From assembly GCF_004295345.1 (NCBI RefSeq), contig NZ_CP036200.1:1798001-1862000 (forward strand): a DNA stretch of 64,000 bases. Reading direction: 5' to 3'. The stretch's first letter is position 1. Each line of letters starts with the position of its first letter. The notes beneath the pieces are model-generated. The model saw nothing but the letters and a program-made list of their open reading frames with translations. It was not told the DNA's origin and made no database searches. Made by a program: the position numbers and the translations under genes. Shown one piece after another: positions 1 through 64,000 of the stretch. This stretch comes from Shewanella maritima. GTDB taxonomy: Bacteria > Pseudomonadota > Gammaproteobacteria > Enterobacterales > Shewanellaceae.

Positions 1-733
1 ATGCCACAGCGTATGGATACACCACAAAAATCCACAGCAATAACAGCCCTAAAATAAGTACCAGATACTGCACCACGCTAACAAAGATTTCAGGCTCTAG
101 TGTCGCACCCAGCTTGAACATCAAGGCAAACACACCAATTGGCGCCAGATTCATTACCACGCTAATCAGGCGCATCATAATGATATTGGCCGTTTTAAAC
201 CCTTTTACTGCACCGCTAGCAGCTTCGCCAAGTGATTTGATCACACCACCAAGTAGCAGCGCCATAAAGATAACTTGCAGCATATTGCCTGAGGTAAAGG
301 CAGAGAATGGATTATTTGGCACAATATTGACGATCAGCGTCATCAGGTTTGGCAGCTCAGTGGCGGTAATTTCCACCCCGCCACTACTGCTCATATCAAC
401 ACCTTTACCCGGCTCAATCAGCATAGCCACAGTAAATGCAGCAGTGATCGCCACTAAAGTATTGATGATATAAAAGCTAAAGGTTTTACCGCCAAGGCGA
501 CCAAAGCTCTTTAAATCTTGAAGCTCACAGACGCCACAAACGATACTGACAAATACCAGTGGCACCACCAGCATCATGATCATATTAACGAACATCTTAC
601 CGATGCCGCTGGCAATATTGACTAAGGTTTCAGAAAAGAAGGCTATATCGTTAAGTGCAAATTGCACCAAACTTCCCAGCATAACGCCCAAAAACAAGCC
701 GATAAAAATTCGAGTCGATAACGCGTTTTTCAT
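1..733 (-). CDS. Dicarboxylate/amino acid:cation symporter, 3' end outside window
   Basis: This is the N-terminal 244 residues of a secondary transporter of the SDF (dicarboxylate/amino acid:cation symporter) family, which imports C4-dicarboxylates or acidic amino acids with Na+ or H+ across the inner membrane. The protein starts at an ATG at 733 (MKNALSTRIFIGLFLGVMLG) and has several strongly hydrophobic segments, for example around MIMMLVVPLVFVSIVCG and VVQYLVLILGLLLLWIFVV. The MLVVPLVFVSIV stretch followed by a region rich in small residues is typical of the family. The C-terminal half with the substrate-binding hairpins lies beyond base 1, so the substrate cannot be told. The gene stands alone, with about 900 bases without a gene upstream. 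Confidence 0.85.
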   Translation of the reverse strand, partial: MKNALSTRIFIGLFLGVMLGSLVQFALNDIAFFSETLVNIASGIGKMFVNMIMMLVVPLVFVSIVCGVCELQDLKSFGRLGGKTFSFYIINTLVAITAAFTVAMLIEPGKGVDMSSSGGVEITATELPNLMTLIVNIVPNNPFSAFTSGNMLQVIFMALLLGGVIKSLGEAASGAVKGFKTANIIMMRLISVVMNLAPIGVFALMFKLGATLEPEIFVSVVQYLVLILGLLLLWIFVVYPYAVA

Positions 734-1346
734 TGTTTTGGATTCCCCAAATACCGGCTTAAGCCAGCTTATTATGTTTGTGTCACTCAACCTTTACTCA
801 AAAATGCACCTGGCGCTTGTCCTAAGCTGCACTAATTCTGAGGAGCGTTAATCCATAACAGCATCGAGAGCAAAAGCGATGAATGACCAAGGATACTGAA
901 ACAAAGATTTTGATAATTCAATCGTTAATAACTGATTACTTGAAGCTGAAAGTGTAACCACAACCGTAAAAACCAATAAAACATTGATTTTATTAAAAAT
1001 TAAATCAAACCATTATGTTGTGCGATATTTTCATTAGATTTAGGCTCCACACGCAGCAGAAATATCTACCAACTACTAGTTAATCCAAAGATCAACCCAG
1101 CAAATTTTGAACAATGAGATAAAGCTGTTACAGCTGTGCTAGCAAGGAAGATATAGTTCGCACTATTAGAGTTACTCAGATGCAAACAAAGCGAGTCAGT
1201 GTTGTGAGAGAAACGTAAACACCCAGTTATTGCCAACAAGTTCTAGTCAATACTTCCAAGTAAATTACACCTTATGAAGAAGATGGATTTGCGCAACTTC
1301 TCTAAAGGAGGCTTAGTCTAACCAGCTAGAGATATAGCTTAGAGTT

Positions 1347-1430
1347 CAATGACATTTAAAGCCGTTGAAAACAGGGATGTTTTCGTCGAGCCCACAGGAT
1401 GTGCTTGCTGCGTGCTTTAAATGTCATTGC
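1347..1430. repeat. Palindromic intergenic element with 16-bp perfect arms
   Basis: The left arm CAATGACATTTAAAGC (1347-1362) is matched by the exact reverse complement at 1415-1430, with a 52-base centre that includes the echo ACAGGGATGT / ACAGGATGTG. No T-run follows on either strand, so it is not a simple terminator. I infer a dispersed palindromic repeat, but only one copy is visible in the window. Confidence 0.6.
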
Positions 1431-1530
1431 AACGTCAGCTAACTATTTTAGGTGTCAGATGTGAAGGACATTAGAATTTGTAGACAAACCCTGAACAAAT
1501 CCCCCAAACTGAAGTAGGTGGTTTAGAGGG

Positions 1531-1579
1531 AAAATTAAAAAGGCCGCACTCACTATCAGTGATAGCATGAGTGCGGCCT
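1531..1579 (-). terminator. Factor-independent terminator of the condensin operon
   Basis: A 12-bp perfect stem AGGCCGCACTCA (1541-1552) / TGAGTGCGGCCT (1568-1579) is followed, on the minus strand, by TTTTTAATTTT. It lies 76 bases beyond the last gene of the SMC operon. Confidence 0.9.
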
Positions 1580-1654
1580 AAGGTATGGCTTGATGTAAAT
1601 CTGGTAACAACTAATTCAGGGTCGACGTATAAAAAGTGCTTAGCTAACCCTTCT

Positions 1655-2875
1655 TTACGCTAACCAAAGCTCAACATCGTGAATGATGAAGTTGCCGTCA
1701 TAAACCGGATGCGGCTCGCCTTTGGCTTCGAGTTCAAAATATTGCTTGTGTTCGGCTGGCAGGCCTTCGTAACCACCAATCACCTGATAGATCCAGCTTT
1801 CGCTGTCCCAAGGTAATTGCTTGTCGTTTAAATACTCCAATGCTGACTGCGCCTTGCCTGAGTCAATGATCGAGCAGAAATACTCATCCACAGCCTGTTT
1901 CAATGGGTTATCTGGAATGGCGAAGTCCTCAGCGCCATCTAGCGAAATCGCCATATCGGTTTCACGCACTTTCACCGTAGACTCATCACGATTGATGGTC
2001 TTAATGCGCGACACCATATCCATCAGCTCTAATTCGTGCTGAGGGTTATGCACATCTACGTGAGCAGGAGCTAGCAGCGACTCGGCATAGTTAAACAGGG
2101 TAGGAACTTGCTTATGGGCGACATGATCGCTGACCTGGTAATCTGGGTGTAAATCGGTATGTAGCAACCAACCTTTAAGCAACTTAGTGCGGCCTTGAAT
2201 TTGCCTAAAGCGGCCAAGTAGCTCAAATAAACGCGCCTGCACCACACTGAGTTCTTGGGTACATTGGCTCAAGGTTTCTTGCAAGCTGGTGACTAGCAGG
2301 CGGCGTAAATCACGTACATCGCCAGCAATTTCAGCCAGTTCACTAAACTGGAACATCTCCAGGCCATTTAGCAGCTCAGTAACCTGACTTTGGGCTAACT
2401 CGTTTTCACGAATTTTGGCGCTAATGCTACCCACATAACCAAACTCGTTGTTAATCCGCCCCCAAAGGACACGAATCGAGTAACGCAGGCTATCAGTAAA
2501 GCTATAAACATGTTCGCTAAGGTCGGCAAGGTAGGCCTCACTGGCACTGTAATCACTATTAAAACGGGCTTCTTTATAGTGATTCGCCAGCGTCTTAATT
2601 GTGGCGAGCGATGAGCCGACATTAGAGTCAATTTGGCGGTTACGCTCATCACTTAACGCTTCTTCTAATACTGCTCTAACCGAGCGCTTTAGACGTAAAT
2701 CTTGGTCGGCCTCAGGGCGCCACAAAATGCCGCTTTTACGCAGTTTTTCAATGGTTTTCTCATCGTGCTGAGTTTCATTAACTGAGCCCGACAAATACAC
2801 ATCCATGACCACATCTGCATGACGGCCAAGCTGCCTAAGTAACTTGACCCCAGCAGCGTGCAAGTTGCTACTCAT
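1655..2875 (-). CDS. Kleisin-like (MukF/MksF-type) condensin subunit, third gene of operon
   Basis: This 406-aa soluble protein has no signal peptide. It is mostly helical by composition, with a long helical middle (about residues 90-240) and an acidic C-terminal part. I assign it as the MukF/MksF-like kleisin partner of the SMC ATPase two genes upstream, mainly from position, size and the small linking gene between them. Its ATG overlaps the stop of that gene in an ATGA, so translation is coupled and a complex is likely. MukF and MksF usually come first in their operons; here the gene is last, so the assignment is an inference. No JetD/MksG-type nuclease gene follows, unlike Wadjet systems. 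A strong terminator follows. Confidence 0.6.
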   Translation of the reverse strand: MSSNLHAAGVKLLRQLGRHADVVMDVYLSGSVNETQHDEKTIEKLRKSGILWRPEADQDLRLKRSVRAVLEEALSDERNRQIDSNVGSSLATIKTLANHYKEARFNSDYSASEAYLADLSEHVYSFTDSLRYSIRVLWGRINNEFGYVGSISAKIRENELAQSQVTELLNGLEMFQFSELAEIAGDVRDLRRLLVTSLQETLSQCTQELSVVQARLFELLGRFRQIQGRTKLLKGWLLHTDLHPDYQVSDHVAHKQVPTLFNYAESLLAPAHVDVHNPQHELELMDMVSRIKTINRDESTVKVRETDMAISLDGAEDFAIPDNPLKQAVDEYFCSIIDSGKAQSALEYLNDKQLPWDSESWIYQVIGGYEGLPAEHKQYFELEAKGEPHPVYDGNFIIHDVELWLA

Positions 2876-3537
2876 AGTAAGTCCCTTTGACTGGCAGTTT
2901 CGGCTTGCGCTTCAAGGTTTAAGCCTTCGGTTTCATCGATAAAGCGAATCACCTCATATAAGTAATCAATCTTACCCGTGGCTATGTATAACTGCTTTTC
3001 AGCGTTAGGTTTAGTTAAAAAACCAAGCTCTAATAGACGCTTGAATACCAGCTTTAGCTGACCATCACTTGAGCTTGAGCTTGAACCAAACAAACGGTAA
3101 CTGGCTAGCTTGGCGAGCTGCTCGCTAAATGCTGGGGTATCTTCAATTTGTGCTTGTAGATCGGTTAAGCGAATTGGCATGCCCTCACGTAGTGGCTCGT
3201 CTTGGCCATTGGCTTCTTGCACCAACACTAGCCACTCAACCAACGGGATCAACGCTGAGCAGATCTCTTTAAACTGGCTTGAAATTACCTGTCTTTCCGC
3301 ATCGCCAAGTTGCAGATAACCACAAAAGAACACATCGCCCTCGCCTGCGCTGCACACGGTGCGATTAATTTGATTCAGGTATTGCTCTACTCGCTCACGG
3401 GTTTGCGGGCTTTTTAGGGCACGCCAGCCATCTTCGTTAGTAACCTGACAAATAAACTCGCCTTTAAGCAGCTGTTCAATTAACACGCCTGTACCGACTA
3501 ATACGGAGTCTGATGACGTTGAGTTAAGTTGCGACAT
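2872..3537 (-). CDS. MukE/MksE-like condensin accessory subunit, second gene of operon
   Basis: This 221-aa soluble protein sits between the SMC ATPase and the 406-aa partner. Size and place fit the winged-helix MukE/MksE subunit that binds the kleisin. A region around residues 150-200 (LKLVFKRLLELGFLTKP) reads like a winged helix. Its start overlaps the SMC stop in TAATG (3535-3539) and its stop overlaps the next start in ATGA (2872-2875), so the three proteins are likely made together in fixed ratio. The name rests on context; I do not recognise the sequence itself with certainty. Confidence 0.55.
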   Translation of the reverse strand: MSQLNSTSSDSVLVGTGVLIEQLLKGEFICQVTNEDGWRALKSPQTRERVEQYLNQINRTVCSAGEGDVFFCGYLQLGDAERQVISSQFKEICSALIPLVEWLVLVQEANGQDEPLREGMPIRLTDLQAQIEDTPAFSEQLAKLASYRLFGSSSSSSDGQLKLVFKRLLELGFLTKPNAEKQLYIATGKIDYLYEVIRFIDETEGLNLEAQAETASQRDLL

Positions 3538-6500
3538 TATGCCATCTCCTCGTTAGTTGATTGTGGTTGCTTGGCTTGTTGATGGGCGGCTAAACGCTCT
3601 GCAAGCGGGTTAGATTTAGATTTCACCACCTGCAGTTTACGAGTTTGCTTATTAATAATGTAACGGTTGGCAAACAGGCTTAATACTTCTGACTCAGGGT
3701 TCGGGAAAGCGCCTAACACACTGATGTCATTGTTCTCACAGGCATCAAAAATCTTCTTCACGTTACCGTGGTGCAGCGTGCCTAGCTCATCGATTGGCCA
3801 GTGAATGGTAACATCGGCCTTGCCGCGCAGTAGGCGGGTAAAGGCGAGCAAGAACTTACATAAAATCAGGTAAGCCATACCATGACTCGATGATTCATTG
3901 AGCTGGCGGTCGGTGCGAATAACTAAGTCGCTATTGCCCTCTTTAAGGCGCAGCTCAATTTCTAACAGCTTAGCAATGCCACCTGTTAGCGCGGCGCGGC
4001 CGATAATCTCCAATGCCCGGCGCATGCTATTGGTGTAGTTCTCATCTGGCAACGCGCTAAAGCTGTCGGCTTTCCAGGCCTGGAAGGCTTTGACAAAAAC
4101 TTCTAGCTCAGGCCAGAACTCTAACTCACTGATGCGCGAGCGAATTTTAACTGCAGATTCGGACACGCCATCAAGGAATAACTCTTCGCCCACTTCACGG
4201 GTAATACGTGCGCTTTGGCTGGCAATGCGGCGGTCAATATCAGCAAGTACGTCGTAGAATGCGGTTAAGTCGACGCCGAAAATGCGCCCTTGCTCTTTAA
4301 TCGCCATAATCGACTGCGGCACCATCACGTTGAGCAATTGGTCAAGCTGCGGCACTAGCTTGCGATAATCTAAGATGCGAATGCCTTTGTCATTGGTAAA
4401 GCTCGACTCTTCGCGGGCTCGTTCCCAAAACTCTGCCAAGCTCGAACCAGACTTGCTGGCAATCACGCTGTCAAAGTGCTCAACGTATTGCTTGACTGAG
4501 CCAAGTAGATAGTCTCGTTTGAGGAGTAAATCTTCACCTTGACGCAAGCGCTCACCAATACCGCCACTGGCTTGCTCATCTGCTTTTGGTAGCTTCAGCT
4601 CGGCCAGTTTACGCATCACTGCACGTAACTTAGTGAGGTTTTCAGAGGCTTCAATTTGCGCGGCATCGCACAACTTACGGGCGGCTTCTAACTCATTGCG
4701 ACGAGTTTTAACTTCTGTAGTTTTTTGCTTTAACTGCTGGTCAAGCTCAAGGGCTGCGCGTTTAACCTCGGCAAGTTGTGTTTGCAAGGTTGGCTTACGC
4801 TGCAGCCAAGTGTGTTGATACCAGTCATCATAACGCAGCACTTCACTGCGGCGCTGCTCAGCATGACTAATCTTGCCCTCAAGCTCACGAATTTGCTGCT
4901 TAAGCGCGATAATCTTATCTTCATCAACCCCGCGAGATTTAAGCTCGTCCTTATACCAGGTTTCACAAGCCTTTTGCTCTTGCTTGGCGTGTTGGCGGCG
5001 CTGGTCAATATTGGCTTTGATTTGCCCTAATTGATTATCAATGGCGCCAATCACTTCTTGCCAGTAGGCGTTTTTCTCCATCTTGGCTTCAAGGGCTTGC
5101 TCTTGCTGCTCTTCAAGCCAGTTTTGATGCTGATTAACTAATTGCTTTAACTCGTTATCGATGCGCGTTAAGCCTTTGCTGGCCTGAGTTTTACGTTCGG
5201 CAAGGGCGGCATTAATCGCTTGCTGCTCATTGCGCTTTTCTTCAAATAAGCGGCGCACATCTTCGCGGCTATTCTTATACGCAGTGCGGGCAAAAGTCAG
5301 CTCGCGAACAATCTTATCAAGCGCATCATTCATGCTAATAAGTTGCTGCTCAGCCTCAGCTTTGGCTTCTTGTGCGGTCTTGAGTACATCTTGCGCTTTA
5401 TCAAGGGCGATACGCAGATCTTGCTCAGACTGGGCATAATCAGGCAGGTCGATAGCGGCTAAATCTAGGTTAACGCCAAACAGCGAGCTTGCATCAGCTG
5501 CTTGCTCACTCGCGGCTAAGCTTGGGTGTAAGTCGCTGCGGTGCAGTAGCTCAGGGGCAATCACTTTACCGAAGGTTTGCTCCCAGCCATCGGCCTCTTT
5601 ACGCAAAAACTCAAGTAGGGTGTGCGATTGTGGGAACAGCATATGTTCCAACTCTTCTTTGGCTTGCTCGGCTTCATTTACGCGAATGCCGGTTAAGCGC
5701 AGCGCTTCATTAGCCTGCTCGCGAAGACGTCTTTGTTTGGCTTCTTCTTTGGTCAGGCGCTCTACTTGAGCGTTACACGCCTCTTGCTCATCATCGGCAT
5801 TGGCAATACGCTCATCGAAAATGGCTAAACGGGTTTTCTCATCTTCTGTGTAGGTGACACTATTCACCTGATGATTAAGCTCAACGCGCTGCAGTTTAAG
5901 TTGATGTTGCTGCTCAGTAAACTTAGCTTTACCTGCATCGGTTTGCTCACGCCATTGCTGCTCTAATTTGGCTAAATCATCGCTAGCTAGCTCGCGCTGC
6001 TCATCACGCTTTTCACGCTGAGCGTCTTGTTCTTTGTGCAGTTTATCTAGCTCGCGCGCTAACTGCTCACCAATTTTGCTGCGACGGGCATTGTATGCAG
6101 CTTCAATATCCTGGTGTTTCTCGGTTTGTAGTTTGTGACGCTCTTGCAAGCTTTCAACATCACTGCGCCAACTTGGCAGACTGTCTAAATCCGCTTTTGC
6201 TTGCTCAATATCGGCATCTAAAAAGGCTGCGTGTTTGTCTTCAATGGCATCAAGTTCTTGCTCATAGCTTTGCACAGCGCCGTTAGCGGCTGAAATTTCC
6301 TGATTTAACTCATCACGGATTTCTTTCCATTCGCTATCAAGATCAGCAAGTTGGCTGTTGATGGCTTTAGCTTCGGCTTGGTTATCTTCCTGTCGCTTAG
6401 CTTCAATGGTTTCATCCGCTTTATAACCTTCGGACAAGCTAGCAAGACGCAGCTCGGCGCTAAGCAGTTGGTCAAACTCTAGCGATAGCTTTTCATACTC

Positions 6501-7247
6501 TGGGCGAATTTGCTCAAATCCTTGCACTAATTGGCTTTCACGGATCCAGGCCTCAACTTTTTGCGGATTTATACGTGACGCAGGCGGGTTCACACCATCT
6601 TCTTCCAAAATGGCGGCAATCATGGATTTTACGGTTTCCATCTTGCCTTCTTTTGAGTGCACCGCTTTTGCCAGTTTTTCAATGTGTCTTAGGCTATGCT
6701 CGGCTTCGCACAAAGAGAACTGGCGAGCATAACCGCGTAGTTCGCTGCGATTACCACCAGTAGATAGTAAGCTGCGATCATTTTGGATGATCGCTCTAAA
6801 CTCACGAGTATTCAAAAGGTTAGTATGAGGGATTTTTTTGCGGCGCATGTCACGACCAAGATCGGCCATCGAATGACACACTATAGTGTCGCCATTACGG
6901 CTTTTGATGTAATCGTCTAGCTCAAAGCCCTGGGCGATAAAACGATAGTTAACCCCTTTACCATCACCAGCTGATGACAATACCGCTTGGTACAGCAAAC
7001 CATCCTGCTTTTGATACTCATAAATGATGTAGCTTGAGTCGTGAGGTAGATACCAACGCTCGAAACTGTCGCGGGTTGATGGCACAACGCGACTTGGATA
7101 TTCACCATAAAATACTGGCACCAGGCGTTGCAACGTGGTTTTACCCGAAGCGTTAGTACCACAAATATTGGTGTGACCGTCAAGGGCGAGTTCAACAACA
7201 CCCGGCAGGTGGGTGTTAATTAGAATAATTCGTTTCAAGCTTGGCAT
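3537..7247 (-). CDS. MukB/MksB-like SMC ATPase, first gene of condensin operon
   Basis: This 1236-aa protein has SMC architecture. An N-terminal ATPase half carries Walker A GTNASGKTT at residues 30-38. It is followed by very long Glu/Gln/Lys/Arg-rich coiled coils (about 265-1030) with a less charged region near 550-640 that may be the hinge. The C-terminal half has a signature-like SSSHGMAYLILCKFL and Walker B TIHWPIDELG with the Asp-Glu pair near 1153. SMC condensins of this kind compact or police DNA in the nucleoid. I start it at the ATG at 7247, because AAGGA lies five bases upstream; a TTG at 7262 would add five residues. Operon order SMC, small subunit, kleisin-like is the reverse of mukFEB and mksFEB. 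The chromosomal mukBEF is presumably elsewhere, making this a second SMC system. Confidence 0.8.
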   Translation of the reverse strand: MPSLKRIILINTHLPGVVELALDGHTNICGTNASGKTTLQRLVPVFYGEYPSRVVPSTRDSFERWYLPHDSSYIIYEYQKQDGLLYQAVLSSAGDGKGVNYRFIAQGFELDDYIKSRNGDTIVCHSMADLGRDMRRKKIPHTNLLNTREFRAIIQNDRSLLSTGGNRSELRGYARQFSLCEAEHSLRHIEKLAKAVHSKEGKMETVKSMIAAILEEDGVNPPASRINPQKVEAWIRESQLVQGFEQIRPEYEKLSLEFDQLLSAELRLASLSEGYKADETIEAKRQEDNQAEAKAINSQLADLDSEWKEIRDELNQEISAANGAVQSYEQELDAIEDKHAAFLDADIEQAKADLDSLPSWRSDVESLQERHKLQTEKHQDIEAAYNARRSKIGEQLARELDKLHKEQDAQREKRDEQRELASDDLAKLEQQWREQTDAGKAKFTEQQHQLKLQRVELNHQVNSVTYTEDEKTRLAIFDERIANADDEQEACNAQVERLTKEEAKQRRLREQANEALRLTGIRVNEAEQAKEELEHMLFPQSHTLLEFLRKEADGWEQTFGKVIAPELLHRSDLHPSLAASEQAADASSLFGVNLDLAAIDLPDYAQSEQDLRIALDKAQDVLKTAQEAKAEAEQQLISMNDALDKIVRELTFARTAYKNSREDVRRLFEEKRNEQQAINAALAERKTQASKGLTRIDNELKQLVNQHQNWLEEQQEQALEAKMEKNAYWQEVIGAIDNQLGQIKANIDQRRQHAKQEQKACETWYKDELKSRGVDEDKIIALKQQIRELEGKISHAEQRRSEVLRYDDWYQHTWLQRKPTLQTQLAEVKRAALELDQQLKQKTTEVKTRRNELEAARKLCDAAQIEASENLTKLRAVMRKLAELKLPKADEQASGGIGERLRQGEDLLLKRDYLLGSVKQYVEHFDSVIASKSGSSLAEFWERAREESSFTNDKGIRILDYRKLVPQLDQLLNVMVPQSIMAIKEQGRIFGVDLTAFYDVLADIDRRIASQSARITREVGEELFLDGVSESAVKIRSRISELEFWPELEVFVKAFQAWKADSFSALPDENYTNSMRRALEIIGRAALTGGIAKLLEIELRLKEGNSDLVIRTDRQLNESSSHGMAYLILCKFLLAFTRLLRGKADVTIHWPIDELGTLHHGNVKKIFDACENNDISVLGAFPNPESEVLSLFANRYIINKQTRKLQVVKSKSNPLAERLAAHQQAKQPQSTNEEMA

Positions 7248-7580
7248 GAGAGTCCTTTGCAAACAGAGCTTATACCAATCAGCACAAGTATATGGGCATT
7301 GTTATTTATCCCGATCGGTATTAATGCGCGTGTAAACCGCGTTTAGATTGGCATTAAGTTAAATCAAACCACTTGGGTTCGCAATTAGTTGCGCGATGAT
7401 ACGCTAGTTTGCTCACGAATAATGGACAACAAAGCAGCAGTTGGTGAGTTGCGAGGAATCAAGCCTCAATCTTGGGCTACAAACTTTCTTGGTTGATGAG
7501 TGCAAAAACAGAAAAGCTGACACACTCACGTGCATCAGCCTTTTGGATTTATTTGCAATTATTGGGGCAGCTTATAGCAT
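7248..7580. other. Intergenic region upstream of the condensin operon
   Basis: No gene is seen. The part near 7250-7450 should carry the condensin operon promoter; I see no clear operator. The end near 7503-7544 holds the ahpF terminator. Confidence 0.5.
7503..7544 (-). terminator. Terminator after ahpF
   Basis: On the minus strand the hairpin GCTGA...TCAGC, extended by an inner CAC/GTG and outer A/T pairs, is followed by TTTTCTGTTTTTG. It begins about 36 bases after the ahpF stop. Confidence 0.7.
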
Positions 7581-9146
7581 TTATGCTGCAACTTCTTCGA
7601 CCGTCTCACCTTGACGAATAAGATAATCAAATGCACCAAGTGATGCGGTTGCGCCGCTGCCCATGGCAATAATAATTTGCTTGTATGGACTGTTGGTCAT
7701 ATCACCAGCGGCAAATACACCCGGAATAGATGTTTGACCGCGAGCATCGACAATCACTTCACCGCGTTCTGTCATTTCAACTACGCCGCGCAGCCACTCA
7801 GTGTTTGGCACTAAACCGATTTGCACAAACACACCTGCAAGCTCAACATGATGACTCTGCTCTGTTGCCCGGTCTGTGTACTGCAAGCCAGTCACTCGCT
7901 TACCATCACCTAGCACTTCTGTGGTCATCGCCTGAGTAATGATGGTGATATTACCCATAGAGTTTGCTTTGCGTTGTAGTACTTCATCAGCACGCAGCTT
8001 GCTATCAAATTCAAGAACGGTAACGTGCTCAACAATGTTGGCTAGATCGATTGCTGCTTCAATACCTGAGTTACCGCCGCCAATCACAGCTACGCGCTTA
8101 CCTTTAAATAATGGGCCATCACAGTGCGGGCAATAAGCTACACCTTTGCCGCGATATTCTTGCTCACCAGGTACGTTCATTTCGCGCCAGCGAGCACCAG
8201 TTGCCAAAATCACAGATTGACTCTTAAGCTCTGCGCCGTTTTCAAGCCCTAGTTTGATCTTGCCATCTTGAGTAAGCTCAATCGCGCGCTGGTTTTCCAT
8301 GATATCAACATCATAGTCGCGCACATGGCTTTCAAGGTTTGCCACCAACTTAGGGCCTTCGGTTTTTGATACAGAGATAAAGTTTTCAATACCTACAGTC
8401 TCGGCTACCTGACCGCCAAATTTGTCAGCAACGACACCGGTATTTAAGCCTTTACGTGCAGCGTAAATCGCTGCTGCGGCACCAGCTGGGCCGCCACCAA
8501 CAACCAATACATCAAAATCATCTTTTTGATTAAGCGCCTCAGCTTGGCGAGCACCGGCATTAACATCAATCTTATTGAGAATTTCAGCAACGCTAATCGC
8601 GCCCACAGAGAAAGGCTCACCATTTAAGAATACAGACGGTACTGACAAGATATCGCGCTGTTCGACTTCCTCTTGGAATAACGCACCGTCAATCATCACA
8701 TTGGTGATGTTGGGGTTTATCGCCGCCATCATGTTTAACGCCTGAACGACCTCAGGGCAAGTTTGGCAGCTTAGCGACACGTAAGTTTCAAATTGGTATT
8801 TACCCGGCAGCGCTTTAATTTGCGCAATCACGTCATCAGCGAGTTTGATGTCGTGACCGCCCGTATGCAGCAGCGCTAAAACCAGTGAGGTAAATTCATG
8901 CCCCATTGGCAAGCCGGCAAAGGTAATATTGGTTTGAGTTTGTTGACTTTGAATACTCATGCTTGGTGAGCGCTTACCTTGCTCATTACGCACACTCACT
9001 AACTCGTGCACATCAACAATATCTTGTGCAAGTGAAGCAAGCTCTGCAGATTTGTTGCTGTCGTCAGTTGATAGCACCAACTCAACTGGGCGCTTTAAGT
9101 GTTGCATGTATGACTTCAGTTGGTTTTTTACGTTGGCATCAAGCAT
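7581..9146 (-). CDS. ahpF: Alkyl hydroperoxide reductase subunit F
   Basis: AhpF is the NADH-dependent flavoprotein that re-reduces AhpC in the cytoplasm. The 521-aa length is normal. The N-terminal double thioredoxin-fold domain has its redox pair CQTC at residues 127-130. FAD binding is shown by [19 protein letters not shown] near 215-233, the second redox pair is CPHC at 339-342, and the NADH-binding glycine motif [12 protein letters not shown] follows. A late ATAAGDMT-type motif ([13 protein letters not shown]) completes the pyridine nucleotide-disulfide reductase fold. It lies downstream of ahpC on the same strand with a 205-base gap holding two hairpins, which probably lower ahpF expression relative to ahpC. 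Confidence 0.97.
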
Positions 9147-9302
9147 AACGACTCCTTACAAAGCATAAGTCTGTAATAAAAAATAAGTTTGGGGTGCCAG
9201 CTGCCGGGTGATGAAGTCGACAACCAGCTGGAGAGAAGATGAATTTTATAGTGAGGGTAAGCAGCCCTCACTGATTGCAAACTGAGTAGATTTGCAATTT
9301 TC

Positions 9303-9351
9303 GCCGGCTAGTCCTTTAGCCGACAGGGTTAGTCTGAATAGAGACTAAGAG
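9303..9351 (-). terminator. Tandem hairpins between ahpC and ahpF
   Basis: Two stems lie directly after the ahpC stop on the minus strand: TTAGTC/GACTAA (9329-9348) and CGGCTA/TAGCCG (9305-9322), the second followed by GCGAAAATT. The U-tract is weak, so partial termination or a processing/stability structure is more likely than full termination. This fits the excess of AhpC over AhpF known in related bacteria. Confidence 0.55.
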
Positions 9352-9921
9352 TTAGATTTTACCAACTAGGTCGATAGATGGAGCTAGTGTTTCTTCACCT
9401 GGCTGCCATTTAGCTGGGCAAACTTCACCGTCGTGGTTAGCAACGTATTGTGCAGCTTGAATTTTACGAACTAGTTCTGAAGCGCTACGGCCAATACCTA
9501 GGTCATGGATTTCAGCAACTTTAACTTCACCTTCAGGGTTCATGACGAAAGTACCGCGTAGTGCAAGACCGTCTTCTTCAATCATCACGCCGAAGTTGCG
9601 AGTGATTTGGCCAGTTGGGTCACCGATCATTGGGTAGTTGATTTTACCGATAGTGTCAGAGCTTGCGTGCCATGCTTTGTGAGTGAAGTGAGTGTCAGTA
9701 GATACTGAGTAAACTTCAACGCCCATTTCTTGAAGCTGTGCGTAATGGTCAGCCATGTCACCTAACTCAGTTGGACATACGAATGTGAAGTCCGCTGGGT
9801 AGAAGAATACAACAGACCACTTACCTAGTAGGTCTTGCTCAGTGACTTCAACAAACTCACCGTTGTGGAATGCAGTTGCTTTGAATGGCTTGATAGTGCT
9901 GTTGATGATTGATTGTGTCAT
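9352..9921 (-). CDS. ahpC: Alkyl hydroperoxide reductase subunit C (2-Cys peroxiredoxin)
   Basis: AhpC reduces H2O2 and organic peroxides and is recycled by AhpF. The 189-aa protein shows the peroxidatic cysteine in FVCPTEL (Cys49) and the resolving cysteine in EVCPAKW (Cys168). I start it at the ATG at 9921 ([15 protein letters not shown]), which matches the family N-terminus and has GGAG six bases upstream; an upstream in-frame start at 9963 would add 14 unlikely residues. A peroxide-responsive OxyR site would be expected upstream; only a weak ATAG/CTAT spacing is visible near 10035-10075, so I do not call it. The 299 bases upstream hold two hairpins, listed separately. Confidence 0.97.
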
Positions 9922-10081
9922 GTTTAACTCCATTAAGTTGGCAATTTTTAAACTTGCTGGCATACAAGTTAATTAAGTACTGCGGCGTGGCTCATTAAAA
10001 AGTAATTTGCTTGCCGTGTTTCGATGGAGATAAGAATAGCGAGGGTTGATGATTATGTATAACGGACAAAATCTATCATCG

Positions 10082-10167
10082 TAATCGGTTTTTCTGCAGA
10101 ACCGATTAATGTTGAATTAAGTAGCGATTAGGATGAGTTTTAGTGCATTTTTACGTCAAATGCACTA
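10082..10167. other. Two perfect inverted repeats upstream of ahpC
   Basis: TAATCGGTT / AACCGATTA (10082-10090 and 10100-10108) and TAGTGCATTT / AAATGCACTA (10141-10150 and 10158-10167) are perfect 9- and 10-bp stems. The second could end the transcript of the methyltransferase gene, though no T-run follows. The first lies about 160 bases before ahpC and could be an operator. Function is not shown by the sequence. Confidence 0.45.
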
Positions 10168-10220
10168 GAACGATGGTGGTGATGATATTGACTAGCGCTA
10201 AAGCAAATTACACAAATTGC

Positions 10221-10964
10221 CTAAACCCACTCATCAAAACGCGTCAGTACCCGAGCAATATTAAAATCAAGCTGCTGAGACAACTCCTGCAAGGCAGCTT
10301 TGTTGTTGGCAAGGTTAAAGTTGCAATCGACCTGACTAGCAAAAATAACCCAGTTGCCGCTGCCAGTAAGGCAAGCGTAAACATGGTTGAATTGGCTTTG
10401 TAACCGCTGCTTTAACGCATCATCTTTACTGTGCTCTTTCCAACAGTTAAGCACCAACAAGCCACCTTGCTTAAGTTTGGCCTGGCATTGCTCAAAAAAC
10501 GCTGACGATACCTGCTGTTCATCTACACCTTGCTCGCTGTAGATGTCTGCGAAAATAATGTCGACCTTCTTATGCTCTGCGCTGGCGATAAACTCAAGCG
10601 CATCTTGGTTCACCAGTTTAAGCTTTTTGCCGATTGGCAATTGAAAGAAGCGTTTGGCAGCCTCAATGACAGGCGCGCGAAGTTCAACGGCAGTCATTTT
10701 AATTGCAGAATCATAGTGCTTCAGTGCATGAACCAGCGCCCCGCCGCCAAGCCCTAGAATGATGGCACTTTTTGGCGTGTTGAAAAGCAGTGCTGCCAGC
10801 ATGGCTTGAATATAACTATGCTGTGGTAAATGTGGGCTGGCTTTATCAAGCTTTGACTGCTCGTCATTGTCGCCAAAAGCAAGTACGCGGTATTGACCAT
10901 CATCGAGTACGGTTAACTCACCATATTCATCATTGGCGCGGTGGATCGGTTTAAATTCTGACAT
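10221..10964 (-). CDS. Spermidine-synthase-like SAM methyltransferase-fold protein
   Basis: This 247-aa protein has the Rossmann-like fold of spermidine synthases and class I methyltransferases. Motif I is ILGLGGGALVHAL, followed by the acidic cofactor residue in MTAVELRAPVIEAA, then DALEFI and the DIIFADIYSEQG strand. It is shorter than true SpeE and lacks a clear N-terminal beta-sheet domain, so polyamine synthesis is not certain; many proteobacteria carry such an uncharacterised paralogue. I chose the ATG at 10964 (MSEFKPIHRAND) because homologous proteins begin close to a conserved start of this kind, although the upstream frame stays open to 11033. It is a single gene reading leftward, 257 bases upstream of ahpC's likely promoter region. 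Confidence 0.7.
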   Translation of the reverse strand: MSEFKPIHRANDEYGELTVLDDGQYRVLAFGDNDEQSKLDKASPHLPQHSYIQAMLAALLFNTPKSAIILGLGGGALVHALKHYDSAIKMTAVELRAPVIEAAKRFFQLPIGKKLKLVNQDALEFIASAEHKKVDIIFADIYSEQGVDEQQVSSAFFEQCQAKLKQGGLLVLNCWKEHSKDDALKQRLQSQFNHVYACLTGSGNWVIFASQVDCNFNLANNKAALQELSQQLDFNIARVLTRFDEWV

Positions 10965-11070
10965 GGACTGCTTCTGATGGTATCTATCTAAATTGGTATA
11001 AGTCAAAAACGCAAACAGCCTTGTGAAAGCCATTTGCGCTTAACGAGATTGGATAAAAACTCTGGTGGTT

Positions 11071-11807
11071 CTAATTTAACGTGCGTTGGAAAAAACTCAC
11101 CGCCTGTTGGTACATTTGTAGTGCAAGCGCTGGGTCATACCTATCGCCTTCATCACGCATAAATGCATGTTGAGCGTTAACTTCAAGCCAGCTAAAGTTA
11201 GCCTCAACTTTTTCCAACTGTTGATAAATTTGCTTGCGCCCTGCACTTGAAACATGGGGTCTTGCTTACCAAATATCATCATTAACTCACCGCTTATATC
11301 TGCAGCACGCGATAATGAGTCATTGCCTTGCTCACAGGGTAAGGTGTTTGAATGAATGTCAGTAGCATACAAACAAAATGCGCTGCTAATATCTTGATTT
11401 AATGCCGCTCTAAACGCTAGGTGACCACCAATACACACGCCCATCGCTCCTACCTGGCTAGTGCAATAGGTTTGGCTGCGAGCAAACTCGATCAAAGCTC
11501 TAGTATCACTGTCATGATGCTCAAGTGGCTTAGTAAACTTGTCCTGGTTGCCCTTGTCCTTCCCCGTATCGTCATAGGCAAGCACGGTACCGATTGGGTT
11601 TAACTCATGAAATACCTCAGGCACCAGCACCACAAATCCGTGACCTGCCATCATCGCTGCTGAGCGACTGATTGGTCCGGTGATTTGGAAAATCTCGGAG
11701 TAGAAAATGACGCTAGCAAATTGACCAGCTTGATTAGGGCGATAAACCCGAGTACGCATTACACCCGTTTCAGTCGCAATGTCATGGATTTCTTGCACTA
11801 TGTTCAT
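11071..11807 (-). pseudogene. Dienelactone hydrolase family protein, frameshifted
   Basis: This is an alpha/beta hydrolase of the dienelactone hydrolase family with the Cys-Asp-His triad. The nucleophile sits in GAMGVCIGGH and the Asp in FGKQDP. In the frame as read, the sequence after QDP turns to nonsense and stops at 11097. Adding one G to the run at 11256-11259 restores DPHVSSAGRKQIYQQLEKV and then WLEVNAQHAFMRDEGDRYD, which holds the catalytic His, ending at a TAG at 11071 for a 245-aa protein. The break falls between the Asp and His, so the protein as read would be inactive. Sequencing error in a homopolymer is as likely as real loss. Neighbours give no pathway; natural substrates of most members are unknown. 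Confidence 0.85.
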
Positions 11808-11845
11808 ATTTGCCTCACCGCCATTCCAAATCAGCCAGCCCTAAA

Positions 11846-11872
11846 CCAAAAAAGGAGCTCTAGTGAGCTCCA
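11846..11872 (-). terminator. Terminator after ldhA
   Basis: GGAGCTC (11854-11860) pairs with GAGCTCC (11865-11871) around a four-base loop, and on the minus strand the stem is followed by TTTTTT. It lies 23 bases beyond the ldhA stop. Confidence 0.9.
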
Positions 11873-11894
11873 ATTTAGCAACTATCTTATCGAG

Positions 11895-12884
11895 TTAACA
11901 CAGCTCGTTACCTGATTTCTCACCTTTATCTAGCGCATCAACATTATTTAGCGTGGTTGAAGCAATGGCATTCAAGGCTTCTTCGGTTAAGAAGGCTTGG
12001 TGACCGGTGAAAATCACGTTGTGACAAGCAGATAAACGTCTAAATACATCGTCACGAATAATTTCGCTCGATTTATCCTCGAAGAACAAGCCTTTTTCAT
12101 TCTCGTAGACGTCTAAACCTAGGGAGCCAATTTGCCCCTCTTTTAATGCTTCCATTGCGTCAATAGCATTGAGCAAGCCACCACGACTAGTGTTAATCAC
12201 CATCACACCTTGCTTCATTTTGGCAAAGCTCTCTGCGTTCAGTAGGTGATGGTTATCAGCAGTTAACGGGCAATGCAGACTAATGATGTCGCACTGCGGG
12301 TACATTTCTTCAAGGCTAATGTATTCAACACCTAAATCTTTCACCGCCTGACTCGGATATGGATCGTACGCGAGCACCTTACAACCAAACCCTTGCAAGA
12401 TTTTAATAGTAGCTAAACCGATTTTACCTGTACCAATCACGCCTACTGTACGACCAAACATGTTAAATCCAACTAAGCCCGCTAAGGCAAAGTTAGCATC
12501 ACGGGTACGTTGATAAGCTTTATGGATTTTACGGTTAAGCGTAAGCATTAATGCAACGGTATGCTCAGCAACCGATTCAGGTGAGTAAGCCGGCACGTTA
12601 ACAACTTGCATACCAAGACGCTTGGCAGCATCAAGATCAACATTGTTAAAGCCAGCACAACGCATAGCGATCACCTTAGTGCCGCCTTTTGCAAGCTCAA
12701 CTAACACTTCCTCACATAGTGAGTCGTTTACAAACGCACAAACCACCTCGTAGCCTTCGGCTAGTTTTACGTTTTGCATACACAAGCGGTAATCGAAGTA
12801 CTCAATTTGCGCACCCACTTGCTCATTTGCCTGATTAAAATGACGAATGTCGTATGGCTTAGCGCTAAAAAATCCGATTCTCAT
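11895..12884 (-). CDS. ldhA: Fermentative D-lactate dehydrogenase
   Basis: LdhA reduces pyruvate to D-lactate with NADH in the cytoplasm during anaerobic growth. The 329-aa length is normal for the D-isomer-specific 2-hydroxyacid dehydrogenase family. Visible features are the NAD-binding GTGKIG at residues 151-156, the substrate-binding arginine in NTSRGGLLN (Arg234), the acidic partner in DVYENEKG (about Glu263), and the catalytic His in TGHQAFLT (His295). The YENEKGLFFED segment is characteristic of LdhA rather than of glycerate or phosphoglycerate dehydrogenases. It is a single gene with its own terminator. Confidence 0.93.
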   Translation of the reverse strand: MRIGFFSAKPYDIRHFNQANEQVGAQIEYFDYRLCMQNVKLAEGYEVVCAFVNDSLCEEVLVELAKGGTKVIAMRCAGFNNVDLDAAKRLGMQVVNVPAYSPESVAEHTVALMLTLNRKIHKAYQRTRDANFALAGLVGFNMFGRTVGVIGTGKIGLATIKILQGFGCKVLAYDPYPSQAVKDLGVEYISLEEMYPQCDIISLHCPLTADNHHLLNAESFAKMKQGVMVINTSRGGLLNAIDAMEALKEGQIGSLGLDVYENEKGLFFEDKSSEIIRDDVFRRLSACHNVIFTGHQAFLTEEALNAIASTTLNNVDALDKGEKSGNELC

Positions 12885-13081
12885 ATCAAACCCTACTCGA
12901 CCTGCGAGAGTTAAAAGCTATTACTGACTACAATTCTAATCGACAGCATTATTTTTGTCGTTAATAAGCCGAAGTTATAGTGGATATTTGTGATCAGACT
13001 TAGGATGGGTTTGTATTTAACCTGAACTCGGGATAAGGAAGTGTCAATGACTCTCTCGTCCAGAGTTACACCTAGCATTAA

Positions 13082-13189
13082 GTTTCTAACGAGATAGTTT
13101 TGTTTAGTTCAAGGCGAAGCTGCGCGTCAATAGCTAGCCTATTGCAAGTAGCTTCAACGCAGAAATAGACAAAAATAGCCGTTAGAAAC
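13082..13189. repeat. Long palindromic intergenic repeat (copy A)
   Basis: GTTTCTAACG (13082-13091) pairs with CGTTAGAAAC (13180-13189), and pairing continues inward (GATAGTTTTGT against ACAAAAATAG, then GAAGCTgCGCG against TAGCTTCAACGC). Read on the minus strand the core is TTTCTGCGTTGAAGC..ACTTG, which resembles the core of the palindrome inside the MITE at 24.3 kb (TCTGCGTTGCGAGCCACTTG). It sits in the 480-base gene-free stretch 12885-13364 between ldhA and the next rightward gene; the rest of that stretch shows nothing I can name. Confidence 0.65.
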
Positions 13190-13364
13190 CGGTTTATTAT
13201 CCCGAGAGCAGGTTATGTACACTGTCATAAATATGTCGAGTTAATCACAAATCACTTAACGGATAACATTTCACTGCCCCATGTCAGTACCATGATTACA
13301 TACAAGGTGCTTGATTTGTTTTAACATGCCCATGAATTCAATCTTGCTAATCTAGGCTAAGTTA

Positions 13365-13784
13365 ATGAAACACAAATCAGCAAATAACCTATCTGAAGTG
13401 AACTTTTGGTTGCAACGACTGAGTAAAACCAGTCTGCGTGCCATTCATATCATGGGGATTGTAGGTGCTGGTGGCGGCATTATTGTCGGTGCCGACAAGC
13501 AGTTGTGGATCAACTACTGGATCGCAGCCATGGTAACAGGATGCCTATTACTTGCCTGGGAAGTGGTTCGCGATTGGCGCTGGTTAATTCAGCTCAAAGG
13601 TGTACTCACCTTAGTTAAAGTTGCCATGCTCGCATTGTTCATTCCATTCGCAGAATTTAAAACTGAGATATTCTTGTTCATCATTTTGCTATCTGTGGTG
13701 GTATCTCATGGGCCAGCCGGATTAAGACACTACTCTGTGGTACACCGCAAAAAAATTGATACCAAAAAAGAAATCAAAGGTTAG
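13365..13784 (+). CDS. Small integral membrane protein of unknown function
   Basis: I do not recognise a family for this 139-aa protein. Four hydrophobic stretches are visible: IMGIVGAGGGIIVGADK, WIAAMVTGCLLLAWEV, LTLVKVAMLALFIPFAEF and IFLFIILLSVVVSHGPAG, with a charged N-terminus and a lysine-rich C-terminal tail (HRKKIDTKKEIKG). That gives a four-helix inner-membrane protein of the size of CopD-like or heme-associated small membrane proteins; the single His residues in IHIMG and SHGPAG could bind heme or metal but this is speculative. It reads rightward, 100 bases before another small membrane protein, and the two may be co-transcribed. Confidence 0.7.
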   Translation: MKHKSANNLSEVNFWLQRLSKTSLRAIHIMGIVGAGGGIIVGADKQLWINYWIAAMVTGCLLLAWEVVRDWRWLIQLKGVLTLVKVAMLALFIPFAEFKTEIFLFIILLSVVVSHGPAGLRHYSVVHRKKIDTKKEIKG

Positions 13785-13884
13785 CCTCCCCCACCAAGTT
13801 AGATTAAATAGTTAAAGCTGCAGGTGCACCTCTGTTGTCAGTTGGTTTATAGTTAGGTTAACTATCGACCAATTAGGACAGTGG

Positions 13885-14175
13885 ATGTTTCCTTACCCAG
13901 AACAATACCGATTAGCAGTGCCACCTATTATTACCTCCGTCATGGTGGTTTGGGCGTTGTTCGCTCAATTGGTGTTTGCTGATGCAAGCCCTTTTGCGCT
14001 GTACCCACTGTTTAGCTTGTTTCCCGCGGTTATCGTTAGCCATGTTTACATGACTTGGGTAGCAGATGGCATTTCACGGTTAGATCAATTCTTCTACAGT
14101 TTGGTTCATATCCCATTGTCTTTTGTAGTGTGGACCTTCACCATTATGCACGTCAACGGTAATGGTTTTTCTTAA
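13885..14175 (+). CDS. Small membrane protein of unknown function
   Basis: This 96-aa protein has three hydrophobic segments (PPIITSVMVVWALFAQLVF, YPLFSLFPAVIVSHVYMTW and LVHIPLSFVVWTFTIMHV). No family is recognised. It follows the 139-aa membrane protein by 100 bases and precedes rluA by 60 bases, all rightward, so a short operon is possible. The start at the ATG at 13885 has a weak AGGACAG upstream. Confidence 0.65.
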   Translation: MFPYPEQYRLAVPPIITSVMVVWALFAQLVFADASPFALYPLFSLFPAVIVSHVYMTWVADGISRLDQFFYSLVHIPLSFVVWTFTIMHVNGNGFS

Positions 14176-14235
14176 AGACTTGCACCTAAGATAAGCACCC
14201 AGTATGGTGTCGCCGAACAAATTGCAGAGACGTTT

Positions 14236-14910
14236 ATGGCTGACTTCCTATATACCCCTCCAACCGAGCCCTGGTTAGATATCATTCATCAAGATCGAGA
14301 TATCATAGTGCTCAATAAGCCTTCAGGGATCCTTTCAGTGCCAGGGCGTCAGGCGCAATACCACGACAGTATTTATAGCCGAGTAGTAGCCGAGCACCCT
14401 AACGCGCAAATTGTTCACCGTCTCGATATGGCAACCTCTGGCGTTATAGTATTAGCGCTGCGCAAAAACGCCGAGCGAGAACTGAAAAGGCAATTTCGAG
14501 ATCGCGAAACCAGCAAAACCTACTATGCTCGCGTCGCCGGACATTTAAAGGCGGTAGATAAAGTATCCTACCCATTAGTATGTGATTGGCCCAACCGCCC
14601 GAAGCAGAAGGTTTGTTTTGAAACAGGCAAACCAAGCGAGACCTTGGTAGACATTATCAGCTATGGTAAACGCTCAACTTTAGTTAAACTCACGCCAATT
14701 ACCGGCCGCTCGCATCAATTACGAGTACATATGATGGCACTAGGTCACCCTATTCTTGGGGACGGCTTCTATGCTGACGGCGCAGCCAAGCGCTTATCCC
14801 CAAGACTACTGCTGCATGCTAGCCATCTGCAAATCGCGCACCCATATTCAGGTAAACCAATGACTTTTGAAGCGCCAGTTCCTTTTATTGAGGCTTCTGA
14901 GCAGCAGTAA
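14236..14910 (+). CDS. rluA: Dual-specificity 23S rRNA/tRNA pseudouridine synthase RluA
   Basis: RluA isomerises U746 of 23S rRNA and U32 of several tRNAs in Escherichia coli. The 224-aa protein lacks an N-terminal S4 domain, as RluA does. It carries the catalytic motif HRLDMATSGV with Asp64. Further long identities to E. coli RluA are recognisable: NKPSGLLSVPGR-like (NKPSGILSVPGR), CDWPNRPKQKVC and PITGRSHQLRVHM. The start at the ATG at 14236 gives MADFLYTPPTEPWL, matching the family. It is distinct from the larger RluA-family enzyme at 24474-25436. Confidence 0.93.
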   Translation: MADFLYTPPTEPWLDIIHQDRDIIVLNKPSGILSVPGRQAQYHDSIYSRVVAEHPNAQIVHRLDMATSGVIVLALRKNAERELKRQFRDRETSKTYYARVAGHLKAVDKVSYPLVCDWPNRPKQKVCFETGKPSETLVDIISYGKRSTLVKLTPITGRSHQLRVHMMALGHPILGDGFYADGAAKRLSPRLLLHASHLQIAHPYSGKPMTFEAPVPFIEASEQQ

Positions 14911-14970
14911 AAAGATTCAACATCGACAACGCTTGAGTATTTTTAGCTAGAGATCTACAAACATAATCCG

Positions 14971-15007
14971 TAAATTATCCATATTAGATAAACCGATGGA
15001 TAATTTA
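14971..15007. promoter_or_regulatory. Palindrome overlapping the asnC start, likely AsnC autoregulatory site
   Basis: TAAATTATCCAT (14971-14982) is repeated as the exact reverse complement ATGGATAATTTA (14996-15007), with 13 bases between, ending two bases before the asnC ATG. It covers the ribosome-binding region. AsnC in E. coli represses its own gene, so an operator here is expected; the exact site is my inference. Confidence 0.65.
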
Positions 15008-15009
15008 CT

Positions 15010-15471
15010 ATGGATACTTCATTCAGCCGCGACCAGCTTGATAACCAAATTTTAGAAGCACTAATGCAAGACGCGCGTACGCCATTTGCCGAACTGGCAA
15101 AACGCTTTGGTGTTAGCGCTGGCACCATTCACGTGCGCGTAGAGAAGATGAAACAAGCCGGCATCATTACCGGTGCGCAAATTACCGTAAACCCAAAAGC
15201 ACTGGGTTATGACGTTTGCTGTTTTATTGGCATTAACCTAAAAAGCGCCGGCGATTACCCTTCAGCCCTTGCAAAACTCAACGCTTTAGAAGAAGTCGTT
15301 GAAGCTTATTACACCACCGGCAACTACTCAGTTTTTGTAAAGGTAATGTGCCAATCAATCGACGGGCTGCAACATGTATTGATTAATCGGATTCAATCGA
15401 TTGACGAAATTCAATCAACCGAAACACTGATTAGCCTGCAAAACCCCATTGTACGAGCGGTTAAACCTTAG
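15010..15471 (+). CDS. asnC: Lrp-family transcriptional regulator AsnC
   Basis: AsnC is a feast/famine regulator that activates asparagine synthetase asnA in E. coli in an asparagine-sensitive way. The 153-aa protein has the N-terminal winged helix-turn-helix (LDNQILEALMQDARTPFAELAKRFGVSAGTIHVR, shown here in parts: ILEALMQDARTPFAELAK and GVSAGTIHVRVEKMK) and the C-terminal RAM ligand-binding domain (AYYTTGNYSVFVKVMC, IDEIQSTETLI). Identity to E. coli AsnC is high along the whole length. It reads rightward alone, with a palindrome over its start. No asnA is visible in the window. Confidence 0.93.
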   Translation: MDTSFSRDQLDNQILEALMQDARTPFAELAKRFGVSAGTIHVRVEKMKQAGIITGAQITVNPKALGYDVCCFIGINLKSAGDYPSALAKLNALEEVVEAYYTTGNYSVFVKVMCQSIDGLQHVLINRIQSIDEIQSTETLISLQNPIVRAVKP

Positions 15472-15711
15472 ACAATTTGGTTATACCTTAATCAAAACGA
15501 GAGGAAGTCCTGTTTCACAACTAATTACAAATAATTACTCTGTAGTGGTGACTAATGTTAATGGAATGTGCTAAATATGTTACCGAAGCAACAAAGATTG
15601 CTATAACACATCCAAAATAAACCAACATTATTCCAATTTTTTGCCGCCCATTATGGAAACTCATTTGAGTGACGGTCGACAATAAATTGATACAGATACA
15701 AGGAAGAAGTT

Positions 15712-18700
15712 GTGAAAACAAAACTCTCTATTGCCATTTCGGCAGCACTTATTTCAAGTGCGACCTATGCCAACTATCAAGGCGCTAAATACGCACCTGA
15801 ATTACTTTCAGTAGAAAACAATAATCAACCAAGCGTTCGTACTAATAATATTACCGCACCTCAGCGATTCATCGTTGAGCTTGAGTCACCAGCTGTTGCT
15901 ATGTACCAGGGTGGTATCGACAACTTAGCTGCTACTGCAATAAAAAAACCAACAGACAAAATTAACTTACAAGGTGCCCCAGTAAAAAACTACGCATCTT
16001 TCCTTGCACAAGAACAATCTCAATTTGTTAGTCAGTTAAGTCAAGTATCACCAAATTCAAAAGTTGAACGTCAGTTTAAGACGCTATTCAATGGTGTAAC
16101 CGTTGTCGGACAAGGTTTGTCTGCTGAGAAGTTAGCTTCAATGTCTGGCGTAAAGGCTGTTTACCCAGAAAGAATGTACGAAGTCAGCATGGATGCCTCG
16201 CATGACGTGATCAACAGCGAGGCAATCTGGAACACGTTAAATGGTATGGAGAATGCCGGTAAAGGCATGCGTGTAGCAGTAATTGATGGTGGTATCCGTC
16301 CCGAAAATCCAATGTTTGGCGACGAAGGTTTTGAAGCACCAACAGGTGATTTGCCAACAGATGACTACTGTGCAACGGTTGATGCAACGTTCTGTAACAA
16401 CAAGTTAATCGTAGCGCGCTGGTCCCAACCAACCTTCCCAGTGTGTGCCGATGAGTACATGAGTCCACTTGGATTTGGTGGTCACGGTACTCACGTTGCA
16501 GGCACCGCAGTAGGTAACAGAGTAGATATTACATACCGTGGTAATGATGTGACTATTGCTGGTGTGGCACCAGCGGCATACTTAATGTCATATAAAGCAC
16601 TATATACCAACACTGCATGTGAACGTGGTAGCGGTTCTAACATCATGCTAATGGAAGCATTAGAGCACGCAGCAAATGACGGTGCAGATGTAATCAACAA
16701 CTCTTGGGGCGGCGGCGCGGGCGCTGATCCTGCTAGCAGTCCATACAAAAGCATGTTTGAAGCTGCAGAAGCGGCTGGAATCGTTGTAGTAAGCGCTGCT
16801 GGTAATGATGGTAATGGCGCTAAGACAATTGGTTGTCCTGCTTGTATCGAATCTGGTATCTCTGTAGCAAACAGCACTCATGGTCGCTTCTTCGCCAACA
16901 GCTTTAACGCCGGCGGTGACGACTTGCTAGCTATTCCTGGCTCAGATACTGTTATTGATATGGATGTTAGCGCACCTATCATTGCTGCTCGTAATCTCGA
17001 TGCCGAGAACTTTGAAGGCTGTGAACCGTTCGCAACAGACTCTTTCAAAGATGGTATTGCGCTAATTTCACGTGGTGCTTGTGCATTTAGTACTAAAGCT
17101 GAAAATGCGATGAATGCTGGCGCTAAAGCGCTAGTTGTATATAACAGCAACCCTGGTGCGCCAATCATTATGTCTATGCCTGGTGTAACTTTCCCTTCTG
17201 TCATGATTTCAAATGCAGATGGATTAGCTGTCGAAGCAAGCTTAGGTGAAAGCGAAGAAGCAATCACAGGTGTTGTCGGTTCTGAAGTTAAGCGTATTGT
17301 AGATACTCTACTAGCAGACACCATCAACGCTTCTAGTTCTCGAGGTCCTAACGGAAACGAAAACATCTTAAAACCTGATTTAGCCGCTCCAGGAACAAAC
17401 ATCTTGTCGGCTTATTCTCCTGATGATGGCGGAGCTGGTCTAGACTATGCAGCGATTTCAGGCACAAGTATGGCAAGCCCACATGTGGCAGGTGCAGCAG
17501 CGCTATTAGCTCAAATGCACCCTGACTGGTCAGCCAACGACATTAAGACTGCACTAACCTCTACTTCAAAACTTGACGGCATTTTAGATGATGATGCCCA
17601 AACCCCTGCATCACCGTTTGCCACAGGTGCCGGTCGCATGGACCTTGATGCTGCAGCTAAAGCAGTATTAACGTTTGACAAGCCATCTGTTGCATCTGAC
17701 TCATGTGTTGGTATGTGTACATTCACCCGAACTGTATACAACAAGAGCGAAGAAGCTACTTCTTGGAGTTTATCTGCTAAGTCGGATGCTGCAGGTATAA
17801 CGGTAATGCCTTCAACTCTTGACTTAGAGCCAGGTGCTTCTGCAGAAATCACTGTTATGGTTGACTCAACCTTCAGCACATATGGCGAATGGATCTTTGG
17901 TAACATCATGCTCACCAGCGCAAGTCATCAAGATGCCCATCTACCATTAGCTGTTCTTGCTCAAGAGTCTAGTGATTCATCACTTATCTCAACATTTACC
18001 CCAGATACTGATATCACTACAGAAGATAGCTTTGAGGTTGTGTCAGTACTAAACAATACACGTTTTGAAAACACTGTTACTTTTACGGCTAAACTCCCAG
18101 AAGGCACTGAGCTTACTTCAGCTGATGACGTAACCGTAGCCGTTACAAATGGTGTCCAAAACGGATTTAGCGTCAATGAAAGTACCGGAACTCTGACTTG
18201 GGTTGGTAACCTAGAGTTGCCAGAAATGGTTGCACAAAAAGGTACCGGTTCTTATCCAAATATTCTTGGCTTAGGGCTTGGTTATACGCCGCCTTGCGCT
18301 GACGGTTGTGATGAAACTAGCTTCACATTCAATTTGCCAGCGTTTAAGTATAATGGCCAAGAGTACACTCAGTTAACGATGTCAGATAACGGTTTGGTTA
18401 TTCCTGGCGGTGGGACAACGTCAGGTACATACGCTAATAAGGAACTGCCTGATTCAGGTAACCCAAATAACATCGTAGCTCCTTTCTGGGCTGACTTTGA
18501 CTTGTCAGACGGCACTGCTGGTGACACTGGCGGCGGTACTGTGTCTATTGATATCGTAGGTACTGCAACTGACAGCTGGGTTGTGGTTGAATGGAATGAT
18601 GCCCAACTATGGAACGATCCGTCAGGCGATCAATATAGCTTTAGTGTTTGGTTCAAAACAGGTGAAACAGAAGAAGTTACCTTTAACTACTTCAAGGTGC

Positions 18701-19581
18701 CAAATATGCCAAGTAACGTGACAATTGGTGCCGAAAATATCGGTGGTACTATTGGTACGACGTTCCACTACAACGGCAATGGTGACACTGTAGCCCCTGA
18801 CGATTTTGTCTCAATTGGCTCATCTTCTGCGGGTCAAGTTCAGTTAAGCTATATGGCAAAGGGAACAACGTTTGCTCTTCTAGATTCAGATAATGTGACA
18901 GTTGAAGAAGATAGTGAAGTAGAGCTGAATGTCCGTGAAAATGACAAAGACATGGAGCAAAAAGTAGCTAGAACTCAAGTGACTGCTGACGGCATCACGG
19001 CTAAGGCTCAGCGCCTAATTGATGTTTTAGCTTCAGGTGATGTAACAAATGTAGCTATCGTAGATCAACCAGCAAATGGTACTGCAACTCTGAGCTCAGA
19101 AGGTGTCTTAAAATATGTTCCGAATGCAGACTTCTTCGGTAAAGACATGTTAACTTACACCGCTGAGGATGCTGCAGGAACCAAATCAGAGCCAACAACA
19201 GTTTACTTAACAGTAACAAATGTGAATGATGCTCCTACTGTTTCTGTTGCGGATAAGAATGCTGTTGCAGCTCTGCCTGTGACATTGTCCGCATCTGGTT
19301 CTGATGCTGACAATGACGATCTGACGTACACTTGGACGCAAACAAGCGGTTCATCAGTGAGCTTTACAAACGGTGGCTCTTCAATTAGCTTCACTGCTCC
19401 AGCAGAAGTAGGTAAGTTAACATTCACTGTGACCGCGAACGATGGCACAGTGAGTAGTGCTGAAGCCACAGCGACTGTTGATGTGGAAGCTCAATACGAT
19501 GAAGGCGGTAGCTCTCTAGGTTGGTTAACTGCACTATTGCTACCAGTTGCTGCATTACGTCGTCGTAACCGCAAGCACTAA
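15712..19581 (+). CDS. Secreted subtilisin-like (S8) serine protease with GlyGly-CTERM anchor
   Basis: This 1289-aa extracellular protease starts at a GTG preceded by AAGGAAG. Parts in order: a signal peptide (residues 1-20, cut after ATYA), an inhibitor I9-type propeptide (about 50-155), and a peptidase S8 domain with Asp192 in VIDGG, His258 in GGHGTHVAG, oxyanion Asn330 and Ser586 in GTSMASPHVAG. A PA domain is inserted between His and Ser (about 420-520). The C-terminal part has fibronectin/Ig-like segments, a cadherin-like repeat near 1085-1190, and a GlyGly-CTERM signal: GGSSLGWL, a hydrophobic helix and RRRNRKH. That tail is processed by rhombosortase in Shewanella and Vibrio after type II secretion. 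The Asp motif reads DGG rather than the common DTG. It is followed by a strong terminator. Confidence 0.95.
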   Translation: MKTKLSIAISAALISSATYANYQGAKYAPELLSVENNNQPSVRTNNITAPQRFIVELESPAVAMYQGGIDNLAATAIKKPTDKINLQGAPVKNYASFLAQEQSQFVSQLSQVSPNSKVERQFKTLFNGVTVVGQGLSAEKLASMSGVKAVYPERMYEVSMDASHDVINSEAIWNTLNGMENAGKGMRVAVIDGGIRPENPMFGDEGFEAPTGDLPTDDYCATVDATFCNNKLIVARWSQPTFPVCADEYMSPLGFGGHGTHVAGTAVGNRVDITYRGNDVTIAGVAPAAYLMSYKALYTNTACERGSGSNIMLMEALEHAANDGADVINNSWGGGAGADPASSPYKSMFEAAEAAGIVVVSAAGNDGNGAKTIGCPACIESGISVANSTHGRFFANSFNAGGDDLLAIPGSDTVIDMDVSAPIIAARNLDAENFEGCEPFATDSFKDGIALISRGACAFSTKAENAMNAGAKALVVYNSNPGAPIIMSMPGVTFPSVMISNADGLAVEASLGESEEAITGVVGSEVKRIVDTLLADTINASSSRGPNGNENILKPDLAAPGTNILSAYSPDDGGAGLDYAAISGTSMASPHVAGAAALLAQMHPDWSANDIKTALTSTSKLDGILDDDAQTPASPFATGAGRMDLDAAAKAVLTFDKPSVASDSCVGMCTFTRTVYNKSEEATSWSLSAKSDAAGITVMPSTLDLEPGASAEITVMVDSTFSTYGEWIFGNIMLTSASHQDAHLPLAVLAQESSDSSLISTFTPDTDITTEDSFEVVSVLNNTRFENTVTFTAKLPEGTELTSADDVTVAVTNGVQNGFSVNESTGTLTWVGNLELPEMVAQKGTGSYPNILGLGLGYTPPCADGCDETSFTFNLPAFKYNGQEYTQLTMSDNGLVIPGGGTTSGTYANKELPDSGNPNNIVAPFWADFDLSDGTAGDTGGGTVSIDIVGTATDSWVVVEWNDAQLWNDPSGDQYSFSVWFKTGETEEVTFNYFKVPNMPSNVTIGAENIGGTIGTTFHYNGNGDTVAPDDFVSIGSSSAGQVQLSYMAKGTTFALLDSDNVTVEEDSEVELNVRENDKDMEQKVARTQVTADGITAKAQRLIDVLASGDVTNVAIVDQPANGTATLSSEGVLKYVPNADFFGKDMLTYTAEDAAGTKSEPTTVYLTVTNVNDAPTVSVADKNAVAALPVTLSASGSDADNDDLTYTWTQTSGSSVSFTNGGSSISFTAPAEVGKLTFTVTANDGTVSSAEATATVDVEAQYDEGGSSLGWLTALLLPVAALRRRNRKH

Positions 19582-19632
19582 TCAATACTGATGCAAACAA
19601 ACTAGAGTAGTTAATACTCGTTAACGTAAAAG

Positions 19633-19661
19633 CCAGTAGCATATTTGCTACTGGTTTTTTT
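19633..19661 (+). terminator. Terminator after the subtilase
   Basis: CCAGTAGCA (19633-19641) pairs with TGCTACTGG (19646-19654) and is followed by seven T. Confidence 0.95.
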
Positions 19662-19840
19662 ATTTTCCCTACGGTCATCCTCGAAAACTCCAGCCTTTCA
19701 AGGCTTCTCTGAACCACGCCAATAAATCCACAGCCAACAGCCTCTTTCTAAACGATTACATCCAGCATCAAGCCATAGCTGTGACATTTCTCGCAGAATT
19801 CTTTAGAATCACTGCATCATTCATCATCTTTACGACAGCA

Positions 19841-20419
19841 ATGCACTTAAGCCAACTGACTCAGACAATTTTTGACCACCTTTACCGCGACATTCATGAA
19901 TTTCGTAGCACCTTCGACCTACCAGTAGCGGATGCTAGCTCACTAGATAGCCAGGCAGATGCATTGCATACTTCATTAATCATTGAAGAAATGACTGAGT
20001 TAGCTGAGGCTGATTGCCGTGTTGAGCAAGCTGACGCTATCGTTGACTCTGTGTACGTATTGATGGGCCGCCTGGTACACCTTGGCCACGATAAGATTGA
20101 AGACAACCTTGCCATTAATTATCTGATTGATGTGCTGCTTAATGTGGCAAAAAACCGTGAGATTGACTTCATTACATGTTGGGATGAAGTGCACTCAAGT
20201 AACATGAGTAAAGTATGCCGCAACCAGCAAGAGCTAGACGAAACGATCGCAGCCTACGCTAAGCAAGGCATAGAAATTGTGGGTACGCAAAAAGGCGAAT
20301 TCTTGATTGCTAAATGCGCTAAAGATGTCGATATGGCTGGTAAAAAGGTGAAAAAAGGCAAGGTACTAAAATCTGTTTATTACCGCCCAGCTGATCTAGC
20401 TAAGCTAGTGCAAAACTAA
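19841..20419 (+). CDS. MazG/PRA-PH-like nucleotide pyrophosphohydrolase family protein
   Basis: This 192-aa protein has an all-alpha pyrophosphohydrolase-type core. The helix pair LHTSLIIEEMTELAEADCRVEQADAIVDSVYVLMG (given in part: IEEMTELAEAD and EQADAIVDSVYV) carries the EExxE...ExxD pattern that binds Mg2+ in MazG and phosphoribosyl-ATP pyrophosphatase folds. A later VHSSNMSK..R matches the C-terminal part of such enzymes, and the last 60 residues end in a basic segment (GKKVKKGKVLKSVYYRPADL). Hydrolysis of a nucleotide triphosphate is likely, the substrate unknown. I start at the ATG at 19841; an upstream GTG at 19781 adds 20 residues not expected in the family. It converges with ubiA on a shared terminator. 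Confidence 0.75.
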   Translation: MHLSQLTQTIFDHLYRDIHEFRSTFDLPVADASSLDSQADALHTSLIIEEMTELAEADCRVEQADAIVDSVYVLMGRLVHLGHDKIEDNLAINYLIDVLLNVAKNREIDFITCWDEVHSSNMSKVCRNQQELDETIAAYAKQGIEIVGTQKGEFLIAKCAKDVDMAGKKVKKGKVLKSVYYRPADLAKLVQN

Positions 20420-20440
20420 CCAAAGCAGACACTACCAATA

Positions 20441-20478
20441 AAAAATGCAAGATACCTTAAAGGTCATCTTGCATTTTT
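20441..20478. terminator. Bidirectional terminator between convergent genes
   Basis: AAAAATGCAAGAT (20441-20453) pairs with ATCTTGCATTTTT (20466-20478), with T-runs on both strands. It serves the MazG-like gene from the left and ubiA from the right. Confidence 0.93.
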
Positions 20479-20504
20479 TATTAAGAAGTCGCTAAAGAAA
20501 CCAC

Positions 20505-21380
20505 TTACACCAAATAGTCAGCTCCCAGCGCAACAAACAAGGCAAAACCTGCCCAGTTATTATTAAGGAATGCTTTGAAACATGGCGCGCGCTCACGACC
20601 ATAAATTAGGTATTGTTGATAACTACTAAAAGCGATGAAAGTGACGATACCTAGGCCGTATACCAGGCCACGCTCTGCCGACAATCCCGCCATAATAAAG
20701 CAAGCTAGCGCAGCTAGTTGAAATGCGCCAATCCATTGTCTGTCAAAACGGCCAAATAGAATTGCCGTCGACTTAATCCCCACCTTTAAATCATCATCTC
20801 TATCGACCATGGCATACATGGTGTCGTAAGCCACCGTCCAGCACCAATTCGCCGCAAATAGCCACCAGGCTTCAACAGGTACTTCACCAAGCTGGGCAGC
20901 ATACGCCATTGGGATCGACCAGCTCCACACTATGCCCAAGAACATTTGTGGCATATTGGTTACCCGCTTCATATACGGGTACATAATAGTAAGAATGATG
21001 CCAACCACAGATAGCTGTACCACCAGCGGGTTTAACATCAAAACTAAGCTAAATGCCGTTAGACCCAGCACCACAAATAAGGTTAAGGCTTGTTTTGGTG
21101 TCACTTCGCCAGACACTAGTGGGCGTGTTTTGGTGCGCTCAACATGGGCATCAAGCTTACGGTCAGCGTAGTCGTTAATAATGCAGCCATTGGCTCGCAT
21201 CAATACCACCCCAATCACAAAAATCACCAGCACCTTTATATCCGGCATACCACCAGCGGCAAGCACCAGCGCCATCATGCAAGGCCACATCAGCAGCAAG
21301 GTACCGATTGGGCGGTCAATGCGCATTAAGCGTGCGTAAGCGTGTAATTTATCCCGTAACAACATCAGTGTTTTCTCCAT
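20505..21380 (-). CDS. ubiA: 4-hydroxybenzoate octaprenyltransferase
   Basis: UbiA attaches the octaprenyl chain to 4-hydroxybenzoate in ubiquinone synthesis and sits in the inner membrane. The 291-aa protein has about nine hydrophobic segments and both Asp-rich prenyl-diphosphate motifs: [15 protein letters not shown] (about residues 68-82) and [13 protein letters not shown] (about 193-205). The N-terminus [17 protein letters not shown] is typical. ubiC is not adjacent. It reads leftward just downstream of uvrD, with a 58-base gap, but with no terminator between them that I can see, so read-through is possible. Confidence 0.95.
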
Positions 21381-21438
21381 TGAACACTTGTACTTTTTAT
21401 ATGCCTACTCGGTGACTGAAGCCGCGCCTTAAGCAAGG

Positions 21439-23634
21439 TTAACAGGCCTCAAGCTTAGCTAATGAGACTAACAGCCATTTACTGCCAAAATCAAAAAAGT
21501 TGACCTGAATGCGCGCCTTTTCACCAGTGCCTTCAAAGTTGGTGACGATACCCTCGTTGAACTTAAAATGCTTCACCTTCTGCCCGATAGTAAAACCTGT
21601 GCTGTTTGCTGGACCACTGGTACCTAAGCCACTACCAAAACTCGGGCTGGCTTGAGAAGGAAAACGCTGGCTGATTGATGGCGACACCTGAGCACGCAGG
21701 CGAATTTGCTCTACATATTTTTCAGGAATTTCGCCAATAAAACGCGATGGCGATGCGTAGTCTTCACGGCCATACATACGGCGTGATTCTGCATAACTAA
21801 TGTAGAGTTTTTGCATCGCTCGGGTCATGCCTACATAGCACAGACGACGCTCTTCATCGAGTCTATCGCCCTCTTCCAATGCCATCTTGCTTGGGAAAAT
21901 GCCTTCCTCAACGCCCGACATAAACACCATAGGAAACTCAAGACCTTTAGCTGAGTGCAGCGTCATTAACTGCACTGCATCAGTAAACTCGTCAGCCTGA
22001 CCTTCACCCGCCTCTAGTGCCGCATGAGATAAAAACGCATTCAGCTCGCCCATATCCTCAAGCTCTTCAGGCATTTCAAAACTGCGAGCAGCCGTGACTA
22101 GCTCGTTTAAGTTTTCAATTCTCGCTTGTGCCTTTTCACCCTTTTCAGCCTCGTACATAGCGCGCAGACCAGAGCGGTCAATCACGCTATCTGTCATGCG
22201 ATATAGCAGCATGTCTTCGGTATCGGTTTTTAGGGTGATAATTAAATCTATAAAGTTGCGCACCGCGTTAGCTGCACGGCCTGCAAGGACTTTTTCTTCA
22301 AGCAAACGCAAACATGCTTGCCACAAGGTCAATTGATGTTGCCTTGCGGTGTTACGGATAATCTCAACTGTGCGATCACCAATACCGCGAGTCGGCGTAT
22401 TCACAATACGCTCAAAGGCGGCATCATCGTCACGATTGTTGATAAGACGCATATACCCCATGGCATCTTTAATCTCTTGACGCTCGAAGAAGCGCAAACC
22501 GCCATAAATACGGTACGGTAAGCCCTTGTGTAAGAAGGCTTCTTCCAATACCCGCGACTGAGCATTAGAGCGATATAAGATGGCGCAATCACTTAAGCGG
22601 CCACCTTTATCTTGCCAATCAATAATTCGCCCAACGATAAAGCGCGCTTCATCCATCTCGTTAAAAGCGCAGTACACTGAGATTGGCTCGCCATCTTTAT
22701 CTTCAGTCCATAGCTTTTTCCCTAAGCGATCCGGGTTGTTGGCGATAAGATCGTTCGATGCATTAAGAATATTGGCTGTTGAGCGATAGTTTTGCTCCAA
22801 GCGGATGGTTTCAGCGCCCGGAAAATCACTTAAAAACTTATGCAGGTTTTCAATCTGTGCACCGCGCCAGCCGTAAATCGACTGGTCGTCATCACCTACA
22901 ATCATCACATTGGCGCTATTGCCCGCCAACACACGAATCCAGGCATATTGAATAGCGTTAGTATCCTGGAATTCGTCCACCAGAATATGCTTAAAACGCT
23001 CTTGATAATGCGCCAATAAATGCGGTTTATTGAGCCATAACTCATGGGCGCGCAGCAGGATTTCAGCAAAATCTACCAAGCCTGCTCTATCGCAAGACTC
23101 CTGATAAATCTTGTAGATATTTAATAAGTTTTGCTCAATCGGGAAGCCGCCAGCATCAATATGCTTAGGGCGCAAACCCTGATCTTTTTTACCGTTAATG
23201 TAGTGCGCAGCTTGGCGTGGAGGATACTGCTTCTCATCAAGGTTTAAGGTTTTCAAAATACGTTTGATTAAACGTACCTGATCGTCAGAATCAATAATCT
23301 GGAAAGTTTGCGGCAAGTTAGCGTCTTGATAATGGGTGCGCAGCAAGCGGTGAGCTAGGCCATGGAAAGTACCAATCCACATACGCCCCATGTTGCTGCC
23401 AACTACGTTCTCTACCCGCTCGCGCATTTCTGCCGCAGCTTTATTGGTAAAGGTTACCGCCAAAATAGAATAAGGACTTTGCTGTTCAACTTGCATCAGC
23501 CAGGCAATACGATGCGTCAGCACCCGAGTTTTACCACTACCTGCACCAGCAAGTACTAACATGTTTGAAAGGGGTGCGCCGACCGCTTCACGCTGTTTGT
23601 CGTTTAAGCCGTCGAGTAAAGATGATACGTCCAT
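21439..23634 (-). CDS. uvrD: DNA helicase II
   Basis: UvrD is the SF1A 3'-5' helicase of nucleotide excision and mismatch repair. The 731-aa protein begins MDVSSLLDGLNDKQREAV, nearly the E. coli N-terminus, at an ATG with GGAGGAATA upstream; the open frame to 23703 is ignored for that reason. Helicase motifs are clear: I AGAGSGKT (residues 29-36), Ia TFTNKAAAEMRERV, II VDEFQDTN, III VGDDDQSIYGWRGA, IV LEQNYRS, V TLHSAKGLEFPMVF, VI RLCYVGMTRA. The C-terminal GQKVKHFKFNEGIVTNFEG is the Tudor-like region that binds RNA polymerase in UvrD/PcrA. A TATAAT-like element is at 23660-23665; no clear LexA box was found. Confidence 0.97.
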   Translation of the reverse strand: MDVSSLLDGLNDKQREAVGAPLSNMLVLAGAGSGKTRVLTHRIAWLMQVEQQSPYSILAVTFTNKAAAEMRERVENVVGSNMGRMWIGTFHGLAHRLLRTHYQDANLPQTFQIIDSDDQVRLIKRILKTLNLDEKQYPPRQAAHYINGKKDQGLRPKHIDAGGFPIEQNLLNIYKIYQESCDRAGLVDFAEILLRAHELWLNKPHLLAHYQERFKHILVDEFQDTNAIQYAWIRVLAGNSANVMIVGDDDQSIYGWRGAQIENLHKFLSDFPGAETIRLEQNYRSTANILNASNDLIANNPDRLGKKLWTEDKDGEPISVYCAFNEMDEARFIVGRIIDWQDKGGRLSDCAILYRSNAQSRVLEEAFLHKGLPYRIYGGLRFFERQEIKDAMGYMRLINNRDDDAAFERIVNTPTRGIGDRTVEIIRNTARQHQLTLWQACLRLLEEKVLAGRAANAVRNFIDLIITLKTDTEDMLLYRMTDSVIDRSGLRAMYEAEKGEKAQARIENLNELVTAARSFEMPEELEDMGELNAFLSHAALEAGEGQADEFTDAVQLMTLHSAKGLEFPMVFMSGVEEGIFPSKMALEEGDRLDEERRLCYVGMTRAMQKLYISYAESRRMYGREDYASPSRFIGEIPEKYVEQIRLRAQVSPSISQRFPSQASPSFGSGLGTSGPANSTGFTIGQKVKHFKFNEGIVTNFEGTGEKARIQVNFFDFGSKWLLVSLAKLEAC

Positions 23635-23703
23635 TATTCCTCCAAGATTATCGGCGGGCATTATATCAGTTGCAGCCAACGAGGAGCTATTTATCTTAGG
23701 CAT

Positions 23704-23726
23704 AAAAAAACGAGCCTAAGCTCGTT
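23704..23726 (-). terminator. Terminator after the RidA gene
   Basis: AACGAGC (23709-23715) pairs with GCTCGTT (23720-23726); on the minus strand seven T follow. It lies between the RidA gene and uvrD. Confidence 0.9.
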
Positions 23727-23757
23727 CTTTATTCTCAAAAGCTAGCTGTACTGACAA

Positions 23758-24120
23758 TTAACAGCAGCTAGGATTAATCTCGGCAGCAACCACTGAGATC
23801 TCAACTAACAATGCATCGCGCGCCATTTTAGCTTCAACACAAGCACGGGCTGGTGCATGACCTTCAGGTACCCAAGCATCCCAAACTTCATTCATTTCAG
23901 CAAAGTAGCACATGTCTTTTACGTAAATCGTCGCTGATAGCATGTGCTTACGCGAGCTGCCGGCTTGTTCAAGCAAGGCATCAACTTTATCCAGCATGGT
24001 TTGAGTTTGCTCTTTAATATCTTTAGTTGCATCCGCGCAAACCTGACCGCAAATGTAAATGGTGCCATTGTGCTTAACAATACGGCTCATACGTGCGCCA
24101 GTTTCTAGACGTTCAATCAT
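23758..24120 (-). CDS. RidA family (YjgF/YER057c/UK114) protein
   Basis: Members of this family hydrolyse reactive enamine/imine intermediates from amino-acid enzymes or have related roles. The 120-aa protein shows the family hallmarks [57 protein letters not shown] (given in parts) and a final VEISVVA. The arginine in PARACVE aligns with the carboxylate-binding arginine of active RidA. The subgroup looks like the YoaB/RutC-like type rather than archetypal RidA. It ends in CC, which is unusual. It reads leftward alone, with its terminator before uvrD and a MITE just upstream of its start. Confidence 0.9.
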
Positions 24121-24172
24121 GGTGAAATCTCTCTTAGGTTAATTGCCGCCAGTATAACAAAGTCTATTTAGG

Positions 24173-24438
24173 TAGGGCGTGTTGATCTTTCAAGATTATT
24201 TTTGCAGCTGCTTGTTGGAAATTTATACAAGGCAACGACTTTGATGTGTGGTTGTTGCACATGATAAGTCTTTAACGCAGTAGAAATGACAACAAGCGCT
24301 GCCTGGAAAGTTCGTTTAAAAGCACTTTTCTCTGCGTTGCGAGCCACTTGTTTAGTCGACTAAACTGCATAGCTCGCGTCTTGATTAAAGTGCTTTTAAT
24401 TCGAACAAATTCTAATCAGCAAAGATCAACACGCCCTA
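24173..24438. mobile_element. 266-bp MITE-like element with 18-bp perfect terminal inverted repeats
   Basis: TAGGGCGTGTTGATCTTT (24173-24190) is matched by its exact reverse complement at 24421-24438. No protein is encoded. Inside, 24310-24406 forms a second long palindrome (GTTCGTTTAAAAGCACTTT against AAAGTGCTTTTAATTCGAAC) with core TCTGCGTTGCGAGC..ACTTG. TA at both outer edges fits a TA target duplication of the IS630/Tc1 type, but TA is also part of the repeats. It lies between the RidA gene start (24120) and the end of the pseudouridine synthase gene (24474). A lone copy of one end is at 26711-26728. Confidence 0.85.
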
Positions 24439-24473
24439 GTCACTAACAGTCTTAGTAGCTTAACTGCAAACGC

Positions 24474-25436
24474 TTAAGGTAGGCTCAAGCCCTCGACTTC
24501 AAAGCTCAGCGCCTGATTGGTAACAGGGTCGATATAACTTAACTTTTTAGCGAGCAGCTGCATTGGATTAACAAAATCTAGGGATTTGGGTTGCAGCTCA
24601 GGATAGAACTTATCATCAAGTAGCGGCATGCCAAGACTTTGCATGTGCACACGTAATTGATGCATCTTGCCAGTAATAGGGCTTAGCTCGAACAAGCCAT
24701 ATTCGCCTTTAATCTCAACCAGACTAATTTCTGAATGAGTATTCGCCTCACCTTCTGCTACCCGCATGGTAAAACTTGGCTCACCGCGCTTGAGGCGATT
24801 TTTTACCGTCCAGTGCTGAGGCAAAGCTAATTCGCCTTGCTGATATTCAGATAAAATTTGCTTAGTTAGCTTTGCCACCGCTTGATAGCGCTTATCAATG
24901 TTGCCATCTAAAAACAGCTGATGATATTGATGACGTGTTTCAGGCTTGGTCGTAAGCAGTATGATGCCAGCAGTGTCTTTATCTAGCCGATGTGCTGGTG
25001 CGACGGTATCAATACCCGTTGTTTTGCGCACTCGATGGATCAGACATTCATTAACGTAATTTCCGCCCGGCGTCACAGGTAAAAAATGCGGTTTAAACAC
25101 CACAATGCTGTGGTCATTTTTAAATAAAATCCGTTCTTTAAACGGCACCTTAGTTTCAAACTCCACCTCGCGGTAATAGTAAACGCGCTTAGTCGCAACA
25201 TAAGGCGTAGTGGCGCTAATCAAATTACCATCTTGCCAATGCACCTTGCCTTGCGTAATACGCTCTGCCCAAACTTCAGCTGAGATCTGATTAAACTTCC
25301 ACTTCAAAAAATCCGCCACAAATTCAAACCTATTGCCATTAAGCTCACTGTCGCGAGGCAACACCACATAAGAAGGCTGGGCAGCAATGGCAGATTGGTT
25401 ATTTTGCGGCAAAGAATTGTTAGAAGCAGAAGTCAT
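24474..25436 (-). CDS. RluA-family pseudouridine synthase
   Basis: This 320-aa RNA pseudouridine synthase has the catalytic motif HRLDKDTAGI with Asp152 and the downstream SPITGKMHQLRVHMQSLGMPLL. An N-terminal part (about residues 35-95: FLKWKFNQISAEVWAERI..GKVHW) reads like an S4-type RNA-binding domain in a divergent form. It is more diverged than RluC/RluD/TruC, so the RNA target is not known. Reads leftward alone. Confidence 0.88.
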   Translation of the reverse strand: MTSASNNSLPQNNQSAIAAQPSYVVLPRDSELNGNRFEFVADFLKWKFNQISAEVWAERITQGKVHWQDGNLISATTPYVATKRVYYYREVEFETKVPFKERILFKNDHSIVVFKPHFLPVTPGGNYVNECLIHRVRKTTGIDTVAPAHRLDKDTAGIILLTTKPETRHQYHQLFLDGNIDKRYQAVAKLTKQILSEYQQGELALPQHWTVKNRLKRGEPSFTMRVAEGEANTHSEISLVEIKGEYGLFELSPITGKMHQLRVHMQSLGMPLLDDKFYPELQPKSLDFVNPMQLLAKKLSYIDPVTNQALSFEVEGLSLP

Positions 25437-25701
25437 TAGTTAACCAGAATTAGGTTCAAAAAGTGGTTTTTATAAAAATGCCGCAACCCAAACTAGGCTG
25501 CGGCAGATAATCATATCAAATTTCTTAAAGTGATGACGCGGATGCCATTGAGTTATATAGTCTTCTATTAGACTTGGAGTGGCGCTATTTCGGTACATTA
25601 CGACCTATAAGCTACAGCACACTGTAAGTGATAGTTTAGGGAACACAAATGCTGAAACAAATGTCGGCACTTTTACAGACACTTTTCTAAAGGGAATTAA
25701 G

Positions 25702-26283
25702 TTGAATGTTTTTTATAAATGGTTAGGCGCCATACTTCTACTTCTTACCAACTCAAATGTTAATGCAAGGGAAATTACCTATATTCTGATTGATGAGTGG
25801 TTCGCGAATGGTGCTTATACTAATTCACCGCAAAAAATCGACATCGATAATCCTCCAACGAGGATTTACGAAGATGAAGCGATTGGTCTTACCTTACTGA
25901 ATGGCATGTTCTATCAAACTTCGGCTAGAGAGCAAATATCCAAGGCCGGAGAAAAGAAAAAGTGCAATGGTTATCAAGGTGAGTGCTTTGTTATTAAAGA
26001 CCGAGTTAAGTTGTTTTTACCAGCCAACTTCAACCCTAATATCCCTCAGGTTTGGACTTGGGAAAACTACAAGTACTCAACTATAACGCACAGTAAATTT
26101 TCATTATTGGGCAGAGAGCTTGTTGTTACTGATATTATCGCTTCTTGTACCGAGTGTTTGTTCAATAATGTTAGGTTTCAATTTGATCATGAAATCGGTA
26201 TCACTTCTTTCAAAGTAAGTGCTAATGGTGCCTCGTTACGATACCTGTTGGGAAGTAAGAAGGGCTTTTTTGCAAAAAAATAA
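25702..26283 (+). CDS. Secreted protein of unknown function at the transposon flank
   Basis: I do not recognise this 193-aa protein. I place the start at a TTG (25702) because AAGGGA lies just upstream and it gives a clean signal peptide, MNVFYKWLGAILLLLTNSNVNA, cut before REITY; the frame is open upstream to 25579 without a better start. The mature protein has four cysteines, two in CNGYQGEC and two in SCTEC, likely disulfide-bonded, and is periplasmic or extracellular. It ends 85 bases before the Tn7-like element end at 26368. Base composition is more AT-rich than the genes to its left. Confidence 0.6.
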   Translation: MNVFYKWLGAILLLLTNSNVNAREITYILIDEWFANGAYTNSPQKIDIDNPPTRIYEDEAIGLTLLNGMFYQTSAREQISKAGEKKKCNGYQGECFVIKDRVKLFLPANFNPNIPQVWTWENYKYSTITHSKFSLLGRELVVTDIIASCTECLFNNVRFQFDHEIGITSFKVSANGASLRYLLGSKKGFFAKK

Positions 26284-26367
26284 AACCCAAACGGGCTGCT
26301 ATTTACAGCATTAACACGGCTACTTCGATCTAACGCGATTTTAGTATTTGCCGCAAACTTATTTAAC

Positions 26368-26469
26368 TGTTGCTACAAACATAAGCTGACATAAGCCGAT
26401 TAATGCTTTCAATGGCTTAACCGAAAAATATAACCATAAACTGACATGAAATATAACCATAAGCTGACA
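26368..26469 (+). repeat. Tn7-like element end with three TnsB-type binding sites
   Basis: The end starts TGTTGC at 26368. Three direct repeats follow: TACAAACATAAGCTGACA (26374-26391), TATAACCATAAACTGACA (26429-26446) and TATAACCATAAGCTGACA (26452-26469). They resemble the TnsB sites of the Vibrio cholerae element Tn6677 (ACAACCATAAAATGATA). All point inward to the right. Three spaced sites fit a left end better than the denser right end. The five bases outside are TTAAC, the presumed target duplication. The 549 bases from 26284 to 26832 hold no gene. Confidence 0.85.
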
Positions 26470-26710
26470 AATTTCACCCGCAGCATTGAAATGAACACTT
26501 ATAACTGTTGTTTTCTTACAGATACTATCTATAGGCCTACCAACCCACTTTTGGACAGAAATGTGTTAGAGCAAGGAGTCTAAAGCTGGCTCGTGTGATT
26601 AGTAATGTATGGGCATCGATTAAAATCCCCCCCGCTTATTTCTGACTTCGAGTAGCTCAGTTCGAAAGCCTGCTTGCTTTAGCTTGCCCAGTTATTTAGC
26701 TGCCAATGTA

Positions 26711-26728
26711 AAAGATCAACAGCCCCTA
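26711..26728. repeat. Solo copy of a MITE terminal repeat
   Basis: AAAGATCAACAGCCCCTA matches the right terminal repeat of the 24.2-kb MITE (AAAGATCAACACGCCCTA) at 16 of 18 bases. No partner end is seen nearby, so it looks like a remnant inside the transposon. Confidence 0.55.
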
Positions 26729-26832
26729 ATATCGTGTCCGAGTTTTGGGAACTACTTCTAAACTGACTAGCATCAAGAATAACATCCTGTACCTAGGTTT
26801 CTACATATTCACCAGGCTGGCTAGGGATATGA

Positions 26833-27992
26833 TCAAGCAAAAGGGTATGGAAGAGCCAAGCCTTTCTCAATACTGCTGTCATACCAACTCCGAATACTTT
26901 CGTCTGTATGCAAATACCCCCAGTTGACCAACTTTTTATTATCGTCACCACTAAAAGCGTCCAACTGGGTACCCAGCTTTTTTAAATTCAAATAACTTTC
27001 AAACTTTTCGGGGGTAGCAAACAAGGAACAGTAATTTCTAAAATCTAACCTATTTTCAATACACCAATAAGCTCCGCGGTACTCTCCGGCTTGATAGTTT
27101 CTTGCCAGCGTTCGCTTTCGAAGTGCCCGCTGCTGGTTAACCATGATGTCTGACATCCTTAAAAACTTACCAATCCAGTTACCAAACCATCGCCAACGAC
27201 TATTCCAAGGAGCAGGGAAAGGCGCTCCCGCATCGCAACTAAAAACTGTGTCGTACTCTTTATTTTCCCCGTGCTTCCACAACATTTCCAACCCCATGTT
27301 GTCATAAAGACCACCATCACAAAATGCCAACTCGTTACGCAGCCTTTTAATATCAACTTCCGGGAGCTTTTGGTATTCACTATCCCTCCAAGTCCAGCTT
27401 GAACCATCAAGGAGAACTGGCGAAAGAAACGGAGGGAAAGCACTTGATATCGATACAGCTTGAGCAAGAGTGATGTCGTGATCGTTAGCACTTCCTATGT
27501 GGTAATCTCGAATAGACTCCCTCCCAATCCGTACACTTACGCCCGTATCAAGATTGGTGCCATAAAAAATAAACTCGGGAGCTCCCGGGATATGTGCAAT
27601 ATTTCTCAACTTAATCTTGCCGAACAATTTGGTTTCGTACTGCTTTCGAACACCATCAACCATCGTGCTTAGCGGATGAAGCAAATGATATATACCTTTC
27701 TTGGGACTGAAGATAGTACCAGAACAAAAGGCCACCAGTGGCTCGACGATCACCTCATGAAAATTAGTAGCACGAACCCGACCAGAATCACCTTCAATCG
27801 GTTTGAATTTTAACTCAGACCAATTCAACATTAGATACCCGGCAGCGATAGCCCCCCAGAAACTGCAGTAATCGTATCTAACTCGGCCAGTAAACCTTCT
27901 TCATTGAGCCTGGCAAGCGAACCAACCGCATAAAGTGTGGCCCTAAAACCACCACCAGAAAGTGCCAAACCTTTTTTATTCGCATCAACCAC
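26833..27992 (-). pseudogene. Patatin-like phospholipase, frameshifted in a C6 run
   Basis: Patatin-like proteins are Ser-Asp lipid acyl hydrolases; in CBASS (CapV) they attack the membrane of infected cells. This 386-aa protein begins at a GTG (27992) that overlaps the stop of the E2-E1-JAB gene. It has the oxyanion motif SGGGFRA (residues 12-18), the nucleophile elbow AVSGG (Ser45) and the Asp motif CDGGLYDN (Asp226). As read, a stop follows soon after Ser45: the frame shifts at the run of six C at 27852-27857. One more base restores VSGG-(A/S)-IAAGYLMLNWSELKF, joining the 332-residue main frame. The protein reads as the effector of the operon MBL, E2-E1-JAB, patatin. Whether the break is real, phase-variable or a read error cannot be told here. 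Confidence 0.82.
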
Positions 27993-30227
27993 GGGCGCCA
28001 CCTTTACCACTAACCCTCACCTCACCATGTGCGACAATCATCTGAAACGCTGGCAACCCGTCCACGGACATATTTTCCGCCACCCCCTCTAACTGATTTC
28101 TATCTAAGGCACTCATTCCTGCTGACCCTGTAGGATGACTATGCCACTCACCTATGTAGCTCACATTCGCCCCTGTTCTGCTCGCAATCCTATTAAGATC
28201 TTCCTCAACCCCTTCTGTACCGCGATCAAATGTGATAGGAGTACCCTCACTGTCCCATGGAGCGGGGCGCACATCGACCACATAAACATGCTTTCTCTTA
28301 AGATCTTGATATCCAACAAGAATACCACCAGTTTCATTTGGAAGCGCTGACGTACGCAGGCTATGTAGTTTCTGCTCTACACCCTCATCCCAGATAACCT
28401 TATACCCTGTTGCAGAGACATTATCCTGCACTCTCGACTTATGGACATCCACTTTAGTCAGGGCCCTCGCCCCAGTTCTCAAATCATCCTGCCAAATCAA
28501 AATTTGGGCGTCATCGGAGGAACTAGCCAGCCTAATTTGCTCAGCAAGCAAAGATGACAAGGATAAAACTCGGGCATGAGACATTACAGTTGATTTATCG
28601 CGACAAGAAACTCCTGAACGGAATCTCACAAGATCTTGAGTCAGATGGGTATTCCCAACATCCAACTCGATTAGCGCCCGATAGTATTGCGCCTCTAAAT
28701 GACTCAACCGACTTCGTCGCTTTGAATCCTCTACCAGTAGCACAGCATCATTTCCACTTGGAGCAAAGAAGGCTGACATGTGCCTAGGCACATTTTTAAT
28801 CCAACTAATTGCGCGTGGATAATCGAGCGAAGCACTGGCGTCCACAACCAAATTTGCGGAAGAATACACACCTTCATTGTTTGTTTTCGCAAATTCACAA
28901 GCATCACCGCTCAAGGCCGACACATTAGCGTCGTCAAAATGGAAGTTATGAACTCTCGCACAGTAAGAAGCTTTGTTCTGCCCTAAGCCATAGCAAGGCG
29001 CTACATGCCTGATGAAATTGTGAGGCCTAAAAATATCCTCATCAATGATGGACCACTGCCTCCAGCCACCTCTAACCCAAATATCAAGCAACGCCCCACC
29101 TAAGGCACCTACCCCTACCAAAACGCCTTTGCCCTGATTTGAATCGTATCCAGACTGCTCACAGCGTTTAGCAGATGATGGAGTAACCAACACCTCCATA
29201 GGCTCCAATCCGTATTGAGGTAAAACACCAGCCATCGGGCGGAGAGCCTCGCCTGGAACTTTATTCAAATGACCATGCGCGCCGAACCGAACTTCAAAAT
29301 CATCTGCCATCTCCCTCACAGACTTATTGCAATAAAAACCAATAATCTGCTCACGCTCAACAGAAGATGAATCACCACGACGAATAGGCAACGTAAAAAT
29401 GAATGCAGTATGCTCAATTTTCTCATCACCTTCGTCGGTAACAACAAACCTCAATAACCGGTCCCTTATCAATTCCACCACATGAATTCCGACGGAATCG
29501 AAGAGGTCAATCAAACCCTGAAGGTTATTAGGTGCCGAATACACTCTTCCATGAGTGACGTCACCACACGAGATCTCAAGCAGATTTACACTAACACCTC
29601 GATTTACTTCCCCAGCTAACCACTCAGCCTTGATAAAGAACCTTTCTTTCCCAGCAATTATTGGCTTTTCTGCCGAAACAGTGATCACTTGACCTTTTGC
29701 CAAACCTGCATGCAAATCATGAGGAATCACAATTGTCGTACTTGGGCTAAAAAACATTGGCTCTACGGCTTGGTCATCTGCATGCAGCTCACCAAGAGAG
29801 GCTTGCGTAAGCCACCACTTAGTACGCTGAATATGACGCTCAGGCGTCCAAGTCATCAAAGTAACGGATTCAGGCTCATCGTAGAGGCAAAGTGATTTAG
29901 GGTCCCCTGGGGGAGCAGGGTTTTGATGCATAGTCTCCGGAAAGTCCTTTCGCCAAGATACGGTAAACGGGATATTCAAACTACGACTGAAACCGTAAAC
30001 TACCCTCTCACAGTATTGAATACCGAAGACGTTTCTTGAAGGGTTTCGTCATTGCAAATATCCAACACAACACATTCATAACGAATGCCACCTTTCACAT
30101 ATCGAAAACAAGAAACCAACTCGCAATCTGGAGAACGCCTCACGGCGCTTAGCATCGACAAAGAACCGGGTAGACGAAGTTCCTCTGCGCCAATCGCCTC
30201 GCCTCGAGGGGTAAAGTACTCCGTCAC
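27985..30227 (-). pseudogene. Fused ubiquitin-type E2-E1-JAB protein, frameshifted in a C3 run
   Basis: This 747-aa protein (after one-base repair) carries three enzymes of ubiquitin-like conjugation in one chain. The N-terminal E2-like domain has its cysteine in KSLCLYDE (about Cys114) followed by WTPERHIQRTKWWL and GELHADDQAVEP. The central ThiF/E1-like domain has GVGALGG, IIDEDIFRPHNFIRH and a possible thioester cysteine in SGVSC. The C-terminal JAB/JAMM metalloprotease has ETGGILVG and EWHSHPTGSAGMSALD. As read, the first 75 codons (GTG at 30227) end at a TAG at 30000. Adding one G to the GGG at 30003-30005 gives VRGVVYGFSRSLNIPF and joins the 664-codon main frame. The upstream MBL gene ends five bases before; the patatin start overlaps the stop. 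Cap2 plus Cap3 of CBASS have the same three activities, in two proteins. Confidence 0.85.
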
Positions 30228-30231
30228 AAAA

Positions 30232-31383
30232 TCACCCTGCCCGGGCAGGAGCTGCTGCCGCTGTTAACATCGCTGCCGTTGCCGTTGCTGCCATCATGGA
30301 AACGCCTGCTTTTTCAATCTTAATTACAACTGGCTTGGGCTTTTTCTTTCCGCCGTTTTCCGACGTTACGACAAACTTACGACCTTTAACTTTCTCAAGA
30401 TACTCTTCGTAGCAGGCTTTTGCCTGGATATGAGGCGGTTGTTTTCTTTCCTTAGCATCTTCCCCGGTATCAAATGCTTGGGAGGAGCAAATCATATAAG
30501 AGCCTGACCTTCCCATCTCCAGCAACTCTTTAACCTTAGGTAAGGGCACAGTTTTATCTTCTCCCTTGTCCCCAGACAATGCCAACGCAAGGTAACTACA
30601 ATGATGCGGAATATTAAACAGATCCCAAGCCAACCGTTCTTCATTCTCTTTGTATTTCGTGATCGACACGATATCTTCAAGCACTTCTGCCTCTGAATCA
30701 CCAATGGCCAAGTAATCATAGATTTCATCATCCGCATTGAAGCGCACGTTAAATATCAACGAGGCCTCATTACGAACCTGCTTAATATCCTTCCCATCCA
30801 CTTCGCAATGCTTCATAAAGGGTGAGTGAACGAAAAATTCAACCCCGTCACCTTCCAAAGTAAAGGTATCAACAACAGTCCCGGCATCGATAAGATGAGC
30901 AGACAACTCATCCACTGTCATATCCCACCCATCAACCAACGTCACCAGATCGTCCGGGGTTGAAAACACCTTTATGCCTGACTTATTTTTCAGACGATGA
31001 CGCGCTTCCTGACGCCAAATGATGCTCTCTTCAGACTGATGGTCATTGTCAGCTGTCTCCAACAACATGGCCGCAGGAACCCAAAGCTCATCAATTTTTA
31101 CACGATCCTCGCCTTGGTATTTTGCAGCATGCTCAAGGTGAAAAAACTCAGTGCTACCATTGATGTGATCTTTGTCAGCATGAGTAAAAGCAACAACATC
31201 AAAACGCTCTTTGCCTGCATCCTTCAACTCTTGCCTGAGAGCCGCATTAATATCGTATTGAGGCGTCTTATCATTTTCAGCGTTACTCATCTGGTGGAAA
31301 TCCATCAGAATGAACCTACCACGAGTGCTTTTAATCAGGCTGGTATCACCATTCCCTACTGGATAAAACGTAACTGTGTGCAT
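30232..31383 (-). CDS. Metallo-beta-lactamase-fold hydrolase, first gene of the E2-E1-JAB operon
   Basis: This 383-aa protein has the metallo-beta-lactamase fold of the ComEC/Rec2-like branch: FYPVGNGDTSLI near the start, the metal motif FTHADKDHINGS (HxDxDH type) near residues 70-81, a later DYLAIGD strand and IPHHCS. I start it at the ATG at 31383 (MHTVTFYPVGNGD) with GGAGT five bases upstream. Such proteins cut phosphodiester or other bonds; the substrate is unknown. The last about 25 residues are nearly all Ala, Thr, Met and Gly (MMAATATAAMLTAAAAPARAG), an odd low-complexity tail. It leads the operon MBL, E2-E1-JAB, patatin; genes overlap or are spaced by few bases, so one transcript is likely. 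MBL-fold genes are known next to bacterial E1/E2/JAB genes (from recollection of comparative surveys). Confidence 0.8.
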   Translation of the reverse strand: MHTVTFYPVGNGDTSLIKSTRGRFILMDFHQMSNAENDKTPQYDINAALRQELKDAGKERFDVVAFTHADKDHINGSTEFFHLEHAAKYQGEDRVKIDELWVPAAMLLETADNDHQSEESIIWRQEARHRLKNKSGIKVFSTPDDLVTLVDGWDMTVDELSAHLIDAGTVVDTFTLEGDGVEFFVHSPFMKHCEVDGKDIKQVRNEASLIFNVRFNADDEIYDYLAIGDSEAEVLEDIVSITKYKENEERLAWDLFNIPHHCSYLALALSGDKGEDKTVPLPKVKELLEMGRSGSYMICSSQAFDTGEDAKERKQPPHIQAKACYEEYLEKVKGRKFVVTSENGGKKKPKPVVIKIEKAGVSMMAATATAAMLTAAAAPARAG

Positions 31384-32057
31384 AGTAACTCCGGATGTTG
31401 TAAAGCTTTTATGGGCATTAAAATATATATGGGGACGGAAAATCCAATTACAATAGGGGCTTACCAAACTGAAGTTTTACGAGACACCTTAGACATTTTT
31501 AATGGGGCGTAGCTCCCTATTATTACGGGCTTGAAAATCCATCCCAAACAATCTTGGGTGGCAATTTTAATTATTACAATCTAGAGTGACTGCACTCGGC
31601 AAGTGCTGAACGGTTACCGGTAGGTTTTGAGATTTCTTTTAGAAAAGAGTCCGGTTAGAGTTGACCAGAGCAGAGTTTAAAAACACTCAAAAGCATCTAA
31701 ATTTAATTACGGCTGTATACCTATATTGTTAGCCGCTTTACGGTAGTGCCAAACATTAGGCAAATAGATGAGATTTTGTAAGGCAACTAATTCGTTAGTT
31801 TTCGATTCACTAAATAAGTGCTAGCAAACTTTGGGGCAAAAACTAGTTTGAAATACTCCATTTAGAGGCCATTTCTCCTAGAGCTTGAATTTGAGGTTTG
31901 CCTTTAACGTTAAGCTTATGGCTACACTAAATCACTACTGAGACAGTAATAGTTACAACACCAAAAGAGTATTTGGCTTGTCGTAAATAAGCGAACTACC
32001 GCAGGTCTCATTGGAAGCTCTATTCGATGTATTTTTACATATTCAAATACGAATCTA
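31384..32057. other. 674-base AT-rich gap upstream of the MBL operon
   Basis: No gene is supported. The operon promoter should lie within the first 200 bases. There is no CD-NTase, ubiquitin-like or regulator gene here, which matters for judging the operon as CBASS. Nothing else was recognised. Confidence 0.5.
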
Positions 32058-32663
32058 TCACGCATCAAGTTTGATTAATGGCAATAAACGTACAGCATTT
32101 TTGGCGTCATCTAGGGCTCGATGAGCTTTCCCATCAAATGTTAACCCTGCATGTGATAAAGCACGCTTCAAGCCCGCTCTCGGTTTCAACCTATGTGTTT
32201 TGGAGTATTGTTTCTTAAGATCTATAAACTGCACAGGAGCAAATTCTGAAAGGTTATGATTGGCGCAGTCTATGTTAAGCTGCTTTAGGTCGTAACTCCC
32301 CCAGGTTGCAAGCGTATATTCTGGTGGCAACCAGTCAAGTAGTTGATTAAAGACAACATCAAATGTTGGTTTATTAGATAGCACTTCTTGAGTAATGCCC
32401 GTTAACTCAGTACAAAACTCACTGATATCTGGGTGAATTGTTGGCTTGATAAGCTGAGTAAAGGTTGAGATTTCCTTGAACCCATTTTTTGTAACAAGTA
32501 CTGCACCAATCTCTATTGTCTCGCGCTCATTTGGAGGAGTAGCGCCACCAGAGTCACATGTATGCTCAAGATCTAGAACCACTATTAAATCAACCGCCAA
32601 TATGTTTCCCATCTCATCTGATATGTTAGCTATTACGCTTTTGTATTCTGCTTGGCCCAGCAA
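32058..32663 (-). CDS. DEDDh 3'-5' exonuclease (ERI-1/KapD-like)
   Basis: This 201-aa DnaQ-fold exonuclease degrades RNA or DNA from the 3' end. Exo I is VVLDLEHTC with the first Asp and Glu, Exo II is ATWGSYDLKQLN, and Exo III is AHRALDDAKNAVRL with the catalytic His and last Asp. The TGITQE and FIDLKKQY segments fit ERI-1-like members. The frame starts with a TTG at 32663 with AAGGA four bases upstream; an ATG at 32612 would keep the whole domain. It overlaps the upstream 61-codon frame by 38 bases, so translation may be coupled, or the two could be one broken gene. It lies in transposon cargo, between the CRISPR array and the MBL operon. Confidence 0.8.
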   Translation of the reverse strand: MLGQAEYKSVIANISDEMGNILAVDLIVVLDLEHTCDSGGATPPNERETIEIGAVLVTKNGFKEISTFTQLIKPTIHPDISEFCTELTGITQEVLSNKPTFDVVFNQLLDWLPPEYTLATWGSYDLKQLNIDCANHNLSEFAPVQFIDLKKQYSKTHRLKPRAGLKRALSHAGLTFDGKAHRALDDAKNAVRLLPLIKLDA

Positions 32664-32811
32664 GACATCCTTGCATTTGTTGAGGAGCCTTGATTTGTAA
32701 ATTTCTTGAAAATGACTTTTGACTACCTAAAGCATAAGCTTTCATACGTTCAATAGCTGCATTTAACTCTACCTCATCAGGCGTAGGCTTTGTAGTTGGT
32801 TTCAACGACAT
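32626..32811 (-). CDS. Small hypothetical protein overlapping the exonuclease
   Basis: A 61-codon frame starts with an ATG at 32811 after AGAGAGACTTT. The peptide (MSLKPTTKPTPDEVELNAA.. then IERMKAYALGSQKSF) is hydrophilic and unlike any family I know. Its first 45 residues read like real coding sequence. It may be a separate small gene translated just before the exonuclease, or the N-terminus of the exonuclease cut off by an indel: joining the frames would need one extra base or two missing ones, unlike the single-base losses elsewhere in the window. It begins 19 bases after the stop of the relic frame that runs through the distal CRISPR repeats. Confidence 0.4.
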   Translation of the reverse strand: MSLKPTTKPTPDEVELNAAIERMKAYALGSQKSFSRNLQIKAPQQMQGCLAGPSRIQKRNS

Positions 32812-32829
32812 AAAGTCTCTCTTACTGAA

Positions 32830-33018
32830 TCAATTATACTTTCGTAATAAATATTTTAAGAAAACCTTTCCTAATTTAGCAGAAAGAGGCTTTACTACTT
32901 TTTTGGCAGGATATAAATCCAAAGCGTGATGACAATCTGGTTGATCTTTGTCAGCTGCCTTCGCGGCAGGATAAAAGTCGAGTGCCTTACGACAATCTGG
33001 CTGATCTTTTTCAGCTGC
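32830..33018 (-). other. Open frame running through the distal CRISPR repeats, with a 20-residue internal repeat
   Basis: On the minus strand 62 codons are open from just after a TAG in the third repeat to a TGA at 32830. The frame has no start codon of its own. It encodes AAEKDQPDCRKALDFYPA.. then AKAADKDQPDCHHALDLYPA.. and ends KPLSAKLGKVFLKYLLRKYN. The peptide unit DKDQPDCxxALDxYPA recurs after 20 residues, exactly the 60-base CRISPR period, and most base differences between the units are synonymous. This suggests the distal array overlies the end of a once-coding sequence, or that both guides copy homologous coding DNA. I do not know the protein. Confidence 0.4.
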
Positions 33019-33154
33019 CTATTCGGCAGTTCACTATCAATTAGAAGATGGCAGTGTTATTCATAAATCTTCAGCTGCCTATTCGGCAGTTCACAGGCAG
33101 AGAAGAGTAAAGGACAATCTTTGTCAATCTTCAGCTGCCTATTCGGCAGTTCAC
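32887..33154 (-). CRISPR. Type I-F3 CRISPR array, three regular and one to two atypical repeats
   Basis: Repeats are 28 bases, spaced exactly 60 apart, transcribed on the minus strand away from cas6. R1 (33127-33154), R2 (33067-33094) and R3 (33007-33034) begin GTGAACTGCC and share the hairpin CTGCCGAATAGGCAG. R4 (32947-32974) is atypical: it begins TTATCCTGCC with stem-loop CTGCCGCGAAGGCAG. R5 (32887-32914) begins ATATCCTGCC and keeps only half the repeat, with a weak CTGCC..GTAG stem. The leader lies in 33155-33293. The two spacers next to the atypical repeats are related to each other (24 of 32 bases). In I-F3 elements, divergent repeats mark the guide for the attachment site, so these are the likely homing guides. 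There is no cas1/cas2. Confidence 0.9.
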
Positions 33155-33293
33155 TATGACAATACCAAAACTTAATGAGGAAAAACAACACCTAACAGTA
33201 AATATCCAATTTTTACCAAACTAAATCGCCTACATATAAAACGCTTATTTTTTCAAACCTTTAAACCAATCACCTTCAGAATGGTTAACTCAA

Positions 33294-33896
33294 TTAAACC
33301 ATATGAGACAGCTCTGGAACTGTGCCATTCAATCGCTCATTGGTAGCAAACCCATAACTACTAAACATTGGTTCCATCTGCTTATCGACCACATGTTTTT
33401 GAATGTGTAATAGGTAGTCTTGCTTACTTCCAACACTACTCATAGCAACTCGATGAAATACCTCGAACTCTCTCGGCGTAACGGACTTGCTAGGGTTAAA
33501 TATCTCTCCTCTAGCTAAGGCTCTTTTCTCTAACCTTTTTAACCGTCTTCTCGCCTCACCAACAAACATTTTTGCTATACCTTGATTACGCTTAAACCTC
33601 ACTTCTGCACAACCTTCTGGTACCAGCTCGACTTTACTAACCTCAAAAAAGCCGCACTCTTGCATATCTTTAAAATAACCTTGCAGCCTTAACCGATTTA
33701 ATACATCACTTTCTGAATACACAAAAGCAATGATATTTCCAATCGATTCATCAGACCATGCAGGAAAGCTCACTCCAATGCCAGTTATCCCATGTCTGCA
33801 AATATAACCATGTAATATTGAAATACATCGCCCTGTTAGTAAGGCTAAATTGGCTTTTTCTGGTAATAACTTAATGGTGAAATAATAGCGCGGCAT
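33294..33896 (-). CDS. cas6: Cas6f (Csy4) crRNA endoribonuclease of the I-F3 element
   Basis: Cas6f cuts the CRISPR transcript at the base of the repeat hairpin and stays bound to the crRNA 3' end. The 200-aa protein has the family start RYYFTIKLLPEKANLALLTGRC and LHGYICRHGITGIGVSFPAW (given in parts), including the histidine expected in the active site (LHGY). The arginine-rich helix ARRRLKRLEKRALARGE is the one that reads the hairpin, and the end FSSYGFA is conserved with V. cholerae Tn6677 Cas6. It starts two bases after the cas7 stop in the tniQ-cas8-cas7-cas6 operon, and the array follows 139 bases downstream. Confidence 0.93.
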   Translation of the reverse strand: MPRYYFTIKLLPEKANLALLTGRCISILHGYICRHGITGIGVSFPAWSDESIGNIIAFVYSESDVLNRLRLQGYFKDMQECGFFEVSKVELVPEGCAEVRFKRNQGIAKMFVGEARRRLKRLEKRALARGEIFNPSKSVTPREFEVFHRVAMSSVGSKQDYLLHIQKHVVDKQMEPMFSSYGFATNERLNGTVPELSHMV

Positions 33897-33898
33897 AG

Positions 33899-34984
33899 TT
33901 ATTTATCCGCTTTAGAAGTGATTTTTTCTTTAGATTTACCCTTTGCCTCTGCCTTTTTCTGAAACATGCCACCTTTGATTAAAACTGCAAACAAATAATA
34001 GATATTTGGCACAATCTCACCATCAGGAGTGCCAGCTAGTTTTCGTAACTCAGAGAGGTAATACTCAGAGTTAACAAGTAAAGAATAAAAACTTTTGTTA
34101 GAGTCAGGTGAGCGTCGAGCGATTCCTAGCTCCTTATCTGCACCATACTCGTGGATTCGTAGCCGCTTTGAACTATCGTCATCCCACCAATCATCAATCA
34201 GTTGAATTGCTGCACCTATTTTTACTGAATTAAAACTTACAGCCTGGCGACCATCAATGCATTGCACTTTCGTAAAACGCTTAGAAACTTCACCTGCCTC
34301 AGCTTTTTCTCCAAATGATTGGCTTGGGAAAATCTCCTGGCAAAAAACCGTTTCAAGTTTTGCCGTGACATCAGCGTGCCAAAATATACCTGGTTCCGTT
34401 AATGCTAAATAAATCTCATGGCTTAGCTCATCCAACACCAGCTGTTCAGCTGCGGGCCAACAACTTTCCCAATCAAGCAGTCGAGTATTGGCAATTTGAT
34501 AGCATTTTCCTGAGCTCGTTTTTATCTCGATGAGCGTATTTCCTGAGTTTTGATTACGCCACAGCCAGGTTCCTAGCAGTAAATTTTTACTGTATCGCTT
34601 GGCCAATTCTTTGTAGCCACCACACTCTTTAAACGCTATGGCCAACTCTTCAAGCAAAGAAAATACACTGTTATCACTGCAGCCACAGGGTTTTAAAGAG
34701 TTAGCCTGCACTCGTAATGAGAATCGACAAAAAACATGCTCAACATTAGGCGGTACGTAGCACTCTTCGATGGTGAGTGGATTACAATGAGCTAAGTCTT
34801 GTGGTGCTAGATTTTTCGGTTTGAACTGAGGGGTAAAAGCTTCCGTAAACCCGGCCTTTTGACCACGTATACGGTTGATTTCCGCTTCAAGTGGCACAAA
34901 ATCTTTTTCACTAGTTTGATAGAAAAAAACAGCTTTACTTGGGTATAAAGAGCGGTCGTACTTTAAAACATTACAGATCTCCAT
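33899..34984 (-). CDS. cas7: Cas7f (Csy3) backbone subunit of the I-F3 Cascade
   Basis: Cas7f forms the six-fold backbone that holds the crRNA spacer and, at one end of the complex, TniQ. The 361-aa protein matches the Tn6677 subunit at recognisable points: LGTWLWRNQ, the late VKIGAAIQLIDDWWDD with LRIHEYGADKE, and YYLFAVLIKGGMFQKK at the C-terminus. The N-terminus LKYDRSLYPSKAVFF corresponds to LAYERSIDPSDVCFF. A Lys-rich tail (KAEAKGKSKEKITSKADK) follows. It starts ten bases after the cas8/5 stop. Confidence 0.92.
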   Translation of the reverse strand: MEICNVLKYDRSLYPSKAVFFYQTSEKDFVPLEAEINRIRGQKAGFTEAFTPQFKPKNLAPQDLAHCNPLTIEECYVPPNVEHVFCRFSLRVQANSLKPCGCSDNSVFSLLEELAIAFKECGGYKELAKRYSKNLLLGTWLWRNQNSGNTLIEIKTSSGKCYQIANTRLLDWESCWPAAEQLVLDELSHEIYLALTEPGIFWHADVTAKLETVFCQEIFPSQSFGEKAEAGEVSKRFTKVQCIDGRQAVSFNSVKIGAAIQLIDDWWDDDSSKRLRIHEYGADKELGIARRSPDSNKSFYSLLVNSEYYLSELRKLAGTPDGEIVPNIYYLFAVLIKGGMFQKKAEAKGKSKEKITSKADK

Positions 34985-34993
34985 AACGCGTCC

Positions 34994-37099
34994 TCAAATC
35001 CGTTTCATTAGCATTGAGGTCTCGTTTATTTCCAGCATCCAGAATGCTCGATTAAAAAAGTGACTCATGCCTTGCAACCTTATATCAATCGCAGTTTTGC
35101 ACTCTGCTAAACCGATCGCAGATTCAGCATAACTGTGCAATGGCTCTATCGAATTAACACGCTCTTCAGGTCTGTTCAGCAACAAATAACCAGACATAAC
35201 AGGGTACAATGTGTCCTTCTCTTTAACGAGCTCCAACATCCCAGTTAGACTATCCACATGATACCTTGTTGGCATTATCCACTTACCTGATTGTGGTAAC
35301 CTTTTTAACTTTTCAAACAGAACAGCTTCGCTTCGATATACCCCGCACCAATCAACAACATCACCTATCTCAGGCGGATGTATACAACCTCCAGCAAAAC
35401 TAGCAGGCAAACTCGCTTTTAAAATCTCTGAAGTGCCATCAAGAATACTCAAATCTTCTTCGAAACCATCTATATGCACCACAAGATCAAACACTAAATC
35501 ACAATACTTATTGTCAATAATGCCAGCACGCCTAAATTGGTTTTCATTTGCCCCCTGCATACCATACTCAGGGAGTTTTGTGCCTGAAACTGGCGAGTAT
35601 TGGCGAATAAACCAAGAAAAGGAAGTTAACCTCAATTGAGTTCCTAATCGTTCATTTAATCGTCTTTGATAGCTATGTACCATTCCCCAAATGGCTGTTA
35701 GTGACGGAATACCTGCACAATATGGATTAGATAGAGCCTGAGCATCAAATACCCGAATAGACTTTAAATATAAATAACGCTGATGAATCTCTTCATCTAC
35801 TGTATTTAGGGCGATATCAGGCTCTTTAGACAATTGCACCAAAATCCACTTTAAACTATTTTTTAAGGGGCTCATCAGGCGCTGATGAAAAGCATATTTT
35901 TGTAAGTTTGTGCTGTTAGATAGTGTCGAATTCAACAAAGTAAAAATAGGTGGGAGCAAATCAACAAATGCTTCTTTTTTGGAAGTTAAAAACTGATGCT
36001 CAACTGTTCCGACAATACTAACTAAGTCACTTTCGTTAACCTGACTATCTTCTAGTTCCGCTCGCCACTCTATTAAAGGAGATAACCAGTCACCTAGACT
36101 AGTTCTGATTTGCCTCATACCGCTAACTTGAGCTCGCCTTCGTTGCTTTAAAGCGAGCTCAAAGCCTGCCGACAATAGGCCGTCTAATGCTCTTTTGAAT
36201 TGTGATGTAAACAAGGCCTGATGATTTAGAGCCGAATTTCCAGATTTAATCTTCAACAACCAAGAGTCACTTAACCCATACCTCTTTTTTCCTATTCTGG
36301 GTGGGTAATGAAGCACTCTATTACTACCACCAAGGGAAGCTGACAACTCACTGACCGAAGCTGGTCGTGTAAATTCAATATTGGTATATCGCCCTTGTTT
36401 AGCCATTGCAGTTTGCTGTATCTCAGCTTGCAACGAATGGCTAACGACGGGTGTTAATGCAAGATATTTATCTCTATAGGGAAATCGAACTTGAACGGAA
36501 TATTTATCAACACGGCTAGGGCTATCTTCATTAGGCAGTAAAGCTTTAACCCTGCTACACAAATTCATGAAGTGCTTCACAGGCATGCCTAGTTGCAAAA
36601 AAGCACCCTTCCACTCCTTAGGAACATCAGCCAAAAGAGTTGCGAGACAGCAAACTCGGCCTTGCCAGATAAAGTGGCATACAAATAGTTTAGCTAAATT
36701 CACCTTAGCGCTATCGTGCGACCACCCTAAAGAGCTCATACAGTTGGCACTACTGAGTACTTGTGGATGTAACTGAGGAGAGGCGGTAACTAACCTTTGC
36801 TTACTCACTCGTATATCTGGGTACTTTAAGTTGTGAGAATGCAACCACTTCACTTCAGTAATGCAAAAACCTAAGTGCTTCTCATTGTTCAATGTACGCT
36901 TTGCTAACGCACTATCAAGTAAGTCATCAACTTGTTTTCTAGGGTAAGTAAGATTTAGCAGAATCCGAAGGGTTTCGGCTTCATTACCTGTAACACATAC
37001 GGGTGATGAATAAGCAGCAAACGCTCTTCGTAATGCCGTGTTTCGCTCGGCAACGTCTTCGATATCGAGCAATGTTTGCAGATTATGATGCTCTACCAT
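34994..37099 (-). CDS. cas8: Cas8f-Cas5f fusion, PAM-recognising subunit of the I-F3 Cascade
   Basis: In I-F3 systems Cas8 and Cas5 are fused into one large subunit that binds the crRNA 5' handle and reads the PAM. The 701-aa length fits such fusions. The call rests on size, on its place between tniQ and cas7, and on scattered features such as the N-terminal HNLQTLLDIEDVAERNTALRRAFAAY region and a basic middle region (ALKQRRRAQVSGMRQIRTS, about residues 318-336). Its ATG overlaps the tniQ stop by seven bases, so the two are coupled. No stop or frameshift is seen in its 2.1 kb. Confidence 0.88.
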   Translation of the reverse strand: MVEHHNLQTLLDIEDVAERNTALRRAFAAYSSPVCVTGNEAETLRILLNLTYPRKQVDDLLDSALAKRTLNNEKHLGFCITEVKWLHSHNLKYPDIRVSKQRLVTASPQLHPQVLSSANCMSSLGWSHDSAKVNLAKLFVCHFIWQGRVCCLATLLADVPKEWKGAFLQLGMPVKHFMNLCSRVKALLPNEDSPSRVDKYSVQVRFPYRDKYLALTPVVSHSLQAEIQQTAMAKQGRYTNIEFTRPASVSELSASLGGSNRVLHYPPRIGKKRYGLSDSWLLKIKSGNSALNHQALFTSQFKRALDGLLSAGFELALKQRRRAQVSGMRQIRTSLGDWLSPLIEWRAELEDSQVNESDLVSIVGTVEHQFLTSKKEAFVDLLPPIFTLLNSTLSNSTNLQKYAFHQRLMSPLKNSLKWILVQLSKEPDIALNTVDEEIHQRYLYLKSIRVFDAQALSNPYCAGIPSLTAIWGMVHSYQRRLNERLGTQLRLTSFSWFIRQYSPVSGTKLPEYGMQGANENQFRRAGIIDNKYCDLVFDLVVHIDGFEEDLSILDGTSEILKASLPASFAGGCIHPPEIGDVVDWCGVYRSEAVLFEKLKRLPQSGKWIMPTRYHVDSLTGMLELVKEKDTLYPVMSGYLLLNRPEERVNSIEPLHSYAESAIGLAECKTAIDIRLQGMSHFFNRAFWMLEINETSMLMKRI

Positions 37100-38327
37100 G
37101 CTGATAAATAAACTCCATGAGGATTGCCACCAAAGCTTGCCTTGAACTCAATAACTTGCCGAAGGTAAAACACACCAATATGGGGTTCAATTCGTGATCT
37201 AAGTTTTTGCCTAAAGCCTGAGGTCAAAATACCTTCTTGATAAAGCCGGTAAACTTGTTCATGAGTAGCAGATAATATTACCGAGGTTTCAGCCACAGAA
37301 ACTAGCATATCGGCCACATTAGGCTTTTTAGATTTGGGGTTTGCGCTCACTAATTCGTGAAGGTAATCCATCATCGTTAAGTAGATAAAATGCGGCCTTC
37401 TACCCTCAGGTAACAAACACTGAGAGTCTAAAATTAAGTTACCGAAAATCGAACTAAAAGATGTGCGGTTAAACAAATCGATGAGTCTAGACTCCGCGCC
37501 AGCAGTTACATCATCTAATTCTTGATAAAAGTTAGCCGGCCAGTCATCAAAGTACTCGATAGAGCCTGAGTCGACATAGTTCTCATGTTGGCTATATCGC
37601 CTTTGATAGCAAACCAAAGCTGCAAATCGCTCAGTCACTGATATGTTCGTTGATAAAAACGGGTTAACCGATGAGGCGTCACCATTAAACAGAGTTCGAG
37701 CCAAAGTAAGTTCACTACTTTCTGCTTTATCGGTTTCAGCAATGGCTAGTTCAAAACCGCAACTGCAATGAGTAATGGATTCATGTTCAATGTAATTGAG
37801 GGGGATTTACAGTTAGGGCAGTGGTGCAATAACTTACATTCATGCTTAGGGCATGCTTGAACAGGCTTTAAATGCCAAGCCTGGCGAATATAAGGCTCTT
37901 CCCTCAAACAATCAGGGCAAACAGGCACACTCTCAACGCCTTCTGCACCAGAATAACGAAACAGACTTTGTGGAATATCAATACCACTGCGATGAACAGC
38001 TGTCATGCCTCCCACAAAGTTTCTATTTGAACGCAGTAACGCTAGTTTTTGTAACTCATGTGGTGGCAAATCAAGAAGGAACTCAAGCAAGTTTAGAGCT
38101 CTCATTCGGAAGTGACTGTTGTGTTTGGTGTGATACACATTTAAACGCTTTAATTCTCTCGGGAAAGCACCATAAGCCTCAAAATCTAACTCATGCAACT
38201 CTTCCAGAATAGCCAAACTCAATTGCTGATAACTATCAAAAAAATTCTCCGCTACTACTCGTAGCAGATAGCTCTCTAATGATTCATCAGAAAATGCACG
38301 CGCTTGTGGAGAAAATAAAAATGCCAT
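37093..38327 (-). pseudogene. tniQ: TniQ targeting protein, frameshifted in a G5 run
   Basis: TniQ links the I-F3 Cascade to the TnsC/TnsAB transposition machinery. The first 193 codons include the conserved start FSDESLESYLLRV, a zinc finger CPDC..H.C..H and HHCPNCKS. At the five-G run 37800-37804 the frame breaks and stops at 37746. Adding one base gives KSPLNYIEHESITHCSCGFELA, completing the second zinc ribbon, and runs on into the 203-residue C-terminal part ending VYLSAW, which aligns with the end of Tn6677 TniQ (FYVSRW). The repaired protein is 411 aa, close to the family's 394. If the break is real the element cannot use guide RNA for insertion. Confidence 0.9.
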
Positions 38328-38355
38328 AATAAATAGTATGGGGAAATAGCAAAAA

Positions 38356-38383
38356 AGTGAGCGTTATAGACTTATAACTCACT
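38356..38383. promoter_or_regulatory. Palindrome upstream of tniQ, possible repressor operator
   Basis: AGTGAGCGTTATA (38356-38368) faces TTATAACTCACT (38372-38383), an imperfect 28-base dyad centred about 43 bases before the tniQ start. Xre-type regulators are known to control tniQ-cas operons in some I-F3 elements (established for other elements); none is adjacent here except the receiver-like gene that diverges at 38726. The 398-base gap 38328-38725 shows nothing else. Confidence 0.45.
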
Positions 38384-38725
38384 ATTACAGAGCTCGAACT
38401 ATTAGTTACCCCGTATAGCGAAAATCAGCTATTATTTAAATAGCTGTGAGTAAACACTACCACTAACAACAAACAAAGTAGAATTATCGCTTGTAAAAAT
38501 ACATTAAAGATTATAAAGCCCTATAAGTGAACATTAGTTTAATATTCCCAAGGTAAAACACGTAAAAAAACAGCTTACCTCAGCCCCCTCTTGAGTACTT
38601 AAAAACAACCTAAAACTCAACTATCACTCTAAAGAAATAAAGAAAATAAATGATAATCACACGGTCAACATAACCCATTACATTACGCTTATCTTTTAAA
38701 GCAACTACTAAAGTCAGAAAGTTAA

Positions 38726-39121
38726 GTGAGCCCTCCAGTGAACATAATGATCGTCAGCGAATTCCCTCTCATTAATTCATACACCAAGAAAGTACTGAAA
38801 GAGCTCACTTTTGTGTCAACGATACAGACCATCGTACCAAATCAACTTCACAAAGCGACATACAACCAAACTCCACCTGACTTGATATTGTTTGACATAG
38901 ATTCATTAACACACTCTCCAAGAGACAAAAAAAACTCATTCGAACAAATCTATACGTCCAACCTATCAATGTACCAAAATGCAACATGTTGCATTATTTC
39001 TACGATAAAACAGTACAGTGAGTCAAAAATAAAAGGTTATGATGTATTATTAAAACCGTATAATGCAAAATCACTAACGAGATTCATAAGAAACATAGCC
39101 CTATGCAAACAGGTGTCGTGA
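38726..39121 (+). CDS. Receiver-domain-like protein without output domain
   Basis: The 131-aa protein reads as a degenerate CheY-like receiver: NIMIVSEFPLINSYTKKVLKEL as strand 1 and helix 1, DLILFDIDSLT holding the phospho-acceptor aspartate position, CCIISTIKQYSESK in the Thr/Ser region, and VLLKPYNAKSLTRFI with the conserved Lys-Pro. The usual acidic pair at the end of strand 1 is replaced by SE, so phosphorylation may be impaired. No DNA-binding domain follows. It starts with GTG at 38726, or an internal ATG at 38747, and diverges from the tniQ-cas operon with an AT-rich region between. It may be transposon cargo. Function unknown. Confidence 0.6.
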   Translation: MSPPVNIMIVSEFPLINSYTKKVLKELTFVSTIQTIVPNQLHKATYNQTPPDLILFDIDSLTHSPRDKKNSFEQIYTSNLSMYQNATCCIISTIKQYSESKIKGYDVLLKPYNAKSLTRFIRNIALCKQVS

Positions 39122-39532
39122 ATCCACAACTTGGTTAGAAAATTCTATAACAGAATATTGGCATGGTTTAACTAGAATTCTTTAACAATTCGGCTTCACT
39201 TTATGTATAACAGGTAATTTGATTATGCCTCCTAGGAGTCACCTGCTATAAATACATTTTTTCAACACTTAAAATACGGCATCAACTACCATGTTATTCA
39301 AGCGATGTTAAGCGTTATCGATAAAAACGTTGACCGTTCGATAGTCTAGCGGCTAACCCAAGGTATAATTTAATCTTCAAATTATTATCGCTCATGCTAT
39401 AGAGAATTTGGGCAATTTTGCGAAACTAATTATGGAAATTTTAACAAGTATTTTTTATTCCTCTAAACTGGTTGCTGACCTCATATTGCGACAATAACCT
39501 TAACGATGATGAAAAATTATTTGATCTTTAAA
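39122..39532. other. Gene-free AT-rich gap
   Basis: 411 bases between the receiver-like gene and the end of the radical SAM gene. I looked here for inverted TnsB sites and an ACA terminus; TTCACTTTATGTATAACA at 39195-39212 has a faint likeness but no second site, and the next bases do not match the TTAAC outside the other end. Nothing is called. Confidence 0.4.
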
Positions 39533-40819
39533 TTAACAGAAGGTTAAGCCCCTAGCCTCACTACGAAGATAGTTCATACCAGTCAAGAAGCCACCGAACA
39601 TTTTAAATGCTAAAAACTCCCCCTCTTTTGTTGTTTCGTAGCCCCCTTCTATCTTAGTAACAGCACCAATTAAAGAAAGAAAGGTTAACTCTAGAGGTAA
39701 TGCTCGCGACAATGACTTGCCTGAATGCTCTTGAAATAGTTCATCATCAATTTTTCCATGAGCAAGCATCATCATTAGATCGTGCTGTGCTATCGCATTA
39801 TCACTAATGTTTTTCTTATAGAAAGCTCCATATCCTCGGGAGTTAATGAGTTCGATGTAACGACCTATGGAAAAAGTTGAAATGTTGAACTGATTCTTGA
39901 TACGCCCAAATGCTCCAGCACCAATGCCAAAACAACTTTCACCATCAAGTACGTACTTACTCTGTTCAATAGTGCAAGTTCTATTCTTATAAACCCAGGG
40001 AAGTTCCCTGCTATATGAATTAGTAAGGGTTGATTTAGCTGCTTGGAAGTGTGTAAATAGTGCAGCATTGTTTCCCGCTAACTCTTCTTCTTTTCTCCGC
40101 AAAGGTCCTACTCCAAAAGACAACGGGTAAGTTGTGATCTGTTCAGCTTGTAGCTTTATCGCTATTTCCATGTCATTTCTAACTAAGTCGATAGTTTGTC
40201 CTTTGAACCCAAACATGAAATCGATATTGATATTTGGAAACAAATTTCTAGCAATACCAATATAATCTTGTAGTTGATGTCCACAACCAAATTTTTCAAA
40301 CCGCCCAGTACGTTTTAGGATCTGGTCATCAAAGCTTTGTACACCTATTGACATACGGTCTATAAGGCCTACTAATGACTTTGGGTTACCTTGACTGAAA
40401 TATATTGGATCACTCTCGCAAGAGACCTCTACGTCACCAACAAGTTCTTTTATCAACAATATAGTTTTAACTAATTCTTCTTCTAAAATAGTAGTCGTTC
40501 CACCACCTATATAGACTTTTCGAAATTGAAGGCCACTTTTAATAACAAATCGTATTTCTTTACGTAAGGCGCTGAAGTATGCTAAAGCTAATTGTTCATT
40601 GAACTTAACCTTGAAGAATGAACAATATTTACACAGAGTTTGACAAAATGGGATGTGAATATAGAGAGTGTCAACAACAGTATTGCTGGAGAAATCACGG
40701 TTAAAAGATGACTCAATAAGTTGCACACCATCTAAATTTAAAGATTTGACAATCTCCTTTCTCATTGCCCAATCAAGTAATCCTCCTGACAGCTGTAGCT
40801 TGTTAAAAATAAGGTCCAA
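39533..40819 (-). CDS. HemW/HemN-like radical SAM protein
   Basis: This 428-aa radical SAM protein has the iron-sulfur motif IPFCQTLCKYCSF (CxxxCxxC) near residues 56-68, then YIGGGTTTIL, SIGVQSF and NIDFMFGFKGQT, the order seen in coproporphyrinogen III dehydrogenase HemN and the heme chaperone HemW. The C-terminal domain (GIGAGAFGRIKNQFNIS, MMMLAHGKIDDELF) fits HemW or the heme-utilisation relatives HutW/ChuW. It is not placed with heme-uptake genes here, so the role (heme transfer, heme breakdown or other) is open. It reads leftward alone. Confidence 0.8.
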   Translation of the reverse strand: MDLIFNKLQLSGGLLDWAMRKEIVKSLNLDGVQLIESSFNRDFSSNTVVDTLYIHIPFCQTLCKYCSFFKVKFNEQLALAYFSALRKEIRFVIKSGLQFRKVYIGGGTTTILEEELVKTILLIKELVGDVEVSCESDPIYFSQGNPKSLVGLIDRMSIGVQSFDDQILKRTGRFEKFGCGHQLQDYIGIARNLFPNINIDFMFGFKGQTIDLVRNDMEIAIKLQAEQITTYPLSFGVGPLRRKEEELAGNNAALFTHFQAAKSTLTNSYSRELPWVYKNRTCTIEQSKYVLDGESCFGIGAGAFGRIKNQFNISTFSIGRYIELINSRGYGAFYKKNISDNAIAQHDLMMMLAHGKIDDELFQEHSGKSLSRALPLELTFLSLIGAVTKIEGGYETTKEGEFLAFKMFGGFLTGMNYLRSEARGLTFC

Positions 40820-40976
40820 TTCGTTGCCTCCAATTACATGTTGTGTAAATGAAGGCTAACAGCTGGCTGCCAGATACTTACATTAAACTTTATTTCAAAT
40901 ATTAAAAGAGTGCTCTCCCTCTCAACTGATAGGGGCTAAAAAGCCTGCTTATCATTAAACAGCTTTACATTCCCCC

Positions 40977-42614
40977 CTAATATATGTGCAGATCGCGCTG
41001 CGGAAAAGGGATTCTTATTCCTTCTTCGTCAAATCGAAGTTTCACAGTACGAGTGATATCCCAATATACTTCCCAGTAATCAATAGGCTTAGCCCAAGGT
41101 CGCACAATGAAATCTACTGAGGAAGAGTTTAGAGTGTGAAGCTTGATCATTGGCTCTGGCTCACGACAGATAAGCTCATGGTTACTAAGAATATCTTTCA
41201 ATACTTGTTCTGCATGCTCGATGTTATCGCTATAACTGATACTGAACACCATATCTACCCGCCGCAGACGCTCTGCTGTAATATTATTGATAGTGTCACC
41301 CCATATTTTATTGTTAGGGATGATCAACCTTTGGTTGTCCAACGTTTTGATGGTTGTTGATACTAAACTCATATGGCTGACTTTACCCGTGACTCCAGCA
41401 GCATTAATCAAATCACCAACGTCATATGGTCGGTAAATTAGGATCATCATCCCTGACGCAAAATTTGAGAGTGTATCTTGCAATGCAAATCCTACAATCA
41501 CCCCAGCAATACCAAACCCAGCAAGTAAAGGTCCTAGCTCAAAGCCTAATTGTGAAAGAGCAATCAATAACCCTAATGCATAAATAGCTTTACTTGATAA
41601 TGAAATAAAGAAGTCTTGCAGTAAGCGGCTAAAGTTTAAATTAGAAGCGCGTACAGCTTGTGCAACAATTCGGTTAACTAACTTGCCAACAAGCCCAGCA
41701 AAGAACAAGATAAGAATGAAAATACATGTTTTAAACAACAAATTAGGGCCATGTGCTTTAGCTAGGTCAACTAAAGTACCTCCCCATTGCTTTATTAAAC
41801 TCGAAACGAGATGCATATCAAGCACATCTTCAGTTATATCACCAGATACATTAATGAACGTCTGTCTAAATTGAGTAGCATCATGCTGAACGCTTTCAAG
41901 TAAGTTAGCCATGCCTTCTAAGCTTGTACTACTTTGATTAAGCTGTCGTTTAAGAGTTAAAACTCGTTCCTTTTGTTCATCGGTAGCATCTTTTCCTGCT
42001 TTGGCGACGATTTTAGTTGCAAGTTTTAGTCTTTCATAATTGTAATTAGCTAGGCTATCTAAACGATCTGCTCGTAAAAGTAATTTCTTGACGAACTTCG
42101 CTTGTTCTTCTCGTGTGTCTATGTCGACTAATTCTGCCAATTTCAAAGTCTCAAGTTGAGCTTTTAGGAAGTAGTCGAGTTGCGATTGACGAGAAATAAG
42201 TGCATTAAAAATATCTTCATCTATATCACTTTCAACTTGACCATACAATTTATCAATATGACTTTGTATGTATCGCTCTACGTTAGTGATAAACCTTAAC
42301 TGGTGCTCAATCAGTGGAGTTAACTCTTTCTTGTCTAGTGGTTTGATTTGTATCAAATTACTTATTTGTTGACGAAGAAGTTCTGACTTATTTTTTATTC
42401 GATACTCCGTGAAATCGCGCATTTCACCATGGACTGATTTTAGTATCAGCATATCTTTATGGATCATTGATTGTAACAAAGCGATATTCTGACTAATTAG
42501 CTCTGTATCATGGTTTGGATTGGGAGTTATTGATGAGGCAGTGTTGGCACAGGTAACTGAAGTATAGCCTATGGTAAATATGAACACCCAATTAACAAAT
42601 AATTTTCGCATCAT
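40977..42614 (-). CDS. Mechanosensitive channel of the MscS family
   Basis: MscS channels open under membrane tension to release solutes. The 545-aa protein has a signal peptide (MRKLFVNWVFIFTIGYTSVTCA), a long periplasmic helical region (about residues 25-265), three transmembrane segments (about 285-390) and a cytosolic MscS domain. The pore helix region FGIAGVIVGFALQDTLSNFASGMMILIYRPYDVGD (given in parts: GFALQDTLSNFASG and IYRPYDVGD) is diagnostic. The C-terminus ends IRIPFPQRDLHIY, typical of the family. Two ATGs three bases apart follow GGAGT; either may be used. It lies 110 bases downstream of a hypothetical gene on the same strand. Confidence 0.92.
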   Translation of the reverse strand: MMRKLFVNWVFIFTIGYTSVTCANTASSITPNPNHDTELISQNIALLQSMIHKDMLILKSVHGEMRDFTEYRIKNKSELLRQQISNLIQIKPLDKKELTPLIEHQLRFITNVERYIQSHIDKLYGQVESDIDEDIFNALISRQSQLDYFLKAQLETLKLAELVDIDTREEQAKFVKKLLLRADRLDSLANYNYERLKLATKIVAKAGKDATDEQKERVLTLKRQLNQSSTSLEGMANLLESVQHDATQFRQTFINVSGDITEDVLDMHLVSSLIKQWGGTLVDLAKAHGPNLLFKTCIFILILFFAGLVGKLVNRIVAQAVRASNLNFSRLLQDFFISLSSKAIYALGLLIALSQLGFELGPLLAGFGIAGVIVGFALQDTLSNFASGMMILIYRPYDVGDLINAAGVTGKVSHMSLVSTTIKTLDNQRLIIPNNKIWGDTINNITAERLRRVDMVFSISYSDNIEHAEQVLKDILSNHELICREPEPMIKLHTLNSSSVDFIVRPWAKPIDYWEVYWDITRTVKLRFDEEGIRIPFPQRDLHIY

Positions 42615-42723
42615 GATACTCCATTAACCTATTGGTTTTATTACCGATTATTATTCAAATACCAAACTGTAATATTTCCATAGCGACTTATGACTTTACA
42701 CTTTCTAGGTTTCCTTCTCACAA

Positions 42724-43383
42724 TTACTCTGACTTAATCCGACTATTTGCCGCAAAATCAGGACATTGCACGCATTGAGTTTTAAAATTAAGCATGGCAG
42801 TAGTAACGAAAAAACCTTCACCTTCAAAAGTTTGTAGCGATGCCACCTGGTAGAGTTTATCTTGCTGTACAAGGGCAATAATTTTGTCAGTAAGCTTTTG
42901 GCAGGTGTAACAAATTTTGATAGTTAATAGTTGTTTGTAAGTACCCGTATCAACGTCAAACGAGTTAAACACATCATTATCTAATACATTAATGGCATTG
43001 CGCTTAAGTGGATGTTCTTCCTTTATCACCTCAATATCTAAAGCTAGGGTTGAACTCAGCTCAGAGATAAAATTTGTCCATTTTACGATTTCAGCTAACA
43101 TCTTGTCTTGCATTGATGTTACTTCAATCGCCTTAAGCAGTAGATGTTCGATACTGCGCTTACTTTGTAAAATTGTTTTCAGCTCACGTTTTATGAGTCT
43201 GAATTGATGATTTTCAAGCTTTGGCTTAATAAAGCGTTTAAGTAGTCGGTTACGTTCAATAGGAGAAATGGGCTGAGTTTTTTCTGTTGAGGTAATATAG
43301 AGATGCAGTAGCGCGTTGGTACAAAACTGGTTTAAACATTGTCGGTGGGTTTTATCTTTGGCCAAATCCATAAGCGAGCTCAA
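42724..43383 (-). CDS. Hypothetical protein with C-terminal cysteine pairs
   Basis: I do not recognise this 219-aa soluble, helical protein. It starts MSSLMDLAKDKTHRQC and is rich in Lys, Leu and Ile. Near the end it has CYTCQK and CVQCPDFA, two CxxC pairs spaced about 45 residues, which could bind zinc. It precedes the MscS gene on the same strand and may share its transcript. The codon use is AT-rich like its neighbours. Confidence 0.6.
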   Translation of the reverse strand: MSSLMDLAKDKTHRQCLNQFCTNALLHLYITSTEKTQPISPIERNRLLKRFIKPKLENHQFRLIKRELKTILQSKRSIEHLLLKAIEVTSMQDKMLAEIVKWTNFISELSSTLALDIEVIKEEHPLKRNAINVLDNDVFNSFDVDTGTYKQLLTIKICYTCQKLTDKIIALVQQDKLYQVASLQTFEGEGFFVTTAMLNFKTQCVQCPDFAANSRIKSE

Positions 43384-44179
43384 TCAGTCCATGCAAAGGT
43401 CAAATGTTTAATCAAAAGTACCACATGCTTATTAAGAGTAGTGTGACTTAAACCTTAGTCTCATTAAGAGAAACTGCTTTTGAAAATAGAGTATTTATAA
43501 GCCAATTGCCATGTTCGAAGCAGTTGAAGATTCAGCTGTAATTAACCCATAACCCAAGCAACGGACGAGCTCTGGCCGCATCATTGATGTAGGCAAAACT
43601 AATGGCTTTAAGTGGAGGTAACAGCCTAAGGTTAGCTGTATTGCTCGCCAAGTCACCAACGCTGTACCGATAATTGCCGCAGTCAGAGCAATAAATTATA
43701 TAATAAATATAGCAAACTTAAACAATTGTCGGCATTTGTGCTTTCATTGCATTCGCATTAGGGTCAAGTATTGTTAACATAGGCTTTCTTATAAAGCAGC
43801 AAGTTCACCCTAAAGATAAACTTAACGCTTCTTTCTAATATGCTCAATAAGTCAAAAGTGCTACAACCGTTACAGCAAGGGACTACGTTGGATGGACGAC
43901 TGTTTAACTACTGAGTCATATTATTTACAAAATGGCGCAGCTAAACGACTCTACTCTCAAGTTCACTAACAATGCGTTTATCAGTATTGATAAATACCTG
44001 ATACTACTTAAGAAAGAGTTAGCAAATTTAGGAGTTTTTAAATTTATTTGACCTACCATGTCACTATATTTGAACTTAACGTGGTATAAAAATAAACCTT
44101 AAATCAGAGCAGTCACTATGAGGCTATGAGTAAAAATATATCACTACCTTTTACACACAATATCACCGGGAGGGCAAAT
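43384..44179. other. 796-base gap, possible gene remains
   Basis: No intact gene is supported. A hydrophobic frame on the plus strand at about 43720-43838 (IVGICAFIAFALGSSIVNIG, then FLIKQQVHPKDKLNASF and a stop) reads like the end of a membrane protein, but it has no start and no clear homologue. The end of the gap should hold the promoter of the MerR gene. Confidence 0.35.
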
Positions 44180-44536
44180 ATGAACATGGCGGAGTTTTCG
44201 AAACAAGCAGAGGTATCAGCTCATACTCTGAGGTATTACGAAAAAATTGGTTTACTTCCAAGTATTTCCCGAAATGCTAGCGGGCATAGAGTGTACGGTT
44301 CGAAAGATCTAGTTTGGATCGAGTTTATAAAGCGCCTCAAAGACACTGCAATGCCACTAAAAGACATTTTAAAATATTCAGAGTTGAGGAAACAAGGTGC
44401 TAGCACTCGAGCATTACGTCAGTTACTACTAGAAAAACATCTTGAAGACGTAAAAAAACATATCACTCAGCAGCAATCACATCTAGGTGCTATTGAAGCC
44501 AAAATAAAATTATACGTGATTGGAAAAGTTGCTTGA
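44180..44536 (+). CDS. MerR-family transcriptional regulator
   Basis: This 118-aa regulator has the N-terminal winged helix MNMAEFSKQAEVSAHTLRYYEKIGLLP followed by RNASGHRVYGSKDLVWIEFIKRLK, given here only as landmarks (VSAHTLRYYEKIGLLP and GHRVYGSKDLVWIEF), and a dimerisation coiled coil. There are no conserved metal-binding cysteines, so it belongs with the AdhR/NmlR-like or drug-sensing members. I start it at the ATG at 44180 after GGGAGG; the frame is open 18 codons further. It directly precedes a carboxymuconolactone decarboxylase family gene, a common pairing in which the regulator responds to electrophiles or other stress. Confidence 0.88.
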   Translation: MNMAEFSKQAEVSAHTLRYYEKIGLLPSISRNASGHRVYGSKDLVWIEFIKRLKDTAMPLKDILKYSELRKQGASTRALRQLLLEKHLEDVKKHITQQQSHLGAIEAKIKLYVIGKVA

Positions 44537-44593
44537 CTTAGAGTTAACTCTAACTTGTATCGTGAGTAAAAGGTTATTTATTGGAGAAACCAA

Positions 44594-44983
44594 ATGGATA
44601 AATCACGATATCAAAAAGGTTTGAAACTACTCGAAAAAATTGATGGTAAAGCTGGAGAGAATGTAATAAGCAGCCTACAAGACATTTGTCCCGATCTAGC
44701 AAAGTTTATTATTGAGTTTCCATTTGGGGACATTTACACAAGAGATACACTTGATCTTCGTTCTAGAGAAGTTGCAACAGTTGCCGCTTTAACAGCACTT
44801 GGAAACTGCTTACCTCAACTAAAAGTACATTTAAATGCTGCTCTTAATGTTGGATGTAGTGAAAACGAAATCAAAGAGATCATTCTACAAATGTCAGTAT
44901 ATGCCGGTTTCCCAGCAGCTTTAAACGGTATGCTTGCTTTTAAAGAAGTCCTAATAGAAAGAGGACACGAGAAGTGTTTTTAA
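44594..44983 (+). CDS. Carboxymuconolactone decarboxylase (CMD) family protein
   Basis: This 129-aa protein has the CMD fold: DTLDLRSREVATVAALTALGN, then LKVHLNAALNVGCSENEIKEII and MSVYAGFPAALNGMLAFKEV (parts shown). The AhpD-type CxxC is absent; a single Cys sits in NVGCSENE, so the hydroperoxide role of AhpD is unlikely and a gamma-carboxymuconolactone decarboxylase-like or unknown activity is possible. It lies 57 bases after the MerR gene with GGAG upstream and is probably regulated by it. A weak hairpin (TCGGCTA..TAGCCGA, 45059-45081) follows. Confidence 0.85.
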   Translation: MDKSRYQKGLKLLEKIDGKAGENVISSLQDICPDLAKFIIEFPFGDIYTRDTLDLRSREVATVAALTALGNCLPQLKVHLNAALNVGCSENEIKEIILQMSVYAGFPAALNGMLAFKEVLIERGHEKCF

Positions 44984-45166
44984 AAGTAATGGCCCAAAAA
45001 CCTTCGTCACTTTATTAGGTCGACGTCTGTGGTAATGATAGCTTTCCTTATTCGTTGTTCGGCTAGGTGCACCTTAGCCGATACTCCTATTTGTTATCAA
45101 ATAGTATTAATCTCTGAGCAAAATAGAGGCTTGAATGCTAATTACGACCTCATCCTAAATCATAAC

Positions 45167-45825
45167 TTATACAGCTAAACCGTTTTGCTTCGAAAACTCC
45201 AATATTTCAGATATATAACCCTTGACAAGTATTGGTATTGCTTTTTCGATCAAATCTACCTCCCAGTCCCACCATGCTAACTCTAAAAGCACTTTTGAAT
45301 CAGATTTGCTGAATCTAGTTTTAACTATCTTTTGCGGGGTTCCCTACCGCAATGCTATACGGAGGAATATCTGTCGATACGACTGATTTAACACCAATAA
45401 TTGAGACATGGCCTATGTTAACCCCTGGCATTATTGTAACGTCAAAACCAAGCCAAACATCATTGCCAATAACAGTATCTTTATACGTTTTAAATGGATA
45501 ATCTGATATCGGTAAGGTTTGCGAGCATTTCCCACCAAATACTGAAAATGGGTAAGTAGTTATACCTAACATCGAATGGATGGCATCCGGCATAATAATC
45601 TGAACACCGTTAGCAAATGCACAAAATTTACCGATATAAAGAGAGTTTCCAGAAAAGCCAAAATTATATAAAATTTTCTTACTTAGGAATTCTGTGGGTC
45701 TTTAAAGTCACTATAATAACTAAAGCCCCCTGCATGAAAATTAGCCACCCCACTTTTTGCAATAAGTGGCTTTAAAAAACTGTATTTTTTAAACCTTTGA
45801 TAGGAAAAAGGTTGTCTGACTTCAT
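45167..45825 (-). pseudogene. Vat/CatB-like xenobiotic acetyltransferase, several frameshifts
   Basis: Members of this hexapeptide-repeat family acetylate streptogramins or chloramphenicol. The gene starts at an ATG at 45825 behind a perfect AAGGAGGT. Pieces in order: MKSDNLFPIKGLKNTVF, KPLIAKSGVANFHAGGFSYY (frame change at the A6 run 45774-45779), then KILYNFGFSGNSLYIGKFCAF (change near 45692), IMPDAIHSMLGITTYPFSVFGG, and GNDVWLGFDVTIMPGVNIG. After GNPAK near 45330 a third change leads to a normal C-terminus (LLELAWWDWEVDLIEKAIP) ending at 45167. About 220 residues if joined. Three breaks in 660 bases make real decay more likely than for the single-break genes. Confidence 0.8.
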
Positions 45826-46481
45826 ACTTGACCTCCTTATGCAAATCAAACGAAAGCTTAATTTTGATTAAGAACTTACCTACTGTTAAGTGGACTACGT
45901 AAACTATGCTCTTTGATAAATTAGGGAGTTTTTACTATAGCAGAAACCAAAATAATGATTGGCCTTAGAACAGTTAAAGGGTAATCGATTGTGATAACAC
46001 ATTCGCACGATCACTTTTTAACCAACTTCCAGTTTTGAGAAAACACTTTATGCCGCATATACTCTGCACCATAATTGCTACATTGATATCGATTGAAATT
46101 ATGGAAAACCACATGAGCAATCAAGGTTCGTCGTATTCTATAGAATGGAATGCGGTTTTTTGTTGGCAACAATGGCAGATTTTCTGATATTGCCATTATA
46201 ACGCACCTCGTCTAATCCATGTCGTCCCCACCGCCCTAGGTATGCACAGCTTGGCAGTGAGGACAACAGCAGGAAGAATATTAGAATTGCTATCACCTTT
46301 CAAATTAACAAGCATTAAATTTTATTATTCTAGCTAACACTGTTAGTTCCTTGCGAAAGCCAACTTAATTAGAGCAAAGTAAATAATACGGTAGCTATCA
46401 CTCATGCTAATAGTTAACAACATGGTTATAGCCAATCATTACTTTACTATGTATTCTATACTGCTCACCTTGATAAAACAG
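45826..46481. other. Gene-free gap
   Basis: 656 bases, AT-rich. A 61-codon frame on the minus strand at 46011-46196 has no ribosome-binding site or family and is not called. Nothing else is recognised. Confidence 0.4.
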
Positions 46482-46661
46482 TTAGGGGGCCTCGTTGTTC
46501 TCTTTCGTTACCGGTTGAAAACTATGATAGTTTCGCGGATATAGGGTTCCATCAATGACTTTATAAGATAAACCTTGCTGCCTGTTTCTCTTTCTGCCTC
46601 TATTATTTCGAATGACAAGCTGTTCTAAAGATTTAACTTTGTCTAAATTTGCTAGTTGCAT
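46482..46661 (-). CDS. Small basic hypothetical protein
   Basis: A 59-aa frame starts with an ATG at 46661, with AAGGA nine bases upstream (a TTG at 46670 would add three residues). The peptide is basic in the middle (NNRGRKRNRQQG) and ends PVTKENNEAP. No family is recognised; an N-terminal helix MQLANLDKVKSLEQLVI is likely. The 302 bases from 46662 to 46963 hold no other gene. Confidence 0.4.
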   Translation of the reverse strand: MQLANLDKVKSLEQLVIRNNRGRKRNRQQGLSYKVIDGTLYPRNYHSFQPVTKENNEAP

Positions 46662-46963
46662 TGTTTGCAATCCTTATCATGGATTGGCCTAAGCCTATAG
46701 ACATACCAGTAATTATTGTTATTCACCTTACCTAATAAAGATTATTATCTAATCACTTAGCGTGTCCAGCGGTTTAATGCATTTTAATGTAAAGAAAATA
46801 TAATACTTCCATTTTATGAGGGGACTAAATGTGAATACACCCCCATGAATTAAAGCTATTAAATCCCGTTAGAATACAGCCAAAAAAACCACAGAATGAG
46901 CAAATCACATTCATAACAATGAATGCTTAATCGCCTATGTATCAATCGTTATATGAGGTTACT

Positions 46964-47142
46964 ATGTCTGAAAAGTTTAATCTCTTTAAAGATGTTGCTC
47001 ATGATTATCGATTTCGATTAAAGGGGCAAATGGTCAGAACATTTTAGCTAGTGAAGGGCACAACACAAAAATCAGTTGCGATAATGGAATTTAACCAATT
47101 AAGGCCAACGCGCTTTCTACGTCGATTGGAGACATAACTTAA
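46964..47142 (+). pseudogene. YegP/DUF1508-like small protein, broken
   Basis: The start MSEKFNLFKDVAHDYRFRLK at 46964 matches the DUF1508 fold. One G added to the G4 run at 47023-47026 gives GANGQNILASEGHNTKISCDNGI, as in YegP repeats (FRxxANGQxILxSEGYxxKxxxxNGI). An in-frame TAA then interrupts before IKANALSTSIGDIT, and the frame ends at 47142. With both repairs it is a 59-residue single-repeat protein. The family's function is not established. Confidence 0.75.
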
Positions 47143-47313
47143 GTCTATAAGACTGAGAGCTCATCAATCACAGTTAAGTAATTGATGAGCTCTCAACCGA
47201 AACCGAAAATAGTACTAACGACTTAAATGTGAATATTGCTCACAAAAATAACAACCAATTATCGTTCATTTTTTGCACAACGTTTATTAGTGTGACATGG
47301 TAATGGTACTTCT

Positions 47314-48024
47314 ATGTTATGGCTTAGTGATATGAAACAAATCACGCGAAGATGGACATATCGAACACTTACCTCAGTCTTATATTTGGCGGGGACACTG
47401 TGCTTAACCCTATTTGTTTTAGCAAAGCTTCATCAAACTATCGCCAGCGAACTTGCTTTAAATGCAATTGATGAGCGAACAAACGCTCCATTAAAGACGC
47501 TGCCTGACACGTCAAAAACACCAAGCTCTCCTTTATCTCAGCTTACACTACCAAAGCCAGACAAGTCTGATTGGTCTTCAGCGCGTAAAACACGTTTTGA
47601 AGTTGCAACACTCTCTAAACCTATTGGCAAAATATTGATTGATGAGATTAGCCTTGAAGCTCCTATTTTTGAGGGGGACTCTGAGCTGAATCTTAATAAA
47701 GGTGTCGCTAAAGTTTTGCCTGCAAATCACACTAGACATTCTTCTAACCTAGTCATAGCCGGACATCGTGATTCTTTTTTTCGAAGGCTTGGAGTACTTA
47801 AAAATGGAGCCATTATTCATATCACAATGGCTGATGGTAAAGAGCATACTTACCAAATGACAAACCACTGGATTGTAAAACCTGAAGACACTTGGGTAAT
47901 GGCTGAAGTAAGTCAGGATGTACTAACACTCATTACCTGTTATCCGTTTTATTTCGTTGGTAGCGCCCCTGAGCGCTACATTGTACGAGCAGTAAAAAGA
48001 CTTCCCAACCAAAAACAAGGATGA
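47314..48024 (+). CDS. Class D-type sortase
   Basis: Sortases cut proteins at an LPxT-type motif and join them to another amine. This 236-aa enzyme has an N-terminal transmembrane anchor (LTSVLYLAGTLCLTLFVLA), a linker, and a catalytic domain with His151 in VIAGHRDSFF, Cys209 in TLITCYPF and Arg221 in PERYIVRA. The GKILIDEISLEAPIFEGD and LNKGVAKV segments fit class D as found in some Gram-negative bacteria. An ATG at 47332 is an equally good start. The next gene, three bases on, encodes a protein with an LPKTA sorting signal, its obvious substrate. Confidence 0.9.
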   Translation: MLWLSDMKQITRRWTYRTLTSVLYLAGTLCLTLFVLAKLHQTIASELALNAIDERTNAPLKTLPDTSKTPSSPLSQLTLPKPDKSDWSSARKTRFEVATLSKPIGKILIDEISLEAPIFEGDSELNLNKGVAKVLPANHTRHSSNLVIAGHRDSFFRRLGVLKNGAIIHITMADGKEHTYQMTNHWIVKPEDTWVMAEVSQDVLTLITCYPFYFVGSAPERYIVRAVKRLPNQKQG

Positions 48025-48027
48025 ACA

Positions 48028-48549
48028 ATGAAGAAAGTGCATACAATAGCATTACTTACTACGATGCTGAGTTTACCTGCCATGGCCAACACTAAGTGTG
48101 ATGATGTTTCCTGGCATCAGGATGTCCTCGCTAAGTACCCAAGTATTGCAAATGCTTGTCAAGCTGTCGTGGAAAAAGACGGTCAGGAATTTGTAAAATT
48201 AAATGCCGAATTTATTCGTTACCACGAACCTCATAAAGTACAGTTAGCGTTCTTTGAGCGTGATGGCACTAAAGAGCGTCAAACGATTGCAGTAAAGCAC
48301 GATGCTAAAGTCGATGCCGGTGGTAACAAAGTCGGGTGGGATGCCTTACCAAAAGGATATAAACTCGAATTTTACATACCGAGTGACCGATTTGAGGTTC
48401 ATGAAGTGGTCAATGTCACACCACCTCCTCATTTAACGCAAACAGCTGCTCTTCCTAAAACAGCCTCTTGGTTACCGGCCCTTGGTGCGCTGGGTATGAC
48501 GCTAATAGGAGTAGGTGGATTCATCTCAAGACGTTATCGCCGCCAATAG
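48028..48549 (+). CDS. Exported sortase substrate with LPKTA signal
   Basis: This 173-aa protein has a signal peptide (MKKVHTIALLTTMLSLPAMA) and a small mature domain of about 115 residues with two cysteines (Cys24 and Cys44), likely disulfide-bonded. A proline-rich hinge (TPPPHL) precedes a C-terminal sorting signal: LPKTA at residues 142-146, a hydrophobic helix (LPALGALGMTLIGVGGFI) and a basic end SRRYRRQ. It begins three bases after the sortase stop, so the two are made together. The acceptor in this Gram-negative organism is unknown; the substrate's own role is not recognised. Confidence 0.85.
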   Translation: MKKVHTIALLTTMLSLPAMANTKCDDVSWHQDVLAKYPSIANACQAVVEKDGQEFVKLNAEFIRYHEPHKVQLAFFERDGTKERQTIAVKHDAKVDAGGNKVGWDALPKGYKLEFYIPSDRFEVHEVVNVTPPPHLTQTAALPKTASWLPALGALGMTLIGVGGFISRRYRRQ

Positions 48550-48655
48550 CATTTTCTAACTCATATGCCAGAGGCATGTTTTCATCCCCATGAAAGTGTG
48601 CCTCGCGTTGGTCACTCATACTTTGAAATATCGACTAAAAGCTAAAGGAGTAACA

Positions 48656-49027
48656 ATGAAAATAACTCTGATAATAATGATGTTGCTTGCAATCATTACT
48701 GGTTGCACAACCTCTTCAACATCAAAAGATATAGTGATGAAAAAGAATAACCTCATTTGCAATAATCAAAATCTTGCTGGCGGCTGGTCTAAAACCCAAA
48801 TGACTCCCGAGTCAAATCAAGCGCTAGACTTTGCAATAGCCTCAATGAATACAAAGCAAAAGCTAGCTTATGTTACATCGGTTTACAGTCAAACCGTGAA
48901 CGGAGTAAATTACGCGATAGAATTTGAAATGGAAGACAGCAAAATCTATCACGCTATTGTTTATCGTGCTCTATCGGGCGATATGACACTAACACAGCCT
49001 GCTCAACATGGAAACATTTGCTCTTAA
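48656..49027 (+). CDS. Small lipoprotein of unknown function
   Basis: This 123-aa protein starts at an ATG after AAGGAGTAACA; the longer frame to 48590 is ignored. It has a lipoprotein signal (MKITLIIMMLLAIITGC, lipobox ITGC with Cys17). The mature part is small and mixed alpha/beta, with VTSVYSQTVNGVNYAIEFEM resembling a cystatin-like repeat (the QxVxGxNY pattern of cystatin-type inhibitors). A cysteine near the end (GNICS) may pair with one in NLICNN. It follows the sortase substrate by 106 bases. A protease-inhibitor role is only a guess from the QTVNGVNY pattern. Confidence 0.7.
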   Translation: MKITLIIMMLLAIITGCTTSSTSKDIVMKKNNLICNNQNLAGGWSKTQMTPESNQALDFAIASMNTKQKLAYVTSVYSQTVNGVNYAIEFEMEDSKIYHAIVYRALSGDMTLTQPAQHGNICS

Positions 49028-49166
49028 AGCAACAACAATCGGATTACACACATCCACTTTTGTTAGATGGATTGTGGGATCCCGATAAATGTTGCTTTGC
49101 AAAAGCATTGGCAATTTAGCCAAGAATTCCCTCCCCTACATGGACTATGAAGATAAGGATGGACTT

Positions 49167-50251
49167 ATGAGATGTAAGACATTATTGCTTACCTGTTTAC
49201 TTACAATTACCCCTGTTGCAATTGCGTGCACTAGTTTTGTGTTAGAAACAGTTGACGGGAAACCTATATATGGAAGGACATTGGAATGGGGGCATTCGAT
49301 CTTAAATCTGAGTTGCTTGTTGTACCACGCGGACAACAAGTAACGTCAAGCCTAAGCAATAGCAAAGACGGCATGACATGGACAAACCAATACGGTTATG
49401 TCGCTATGAACGGCCTAAATCAGCCATTTGTTTTTGATGGAATGAATGAAAAAGGTTTAGTAGTGGGTACCCTGTATTTCCCTGGATTTGCAAACTACCA
49501 AGTCTTTGAGACTCAAAAACAAAGTAAATCTATCAATAACATCGACCTCTCTGCTTACATTCTTGGCAACACCAAGACAGTAGATGAAGTAAAATCTATC
49601 TTGCAAAAGATCAAAGTTGTCAGAAATGAGGATCTTGAAAAAGCAATTGGTACCCCAACTGATCTCCACCATGTGTTTACTGATATTAATGGTGACTCGA
49701 TTGTTGTGGAATACACCAATGGCGAACTACAAATTTATGATAATAGTGTCGGTGTTATGACTAACTCACCCGGTTATGATTGGCATCTGTTGAATATTAG
49801 AAACCATATCCAGCTAGGTGCATTTGCCCATGTCACATCGAGGACTATCAATGGAATTGAATTCAAGCCTCTTGGCCAAGGGAGTGGCATGACAGGCTTA
49901 CCAGGAGATTCAACACCACCATCACGATTTATTCGTGCTCTGGCTTTTAAAGCAAGTGTTGTTGAGCTTAAGTCAGTTGAGCAGGGTGTCAACGAAGCAT
50001 CTAGAATATTAAATAACTTCGATATACCGCGAGGATCGTCACGTGAAGAAGTCGGGAACAAAGTTTTTATGGACTATACTCAATGGTCTGTCATCGCCAA
50101 CCCTGAGAGGCTACAGTATTTCTGGTGGACGGAGCACAATAGACGAATGAGAATGATCGATCTTAATAAAATTGATTTTGCAAAAAAAGAGGTGGTGGCA
50201 ATACCTTTAGATAAAGAGAAAATCGAAGATATTCAAGAAATCACTCTTTGA
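49167..50251 (+). pseudogene. Choloylglycine hydrolase/penicillin V acylase family protein, frameshifted in a G5 run
   Basis: These Ntn-hydrolases cut linear amides such as bile salts, penicillin V or acyl-homoserine lactones. The gene starts at an ATG at 49167 with a signal peptide (MRCKTLLLTCLLTITPVAIA) that is cut to expose the nucleophile Cys of CTSFVLETVDGKPIYGRTLEW. The frame breaks at the five-G run 49288-49292; adding one G gives EWGAFDLKSELLVVPRGQQV and joins the 321-codon main frame with NGLNQPFVFDGMNEKGL, the asparagine region TNSPGYDWHLLN and LPGDSTPPSRFIRA. The repaired protein has 361 residues, normal for periplasmic Gram-negative members. A terminator follows. Confidence 0.88.
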
Positions 50252-50291
50252 TTCACTAGCTAGCTCTGCTACAGAACGACACAGTTTAATC

Positions 50292-50322
50292 AAAATGCCC
50301 GAAAAACTTTATCGGGCATTTT
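50292..50322 (+). terminator. Terminator after the acylase gene
   Basis: AAAATGCCCGA (50292-50302) pairs with TCGGGCATTTT (50312-50322). The stem starts 41 bases after the stop. Confidence 0.85.
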
Positions 50323-51026
50323 GTGCTTAAAGACTAAGTAAGTCCCCTACTAAGAGGGAATTCAGAACTATTTTGAGCCGACTTTACAACAGGGACATCG
50401 AGGTGGTCAGCGCGACTATTAGGCACAATTCGTCATCAATTTGTGTATCATTAAACTCACTCTTTACCGATGAGCAACTCTCGATTATCACTCTATCACC
50501 TTTTCAACATATCTCTAAAGAGCACACTCAGCTATCTCAAATTATCAATATTAATCTTTTATAATTAACAGTTGTAACTGGGACATTGTAAGGTTGCCTT
50601 GTTGCTTACTCACACTCTTGAAGTCTACCTTCGAGCTTCAAATGCAGGGATAGTGTAGGCAACTGGCCCATCAATATGATGGCGAAACTTAATGGACAGA
50701 CACGTAAGCCAATACTTAAGTGTGTCATATAGCTTGTCCCCTGCTCGTTCCTAGCGAGCAGGTCTTTTATTCCAAACTTAATAAAAGTGTTTAATACGAA
50801 CACATTCAAATCTTAATAAAGTCAAATAATCTTTTTTAACACCGGTTAAACCTTTGGTGCAGTAAAATCAACTCTAGAATCAGATTATCCCAAGCTTTCT
50901 TGGACACACACAGCTAAAACTGCATTTGGCTACTAACTAATGGTTAAAAAGAGGGGACGACTCTTTTATCACTCCTGCAAGGCGATTTCAGGGCAGGTAA
51001 ATTGATTATTGGCAAGGGAGCATGGA
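50323..51026. other. Gene-free gap with one hairpin
   Basis: About 700 bases with no supported gene. CCTGCTCG (50740-50747) pairs with CGAGCAGG (50755-50762), followed by TCTTTTATT on the plus strand, a terminator-like structure without a clear gene before it. Short frames on either strand lack ribosome-binding sites and families. Confidence 0.4.
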
Positions 51027-51704
51027 ATGCTATCAGATCTATACCTACAGGGCTTAGTCGCCACACTTTCGTTATTTTGTACCTTAAGCATTCTGTATTC
51101 ACTCAGAGGCACCCCACTTCACTTTCAGTCTCCTATAAACTTAAAACTAGGTGTAGTTTTCGCCAAGTACTTGCTTTTTCTGCGCGTCGTAATTGTGTTT
51201 TGGTGCGTATTAGTTCCTATCTGTATTTTGTTTAGCAACGCGATAACTGTTGGGGAGCTTATACTAATATTAGGGGTAACTCCGACCATTACAGCGCTGA
51301 TGATCGCCCCTGAGTTAAGTCTTTTTTGCAATTCAAAGCTAGTAGTGGCCACGCCTTTATACAATTCTATTGTCCAGATTCATTTAAAAAAACCATACCA
51401 AGTATTTGATAAAGCGACCTATCAAGAACTGCTCACCTTGGTTGAAATTCTGCCTCAATATGGAATTACTGCTATACGCCTAAAGTCCCCAATGTTCTAT
51501 GACGCAAGTGGGGACTTAAGGAGTATGAATGGGCTAAAAAAAGCACTCAAAAAGCGCCACGCTAACTTTAGCCATTATCCATTAAGTACGTTTGATTGCT
51601 TACTGGGTAAATTAGGGATGCTGATTTATTGCAAACATCATAGTAATAAACCTTTAAATATCAATAAGTGGCACTGCATTAACATTACACTACCGACAAC
51701 ATGA
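51027..51704 (+). CDS. Hypothetical membrane protein
   Basis: This 225-aa protein starts at the ATG at 51027 with AGGGAG six bases upstream; a TTG at 51009 would add six residues. Three hydrophobic segments lie in the first 110 residues (LQGLVATLSLFCTLSILYSL, YLLFLRVVIVFWCVLVPICILF and ELILILGVTPTITALMIA), followed by a cytosolic or periplasmic domain with many basic residues. No family is recognised. It overlaps nothing and is followed three bases later by a 62-codon gene, so the pair is probably one operon. Confidence 0.6.
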   Translation: MLSDLYLQGLVATLSLFCTLSILYSLRGTPLHFQSPINLKLGVVFAKYLLFLRVVIVFWCVLVPICILFSNAITVGELILILGVTPTITALMIAPELSLFCNSKLVVATPLYNSIVQIHLKKPYQVFDKATYQELLTLVEILPQYGITAIRLKSPMFYDASGDLRSMNGLKKALKKRHANFSHYPLSTFDCLLGKLGMLIYCKHHSNKPLNINKWHCINITLPTT

Positions 51705-51707
51705 GAT

Positions 51708-51896
51708 TTGATTATGACTAAATCATGGCGCACCTTTAAACAAGACGAACAGGACACCCCTACTCCCAAGCAAAAAAAATACATTGCGGATACTTCTCAA
51801 CGAAGAAACGCGGTCCGCCTTAGTTTGGATGACATTATGGAACAACGGCGGTTTAAGCAGGAACTTGCCGATTTAGGGATCACTTTTGGAAAGTGA
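51708..51896 (+). CDS. Small hydrophilic hypothetical protein
   Basis: A 62-aa frame begins at an ATG (51708, or 51714) just after the membrane protein gene. The sequence (TKSWRTFKQDEQDTPTPKQKK.. then RRNAVRLSLDDIMEQRRFKQEL) is charged and probably helical at its C-terminal half. No family recognised. Tight spacing to the gene before supports it as real. Confidence 0.5.
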   Translation: MIMTKSWRTFKQDEQDTPTPKQKKYIADTSQRRNAVRLSLDDIMEQRRFKQELADLGITFGK

Positions 51897-52158
51897 TCTA
51901 GCAAATCTAGAATACTCAATTTATCTCACGAGTAACGTCACGACATTATTAGCTTTGTCTATTGCTATAAATGCAGGGCTCACACCAATCATAGGCATCA
52001 TTCGACCCTGTTCAGTAAAAGAGCTAATAACGGGAGTTCCTCAACAATCTAACCTATGTATTCATTGTGTGTGCGCCGATTCAATGACTAAATGATCACC
52101 TTAGCTCATTCAATAGGTTAGCGTGCGTTAAGGGGTGACATCAGAAGAAACTAACCAC

Positions 52159-53075
52159 CTAATGTGAAAGTTCTTCCAAAACAGCCCCATAACCTAACAG
52201 AAGTAAGTGTGTAGGAATGAGGTAACCAAGCCAGTCATAATTTTTGTTATGGAGCTTAACTCGCGCATACTTCCGTCCCCCTGTAGAAATAAGAGTGGGG
52301 TCTAGGTGTTCAACAACTAAGTTATTTGAAGGGTCCCCATAAAGCCTTACAAAGGTGTATTTGGGGATCTTCGAAAACCCTAAAGCTGTCTCTATCACTG
52401 TTTTTACAAAAGATAAAAACACGGACTTTTTTGAAGAATGGAAAGAAGATAGAAACAAAACATCTTCTTTTTCATGATTCTCTACGGCAGTTAGTATTGG
52501 GTTAACAACGTTGTAGTGCATTTGCTCAAAATAGTCTTGAAGCTTCAAAGGACTGATAAGATGAAAAGCAAGCTGCCCATATAGTCTTTCATTTTGTTGG
52601 GCAATGAATGCAAAATTTCTTGAACTATCTTGAAATAGTTTTTCAATATTTATTTGTATATGCTCATCTAGATTATCATATATCTTTGCTTGCAGTGCTT
52701 TCGCATCTTCAGGGAAGTCATCATAATCTGATACATCGACAATTGGAATATGTCCCTCAATAAGCGAGTCATAGCAATTATCAACGCCTTCAAAACGCCC
52801 CCCCATCGCAAGCTAAGCAATTTTTTAAAACTCTGCGAAAAAACAATAGAACTGGCACATAATTCAGCTAATTCAGTGTTTGCTTTCAATAAAAGTAATA
52901 TTTGTGCTTGCTTCTTTAATGGTGGACTGACCTTACCCGATTCCCACCGATGGAAGGACACTGAGGTTAAACGTTCATATTCAGGCTGTCGCTGCAACAG
53001 TTCAACGAACTCTTCCTGTGTAGCACCGACTCTAGAGCGAAACGACTTCAAAAGAATGTCAAACGTTACTAGCAT
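52159..53075 (-). pseudogene. XRE-type helix-turn-helix protein, frameshifted in a C7 run
   Basis: The N-terminal part is an XRE/Cro-like DNA-binding domain: LKSFRSRVGATQEEFVELLQ, then LTSVSFHRWESGKVSPPLKKQ, where RWESGK is the family hallmark. At the run 52798-52804 the frame changes; one added G gives LSLRWGGRFEGVDNCYDSLIEG and joins a 215-codon frame, for a 305-aa protein. The C-terminal domain (about 120-305) has KYTFVRLYGDPSNNLVVEHLDP and ends LLLLGYGAVLEELSH; I do not recognise it, but a ligand- or effector domain is likely. No ribosome-binding site precedes the ATG at 53075, and no target gene is adjacent. Confidence 0.75.
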
Positions 53076-53220
53076 TAGTATGAAGGTATTTTACGAACCG
53101 TAAAGTTAGATTAAGTGCTCATTAACATTATTGCAACGAAAATCTAAAAAGACTGTAGAGCACTAAGCTAAACAGCGCATAAAAGCGAATAGATGAATAG
53201 TATCCTGCAAGAGTTTATGA

Positions 53221-53253
53221 GAAAGCGGCAGCTTAGTTAAACTAAACTGCCGC
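53221..53253 (-). terminator. Terminator after the giant repeat protein gene
   Basis: GCGGCAG (53225-53231) pairs with CTGCCGC (53247-53253), extended inward by TTAGTT/AACTAA with one mismatch. On the minus strand it is followed by TTTCTC. It lies 38 bases after the stop. Confidence 0.75.
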
Positions 53254-53290
53254 TACATATTTCAAAAATACTCGCTCGACTCTGTCACAG

Positions 53291-56200
53291 CTAATTCGAA
53301 GTTATTGATTCTGAGTTAAAGCTGCTATGAGTATAAACAAGCCCGCTAGAAATAGGGGTTATCATTTTTGACACGCCATCTTTAAATATCACTAACGCAC
53401 CTTGACTACTAGAGTAGATTTTGACAACATTTTTAACTTCATCAAGAATATCTACTGTGCCAGAATACGAGCCATAATAGTATGTGCCATTAGCTTGAAC
53501 AAACATGGTTGCAACTCTACGGTTGTTACCAAAAGAGATGACTTCTTCAATAGGACCATACATATTCAATTTGTCTATCGTTGAACTTGGGTGATCATCT
53601 ACATAACTCTCTAATTTTCCGTCAGATTTTATACCTACAAAGCCCCATTGATTTAAGTGAACAAGTGTTTTCAGGTCATTTATTTCGTCAGGTCCACCGT
53701 TTGATAAATTCAAAAAACGTCCATCCTCTAGTTCAATTATTGGATAATCCACCCACCACGTTTCGTTACAATGCAACTTCGCAACTCCATTAATCGAACT
53801 ATTTAGATATGCATTAATCCTATTTAGGTACGTACTATAGATGTTATTAGTGTTAAGTTGTATCCCAGTAATAACAATGGTGCCATCTTCCATCAACACT
53901 ATTGCGCCATCGTCAAGTGGGCAAACATCAATGAAATCTCCAGAGTCTAGAAGGCTCTGAATTGCTGACGAAGGCGCTCCTGCACTTGGCCCTATGAATC
54001 TAGCGGTATTGTCGTAATGTTTTATTAAGAAGCCATAGATATTCAGTGAATATATGTCTTTTACATTTGTATAATGTTCTCCTTCGCCTTTGAAACCTGT
54101 ATCCATATAGTCGCGCCCCCAGATCCAAACACTGTCATCATTTAAAGTAGCAGCATAACCATATTGATTTGATTTTATATCAATGATTGGGTTTGTAATA
54201 TTAGTTTTTAGAGTACTTAAGTCCCCATCTGATAGACGACTAATTGTCGGGTTGATAGAGTTGCCAGTCAAGGTTAGCCACTCATCAACTAGCCCTCCAC
54301 TTCCGTTAACCAAAACAAAGCCTCTGTAGTTATTTGAATAAATTTCAATATCACTAACGTTCAGTAGTGATTTCATACTCGCATCAATGCTATTACCGTT
54401 ACTTCCCATATAGCCAAAGAAACCATTATTGTTTGTTTCAGCTAAAACATCCTTCTGCATGGGTGTGTACCAGAAACGTTTTAGAACTTTATGGCTAGAA
54501 TTTAAGTAGTCGACAAGCCTTTTAATATTTGTAGTATTGATGCTTTCGTTAAGTGTTTGATATACGCCCGCAACTTCAAAAATAATAGCGTTGTCGTAGT
54601 TTATATCATTGGCATCGGGCTCAGCTTCAAGCACTCGTATTAACTCGGGAGGCTCATATGTTCTAATGATATTTTCATTTACTTCATCATGACTCGCAAT
54701 CAAACGAACCGCCTTCCCGTACTCTTCAACACTAGGCGCAAAAGTATCTTGCTTGTATACATTGTCCCCAGCAGATGTGCTGATATCAAAATGACCATCC
54801 TCATTCATATCTACAATCCACACGTAATCAAAATCTTGATGAGTACAATATGAACAATAAGCCTCTGCCTCAGGAATAGATTCGCCTTTTTGTAGGTATG
54901 AGTCACTGCCATACCAAAGCCCACTCTTACCAAGTGTCACATACCTAATGAGCACTGACGCCTCTTTCGTCATACCATTAAAAGATACACGGAACCGACC
55001 ATTACCTTGTGCCGATGCTGTTAATACGCCACTATTCCACTCTAGACCTGAGTCAGTATAGGGCTCAGCAGTTAATGCTGATGAACTGCGGACATCAGTA
55101 TCCACACCAAGTCGTGAGACCGTTTTGGCAGTAAAATCTACTGTATCGCCGACTAAAACTTCAGCGCTAACAACTGTCACAACAAAGTCATCGATTGGGT
55201 CAACTAAGGTAACGGTTGTTGTTACCTCTTTCCCATCAAAGTGTGCCGTGATGTCAGTATCTCCAGCTTTTAGTCCATAAGCTTGACCGCCCACAACCAC
55301 CACTTCAGATAAATCTGTCTCCCAAATCACTTTATCGGTAACATTTTCAAAACCAGCAGGATCATCTTCATAGGTCGCATTAACTCTCACAGAGGTAAGT
55401 TCATGAACACTAAACGAAGCAGTGGTAATCATTGTTAGGCTAGAGAGTTTTCTCTCTTTAACAAATACAATGGCGGTATCACATTTGCCGCTGTGACAGC
55501 CTTCAATTTGTGCAGTCCCTTCTGCTTCAGCTGTAACAACACCCGTATTTGACACTGTCGCAACACTGGCATTAAGTGAGCGCCAACTAGTTGCTGCTAT
55601 TGGTTTTGTGTCACCATTAGTATCGTCATAAGTCATCGTCAGCAGTTGTGTTAAGCCTTTGTGTATTTCAACCACACCAGGTTCAACTTTGACGCTTTCA
55701 AGCTGTGCTGAACTAACACCAACAGGAAGTAATTTAGATACAACTGTATTGGTACCATCAGACCATGACACTGATATATTTGCGATCCCGGTTGCGTTAG
55801 CCTTGACTTTGCCAGTCGTTCCTAACCAGCTCACTGCAGTATCATTATCAGAGTCAAAAGCAAATCCAGTAGCAGAAGTTTCACATTCAAGAACTTGCTC
55901 ATCTGAGTATAAACAAAGCACCGGAACTTCAACTTCTTGACCCAATGCCAGCAACATAGGCACGTTATAATTTAACTGAATATCCAAAAGTTTTAGCGCT
56001 GTGATGTCTAACGTACTTGTGACAGACTCTGAGCCTACTGTTGCTTTGACAACAACGTCACCTTCACCATTTGCTTTCACTAGCCCTTTTTGGCTTTCTA
56101 AGGTCGCTAATGATGTCGAGTTACCTGAAGCATCTTGGAGCTCCCAAGTCGCAAGCTCAGTCAAATCTTTTGGTATACCGTTTGAGTACTCACCCCATAC

Positions 56201-59200
56201 AGTAAATTGCTGACTTTGCCCCACTGCAATAGATGGTGCGCTCGGGTTAATTGTTAACCCTGTCAGCGTGGCAGCCGTTACTTCAGCAAACTCTTCATTA
56301 CTTGGTTTACCGCCATATGTCGCATAAACCTTAGCTTCGCCTTCTTTCAGTGCATGCCAAATGCCATCACCATCAACAAAACCTATCAAATCAGTTGTAT
56401 TTTGAGGCTCTACTATCCATTTAACAAATTTCGCAGCATCCGCATCAAATGTGCCATCAGTGTAATACACCATTGCATATAGCTGTGCTTCAGCTCCCTC
56501 TGGTAAGCTAGCTGCTGAGGTGCCCCCTGCCGAAAGCTCAATGTGAATGCTTTCAACAAGCTTGTCTGCCATCACGTTAAGTGTTGCCACATCAGTTAGC
56601 GTATCCTTATGTGCAGTGATTTCGGCGTGTCCAACGCCTGTAGCAGTTGCAAGACCGGTATTGTTTTCAATTGTAGCTACACTACTTGGATTGTTCGAAA
56701 TCCATGTAACTTGATTGGTGATATCAACTTCATCACCGTTGTCAAATGTCCCCATTGCTTTGTATTGCAGGTTATGACCAACATGAATGGTTGTGTCTTT
56801 CGGCTCAACCGAAATACTGAGCAAGCTAGCGGCAGTAACCTTAACGAGCTTAATGTCTTTCTCTCCACCAAAATTCACATGAACATTTACATCGCCTGCT
56901 GCTTTACCATAAACATGGTTTTTGAAGTCAACGTCTGTAAATGTTGCAACATCTGTGTTGGTAGAGAGCCATGATGCTGCTGATGAAATATCAATCTCAG
57001 AGCCATCACTCATGTGAGCAACTGCACGTAAAGGCACGGTTAACCCTTGAACAAACGTTCTATCAGCGTCTGAAGTGGTGATTTCGACACTATCGACTGT
57101 TGCAGATGGAACGTTAATTATTGGTTTGTTAAGCGACGTCAATATTGTCGTGCCTGTTCCATCTACGTCATATTCGCCGAAAATAGTTGTAGAGCCTGGC
57201 TTATTGGCCGTGTATGTTTGGCTGGTTGCTTGAGTGTTGTTAACTACTTCACCATCATTAGTGATAAAGTACATATCACCAGATAAAGACTCCTGTAATG
57301 TGCCATCTGACATGACACCAATAAGTTTAACTTTGAGGGTTGTACCACTAAGCATGATCTTCGCACTTAATGGCGTCGTCTCTCCGTCTTCAACTAAAAT
57401 CACCCCAGATAAAGTTGCCGCCGTGGTGTTAATCACCGCCGTCGCTGTCACCGATGTGTCCGCCGTCAATGTCGCCTGAATCGTGATTGCCTTACCCGAT
57501 GCCGTTGCTGTCACCTTATGACCATCAATGGTGACGTCCTTGTCTTTCGAACTCCCTGCAATCGATAGCGGTGCAGCAGATGCATCCAAAATACTGGTCG
57601 TGTTGTCACTGTAAACACCCGCCACTGTGTAGTATTGGCTTTGATCTTTACCTAATGTGATATTACCCGGCACTAACTGAATACTATCCAGCGTTTTGTT
57701 CGTCACGCTCAGCGCAACTTGACTACTTGGCACACCACCAAAGCTTGCCTTGATTTTAGTGTCACCGACCGCTTCACCACGGATATAACCACCCGTCACC
57801 AACGCCACGTCTTTGTCTTCAACATCCCAAATCGCATTTGCTGTCACATCAACCGGCACTCCTGGCGCGCTCGTATAATATGCATTAGCAACGGCTGATG
57901 TAGATTGGCCCACTGCCAGTGTGCTTTGCGCTAACACCACTTCAACACGTGCCACCGAACCTGATAGCACTGACACGTTCGCCGTATCAAATTTACTGCT
58001 ATCACTGTTAAGCGTAGCGGTCACTACCGCATCACCCGCACTCGATACCGTCAGCTCACCATTGACTATGGTCGCGGTTGCATCGCCGCTCACAACCCAG
58101 CTCAAATCATGCGCGCCTAATTGCGCCGTTTGACCACTCGCATAATGCGCCGTTGCACTGAACACCTGGGTGTCATCCACGTTCATGGTCACCACTTTCG
58201 GACTAATGCTGATACGCTCTAACGCCACCACCATCACATTCACGTCCGCAAAGGCTTCCTGGCCACCAAAGCTCGCCTTAATGCGGGCATTCGACACACC
58301 CGCTTTACCGATAAGCACATTGCTCACCGTTGAGTCAAAGGCTATCTCACTCGCGCCACCTTCAACCGTCAGTGTCGCTGCATTGCTCACATCGGCTGTG
58401 GTGTTATCTGACATCAAGGCCTCAACCTTAATTGCTTTACTGCTGCCAAGCAGGAGGTTAATTGGATCAGGCGAAATACTTAGACTTGAGATACTCGCGC
58501 CCGATACCTTCACCGCCACCGACTGGCTGTCAAAATCAACGACTCCATCACCATCTGCATCATAATGAGCAAATAGCGTGGCATCACCTGCATCATTGGC
58601 TTTGATATTGGTATCATCCCAGCTTGCTGCATGCGCATTTGTCGTGGTGTAAGTGATATTGCTGGCATCAAGCTCTAACACGCTGCCGTCAGTCATCAAA
58701 CCGTACACGCGTGTCGCTAGCTCACCACCTTTTACTAGTGTTAGCGTTGCTGGTAACGGTTGGTTCTCACCCGCATTCGATAGGATAATTTGATCTAACG
58801 TTGCCGCCGTGGTGTTAATCACCGCCGTCGATGTCACCGACGTGTCCGCCGTTAATGTCGCCTGAATCGTGATTGCCTTACCCGATGCCGTTGCTGTCAC
58901 CTTATGACCATCAATGGTGACGTCCTTGTCTTTCGAACTCCCTGCAATCGATAGCGGTGCAGCAGATGCATCCAAAATACTGGTCGTGTTGTCACTGTAA
59001 ACACCCGCCACTGTGTAGTATTGGCTTTGATCTTTACCTAATGTGATATTACCCGGCACTAACTGAATACTATCCAGCGTTTTGTTCGTCACGCTCAGCG
59101 CAACTTGACTACTTGGCACACCACCAAAGCTTGCCTTGATTTTAGTGTCACCGACCGCTTCACCACGGATATAACCACCCGTCACCAACGCCACGTCTTT

Positions 59201-62200
59201 GTCTTCAACATCCCAAATCGCATTTGCTGTCACATCAACCGGCACTCCTGGCGCGCTCGTATAATATGCATTAGCAACGGCTGATGTAGATTGGCCCACT
59301 GCAAGTGTGCTTTGCGCTAACACCACTTCAACACGTGCCACCGAACCTGATAGCACTGACACGTTCGCCGTATCAAATTTACTGCTATCACTGTTAAGCG
59401 TGGCGGTCACTACCGCATCACCCGCACTCGATACTGTCAGCTCACCATTGACTATGGTCGCGGTTGCATCGCCGCTCACAACCCAGCTCAAATCATGCGC
59501 TCCTAATTGCGCCGTTTGACCACTCGCATAATGCGCCGTTGCACTGAACACCTGGGTGTCATCCACGTTCATGGTCACCACTTTCGGACTAATGCTGATA
59601 CGCTCTAACGCCACCACCATCACATTCACGTCCGCAAAGGCTTCCTGACCTCCAAAGCTCGCCTTAATGCGGGCATTCGACACACCCGCTTTACCGATAA
59701 GCACATTGCTCACCGTTGAGTCAAAGGCTATCTCACTCGCGCCACCTTCAACCGTCAGTGTCGCTGCATTGCTCACATCGGCTGTGGTGTTATCTGACAT
59801 CAAGGCCTCAACCTTAATTGCTTTACTGCTGCCAAGCAGGAGGTTAATTGGATCAGGCGAAATACTTAGACTTGAGATACTCGCGCCCGATACCTTCACC
59901 GCCACCGACTGGCTGTCAAAATCAACGACTCCATCACCATCTGCATCATAATGAGCAAATAGCGTGGCATCACCTGCATCATTGGCTTTGATATTGGTAT
60001 CATCCCAGCTTGCTGCATGCGCATTTGTCGTGGTGTAAGTGATATTGCTGGCATCAAGCTCTAACACGCTGCCGTCAGTCATCAAACCGTACACGCGTGT
60101 CGCTAGCTCACCACCTTTTACTAGTGTTAGCGTTGCTGGTAACGGTTGGTTCTCACCCGCATTCGATAGGATAATTTGATCTAACGTTGCCGCCGTGGTG
60201 TTAATCACCGCCGTCGATGTCACCGACGTGTCCGCCGTTAATGTCGCCTGAATCGTGATTGCCTTACCCGATGCCGTTGCTGTCACCTTATGACCATCAA
60301 TGGTGACGTCCTTGTCTTTCGAACTCCCTGCAATCGATAGCGGTGCAGCAGATGCATCCAAAATACTGGTCGTGTTGTCACTGTAAACACCCGCCACTGT
60401 GTAGTATTGGCTTTGATCTTTACCTAATGTGATATTACCCGGCACTAACTGAATACTATCCAGCGTTTTGTTCGTCACGCTCAGCGCAACTTGACTACTT
60501 GGCACACCACCAAAGCTTGCCTTGATTTTAGTGTCACCGACCGCTTCACCACGGATATAACCACCCGTCACCAACGCCACGTCTTTGTCTTCAACATCCC
60601 AAATCGCATTTGCTGTCACATCAACCGGCACTCCTGGCGCGCTCGTATAATATGCATTAGCAACGGCTGATGTAGATTGGCCCACTGCCAGTGTGCTTTG
60701 CGCTAACACCACTTCAACACGTGCCACCGAACCTGATAGCACTGACACGTTCGCCGTATCAAATTTACTGCTATCACTGTTAAGCGTAGCGGTCACTACC
60801 GCATCACCCGCACTCGATACCGTCAGCTCACCATTGACTATGGTCGCGGTTGCATCGCCGCTCACAACCCAGCTCAAATCATGCGCGCCTAATTGCGCCG
60901 TTTGACCACTCGCATAATGCGCCGTTGCACTGAACACCTGGGTGTCATCCACGTTCATGGTCACCACTTTCGGACTAATGCTGATACGCTCTAACGCCAC
61001 CACCATCACATTCACGTCCGCAAAGGCTTCCTGGCCACCAAAGCTCGCCTTAATGCGGGCATTCGACACACCCGCTTTACCGATAAGCACATTGCTCACC
61101 GTTGAGTCAAAGGCTATCTCACTCGCGCCACCTTCAACCGTCAGTGTCGCTGCATTGCTCACATCGGCTGTGGTGTTATCTGACATCAAGGCCTCAACCT
61201 TAATTGCTTTACTGCTGCCAAGCAGGAGGTTAATTGGATCAGGCGAAATACTTAGACTTGAGATACTCGCGCCCGATACCTTCACCGCCACCGACTGGCT
61301 GTCAAAATCAACGACTCCATCACCATCTGCATCATAATGAGCAAATAGCGTGGCATCACCTGCATCATTGGCTTTGATATTGGTATCATCCCAGCTTGCT
61401 GCATGCGCATTTGTCGTGGTGTAAGTGATATTGCTGGCATCAAGCTCTAACACGCTGCCGTCAGTCATCAAACCGTACACGCGTGTCGCTAGCTCACCAC
61501 CTTTTACTAGTGTTAGCGTTGCTGGTAACGGTTGGTTCTCACCCGCATTCGATAGGATAATTTGATCTAACGTTGCCGCCGTGGTGTTAATCACCGCCGT
61601 CGATGTCACCGACGTGTCCGCCGTTAATGTCGCCTGAATCGTGATTGCCTTACCCGATGCCGTTGCTGTCACCTTATGACCATCAATGGTGACGTCCTTG
61701 TCTTTCGAACTCCCTGCAATCGATAGCGGTGCAGCAGATGCATCCAAAATACTGGTCGTGTTGTCACTGTAAACACCCGCCACTGTGTAGTATTGGCTTT
61801 GATCTTTACCTAATGTGATATTACCCGGCACTAACTGAATACTATCCAGCGTTTTGTTCGTCACGCTCAGCGCAACTTGACTACTTGGCACACCACCAAA
61901 GCTTGCCTTGATTTTAGTGTCACCGACCGCTTCACCACGGATATAACCACCCGTCACCAACGCCACGTCTTTGTCTTCAACATCCCAAATCGCATTTGCT
62001 GTCACATCAACCGGCACTCCTGGCGCGCTCGTATAATATGCATTAGCAACGGCTGATGTAGATTGGCCCACTGCAAGTGTGCTTTGCGCTAACACCACTT
62101 CAACACGTGCCACCGAACCTGATAGCACTGACACGTTCGCCGTATCAAATTTACTGCTATCACTGTTAAGCGTGGCGGTCACTACCGCATCACCCGCACT

Positions 62201-63679
62201 CGATACTGTCAGCTCACCATTGACTATGGTCGCGGTTGCATCGCCGCTCACAACCCAGCTCAAATCATGCGCTCCTAATTGCGCCGTTTGACCACTCGCA
62301 TAATGCGCCGTTGCACTGAACACCTGGGTGTCATCCACGTTCATGGTCACCACTTTCGGACTAATGCTGATACGCTCTAACGCCACCACCATCACATTCA
62401 CGTCCGCAAAGGCTTCCTGGCCACCAAAGCTCGCCTTAATGCGGGCATTCGACACACCCGCTTTACCGATAAGCACATTGCTCACCGTTGAGTCAAAGGC
62501 TATCTCACTCGCGCCACCTTCAACCGTCAGTGTCGCTGCATTGCTCACATCGGCTGTGGTGTTATCTGACATCAAGGCCTCAACCTTAATTGCTTTACTG
62601 CTGCCAAGCAGGAGGTTAATTGGATCAGGCGAAATACTTAGACTTGAGATACTCGCGCCCGATACCTTCACCGCCACCGACTGGCTGTCAAAATCAACGA
62701 CTCCATCACCATCTGCATCATAATGAGCAAATAGCGTGGCATCACCTGCATCATTGGCTTTGATATTGGTATCATCCCAGCTTGCTGCATGCGCATTTGT
62801 CGTGGTGTAAGTGATATTGCTGGCATCAAGCTCTAACACGCTGCCGTCAGTCATCAAACCGTACACGCGTGTCGCTAGCTCACCACCTTTTACTAGTGTT
62901 AGCGTTGCTGGTAACGGTTGGTTCTCACCCGCATTCGATAGGATAATTTGATCTAACGTTGCCGCCGTGGTGTTAATCACCGCCGTCGCTGTCACCGATG
63001 TGTCCGCCGTTAATGTCGCCTGAACCGTGATTGCCTTACCCGATGCCGTCGCCGTCACCTTATGACCATCAATGGTGACGTCCTTGTCTTTCGAACTCCC
63101 TGCAATCGATAGCGGTGCAGCAGATGCATCCAAAATACTGGTCGTGTTGTCACTGTAAATCGCTGTCACTGTGTAATATTGACTAAAACCGTTCGCTATT
63201 GAGACTTCAGGTGGCGTCAACTGAAGACGTTCGATCTCTCTTTCTAAAATATTTAGCGTAAGGGGTTGAGAGGAGTAACTAGCCCCATTGCGGGTATACT
63301 TAGCCGTTAAAACTAAATCGCTTAACGGTGCAAGCGCTTTAATTCGAATATCGTCGCCACTTTGTAGTAACTCGATGAACGCTTGAGGGTCAATAGATTC
63401 ACCCTGAGGACGAGAAAAAGTGAGCTCGACCTCTGATGAAGGTGCAACCCCTATCGTTCCATCAGAGTAATAGACCTTGACTGTAACATTACGTTCTTCA
63501 CCAACAAAAAGACTAACCTCAGAGACTTCATCACCAAGCAGTAACTCAACAGCGTCAATCGTTGGGGCTGGATTACCATCAAGAAAGTTGCGATCACTAT
63601 CACTACAGCCAACTGACGCTATAGCTAACATGAACAGCAATAATAAAGTTTTTAATGAATACGACAATTGATCACACAT
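53291..63679 (-). CDS. Giant surface lipoprotein with Ig-like (Big_2-type) tandem repeats and RCC1-like C-terminus
   Basis: This 3462-aa protein likely forms a long cell-surface stalk. I start it at the ATG at 63679 with AAGGGTG six bases upstream; a GTG at 63688 is possible. It has a lipoprotein-type signal (LLLLFMLAIASVGC). The bulk is made of bacterial Ig-like domains of the invasin/intimin type (repeated patterns such as ISISPKVVTMNVDDTQVFSA and GDAVVTATLNSDSS). Four blocks of 462 residues are almost identical, followed by diverged single domains. The last about 500 residues lack these and contain GYAATLNDDSVWIWGRDY and GAIVLMEDGTIVITG, like RCC1 or regulator-type beta-propeller repeats. 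It follows an OmpA-domain gene on the same strand. Adhesion is the likely role; the ligand is unknown. Confidence 0.9.
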   Translation of the reverse strand: MCDQLSYSLKTLLLLFMLAIASVGCSDSDRNFLDGNPAPTIDAVELLLGDEVSEVSLFVGEERNVTVKVYYSDGTIGVAPSSEVELTFSRPQGESIDPQAFIELLQSGDDIRIKALAPLSDLVLTAKYTRNGASYSSQPLTLNILEREIERLQLTPPEVSIANGFSQYYTVTAIYSDNTTSILDASAAPLSIAGSSKDKDVTIDGHKVTATASGKAITVQATLTADTSVTATAVINTTAATLDQIILSNAGENQPLPATLTLVKGGELATRVYGLMTDGSVLELDASNITYTTTNAHAASWDDTNIKANDAGDATLFAHYDADGDGVVDFDSQSVAVKVSGASISSLSISPDPINLLLGSSKAIKVEALMSDNTTADVSNAATLTVEGGASEIAFDSTVSNVLIGKAGVSNARIKASFGGQEAFADVNVMVVALERISISPKVVTMNVDDTQVFSATAHYASGQTAQLGAHDLSWVVSGDATATIVNGELTVSSAGDAVVTATLNSDSSKFDTANVSVLSGSVARVEVVLAQSTLAVGQSTSAVANAYYTSAPGVPVDVTANAIWDVEDKDVALVTGGYIRGEAVGDTKIKASFGGVPSSQVALSVTNKTLDSIQLVPGNITLGKDQSQYYTVAGVYSDNTTSILDASAAPLSIAGSSKDKDVTIDGHKVTATASGKAITIQATLTADTSVTSTAVINTTAATLDQIILSNAGENQPLPATLTLVKGGELATRVYGLMTDGSVLELDASNITYTTTNAHAASWDDTNIKANDAGDATLFAHYDADGDGVVDFDSQSVAVKVSGASISSLSISPDPINLLLGSSKAIKVEALMSDNTTADVSNAATLTVEGGASEIAFDSTVSNVLIGKAGVSNARIKASFGGQEAFADVNVMVVALERISISPKVVTMNVDDTQVFSATAHYASGQTAQLGAHDLSWVVSGDATATIVNGELTVSSAGDAVVTATLNSDSSKFDTANVSVLSGSVARVEVVLAQSTLAVGQSTSAVANAYYTSAPGVPVDVTANAIWDVEDKDVALVTGGYIRGEAVGDTKIKASFGGVPSSQVALSVTNKTLDSIQLVPGNITLGKDQSQYYTVAGVYSDNTTSILDASAAPLSIAGSSKDKDVTIDGHKVTATASGKAITIQATLTADTSVTSTAVINTTAATLDQIILSNAGENQPLPATLTLVKGGELATRVYGLMTDGSVLELDASNITYTTTNAHAASWDDTNIKANDAGDATLFAHYDADGDGVVDFDSQSVAVKVSGASISSLSISPDPINLLLGSSKAIKVEALMSDNTTADVSNAATLTVEGGASEIAFDSTVSNVLIGKAGVSNARIKASFGGQEAFADVNVMVVALERISISPKVVTMNVDDTQVFSATAHYASGQTAQLGAHDLSWVVSGDATATIVNGELTVSSAGDAVVTATLNSDSSKFDTANVSVLSGSVARVEVVLAQSTLAVGQSTSAVANAYYTSAPGVPVDVTANAIWDVEDKDVALVTGGYIRGEAVGDTKIKASFGGVPSSQVALSVTNKTLDSIQLVPGNITLGKDQSQYYTVAGVYSDNTTSILDASAAPLSIAGSSKDKDVTIDGHKVTATASGKAITIQATLTADTSVTSTAVINTTAATLDQIILSNAGENQPLPATLTLVKGGELATRVYGLMTDGSVLELDASNITYTTTNAHAASWDDTNIKANDAGDATLFAHYDADGDGVVDFDSQSVAVKVSGASISSLSISPDPINLLLGSSKAIKVEALMSDNTTADVSNAATLTVEGGASEIAFDSTVSNVLIGKAGVSNARIKASFGGQEAFADVNVMVVALERISISPKVVTMNVDDTQVFSATAHYASGQTAQLGAHDLSWVVSGDATATIVNGELTVSSAGDAVVTATLNSDSSKFDTANVSVLSGSVARVEVVLAQSTLAVGQSTSAVANAYYTSAPGVPVDVTANAIWDVEDKDVALVTGGYIRGEAVGDTKIKASFGGVPSSQVALSVTNKTLDSIQLVPGNITLGKDQSQYYTVAGVYSDNTTSILDASAAPLSIAGSSKDKDVTIDGHKVTATASGKAITIQATLTADTSVTATAVINTTAATLSGVILVEDGETTPLSAKIMLSGTTLKVKLIGVMSDGTLQESLSGDMYFITNDGEVVNNTQATSQTYTANKPGSTTIFGEYDVDGTGTTILTSLNKPIINVPSATVDSVEITTSDADRTFVQGLTVPLRAVAHMSDGSEIDISSAASWLSTNTDVATFTDVDFKNHVYGKAAGDVNVHVNFGGEKDIKLVKVTAASLLSISVEPKDTTIHVGHNLQYKAMGTFDNGDEVDITNQVTWISNNPSSVATIENNTGLATATGVGHAEITAHKDTLTDVATLNVMADKLVESIHIELSAGGTSAASLPEGAEAQLYAMVYYTDGTFDADAAKFVKWIVEPQNTTDLIGFVDGDGIWHALKEGEAKVYATYGGKPSNEEFAEVTAATLTGLTINPSAPSIAVGQSQQFTVWGEYSNGIPKDLTELATWELQDASGNSTSLATLESQKGLVKANGEGDVVVKATVGSESVTSTLDITALKLLDIQLNYNVPMLLALGQEVEVPVLCLYSDEQVLECETSATGFAFDSDNDTAVSWLGTTGKVKANATGIANISVSWSDGTNTVVSKLLPVGVSSAQLESVKVEPGVVEIHKGLTQLLTMTYDDTNGDTKPIAATSWRSLNASVATVSNTGVVTAEAEGTAQIEGCHSGKCDTAIVFVKERKLSSLTMITTASFSVHELTSVRVNATYEDDPAGFENVTDKVIWETDLSEVVVVGGQAYGLKAGDTDITAHFDGKEVTTTVTLVDPIDDFVVTVVSAEVLVGDTVDFTAKTVSRLGVDTDVRSSSALTAEPYTDSGLEWNSGVLTASAQGNGRFRVSFNGMTKEASVLIRYVTLGKSGLWYGSDSYLQKGESIPEAEAYCSYCTHQDFDYVWIVDMNEDGHFDISTSAGDNVYKQDTFAPSVEEYGKAVRLIASHDEVNENIIRTYEPPELIRVLEAEPDANDINYDNAIIFEVAGVYQTLNESINTTNIKRLVDYLNSSHKVLKRFWYTPMQKDVLAETNNNGFFGYMGSNGNSIDASMKSLLNVSDIEIYSNNYRGFVLVNGSGGLVDEWLTLTGNSINPTISRLSDGDLSTLKTNITNPIIDIKSNQYGYAATLNDDSVWIWGRDYMDTGFKGEGEHYTNVKDIYSLNIYGFLIKHYDNTARFIGPSAGAPSSAIQSLLDSGDFIDVCPLDDGAIVLMEDGTIVITGIQLNTNNIYSTYLNRINAYLNSSINGVAKLHCNETWWVDYPIIELEDGRFLNLSNGGPDEINDLKTLVHLNQWGFVGIKSDGKLESYVDDHPSSTIDKLNMYGPIEEVISFGNNRRVATMFVQANGTYYYGSYSGTVDILDEVKNVVKIYSSSQGALVIFKDGVSKMITPISSGLVYTHSSFNSESITSN
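57415..63158 (-). repeat. Tandem 1386-bp repeat, four full copies plus 200 bp
   Basis: The same 1386-base unit (462 codons) starts near 57415, 58801, 60187 and 61573, and a fifth copy breaks off at 63158. Copies differ at only a few bases. Marker bases alternate: copies 1 and 3 share ACTGCCAGTGTG, GCGTAGCGG and GCGCGCCTAAT, while copies 2 and 4 share ACTGCAAGTGTG, GCGTGGCGG and GCGCTCCTAAT. The unit length being a multiple of three keeps the frame. Copy number is likely to vary among strains and to be at risk in short-read assembly. Confidence 0.95.
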
Positions 63680-63705
63680 AAAGTACACCCTTAATCTTTG
63701 TGCAA

Positions 63706-64000
63706 TTATTTACAACTAAACAACAATACATAGTCGACACGACGCTCATATGGGGCGACGTTACCTGGTAATAACGTTTGCTCTCTTTGCGCTCCAAGCG
63801 CTTTAACCTCTGCAGTTCCTAATTGCCCACCAAGCGCGCCCTTAATATAATCTTTCACTCGCCCAGCTCTTTTATTAGCAAGCCAAGCGTTATAGCCAGC
63901 CTCGCCAACGCCATCGGTATAGCCATAGACTTTAGTGCTGTCCAACTTACAATCGTTTTGGATATACTCTCTCGCCTTATTCAATGCAGCCATTGGATAA
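63706..64000 (-). CDS. OmpA-family C-terminal domain protein, 5' end outside window
   Basis: The visible 97 codons (frame open through base 64000) form the end of an OmpA-like peptidoglycan-binding domain: YGYTDGVGEAGYNAWLANKRA with the TDxxG..YN..L...RA pattern, RVKDYIKGALGG, then VKALGAQREQ and YERRVDYVLLF. The conserved Asp and Arg that hold diaminopimelate are present (TDGVG and RRVD). The protein continues beyond the window, so its N-terminal part is unknown. It lies 27 bases upstream of the giant lipoprotein gene on the same strand, and the two are probably co-transcribed, pairing a cell-wall anchor with a surface stalk. Confidence 0.88.
   Translation of the reverse strand, partial: YPMAALNKAREYIQNDCKLDSTKVYGYTDGVGEAGYNAWLANKRAGRVKDYIKGALGGQLGTAEVKALGAQREQTLLPGNVAPYERRVDYVLLFSCK

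What the first reader, a model, noticed from the sequence alone, without database searches (positions are those of the whole stretch)
26833..31383. Operon of MBL-fold protein, fused E2-E1-JAB and patatin phospholipase as transposon cargo
The three genes overlap or nearly touch, so they act together. Patatin phospholipase is a known CBASS effector, and E2-E1 plus JAB are known CBASS accessory proteins, yet no CD-NTase is near. It also differs from Bil operons, in which E1, E2, JAB and a ubiquitin-like protein are separate. No ubiquitin-like gene is seen. A conjugation machine that controls or activates a lipase, with an MBL hydrolase in place of the nucleotide cyclase, would be a new defence arrangement.
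Basis: partly seen in the sequence, partly recalled or inferred. Interest (0 to 1): 0.85.

Follow-up and report, generated by a model that had tools for sequence, protein, structure and literature searches.

The report
Bacterial hydrolase with ubiquitin-style tail
A mobile set of bacterial genes, present here as a broken copy, looks built to attach a DNA-cutting-type enzyme to other proteins in the way ubiquitin is attached, next to a gene that may damage the cell membrane, probably as a defence against viruses.

Summary
The three genes are real, but this copy is broken: E2-E1-JAB and patatin are each split between reading frames, inside a decayed 54-kb CRISPR-guided transposon. [quoted passage not shown] In 80 public loci, 77 have the MBL gene directly upstream of E2-E1-JAB. 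What I did not find in print: (1) the MBL protein ends in a ubiquitin-style tail. R-A-G is as conserved as its metal site (77, 75 and 77 of 78 sequences), follows a variable, predicted-disordered linker, and in 20 of 77 carries 2-9 extra residues, as pro-ubiquitin does. Controls: 4 of 819 other ORFs, 0 of 16 second MBL proteins. (2) The neighbouring effector gene is swappable: patatin in 39 of 80, small multi-TM proteins in 37. One genome fuses E2-E1-JAB to patatin. (3) WYL or CapP regulators sit at 23 of 80. No SMODS-type CD-NTase is in the window's genome or the 80 loci. Best reading: the MBL protein takes the CD-NTase's place as the protein that E2-E1 conjugates and JAB matures or removes. 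Conjugation is inferred, not shown.

The parts
30232..31383 (-). MBL-fold protein, ComEC-type, 383 aa; proposed conjugated protein
   Evidence: AF2 model pLDDT 89.3; Foldseek best hit ComEC MBL domain 9ic4, E 5e-13; profile vs 9ic4 E 1.3e-7
31165..31182 (-). MBL metal-site motif H68-x-D70-x-D72-H73
   Evidence: Invariant in 49 sequences; aligned with ComEC H-x-D-x-D-H
30235..30243 (-). Codons of the C-terminal R381-A382-G383 tail
   Evidence: R 77, A 75, G 77 of 78 sequences; synonymous codons vary
27985..30227 (-). E2-E1-JAB triple-module gene, split between two reading frames in this copy (pieces 30042-30227 and 27988-30051 by homology)
   Evidence: intact homologues about 747 aa
29887..29889 (-). 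E2 catalytic Cys codon (C31 of the main ORF; C114 in P0003)
   Evidence: Invariant; role by homology
28603..28605 (-). Presumed E1 catalytic Cys codon (C459 of the main ORF; C542 in P0003)
   Evidence: Invariant; role by analogy with Cap2
28054..28383 (-). JAB domain; E, H-S-H, S, D motif conserved
   Evidence: Pfam PF14464
26833..27998 (-). Patatin-like phospholipase gene, split between two reading frames in this copy
32946..33154 (.). Short CRISPR array, 60-bp period, 4 repeat copies, one degenerate
33294..38327 (-). I-F3 CAST: Cas6f, Cas7f, Cas8/5f, and TniQ split between frames

Best explanation
The operon is a broken copy of a widespread mobile defence-type system that works like type II CBASS with a ComEC-type MBL hydrolase in place of the cyclic-nucleotide synthase. 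The MBL protein is the conjugated protein. Its disordered C-terminal tail ends in a near-invariant R-A-G. JAB trims any extra residues after the glycine. The E1 domain adenylates the glycine and passes it by thioester to the E2 cysteine, and the MBL protein is joined to lysines of target proteins; JAB can also undo this. Conjugation positions or switches on the MBL enzyme (probably a nuclease or phosphodiesterase) during infection. Its product or the conjugate triggers a swappable membrane effector, here a patatin phospholipase, elsewhere a small multi-TM protein, which damages the membrane. Shown: gene set, conserved tail, intact catalytic residues in relatives, effector exchange, regulators, mobility, and that this copy is split between frames. 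Inferred: adenylation, conjugation, trimming, what the MBL cuts, how the effector is triggered, and defence itself.
For: MBL directly upstream of E2-E1-JAB in 77 of 80 loci and next to it in 5 of 5 genomes with the MBL among 274 class genomes, the window's own included. R-A-G: 77, 75 and 77 of 78; 15 of 16 loci whose MBL is under 33% identical still have it. Of 77 locus proteins 54 end in RAG, 20 have 2-9 more residues, 3 lack it. Of 120 listed homologues 114 have [RK][AV]G in the last 24 residues: 80 terminal, 33 with 1-7 more, 1 with 21 more. Controls: 4 of 819 other ORFs in the same loci have RAG in the last 24 residues and 0 end in it; 0 of 16 second MBL proteins. Codons vary, 47 different 9-mers in 74, so selection acts on the protein. 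Tail pLDDT under 50 on a model of 89.3. E2 Cys, E1 Cys and JAB motif residues invariant in 38 sequences. Closest solved structures are Cap2 with a CD-NTase. Precedent: CD-NTase conjugated through its C-terminal Gly/Ala, a residue conserved in operons with full-length Cap2 and Cap3 but not in other architectures (PMC10097602, passages). Effectors: patatin 39, multi-TM 37 of 80. E2-E1-JAB-patatin fusion. WYL at 17 and CapP at 6 of 80 loci.
Against: No biochemistry. Three of 77 MBL sequences lack R-A-G (L037 ends KLG, L074 ends RHG, L065 is a fragment), and two divergent class genomes lack it (L103 ends GFGSGFQ, L105 ends STYG). 54 of 77 need no trimming, so JAB maturation can apply only to a minority. 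TM effector families were defined from the same loci, so their count of 37 is partly circular. Two E1-JAB relatives in the class sample stand without a detected MBL (G015, G036). No WYL or CapP gene was seen beside the window's copy. The copy is broken, so nothing can be said of its own activity.
Confidence: 0.7

Rival explanations
1. The R-A-G tail is a docking or assembly signal that inserts into the E1 site without being conjugated, so the E2-E1-JAB protein regulates MBL activity by binding only.
For: Tail conservation alone shows recognition, not chemistry.
Against: E2 Cys, E1 Cys and JAB motif residues are invariant in 38 sequences; the chain ends at the glycine in 54 of 77 locus proteins; the Cap2 precedent is covalent.
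Confidence: 0.12
2. The MBL protein is an ordinary accessory hydrolase, and E2-E1-JAB conjugates an unlinked ubiquitin-like protein encoded elsewhere.
For: Iyer 2006 (section 14) paired the genes without naming a substrate in that section; other operon types there have their own Ub-like gene.
Against: It leaves the tail unexplained; in the E. coli plasmid locus examined only a TM gene, a WYL gene, the MBL and E2-E1-JAB stand together.
Confidence: 0.1
3. It is a partial type II CBASS that uses a CD-NTase elsewhere in the genome.
For: SMODS genes are over the cut-off in 17 of 79 host genomes.
Against: None in the window's genome; none over the cut-off in 62 of 79 genomes; all 20 SMODS places lie on contigs of other lengths than the locus contigs and none of the 20 matches the 80 loci by blastn or tblastn. 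PF18144 may not cover every cyclase clade.
Confidence: 0.04
4. R-A-G is conserved because of DNA signals for starting the next gene (ribosome binding) and not for the protein.
For: The MBL stop and the E2-E1-JAB start often overlap.
Against: All six Arg, four Ala and four Gly codons are used, 47 different 9-mers in 74; the distance from R-A-G to the possible starts varies.
Confidence: 0.02

Closest known systems
Operon type 6a of Iyer, Burroughs and Aravind 2006 (PMC1779556; passages and section 14 read)
   Same: Triple-module E2-E1-JAB protein next to a specialised metallo-beta-lactamase gene; proteobacteria and one Gram-positive in its table
   Different: The section read describes a simple, usually two-gene operon; patatin has 0 occurrences in that paper. 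The parts read do not speak of an MBL tail, effector exchange or regulators
[quoted passage not shown] passages read)
   Same: Very probably this system; reported at 7 capK-capS loci
   Different: One phrase in the passages seen; no anatomy or mechanism there
Type II CBASS (CD-NTase, Cap2, Cap3, effector)
   Same: E2-E1 homologous to Cap2, JAB, conserved C-terminal glycine on the partner enzyme, phospholipase or membrane effector, WYL or CapP regulators at some loci
   Different: MBL hydrolase in place of CD-NTase; JAB fused to E2-E1; three-residue R-A-G motif and tail extensions in some; patatin not matched by PADLOC models
Bil and Bub bacterial ubiquitination operons (recalled, and named in PMC13373217 passages)
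   Same: Ubiquitination-type enzymes in defence-type operons; CapW and CapH-CapP regulators (Bub)
   Different: No beta-grasp ubiquitin-like protein seen here; E2, E1 and JAB are one polypeptide
Trypsin-MBL nuclease pairs (HamM, canu; PMC12799240, passages read)
   Same: ComEC-like MBL nuclease recruited to immune systems; PADLOC LmuA and RTasMBL models match the MBL
   Different: Partner is a conjugation enzyme with a JAB peptidase, not a trypsin-like protease

Membership tests
Operon type 6a (Iyer 2006) / MBL operons | Single protein with E2, E1 and JAB in that order | tested here: met
   Pfam; model (this copy split between frames)
Operon type 6a (Iyer 2006) / MBL operons | Adjacent specialised metallo-beta-lactamase gene | tested here: met
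   77 of 80 loci
Type II CBASS | CD-NTase in the operon | tested here: not met
   No SMODS in the window's genome; none in the 80 loci. Other cyclase clades not tested
Type II CBASS | Cap2-like E2-E1 | tested here: met
Type II CBASS | JAB (Cap3) as a separate gene | tested here: not met
   JAB is fused
Type II CBASS | Conserved C-terminal Gly/Ala on the partner enzyme | tested here: met
   On the MBL protein: G 77 of 78
Type II CBASS | Effector activated by a cyclic nucleotide | not testable with these tools
   Patatin of L002 has no PADLOC match at 1e-3 and no PDB match at 0.01
Bil | Ubiquitin-like beta-grasp protein gene | tested here: inconclusive
   None seen in the window operon by ORF list and Pfam; fold search for small neighbours not done
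Bil | Separate E1, E2 and JAB genes | tested here: not met
[quoted passage not shown]
   Pfam of E2-E1-JAB and patatin shows none
I-F3 CAST cargo | Lies in one insertion together with Tns and TniQ-Cas genes | tested here: met
   Insertion absent in 10 of 10 relatives; TnsA; Cas genes and TniQ. Transposon ends not mapped

The most novel reading that the evidence does not exclude
A metallo-beta-lactamase-fold enzyme, unrelated to ubiquitin or to cyclic-nucleotide synthases, is itself a protein modifier: in some members made as a pro-protein and matured at R-A-G by the JAB domain of its own E2-E1-JAB partner, and conjugated to lysines during infection. Ubiquitin-type tagging in bacteria would then be a general way to prime different immune enzymes by giving each a short tail.
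Probability: 0.65. Interest if true: 0.85.

Novelty: new variant of a known kind. Interest (0 to 1): 0.64.

Why it matters
If true, type II CBASS is not a special case: the same E2-E1-JAB chemistry works on an enzyme of a quite different fold, so what bacteria tag is set by a short tail and not by a ubiquitin fold. It gives a substrate and a testable mechanism to an operon described in 2006 for which I found no proposed substrate in the texts I could read. It adds a widespread candidate defence system with swappable membrane effectors: homologues of the MBL are on 247 plasmid records (in 4 of 4 regions opened an E2-E1-JAB-type gene is next to it), and an E. coli version of the pair matches in 31 of 5426 complete E. 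coli genomes, so it can be studied in laboratory E. coli.

Tried and rejected
Partial CBASS: rejected for SMODS-type cyclases. Ribosome-binding site as the cause of the tail: rejected. Tail as a property of MBL proteins in general: rejected, 0 of 16 second MBLs. Presence in phage genomes: no match by tblastn in the phage collection. PADLOC scan of neighbours for a CD-NTase: 25 of 287 and 25 of 27 families are shown, so it could not decide; I used whole-genome SMODS searches instead. Only 177 of the 335 neighbour genes listed, plus 8 from plasmid loci, were given to that scan. Regulators: a first count of 8 CapP-like loci by clustering was cut to 6 after each was scanned; L026 and L045 are closer to RmrA-type models. 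L018 looked like an MBL-E2-E1-JAB fusion of 1144 aa, but no MBL similarity was found there. L013 lacks the MBL (a shortened acetate-kinase-like ORF, named by eye, ends PPRAG there) and L032 starts near a contig edge. Predicting MBL together with E2-E1-JAB was not possible with the tools. The VIA-align look did not list JAB structures; that says nothing against the domain. Papers that might already describe the tail were not held (taken from recall or a reference list to be Chambers 2024, Gong 2025 and Burroughs 2015) or not looked up (Ledvina 2023, Ye 2026), so 'not found in print' rests on searches.
Full report
WHAT IS THERE. On the minus strand the window holds an MBL-fold gene (30232-31383), a gene for one protein with E2, E1 and JAB domains (about 30227-27985) and a patatin gene (about 27998-26833). 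The genes abut or overlap. In this copy the E2-E1-JAB gene is split between two frames near its N-terminus and so is patatin; intact relatives of E2-E1-JAB are about 747 aa. The window's genome is one contig of 4.72 Mb with this single copy of the fused protein.

WHERE IT SITS. Cas6f, Cas7f, Cas8/5f and a split TniQ of a type I-F3 CRISPR-associated transposon lie at 33294-38327, with a short 60-bp-period array at 32946-33154. TnsA is found at window coordinate about 79.1 kb, outside the window; next to it are a split tnsB-like and a shortened tnsC-like frame, named by eye only. The RluA-type gene at 24474-25436 and a Lon-like gene at about 79.6 kb (both named by eye) are 54 kb apart here, but 172-317 bp apart (hit to hit) in 10 of 10 genus relatives examined (the ten were picked from those that matched the left flank). 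So the operon rides in a decayed 54-kb insertion. I did not map the transposon ends.

THE SET RECURS. A scan of genome contigs with a 23-sequence profile gave 439 relatives; the best 80 were kept. In 77 of 80 the MBL gene is directly upstream of E2-E1-JAB (in L053 and L065 it is broken or in pieces). The three others: L013 (MBL missing, an ORF ending PPRAG in its place), L018 (none found), L032 (near a contig edge). In 274 genomes of the same class, the window's own included, 5 carry the MBL and in all 5 the fused E2-E1-JAB is next to it. Two class genomes (G015, G036) carry an E1-JAB relative without a detected MBL. Homologues of the MBL are on 247 plasmid records, Klebsiella 123, Escherichia 25; four of these regions were opened and all four have a ThiF/Mov34-type gene next to it. 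There is no match in the phage collection. The E. coli pair from pSE11-2 matches in 31 of 5426 complete E. coli genomes, 29 of them over at least 80% of the query.

THE TAIL. The MBL protein ends in R-A-G after a variable linker. In 78 sequences (the window and 77 loci) R is kept in 77, A in 75 and G in 77, as well as the metal-site residues. Of the 77 locus proteins 54 end in RAG, 20 have 2-9 more residues after it, and 3 lack it in the last 30 residues (L037 ends KLG, L074 ends RHG, L065 is a fragment). Some end in a second RAG. Of 120 database homologues listed, 114 have [RK][AV]G in the last 24 residues (100 strictly RAG), 80 exactly terminal, 33 with 1-7 residues more and one with 21 more. 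In 15 of 16 loci whose MBL is under 33% identical to the window's the motif is present. Controls: 4 of 819 other non-overlapping ORFs of 120 aa or more in the loci have RAG in the last 24 residues and none ends in it; 0 of 16 second MBL proteins from the same loci have it. Codons are free to vary: 47 different 9-mers in 74. Two more distant class members lack the motif: L103 ends GFGSGFQ, L105 ends STYG. The AlphaFold2 model of the MBL has mean pLDDT 89.3, with residues 368-379 and 381-383 under 50: a floppy tail.

THE EFFECTOR GENE IS SWAPPABLE. Of 80 loci 39 have patatin, 37 have one of five small multi-TM families (some with a second MBL; downstream, upstream or divergent), 2 only a second MBL and 2 none (TM counts by a hydropathy rule). 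The TM families were defined from these loci, so this count is descriptive. Two loci have both patatin and a TM gene (L009, L040). In one class genome E2-E1-JAB and patatin are one protein of 1178 aa (Pfam E2 1.6e-18, ThiF 6e-20, JAB 3e-8, patatin 1e-18). Patatin is not matched by PADLOC models, so it is not a plain CapV. WYL-domain regulators sit upstream at 17 loci (all 17 match Pfam WYL and a PADLOC WYL model) and CapP is the best model at 6. CapW and CapH-CapP answer to DNA damage next to their operons (PMC13373217, passages). None was seen beside the window's copy.

NO CYCLASE. The window's genome has no SMODS match. Of the 79 genomes behind the 80 loci 17 have one over the cut-off, at 20 places. 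All 20 were fetched: each is on a contig of another length than the locus contig, and none matches the 80 loci by blastn or, as protein, by tblastn. PF18144 may not cover every cyclase clade.

MECHANISM. Shown: gene set, tail, intact catalytic residues in relatives, exchange of effectors, regulators, mobility. Inferred: JAB trims, E1 adenylates, E2 conjugates the MBL; this primes the MBL enzyme; the effector then attacks the membrane. I give 0.7 to this reading.

WHAT IS NEW. [quoted passage not shown] In ten library searches I found no text on the MBL tail, on patatin or TM effectors with it, or on the fusion. Several key papers could not be read, so the tail may already be known to specialists.

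Noticed in passing
window 26361-26475, 26541-26627 and 31569-31847: Dispersed repeats on both sides of the operon match many other places in genomes of the same genus; they may have helped it move.
   Followed up: no
window 27985-29979 against L001 7746-9989: Between the window and Shewanella insulae the MBL is 86% and patatin 85% identical but E2-E1-JAB only 59%, as if the middle gene had been exchanged or evolves faster.
   Followed up: partly
L103 8469-12005: Natural fusion E2-E1-JAB-patatin, 1178 aa, next to a divergent MBL without the R-A-G tail.
   Followed up: partly
L010 6318-7873 and similar loci: Second MBL protein (PADLOC PDC-M48B-like) with a 4-TM protein as an effector module; the TM family also occurs upstream or divergently in other loci.
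   Followed up: partly
L014, L026, L033, L037, L046, L077 MBL ends: Doubled tail motifs such as PPRAG-YRAG and PPRAG-LESRPIRAG, as if a terminal motif were selected again after an extension.
   Followed up: no
L026 4599-5663, L045 5046-6287, L011 4841-5956: Upstream HTH/M78 genes closer to RmrA or PD-Lambda-2 models than to CapP.
   Followed up: no
window 53291-63688: 3465-aa protein with long near-identical repeats inside the island.
   Followed up: no
L113 9674-11527 (window coordinate about 73.7-75.5 kb): Pair that looks by eye like IbrB (ParB-like) and IbrA (PAPS-reductase-like) near the Tns genes.
   Followed up: no
window 32058-32663: DEDDh exonuclease gene between the CRISPR array and the MBL operon.
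   Followed up: no
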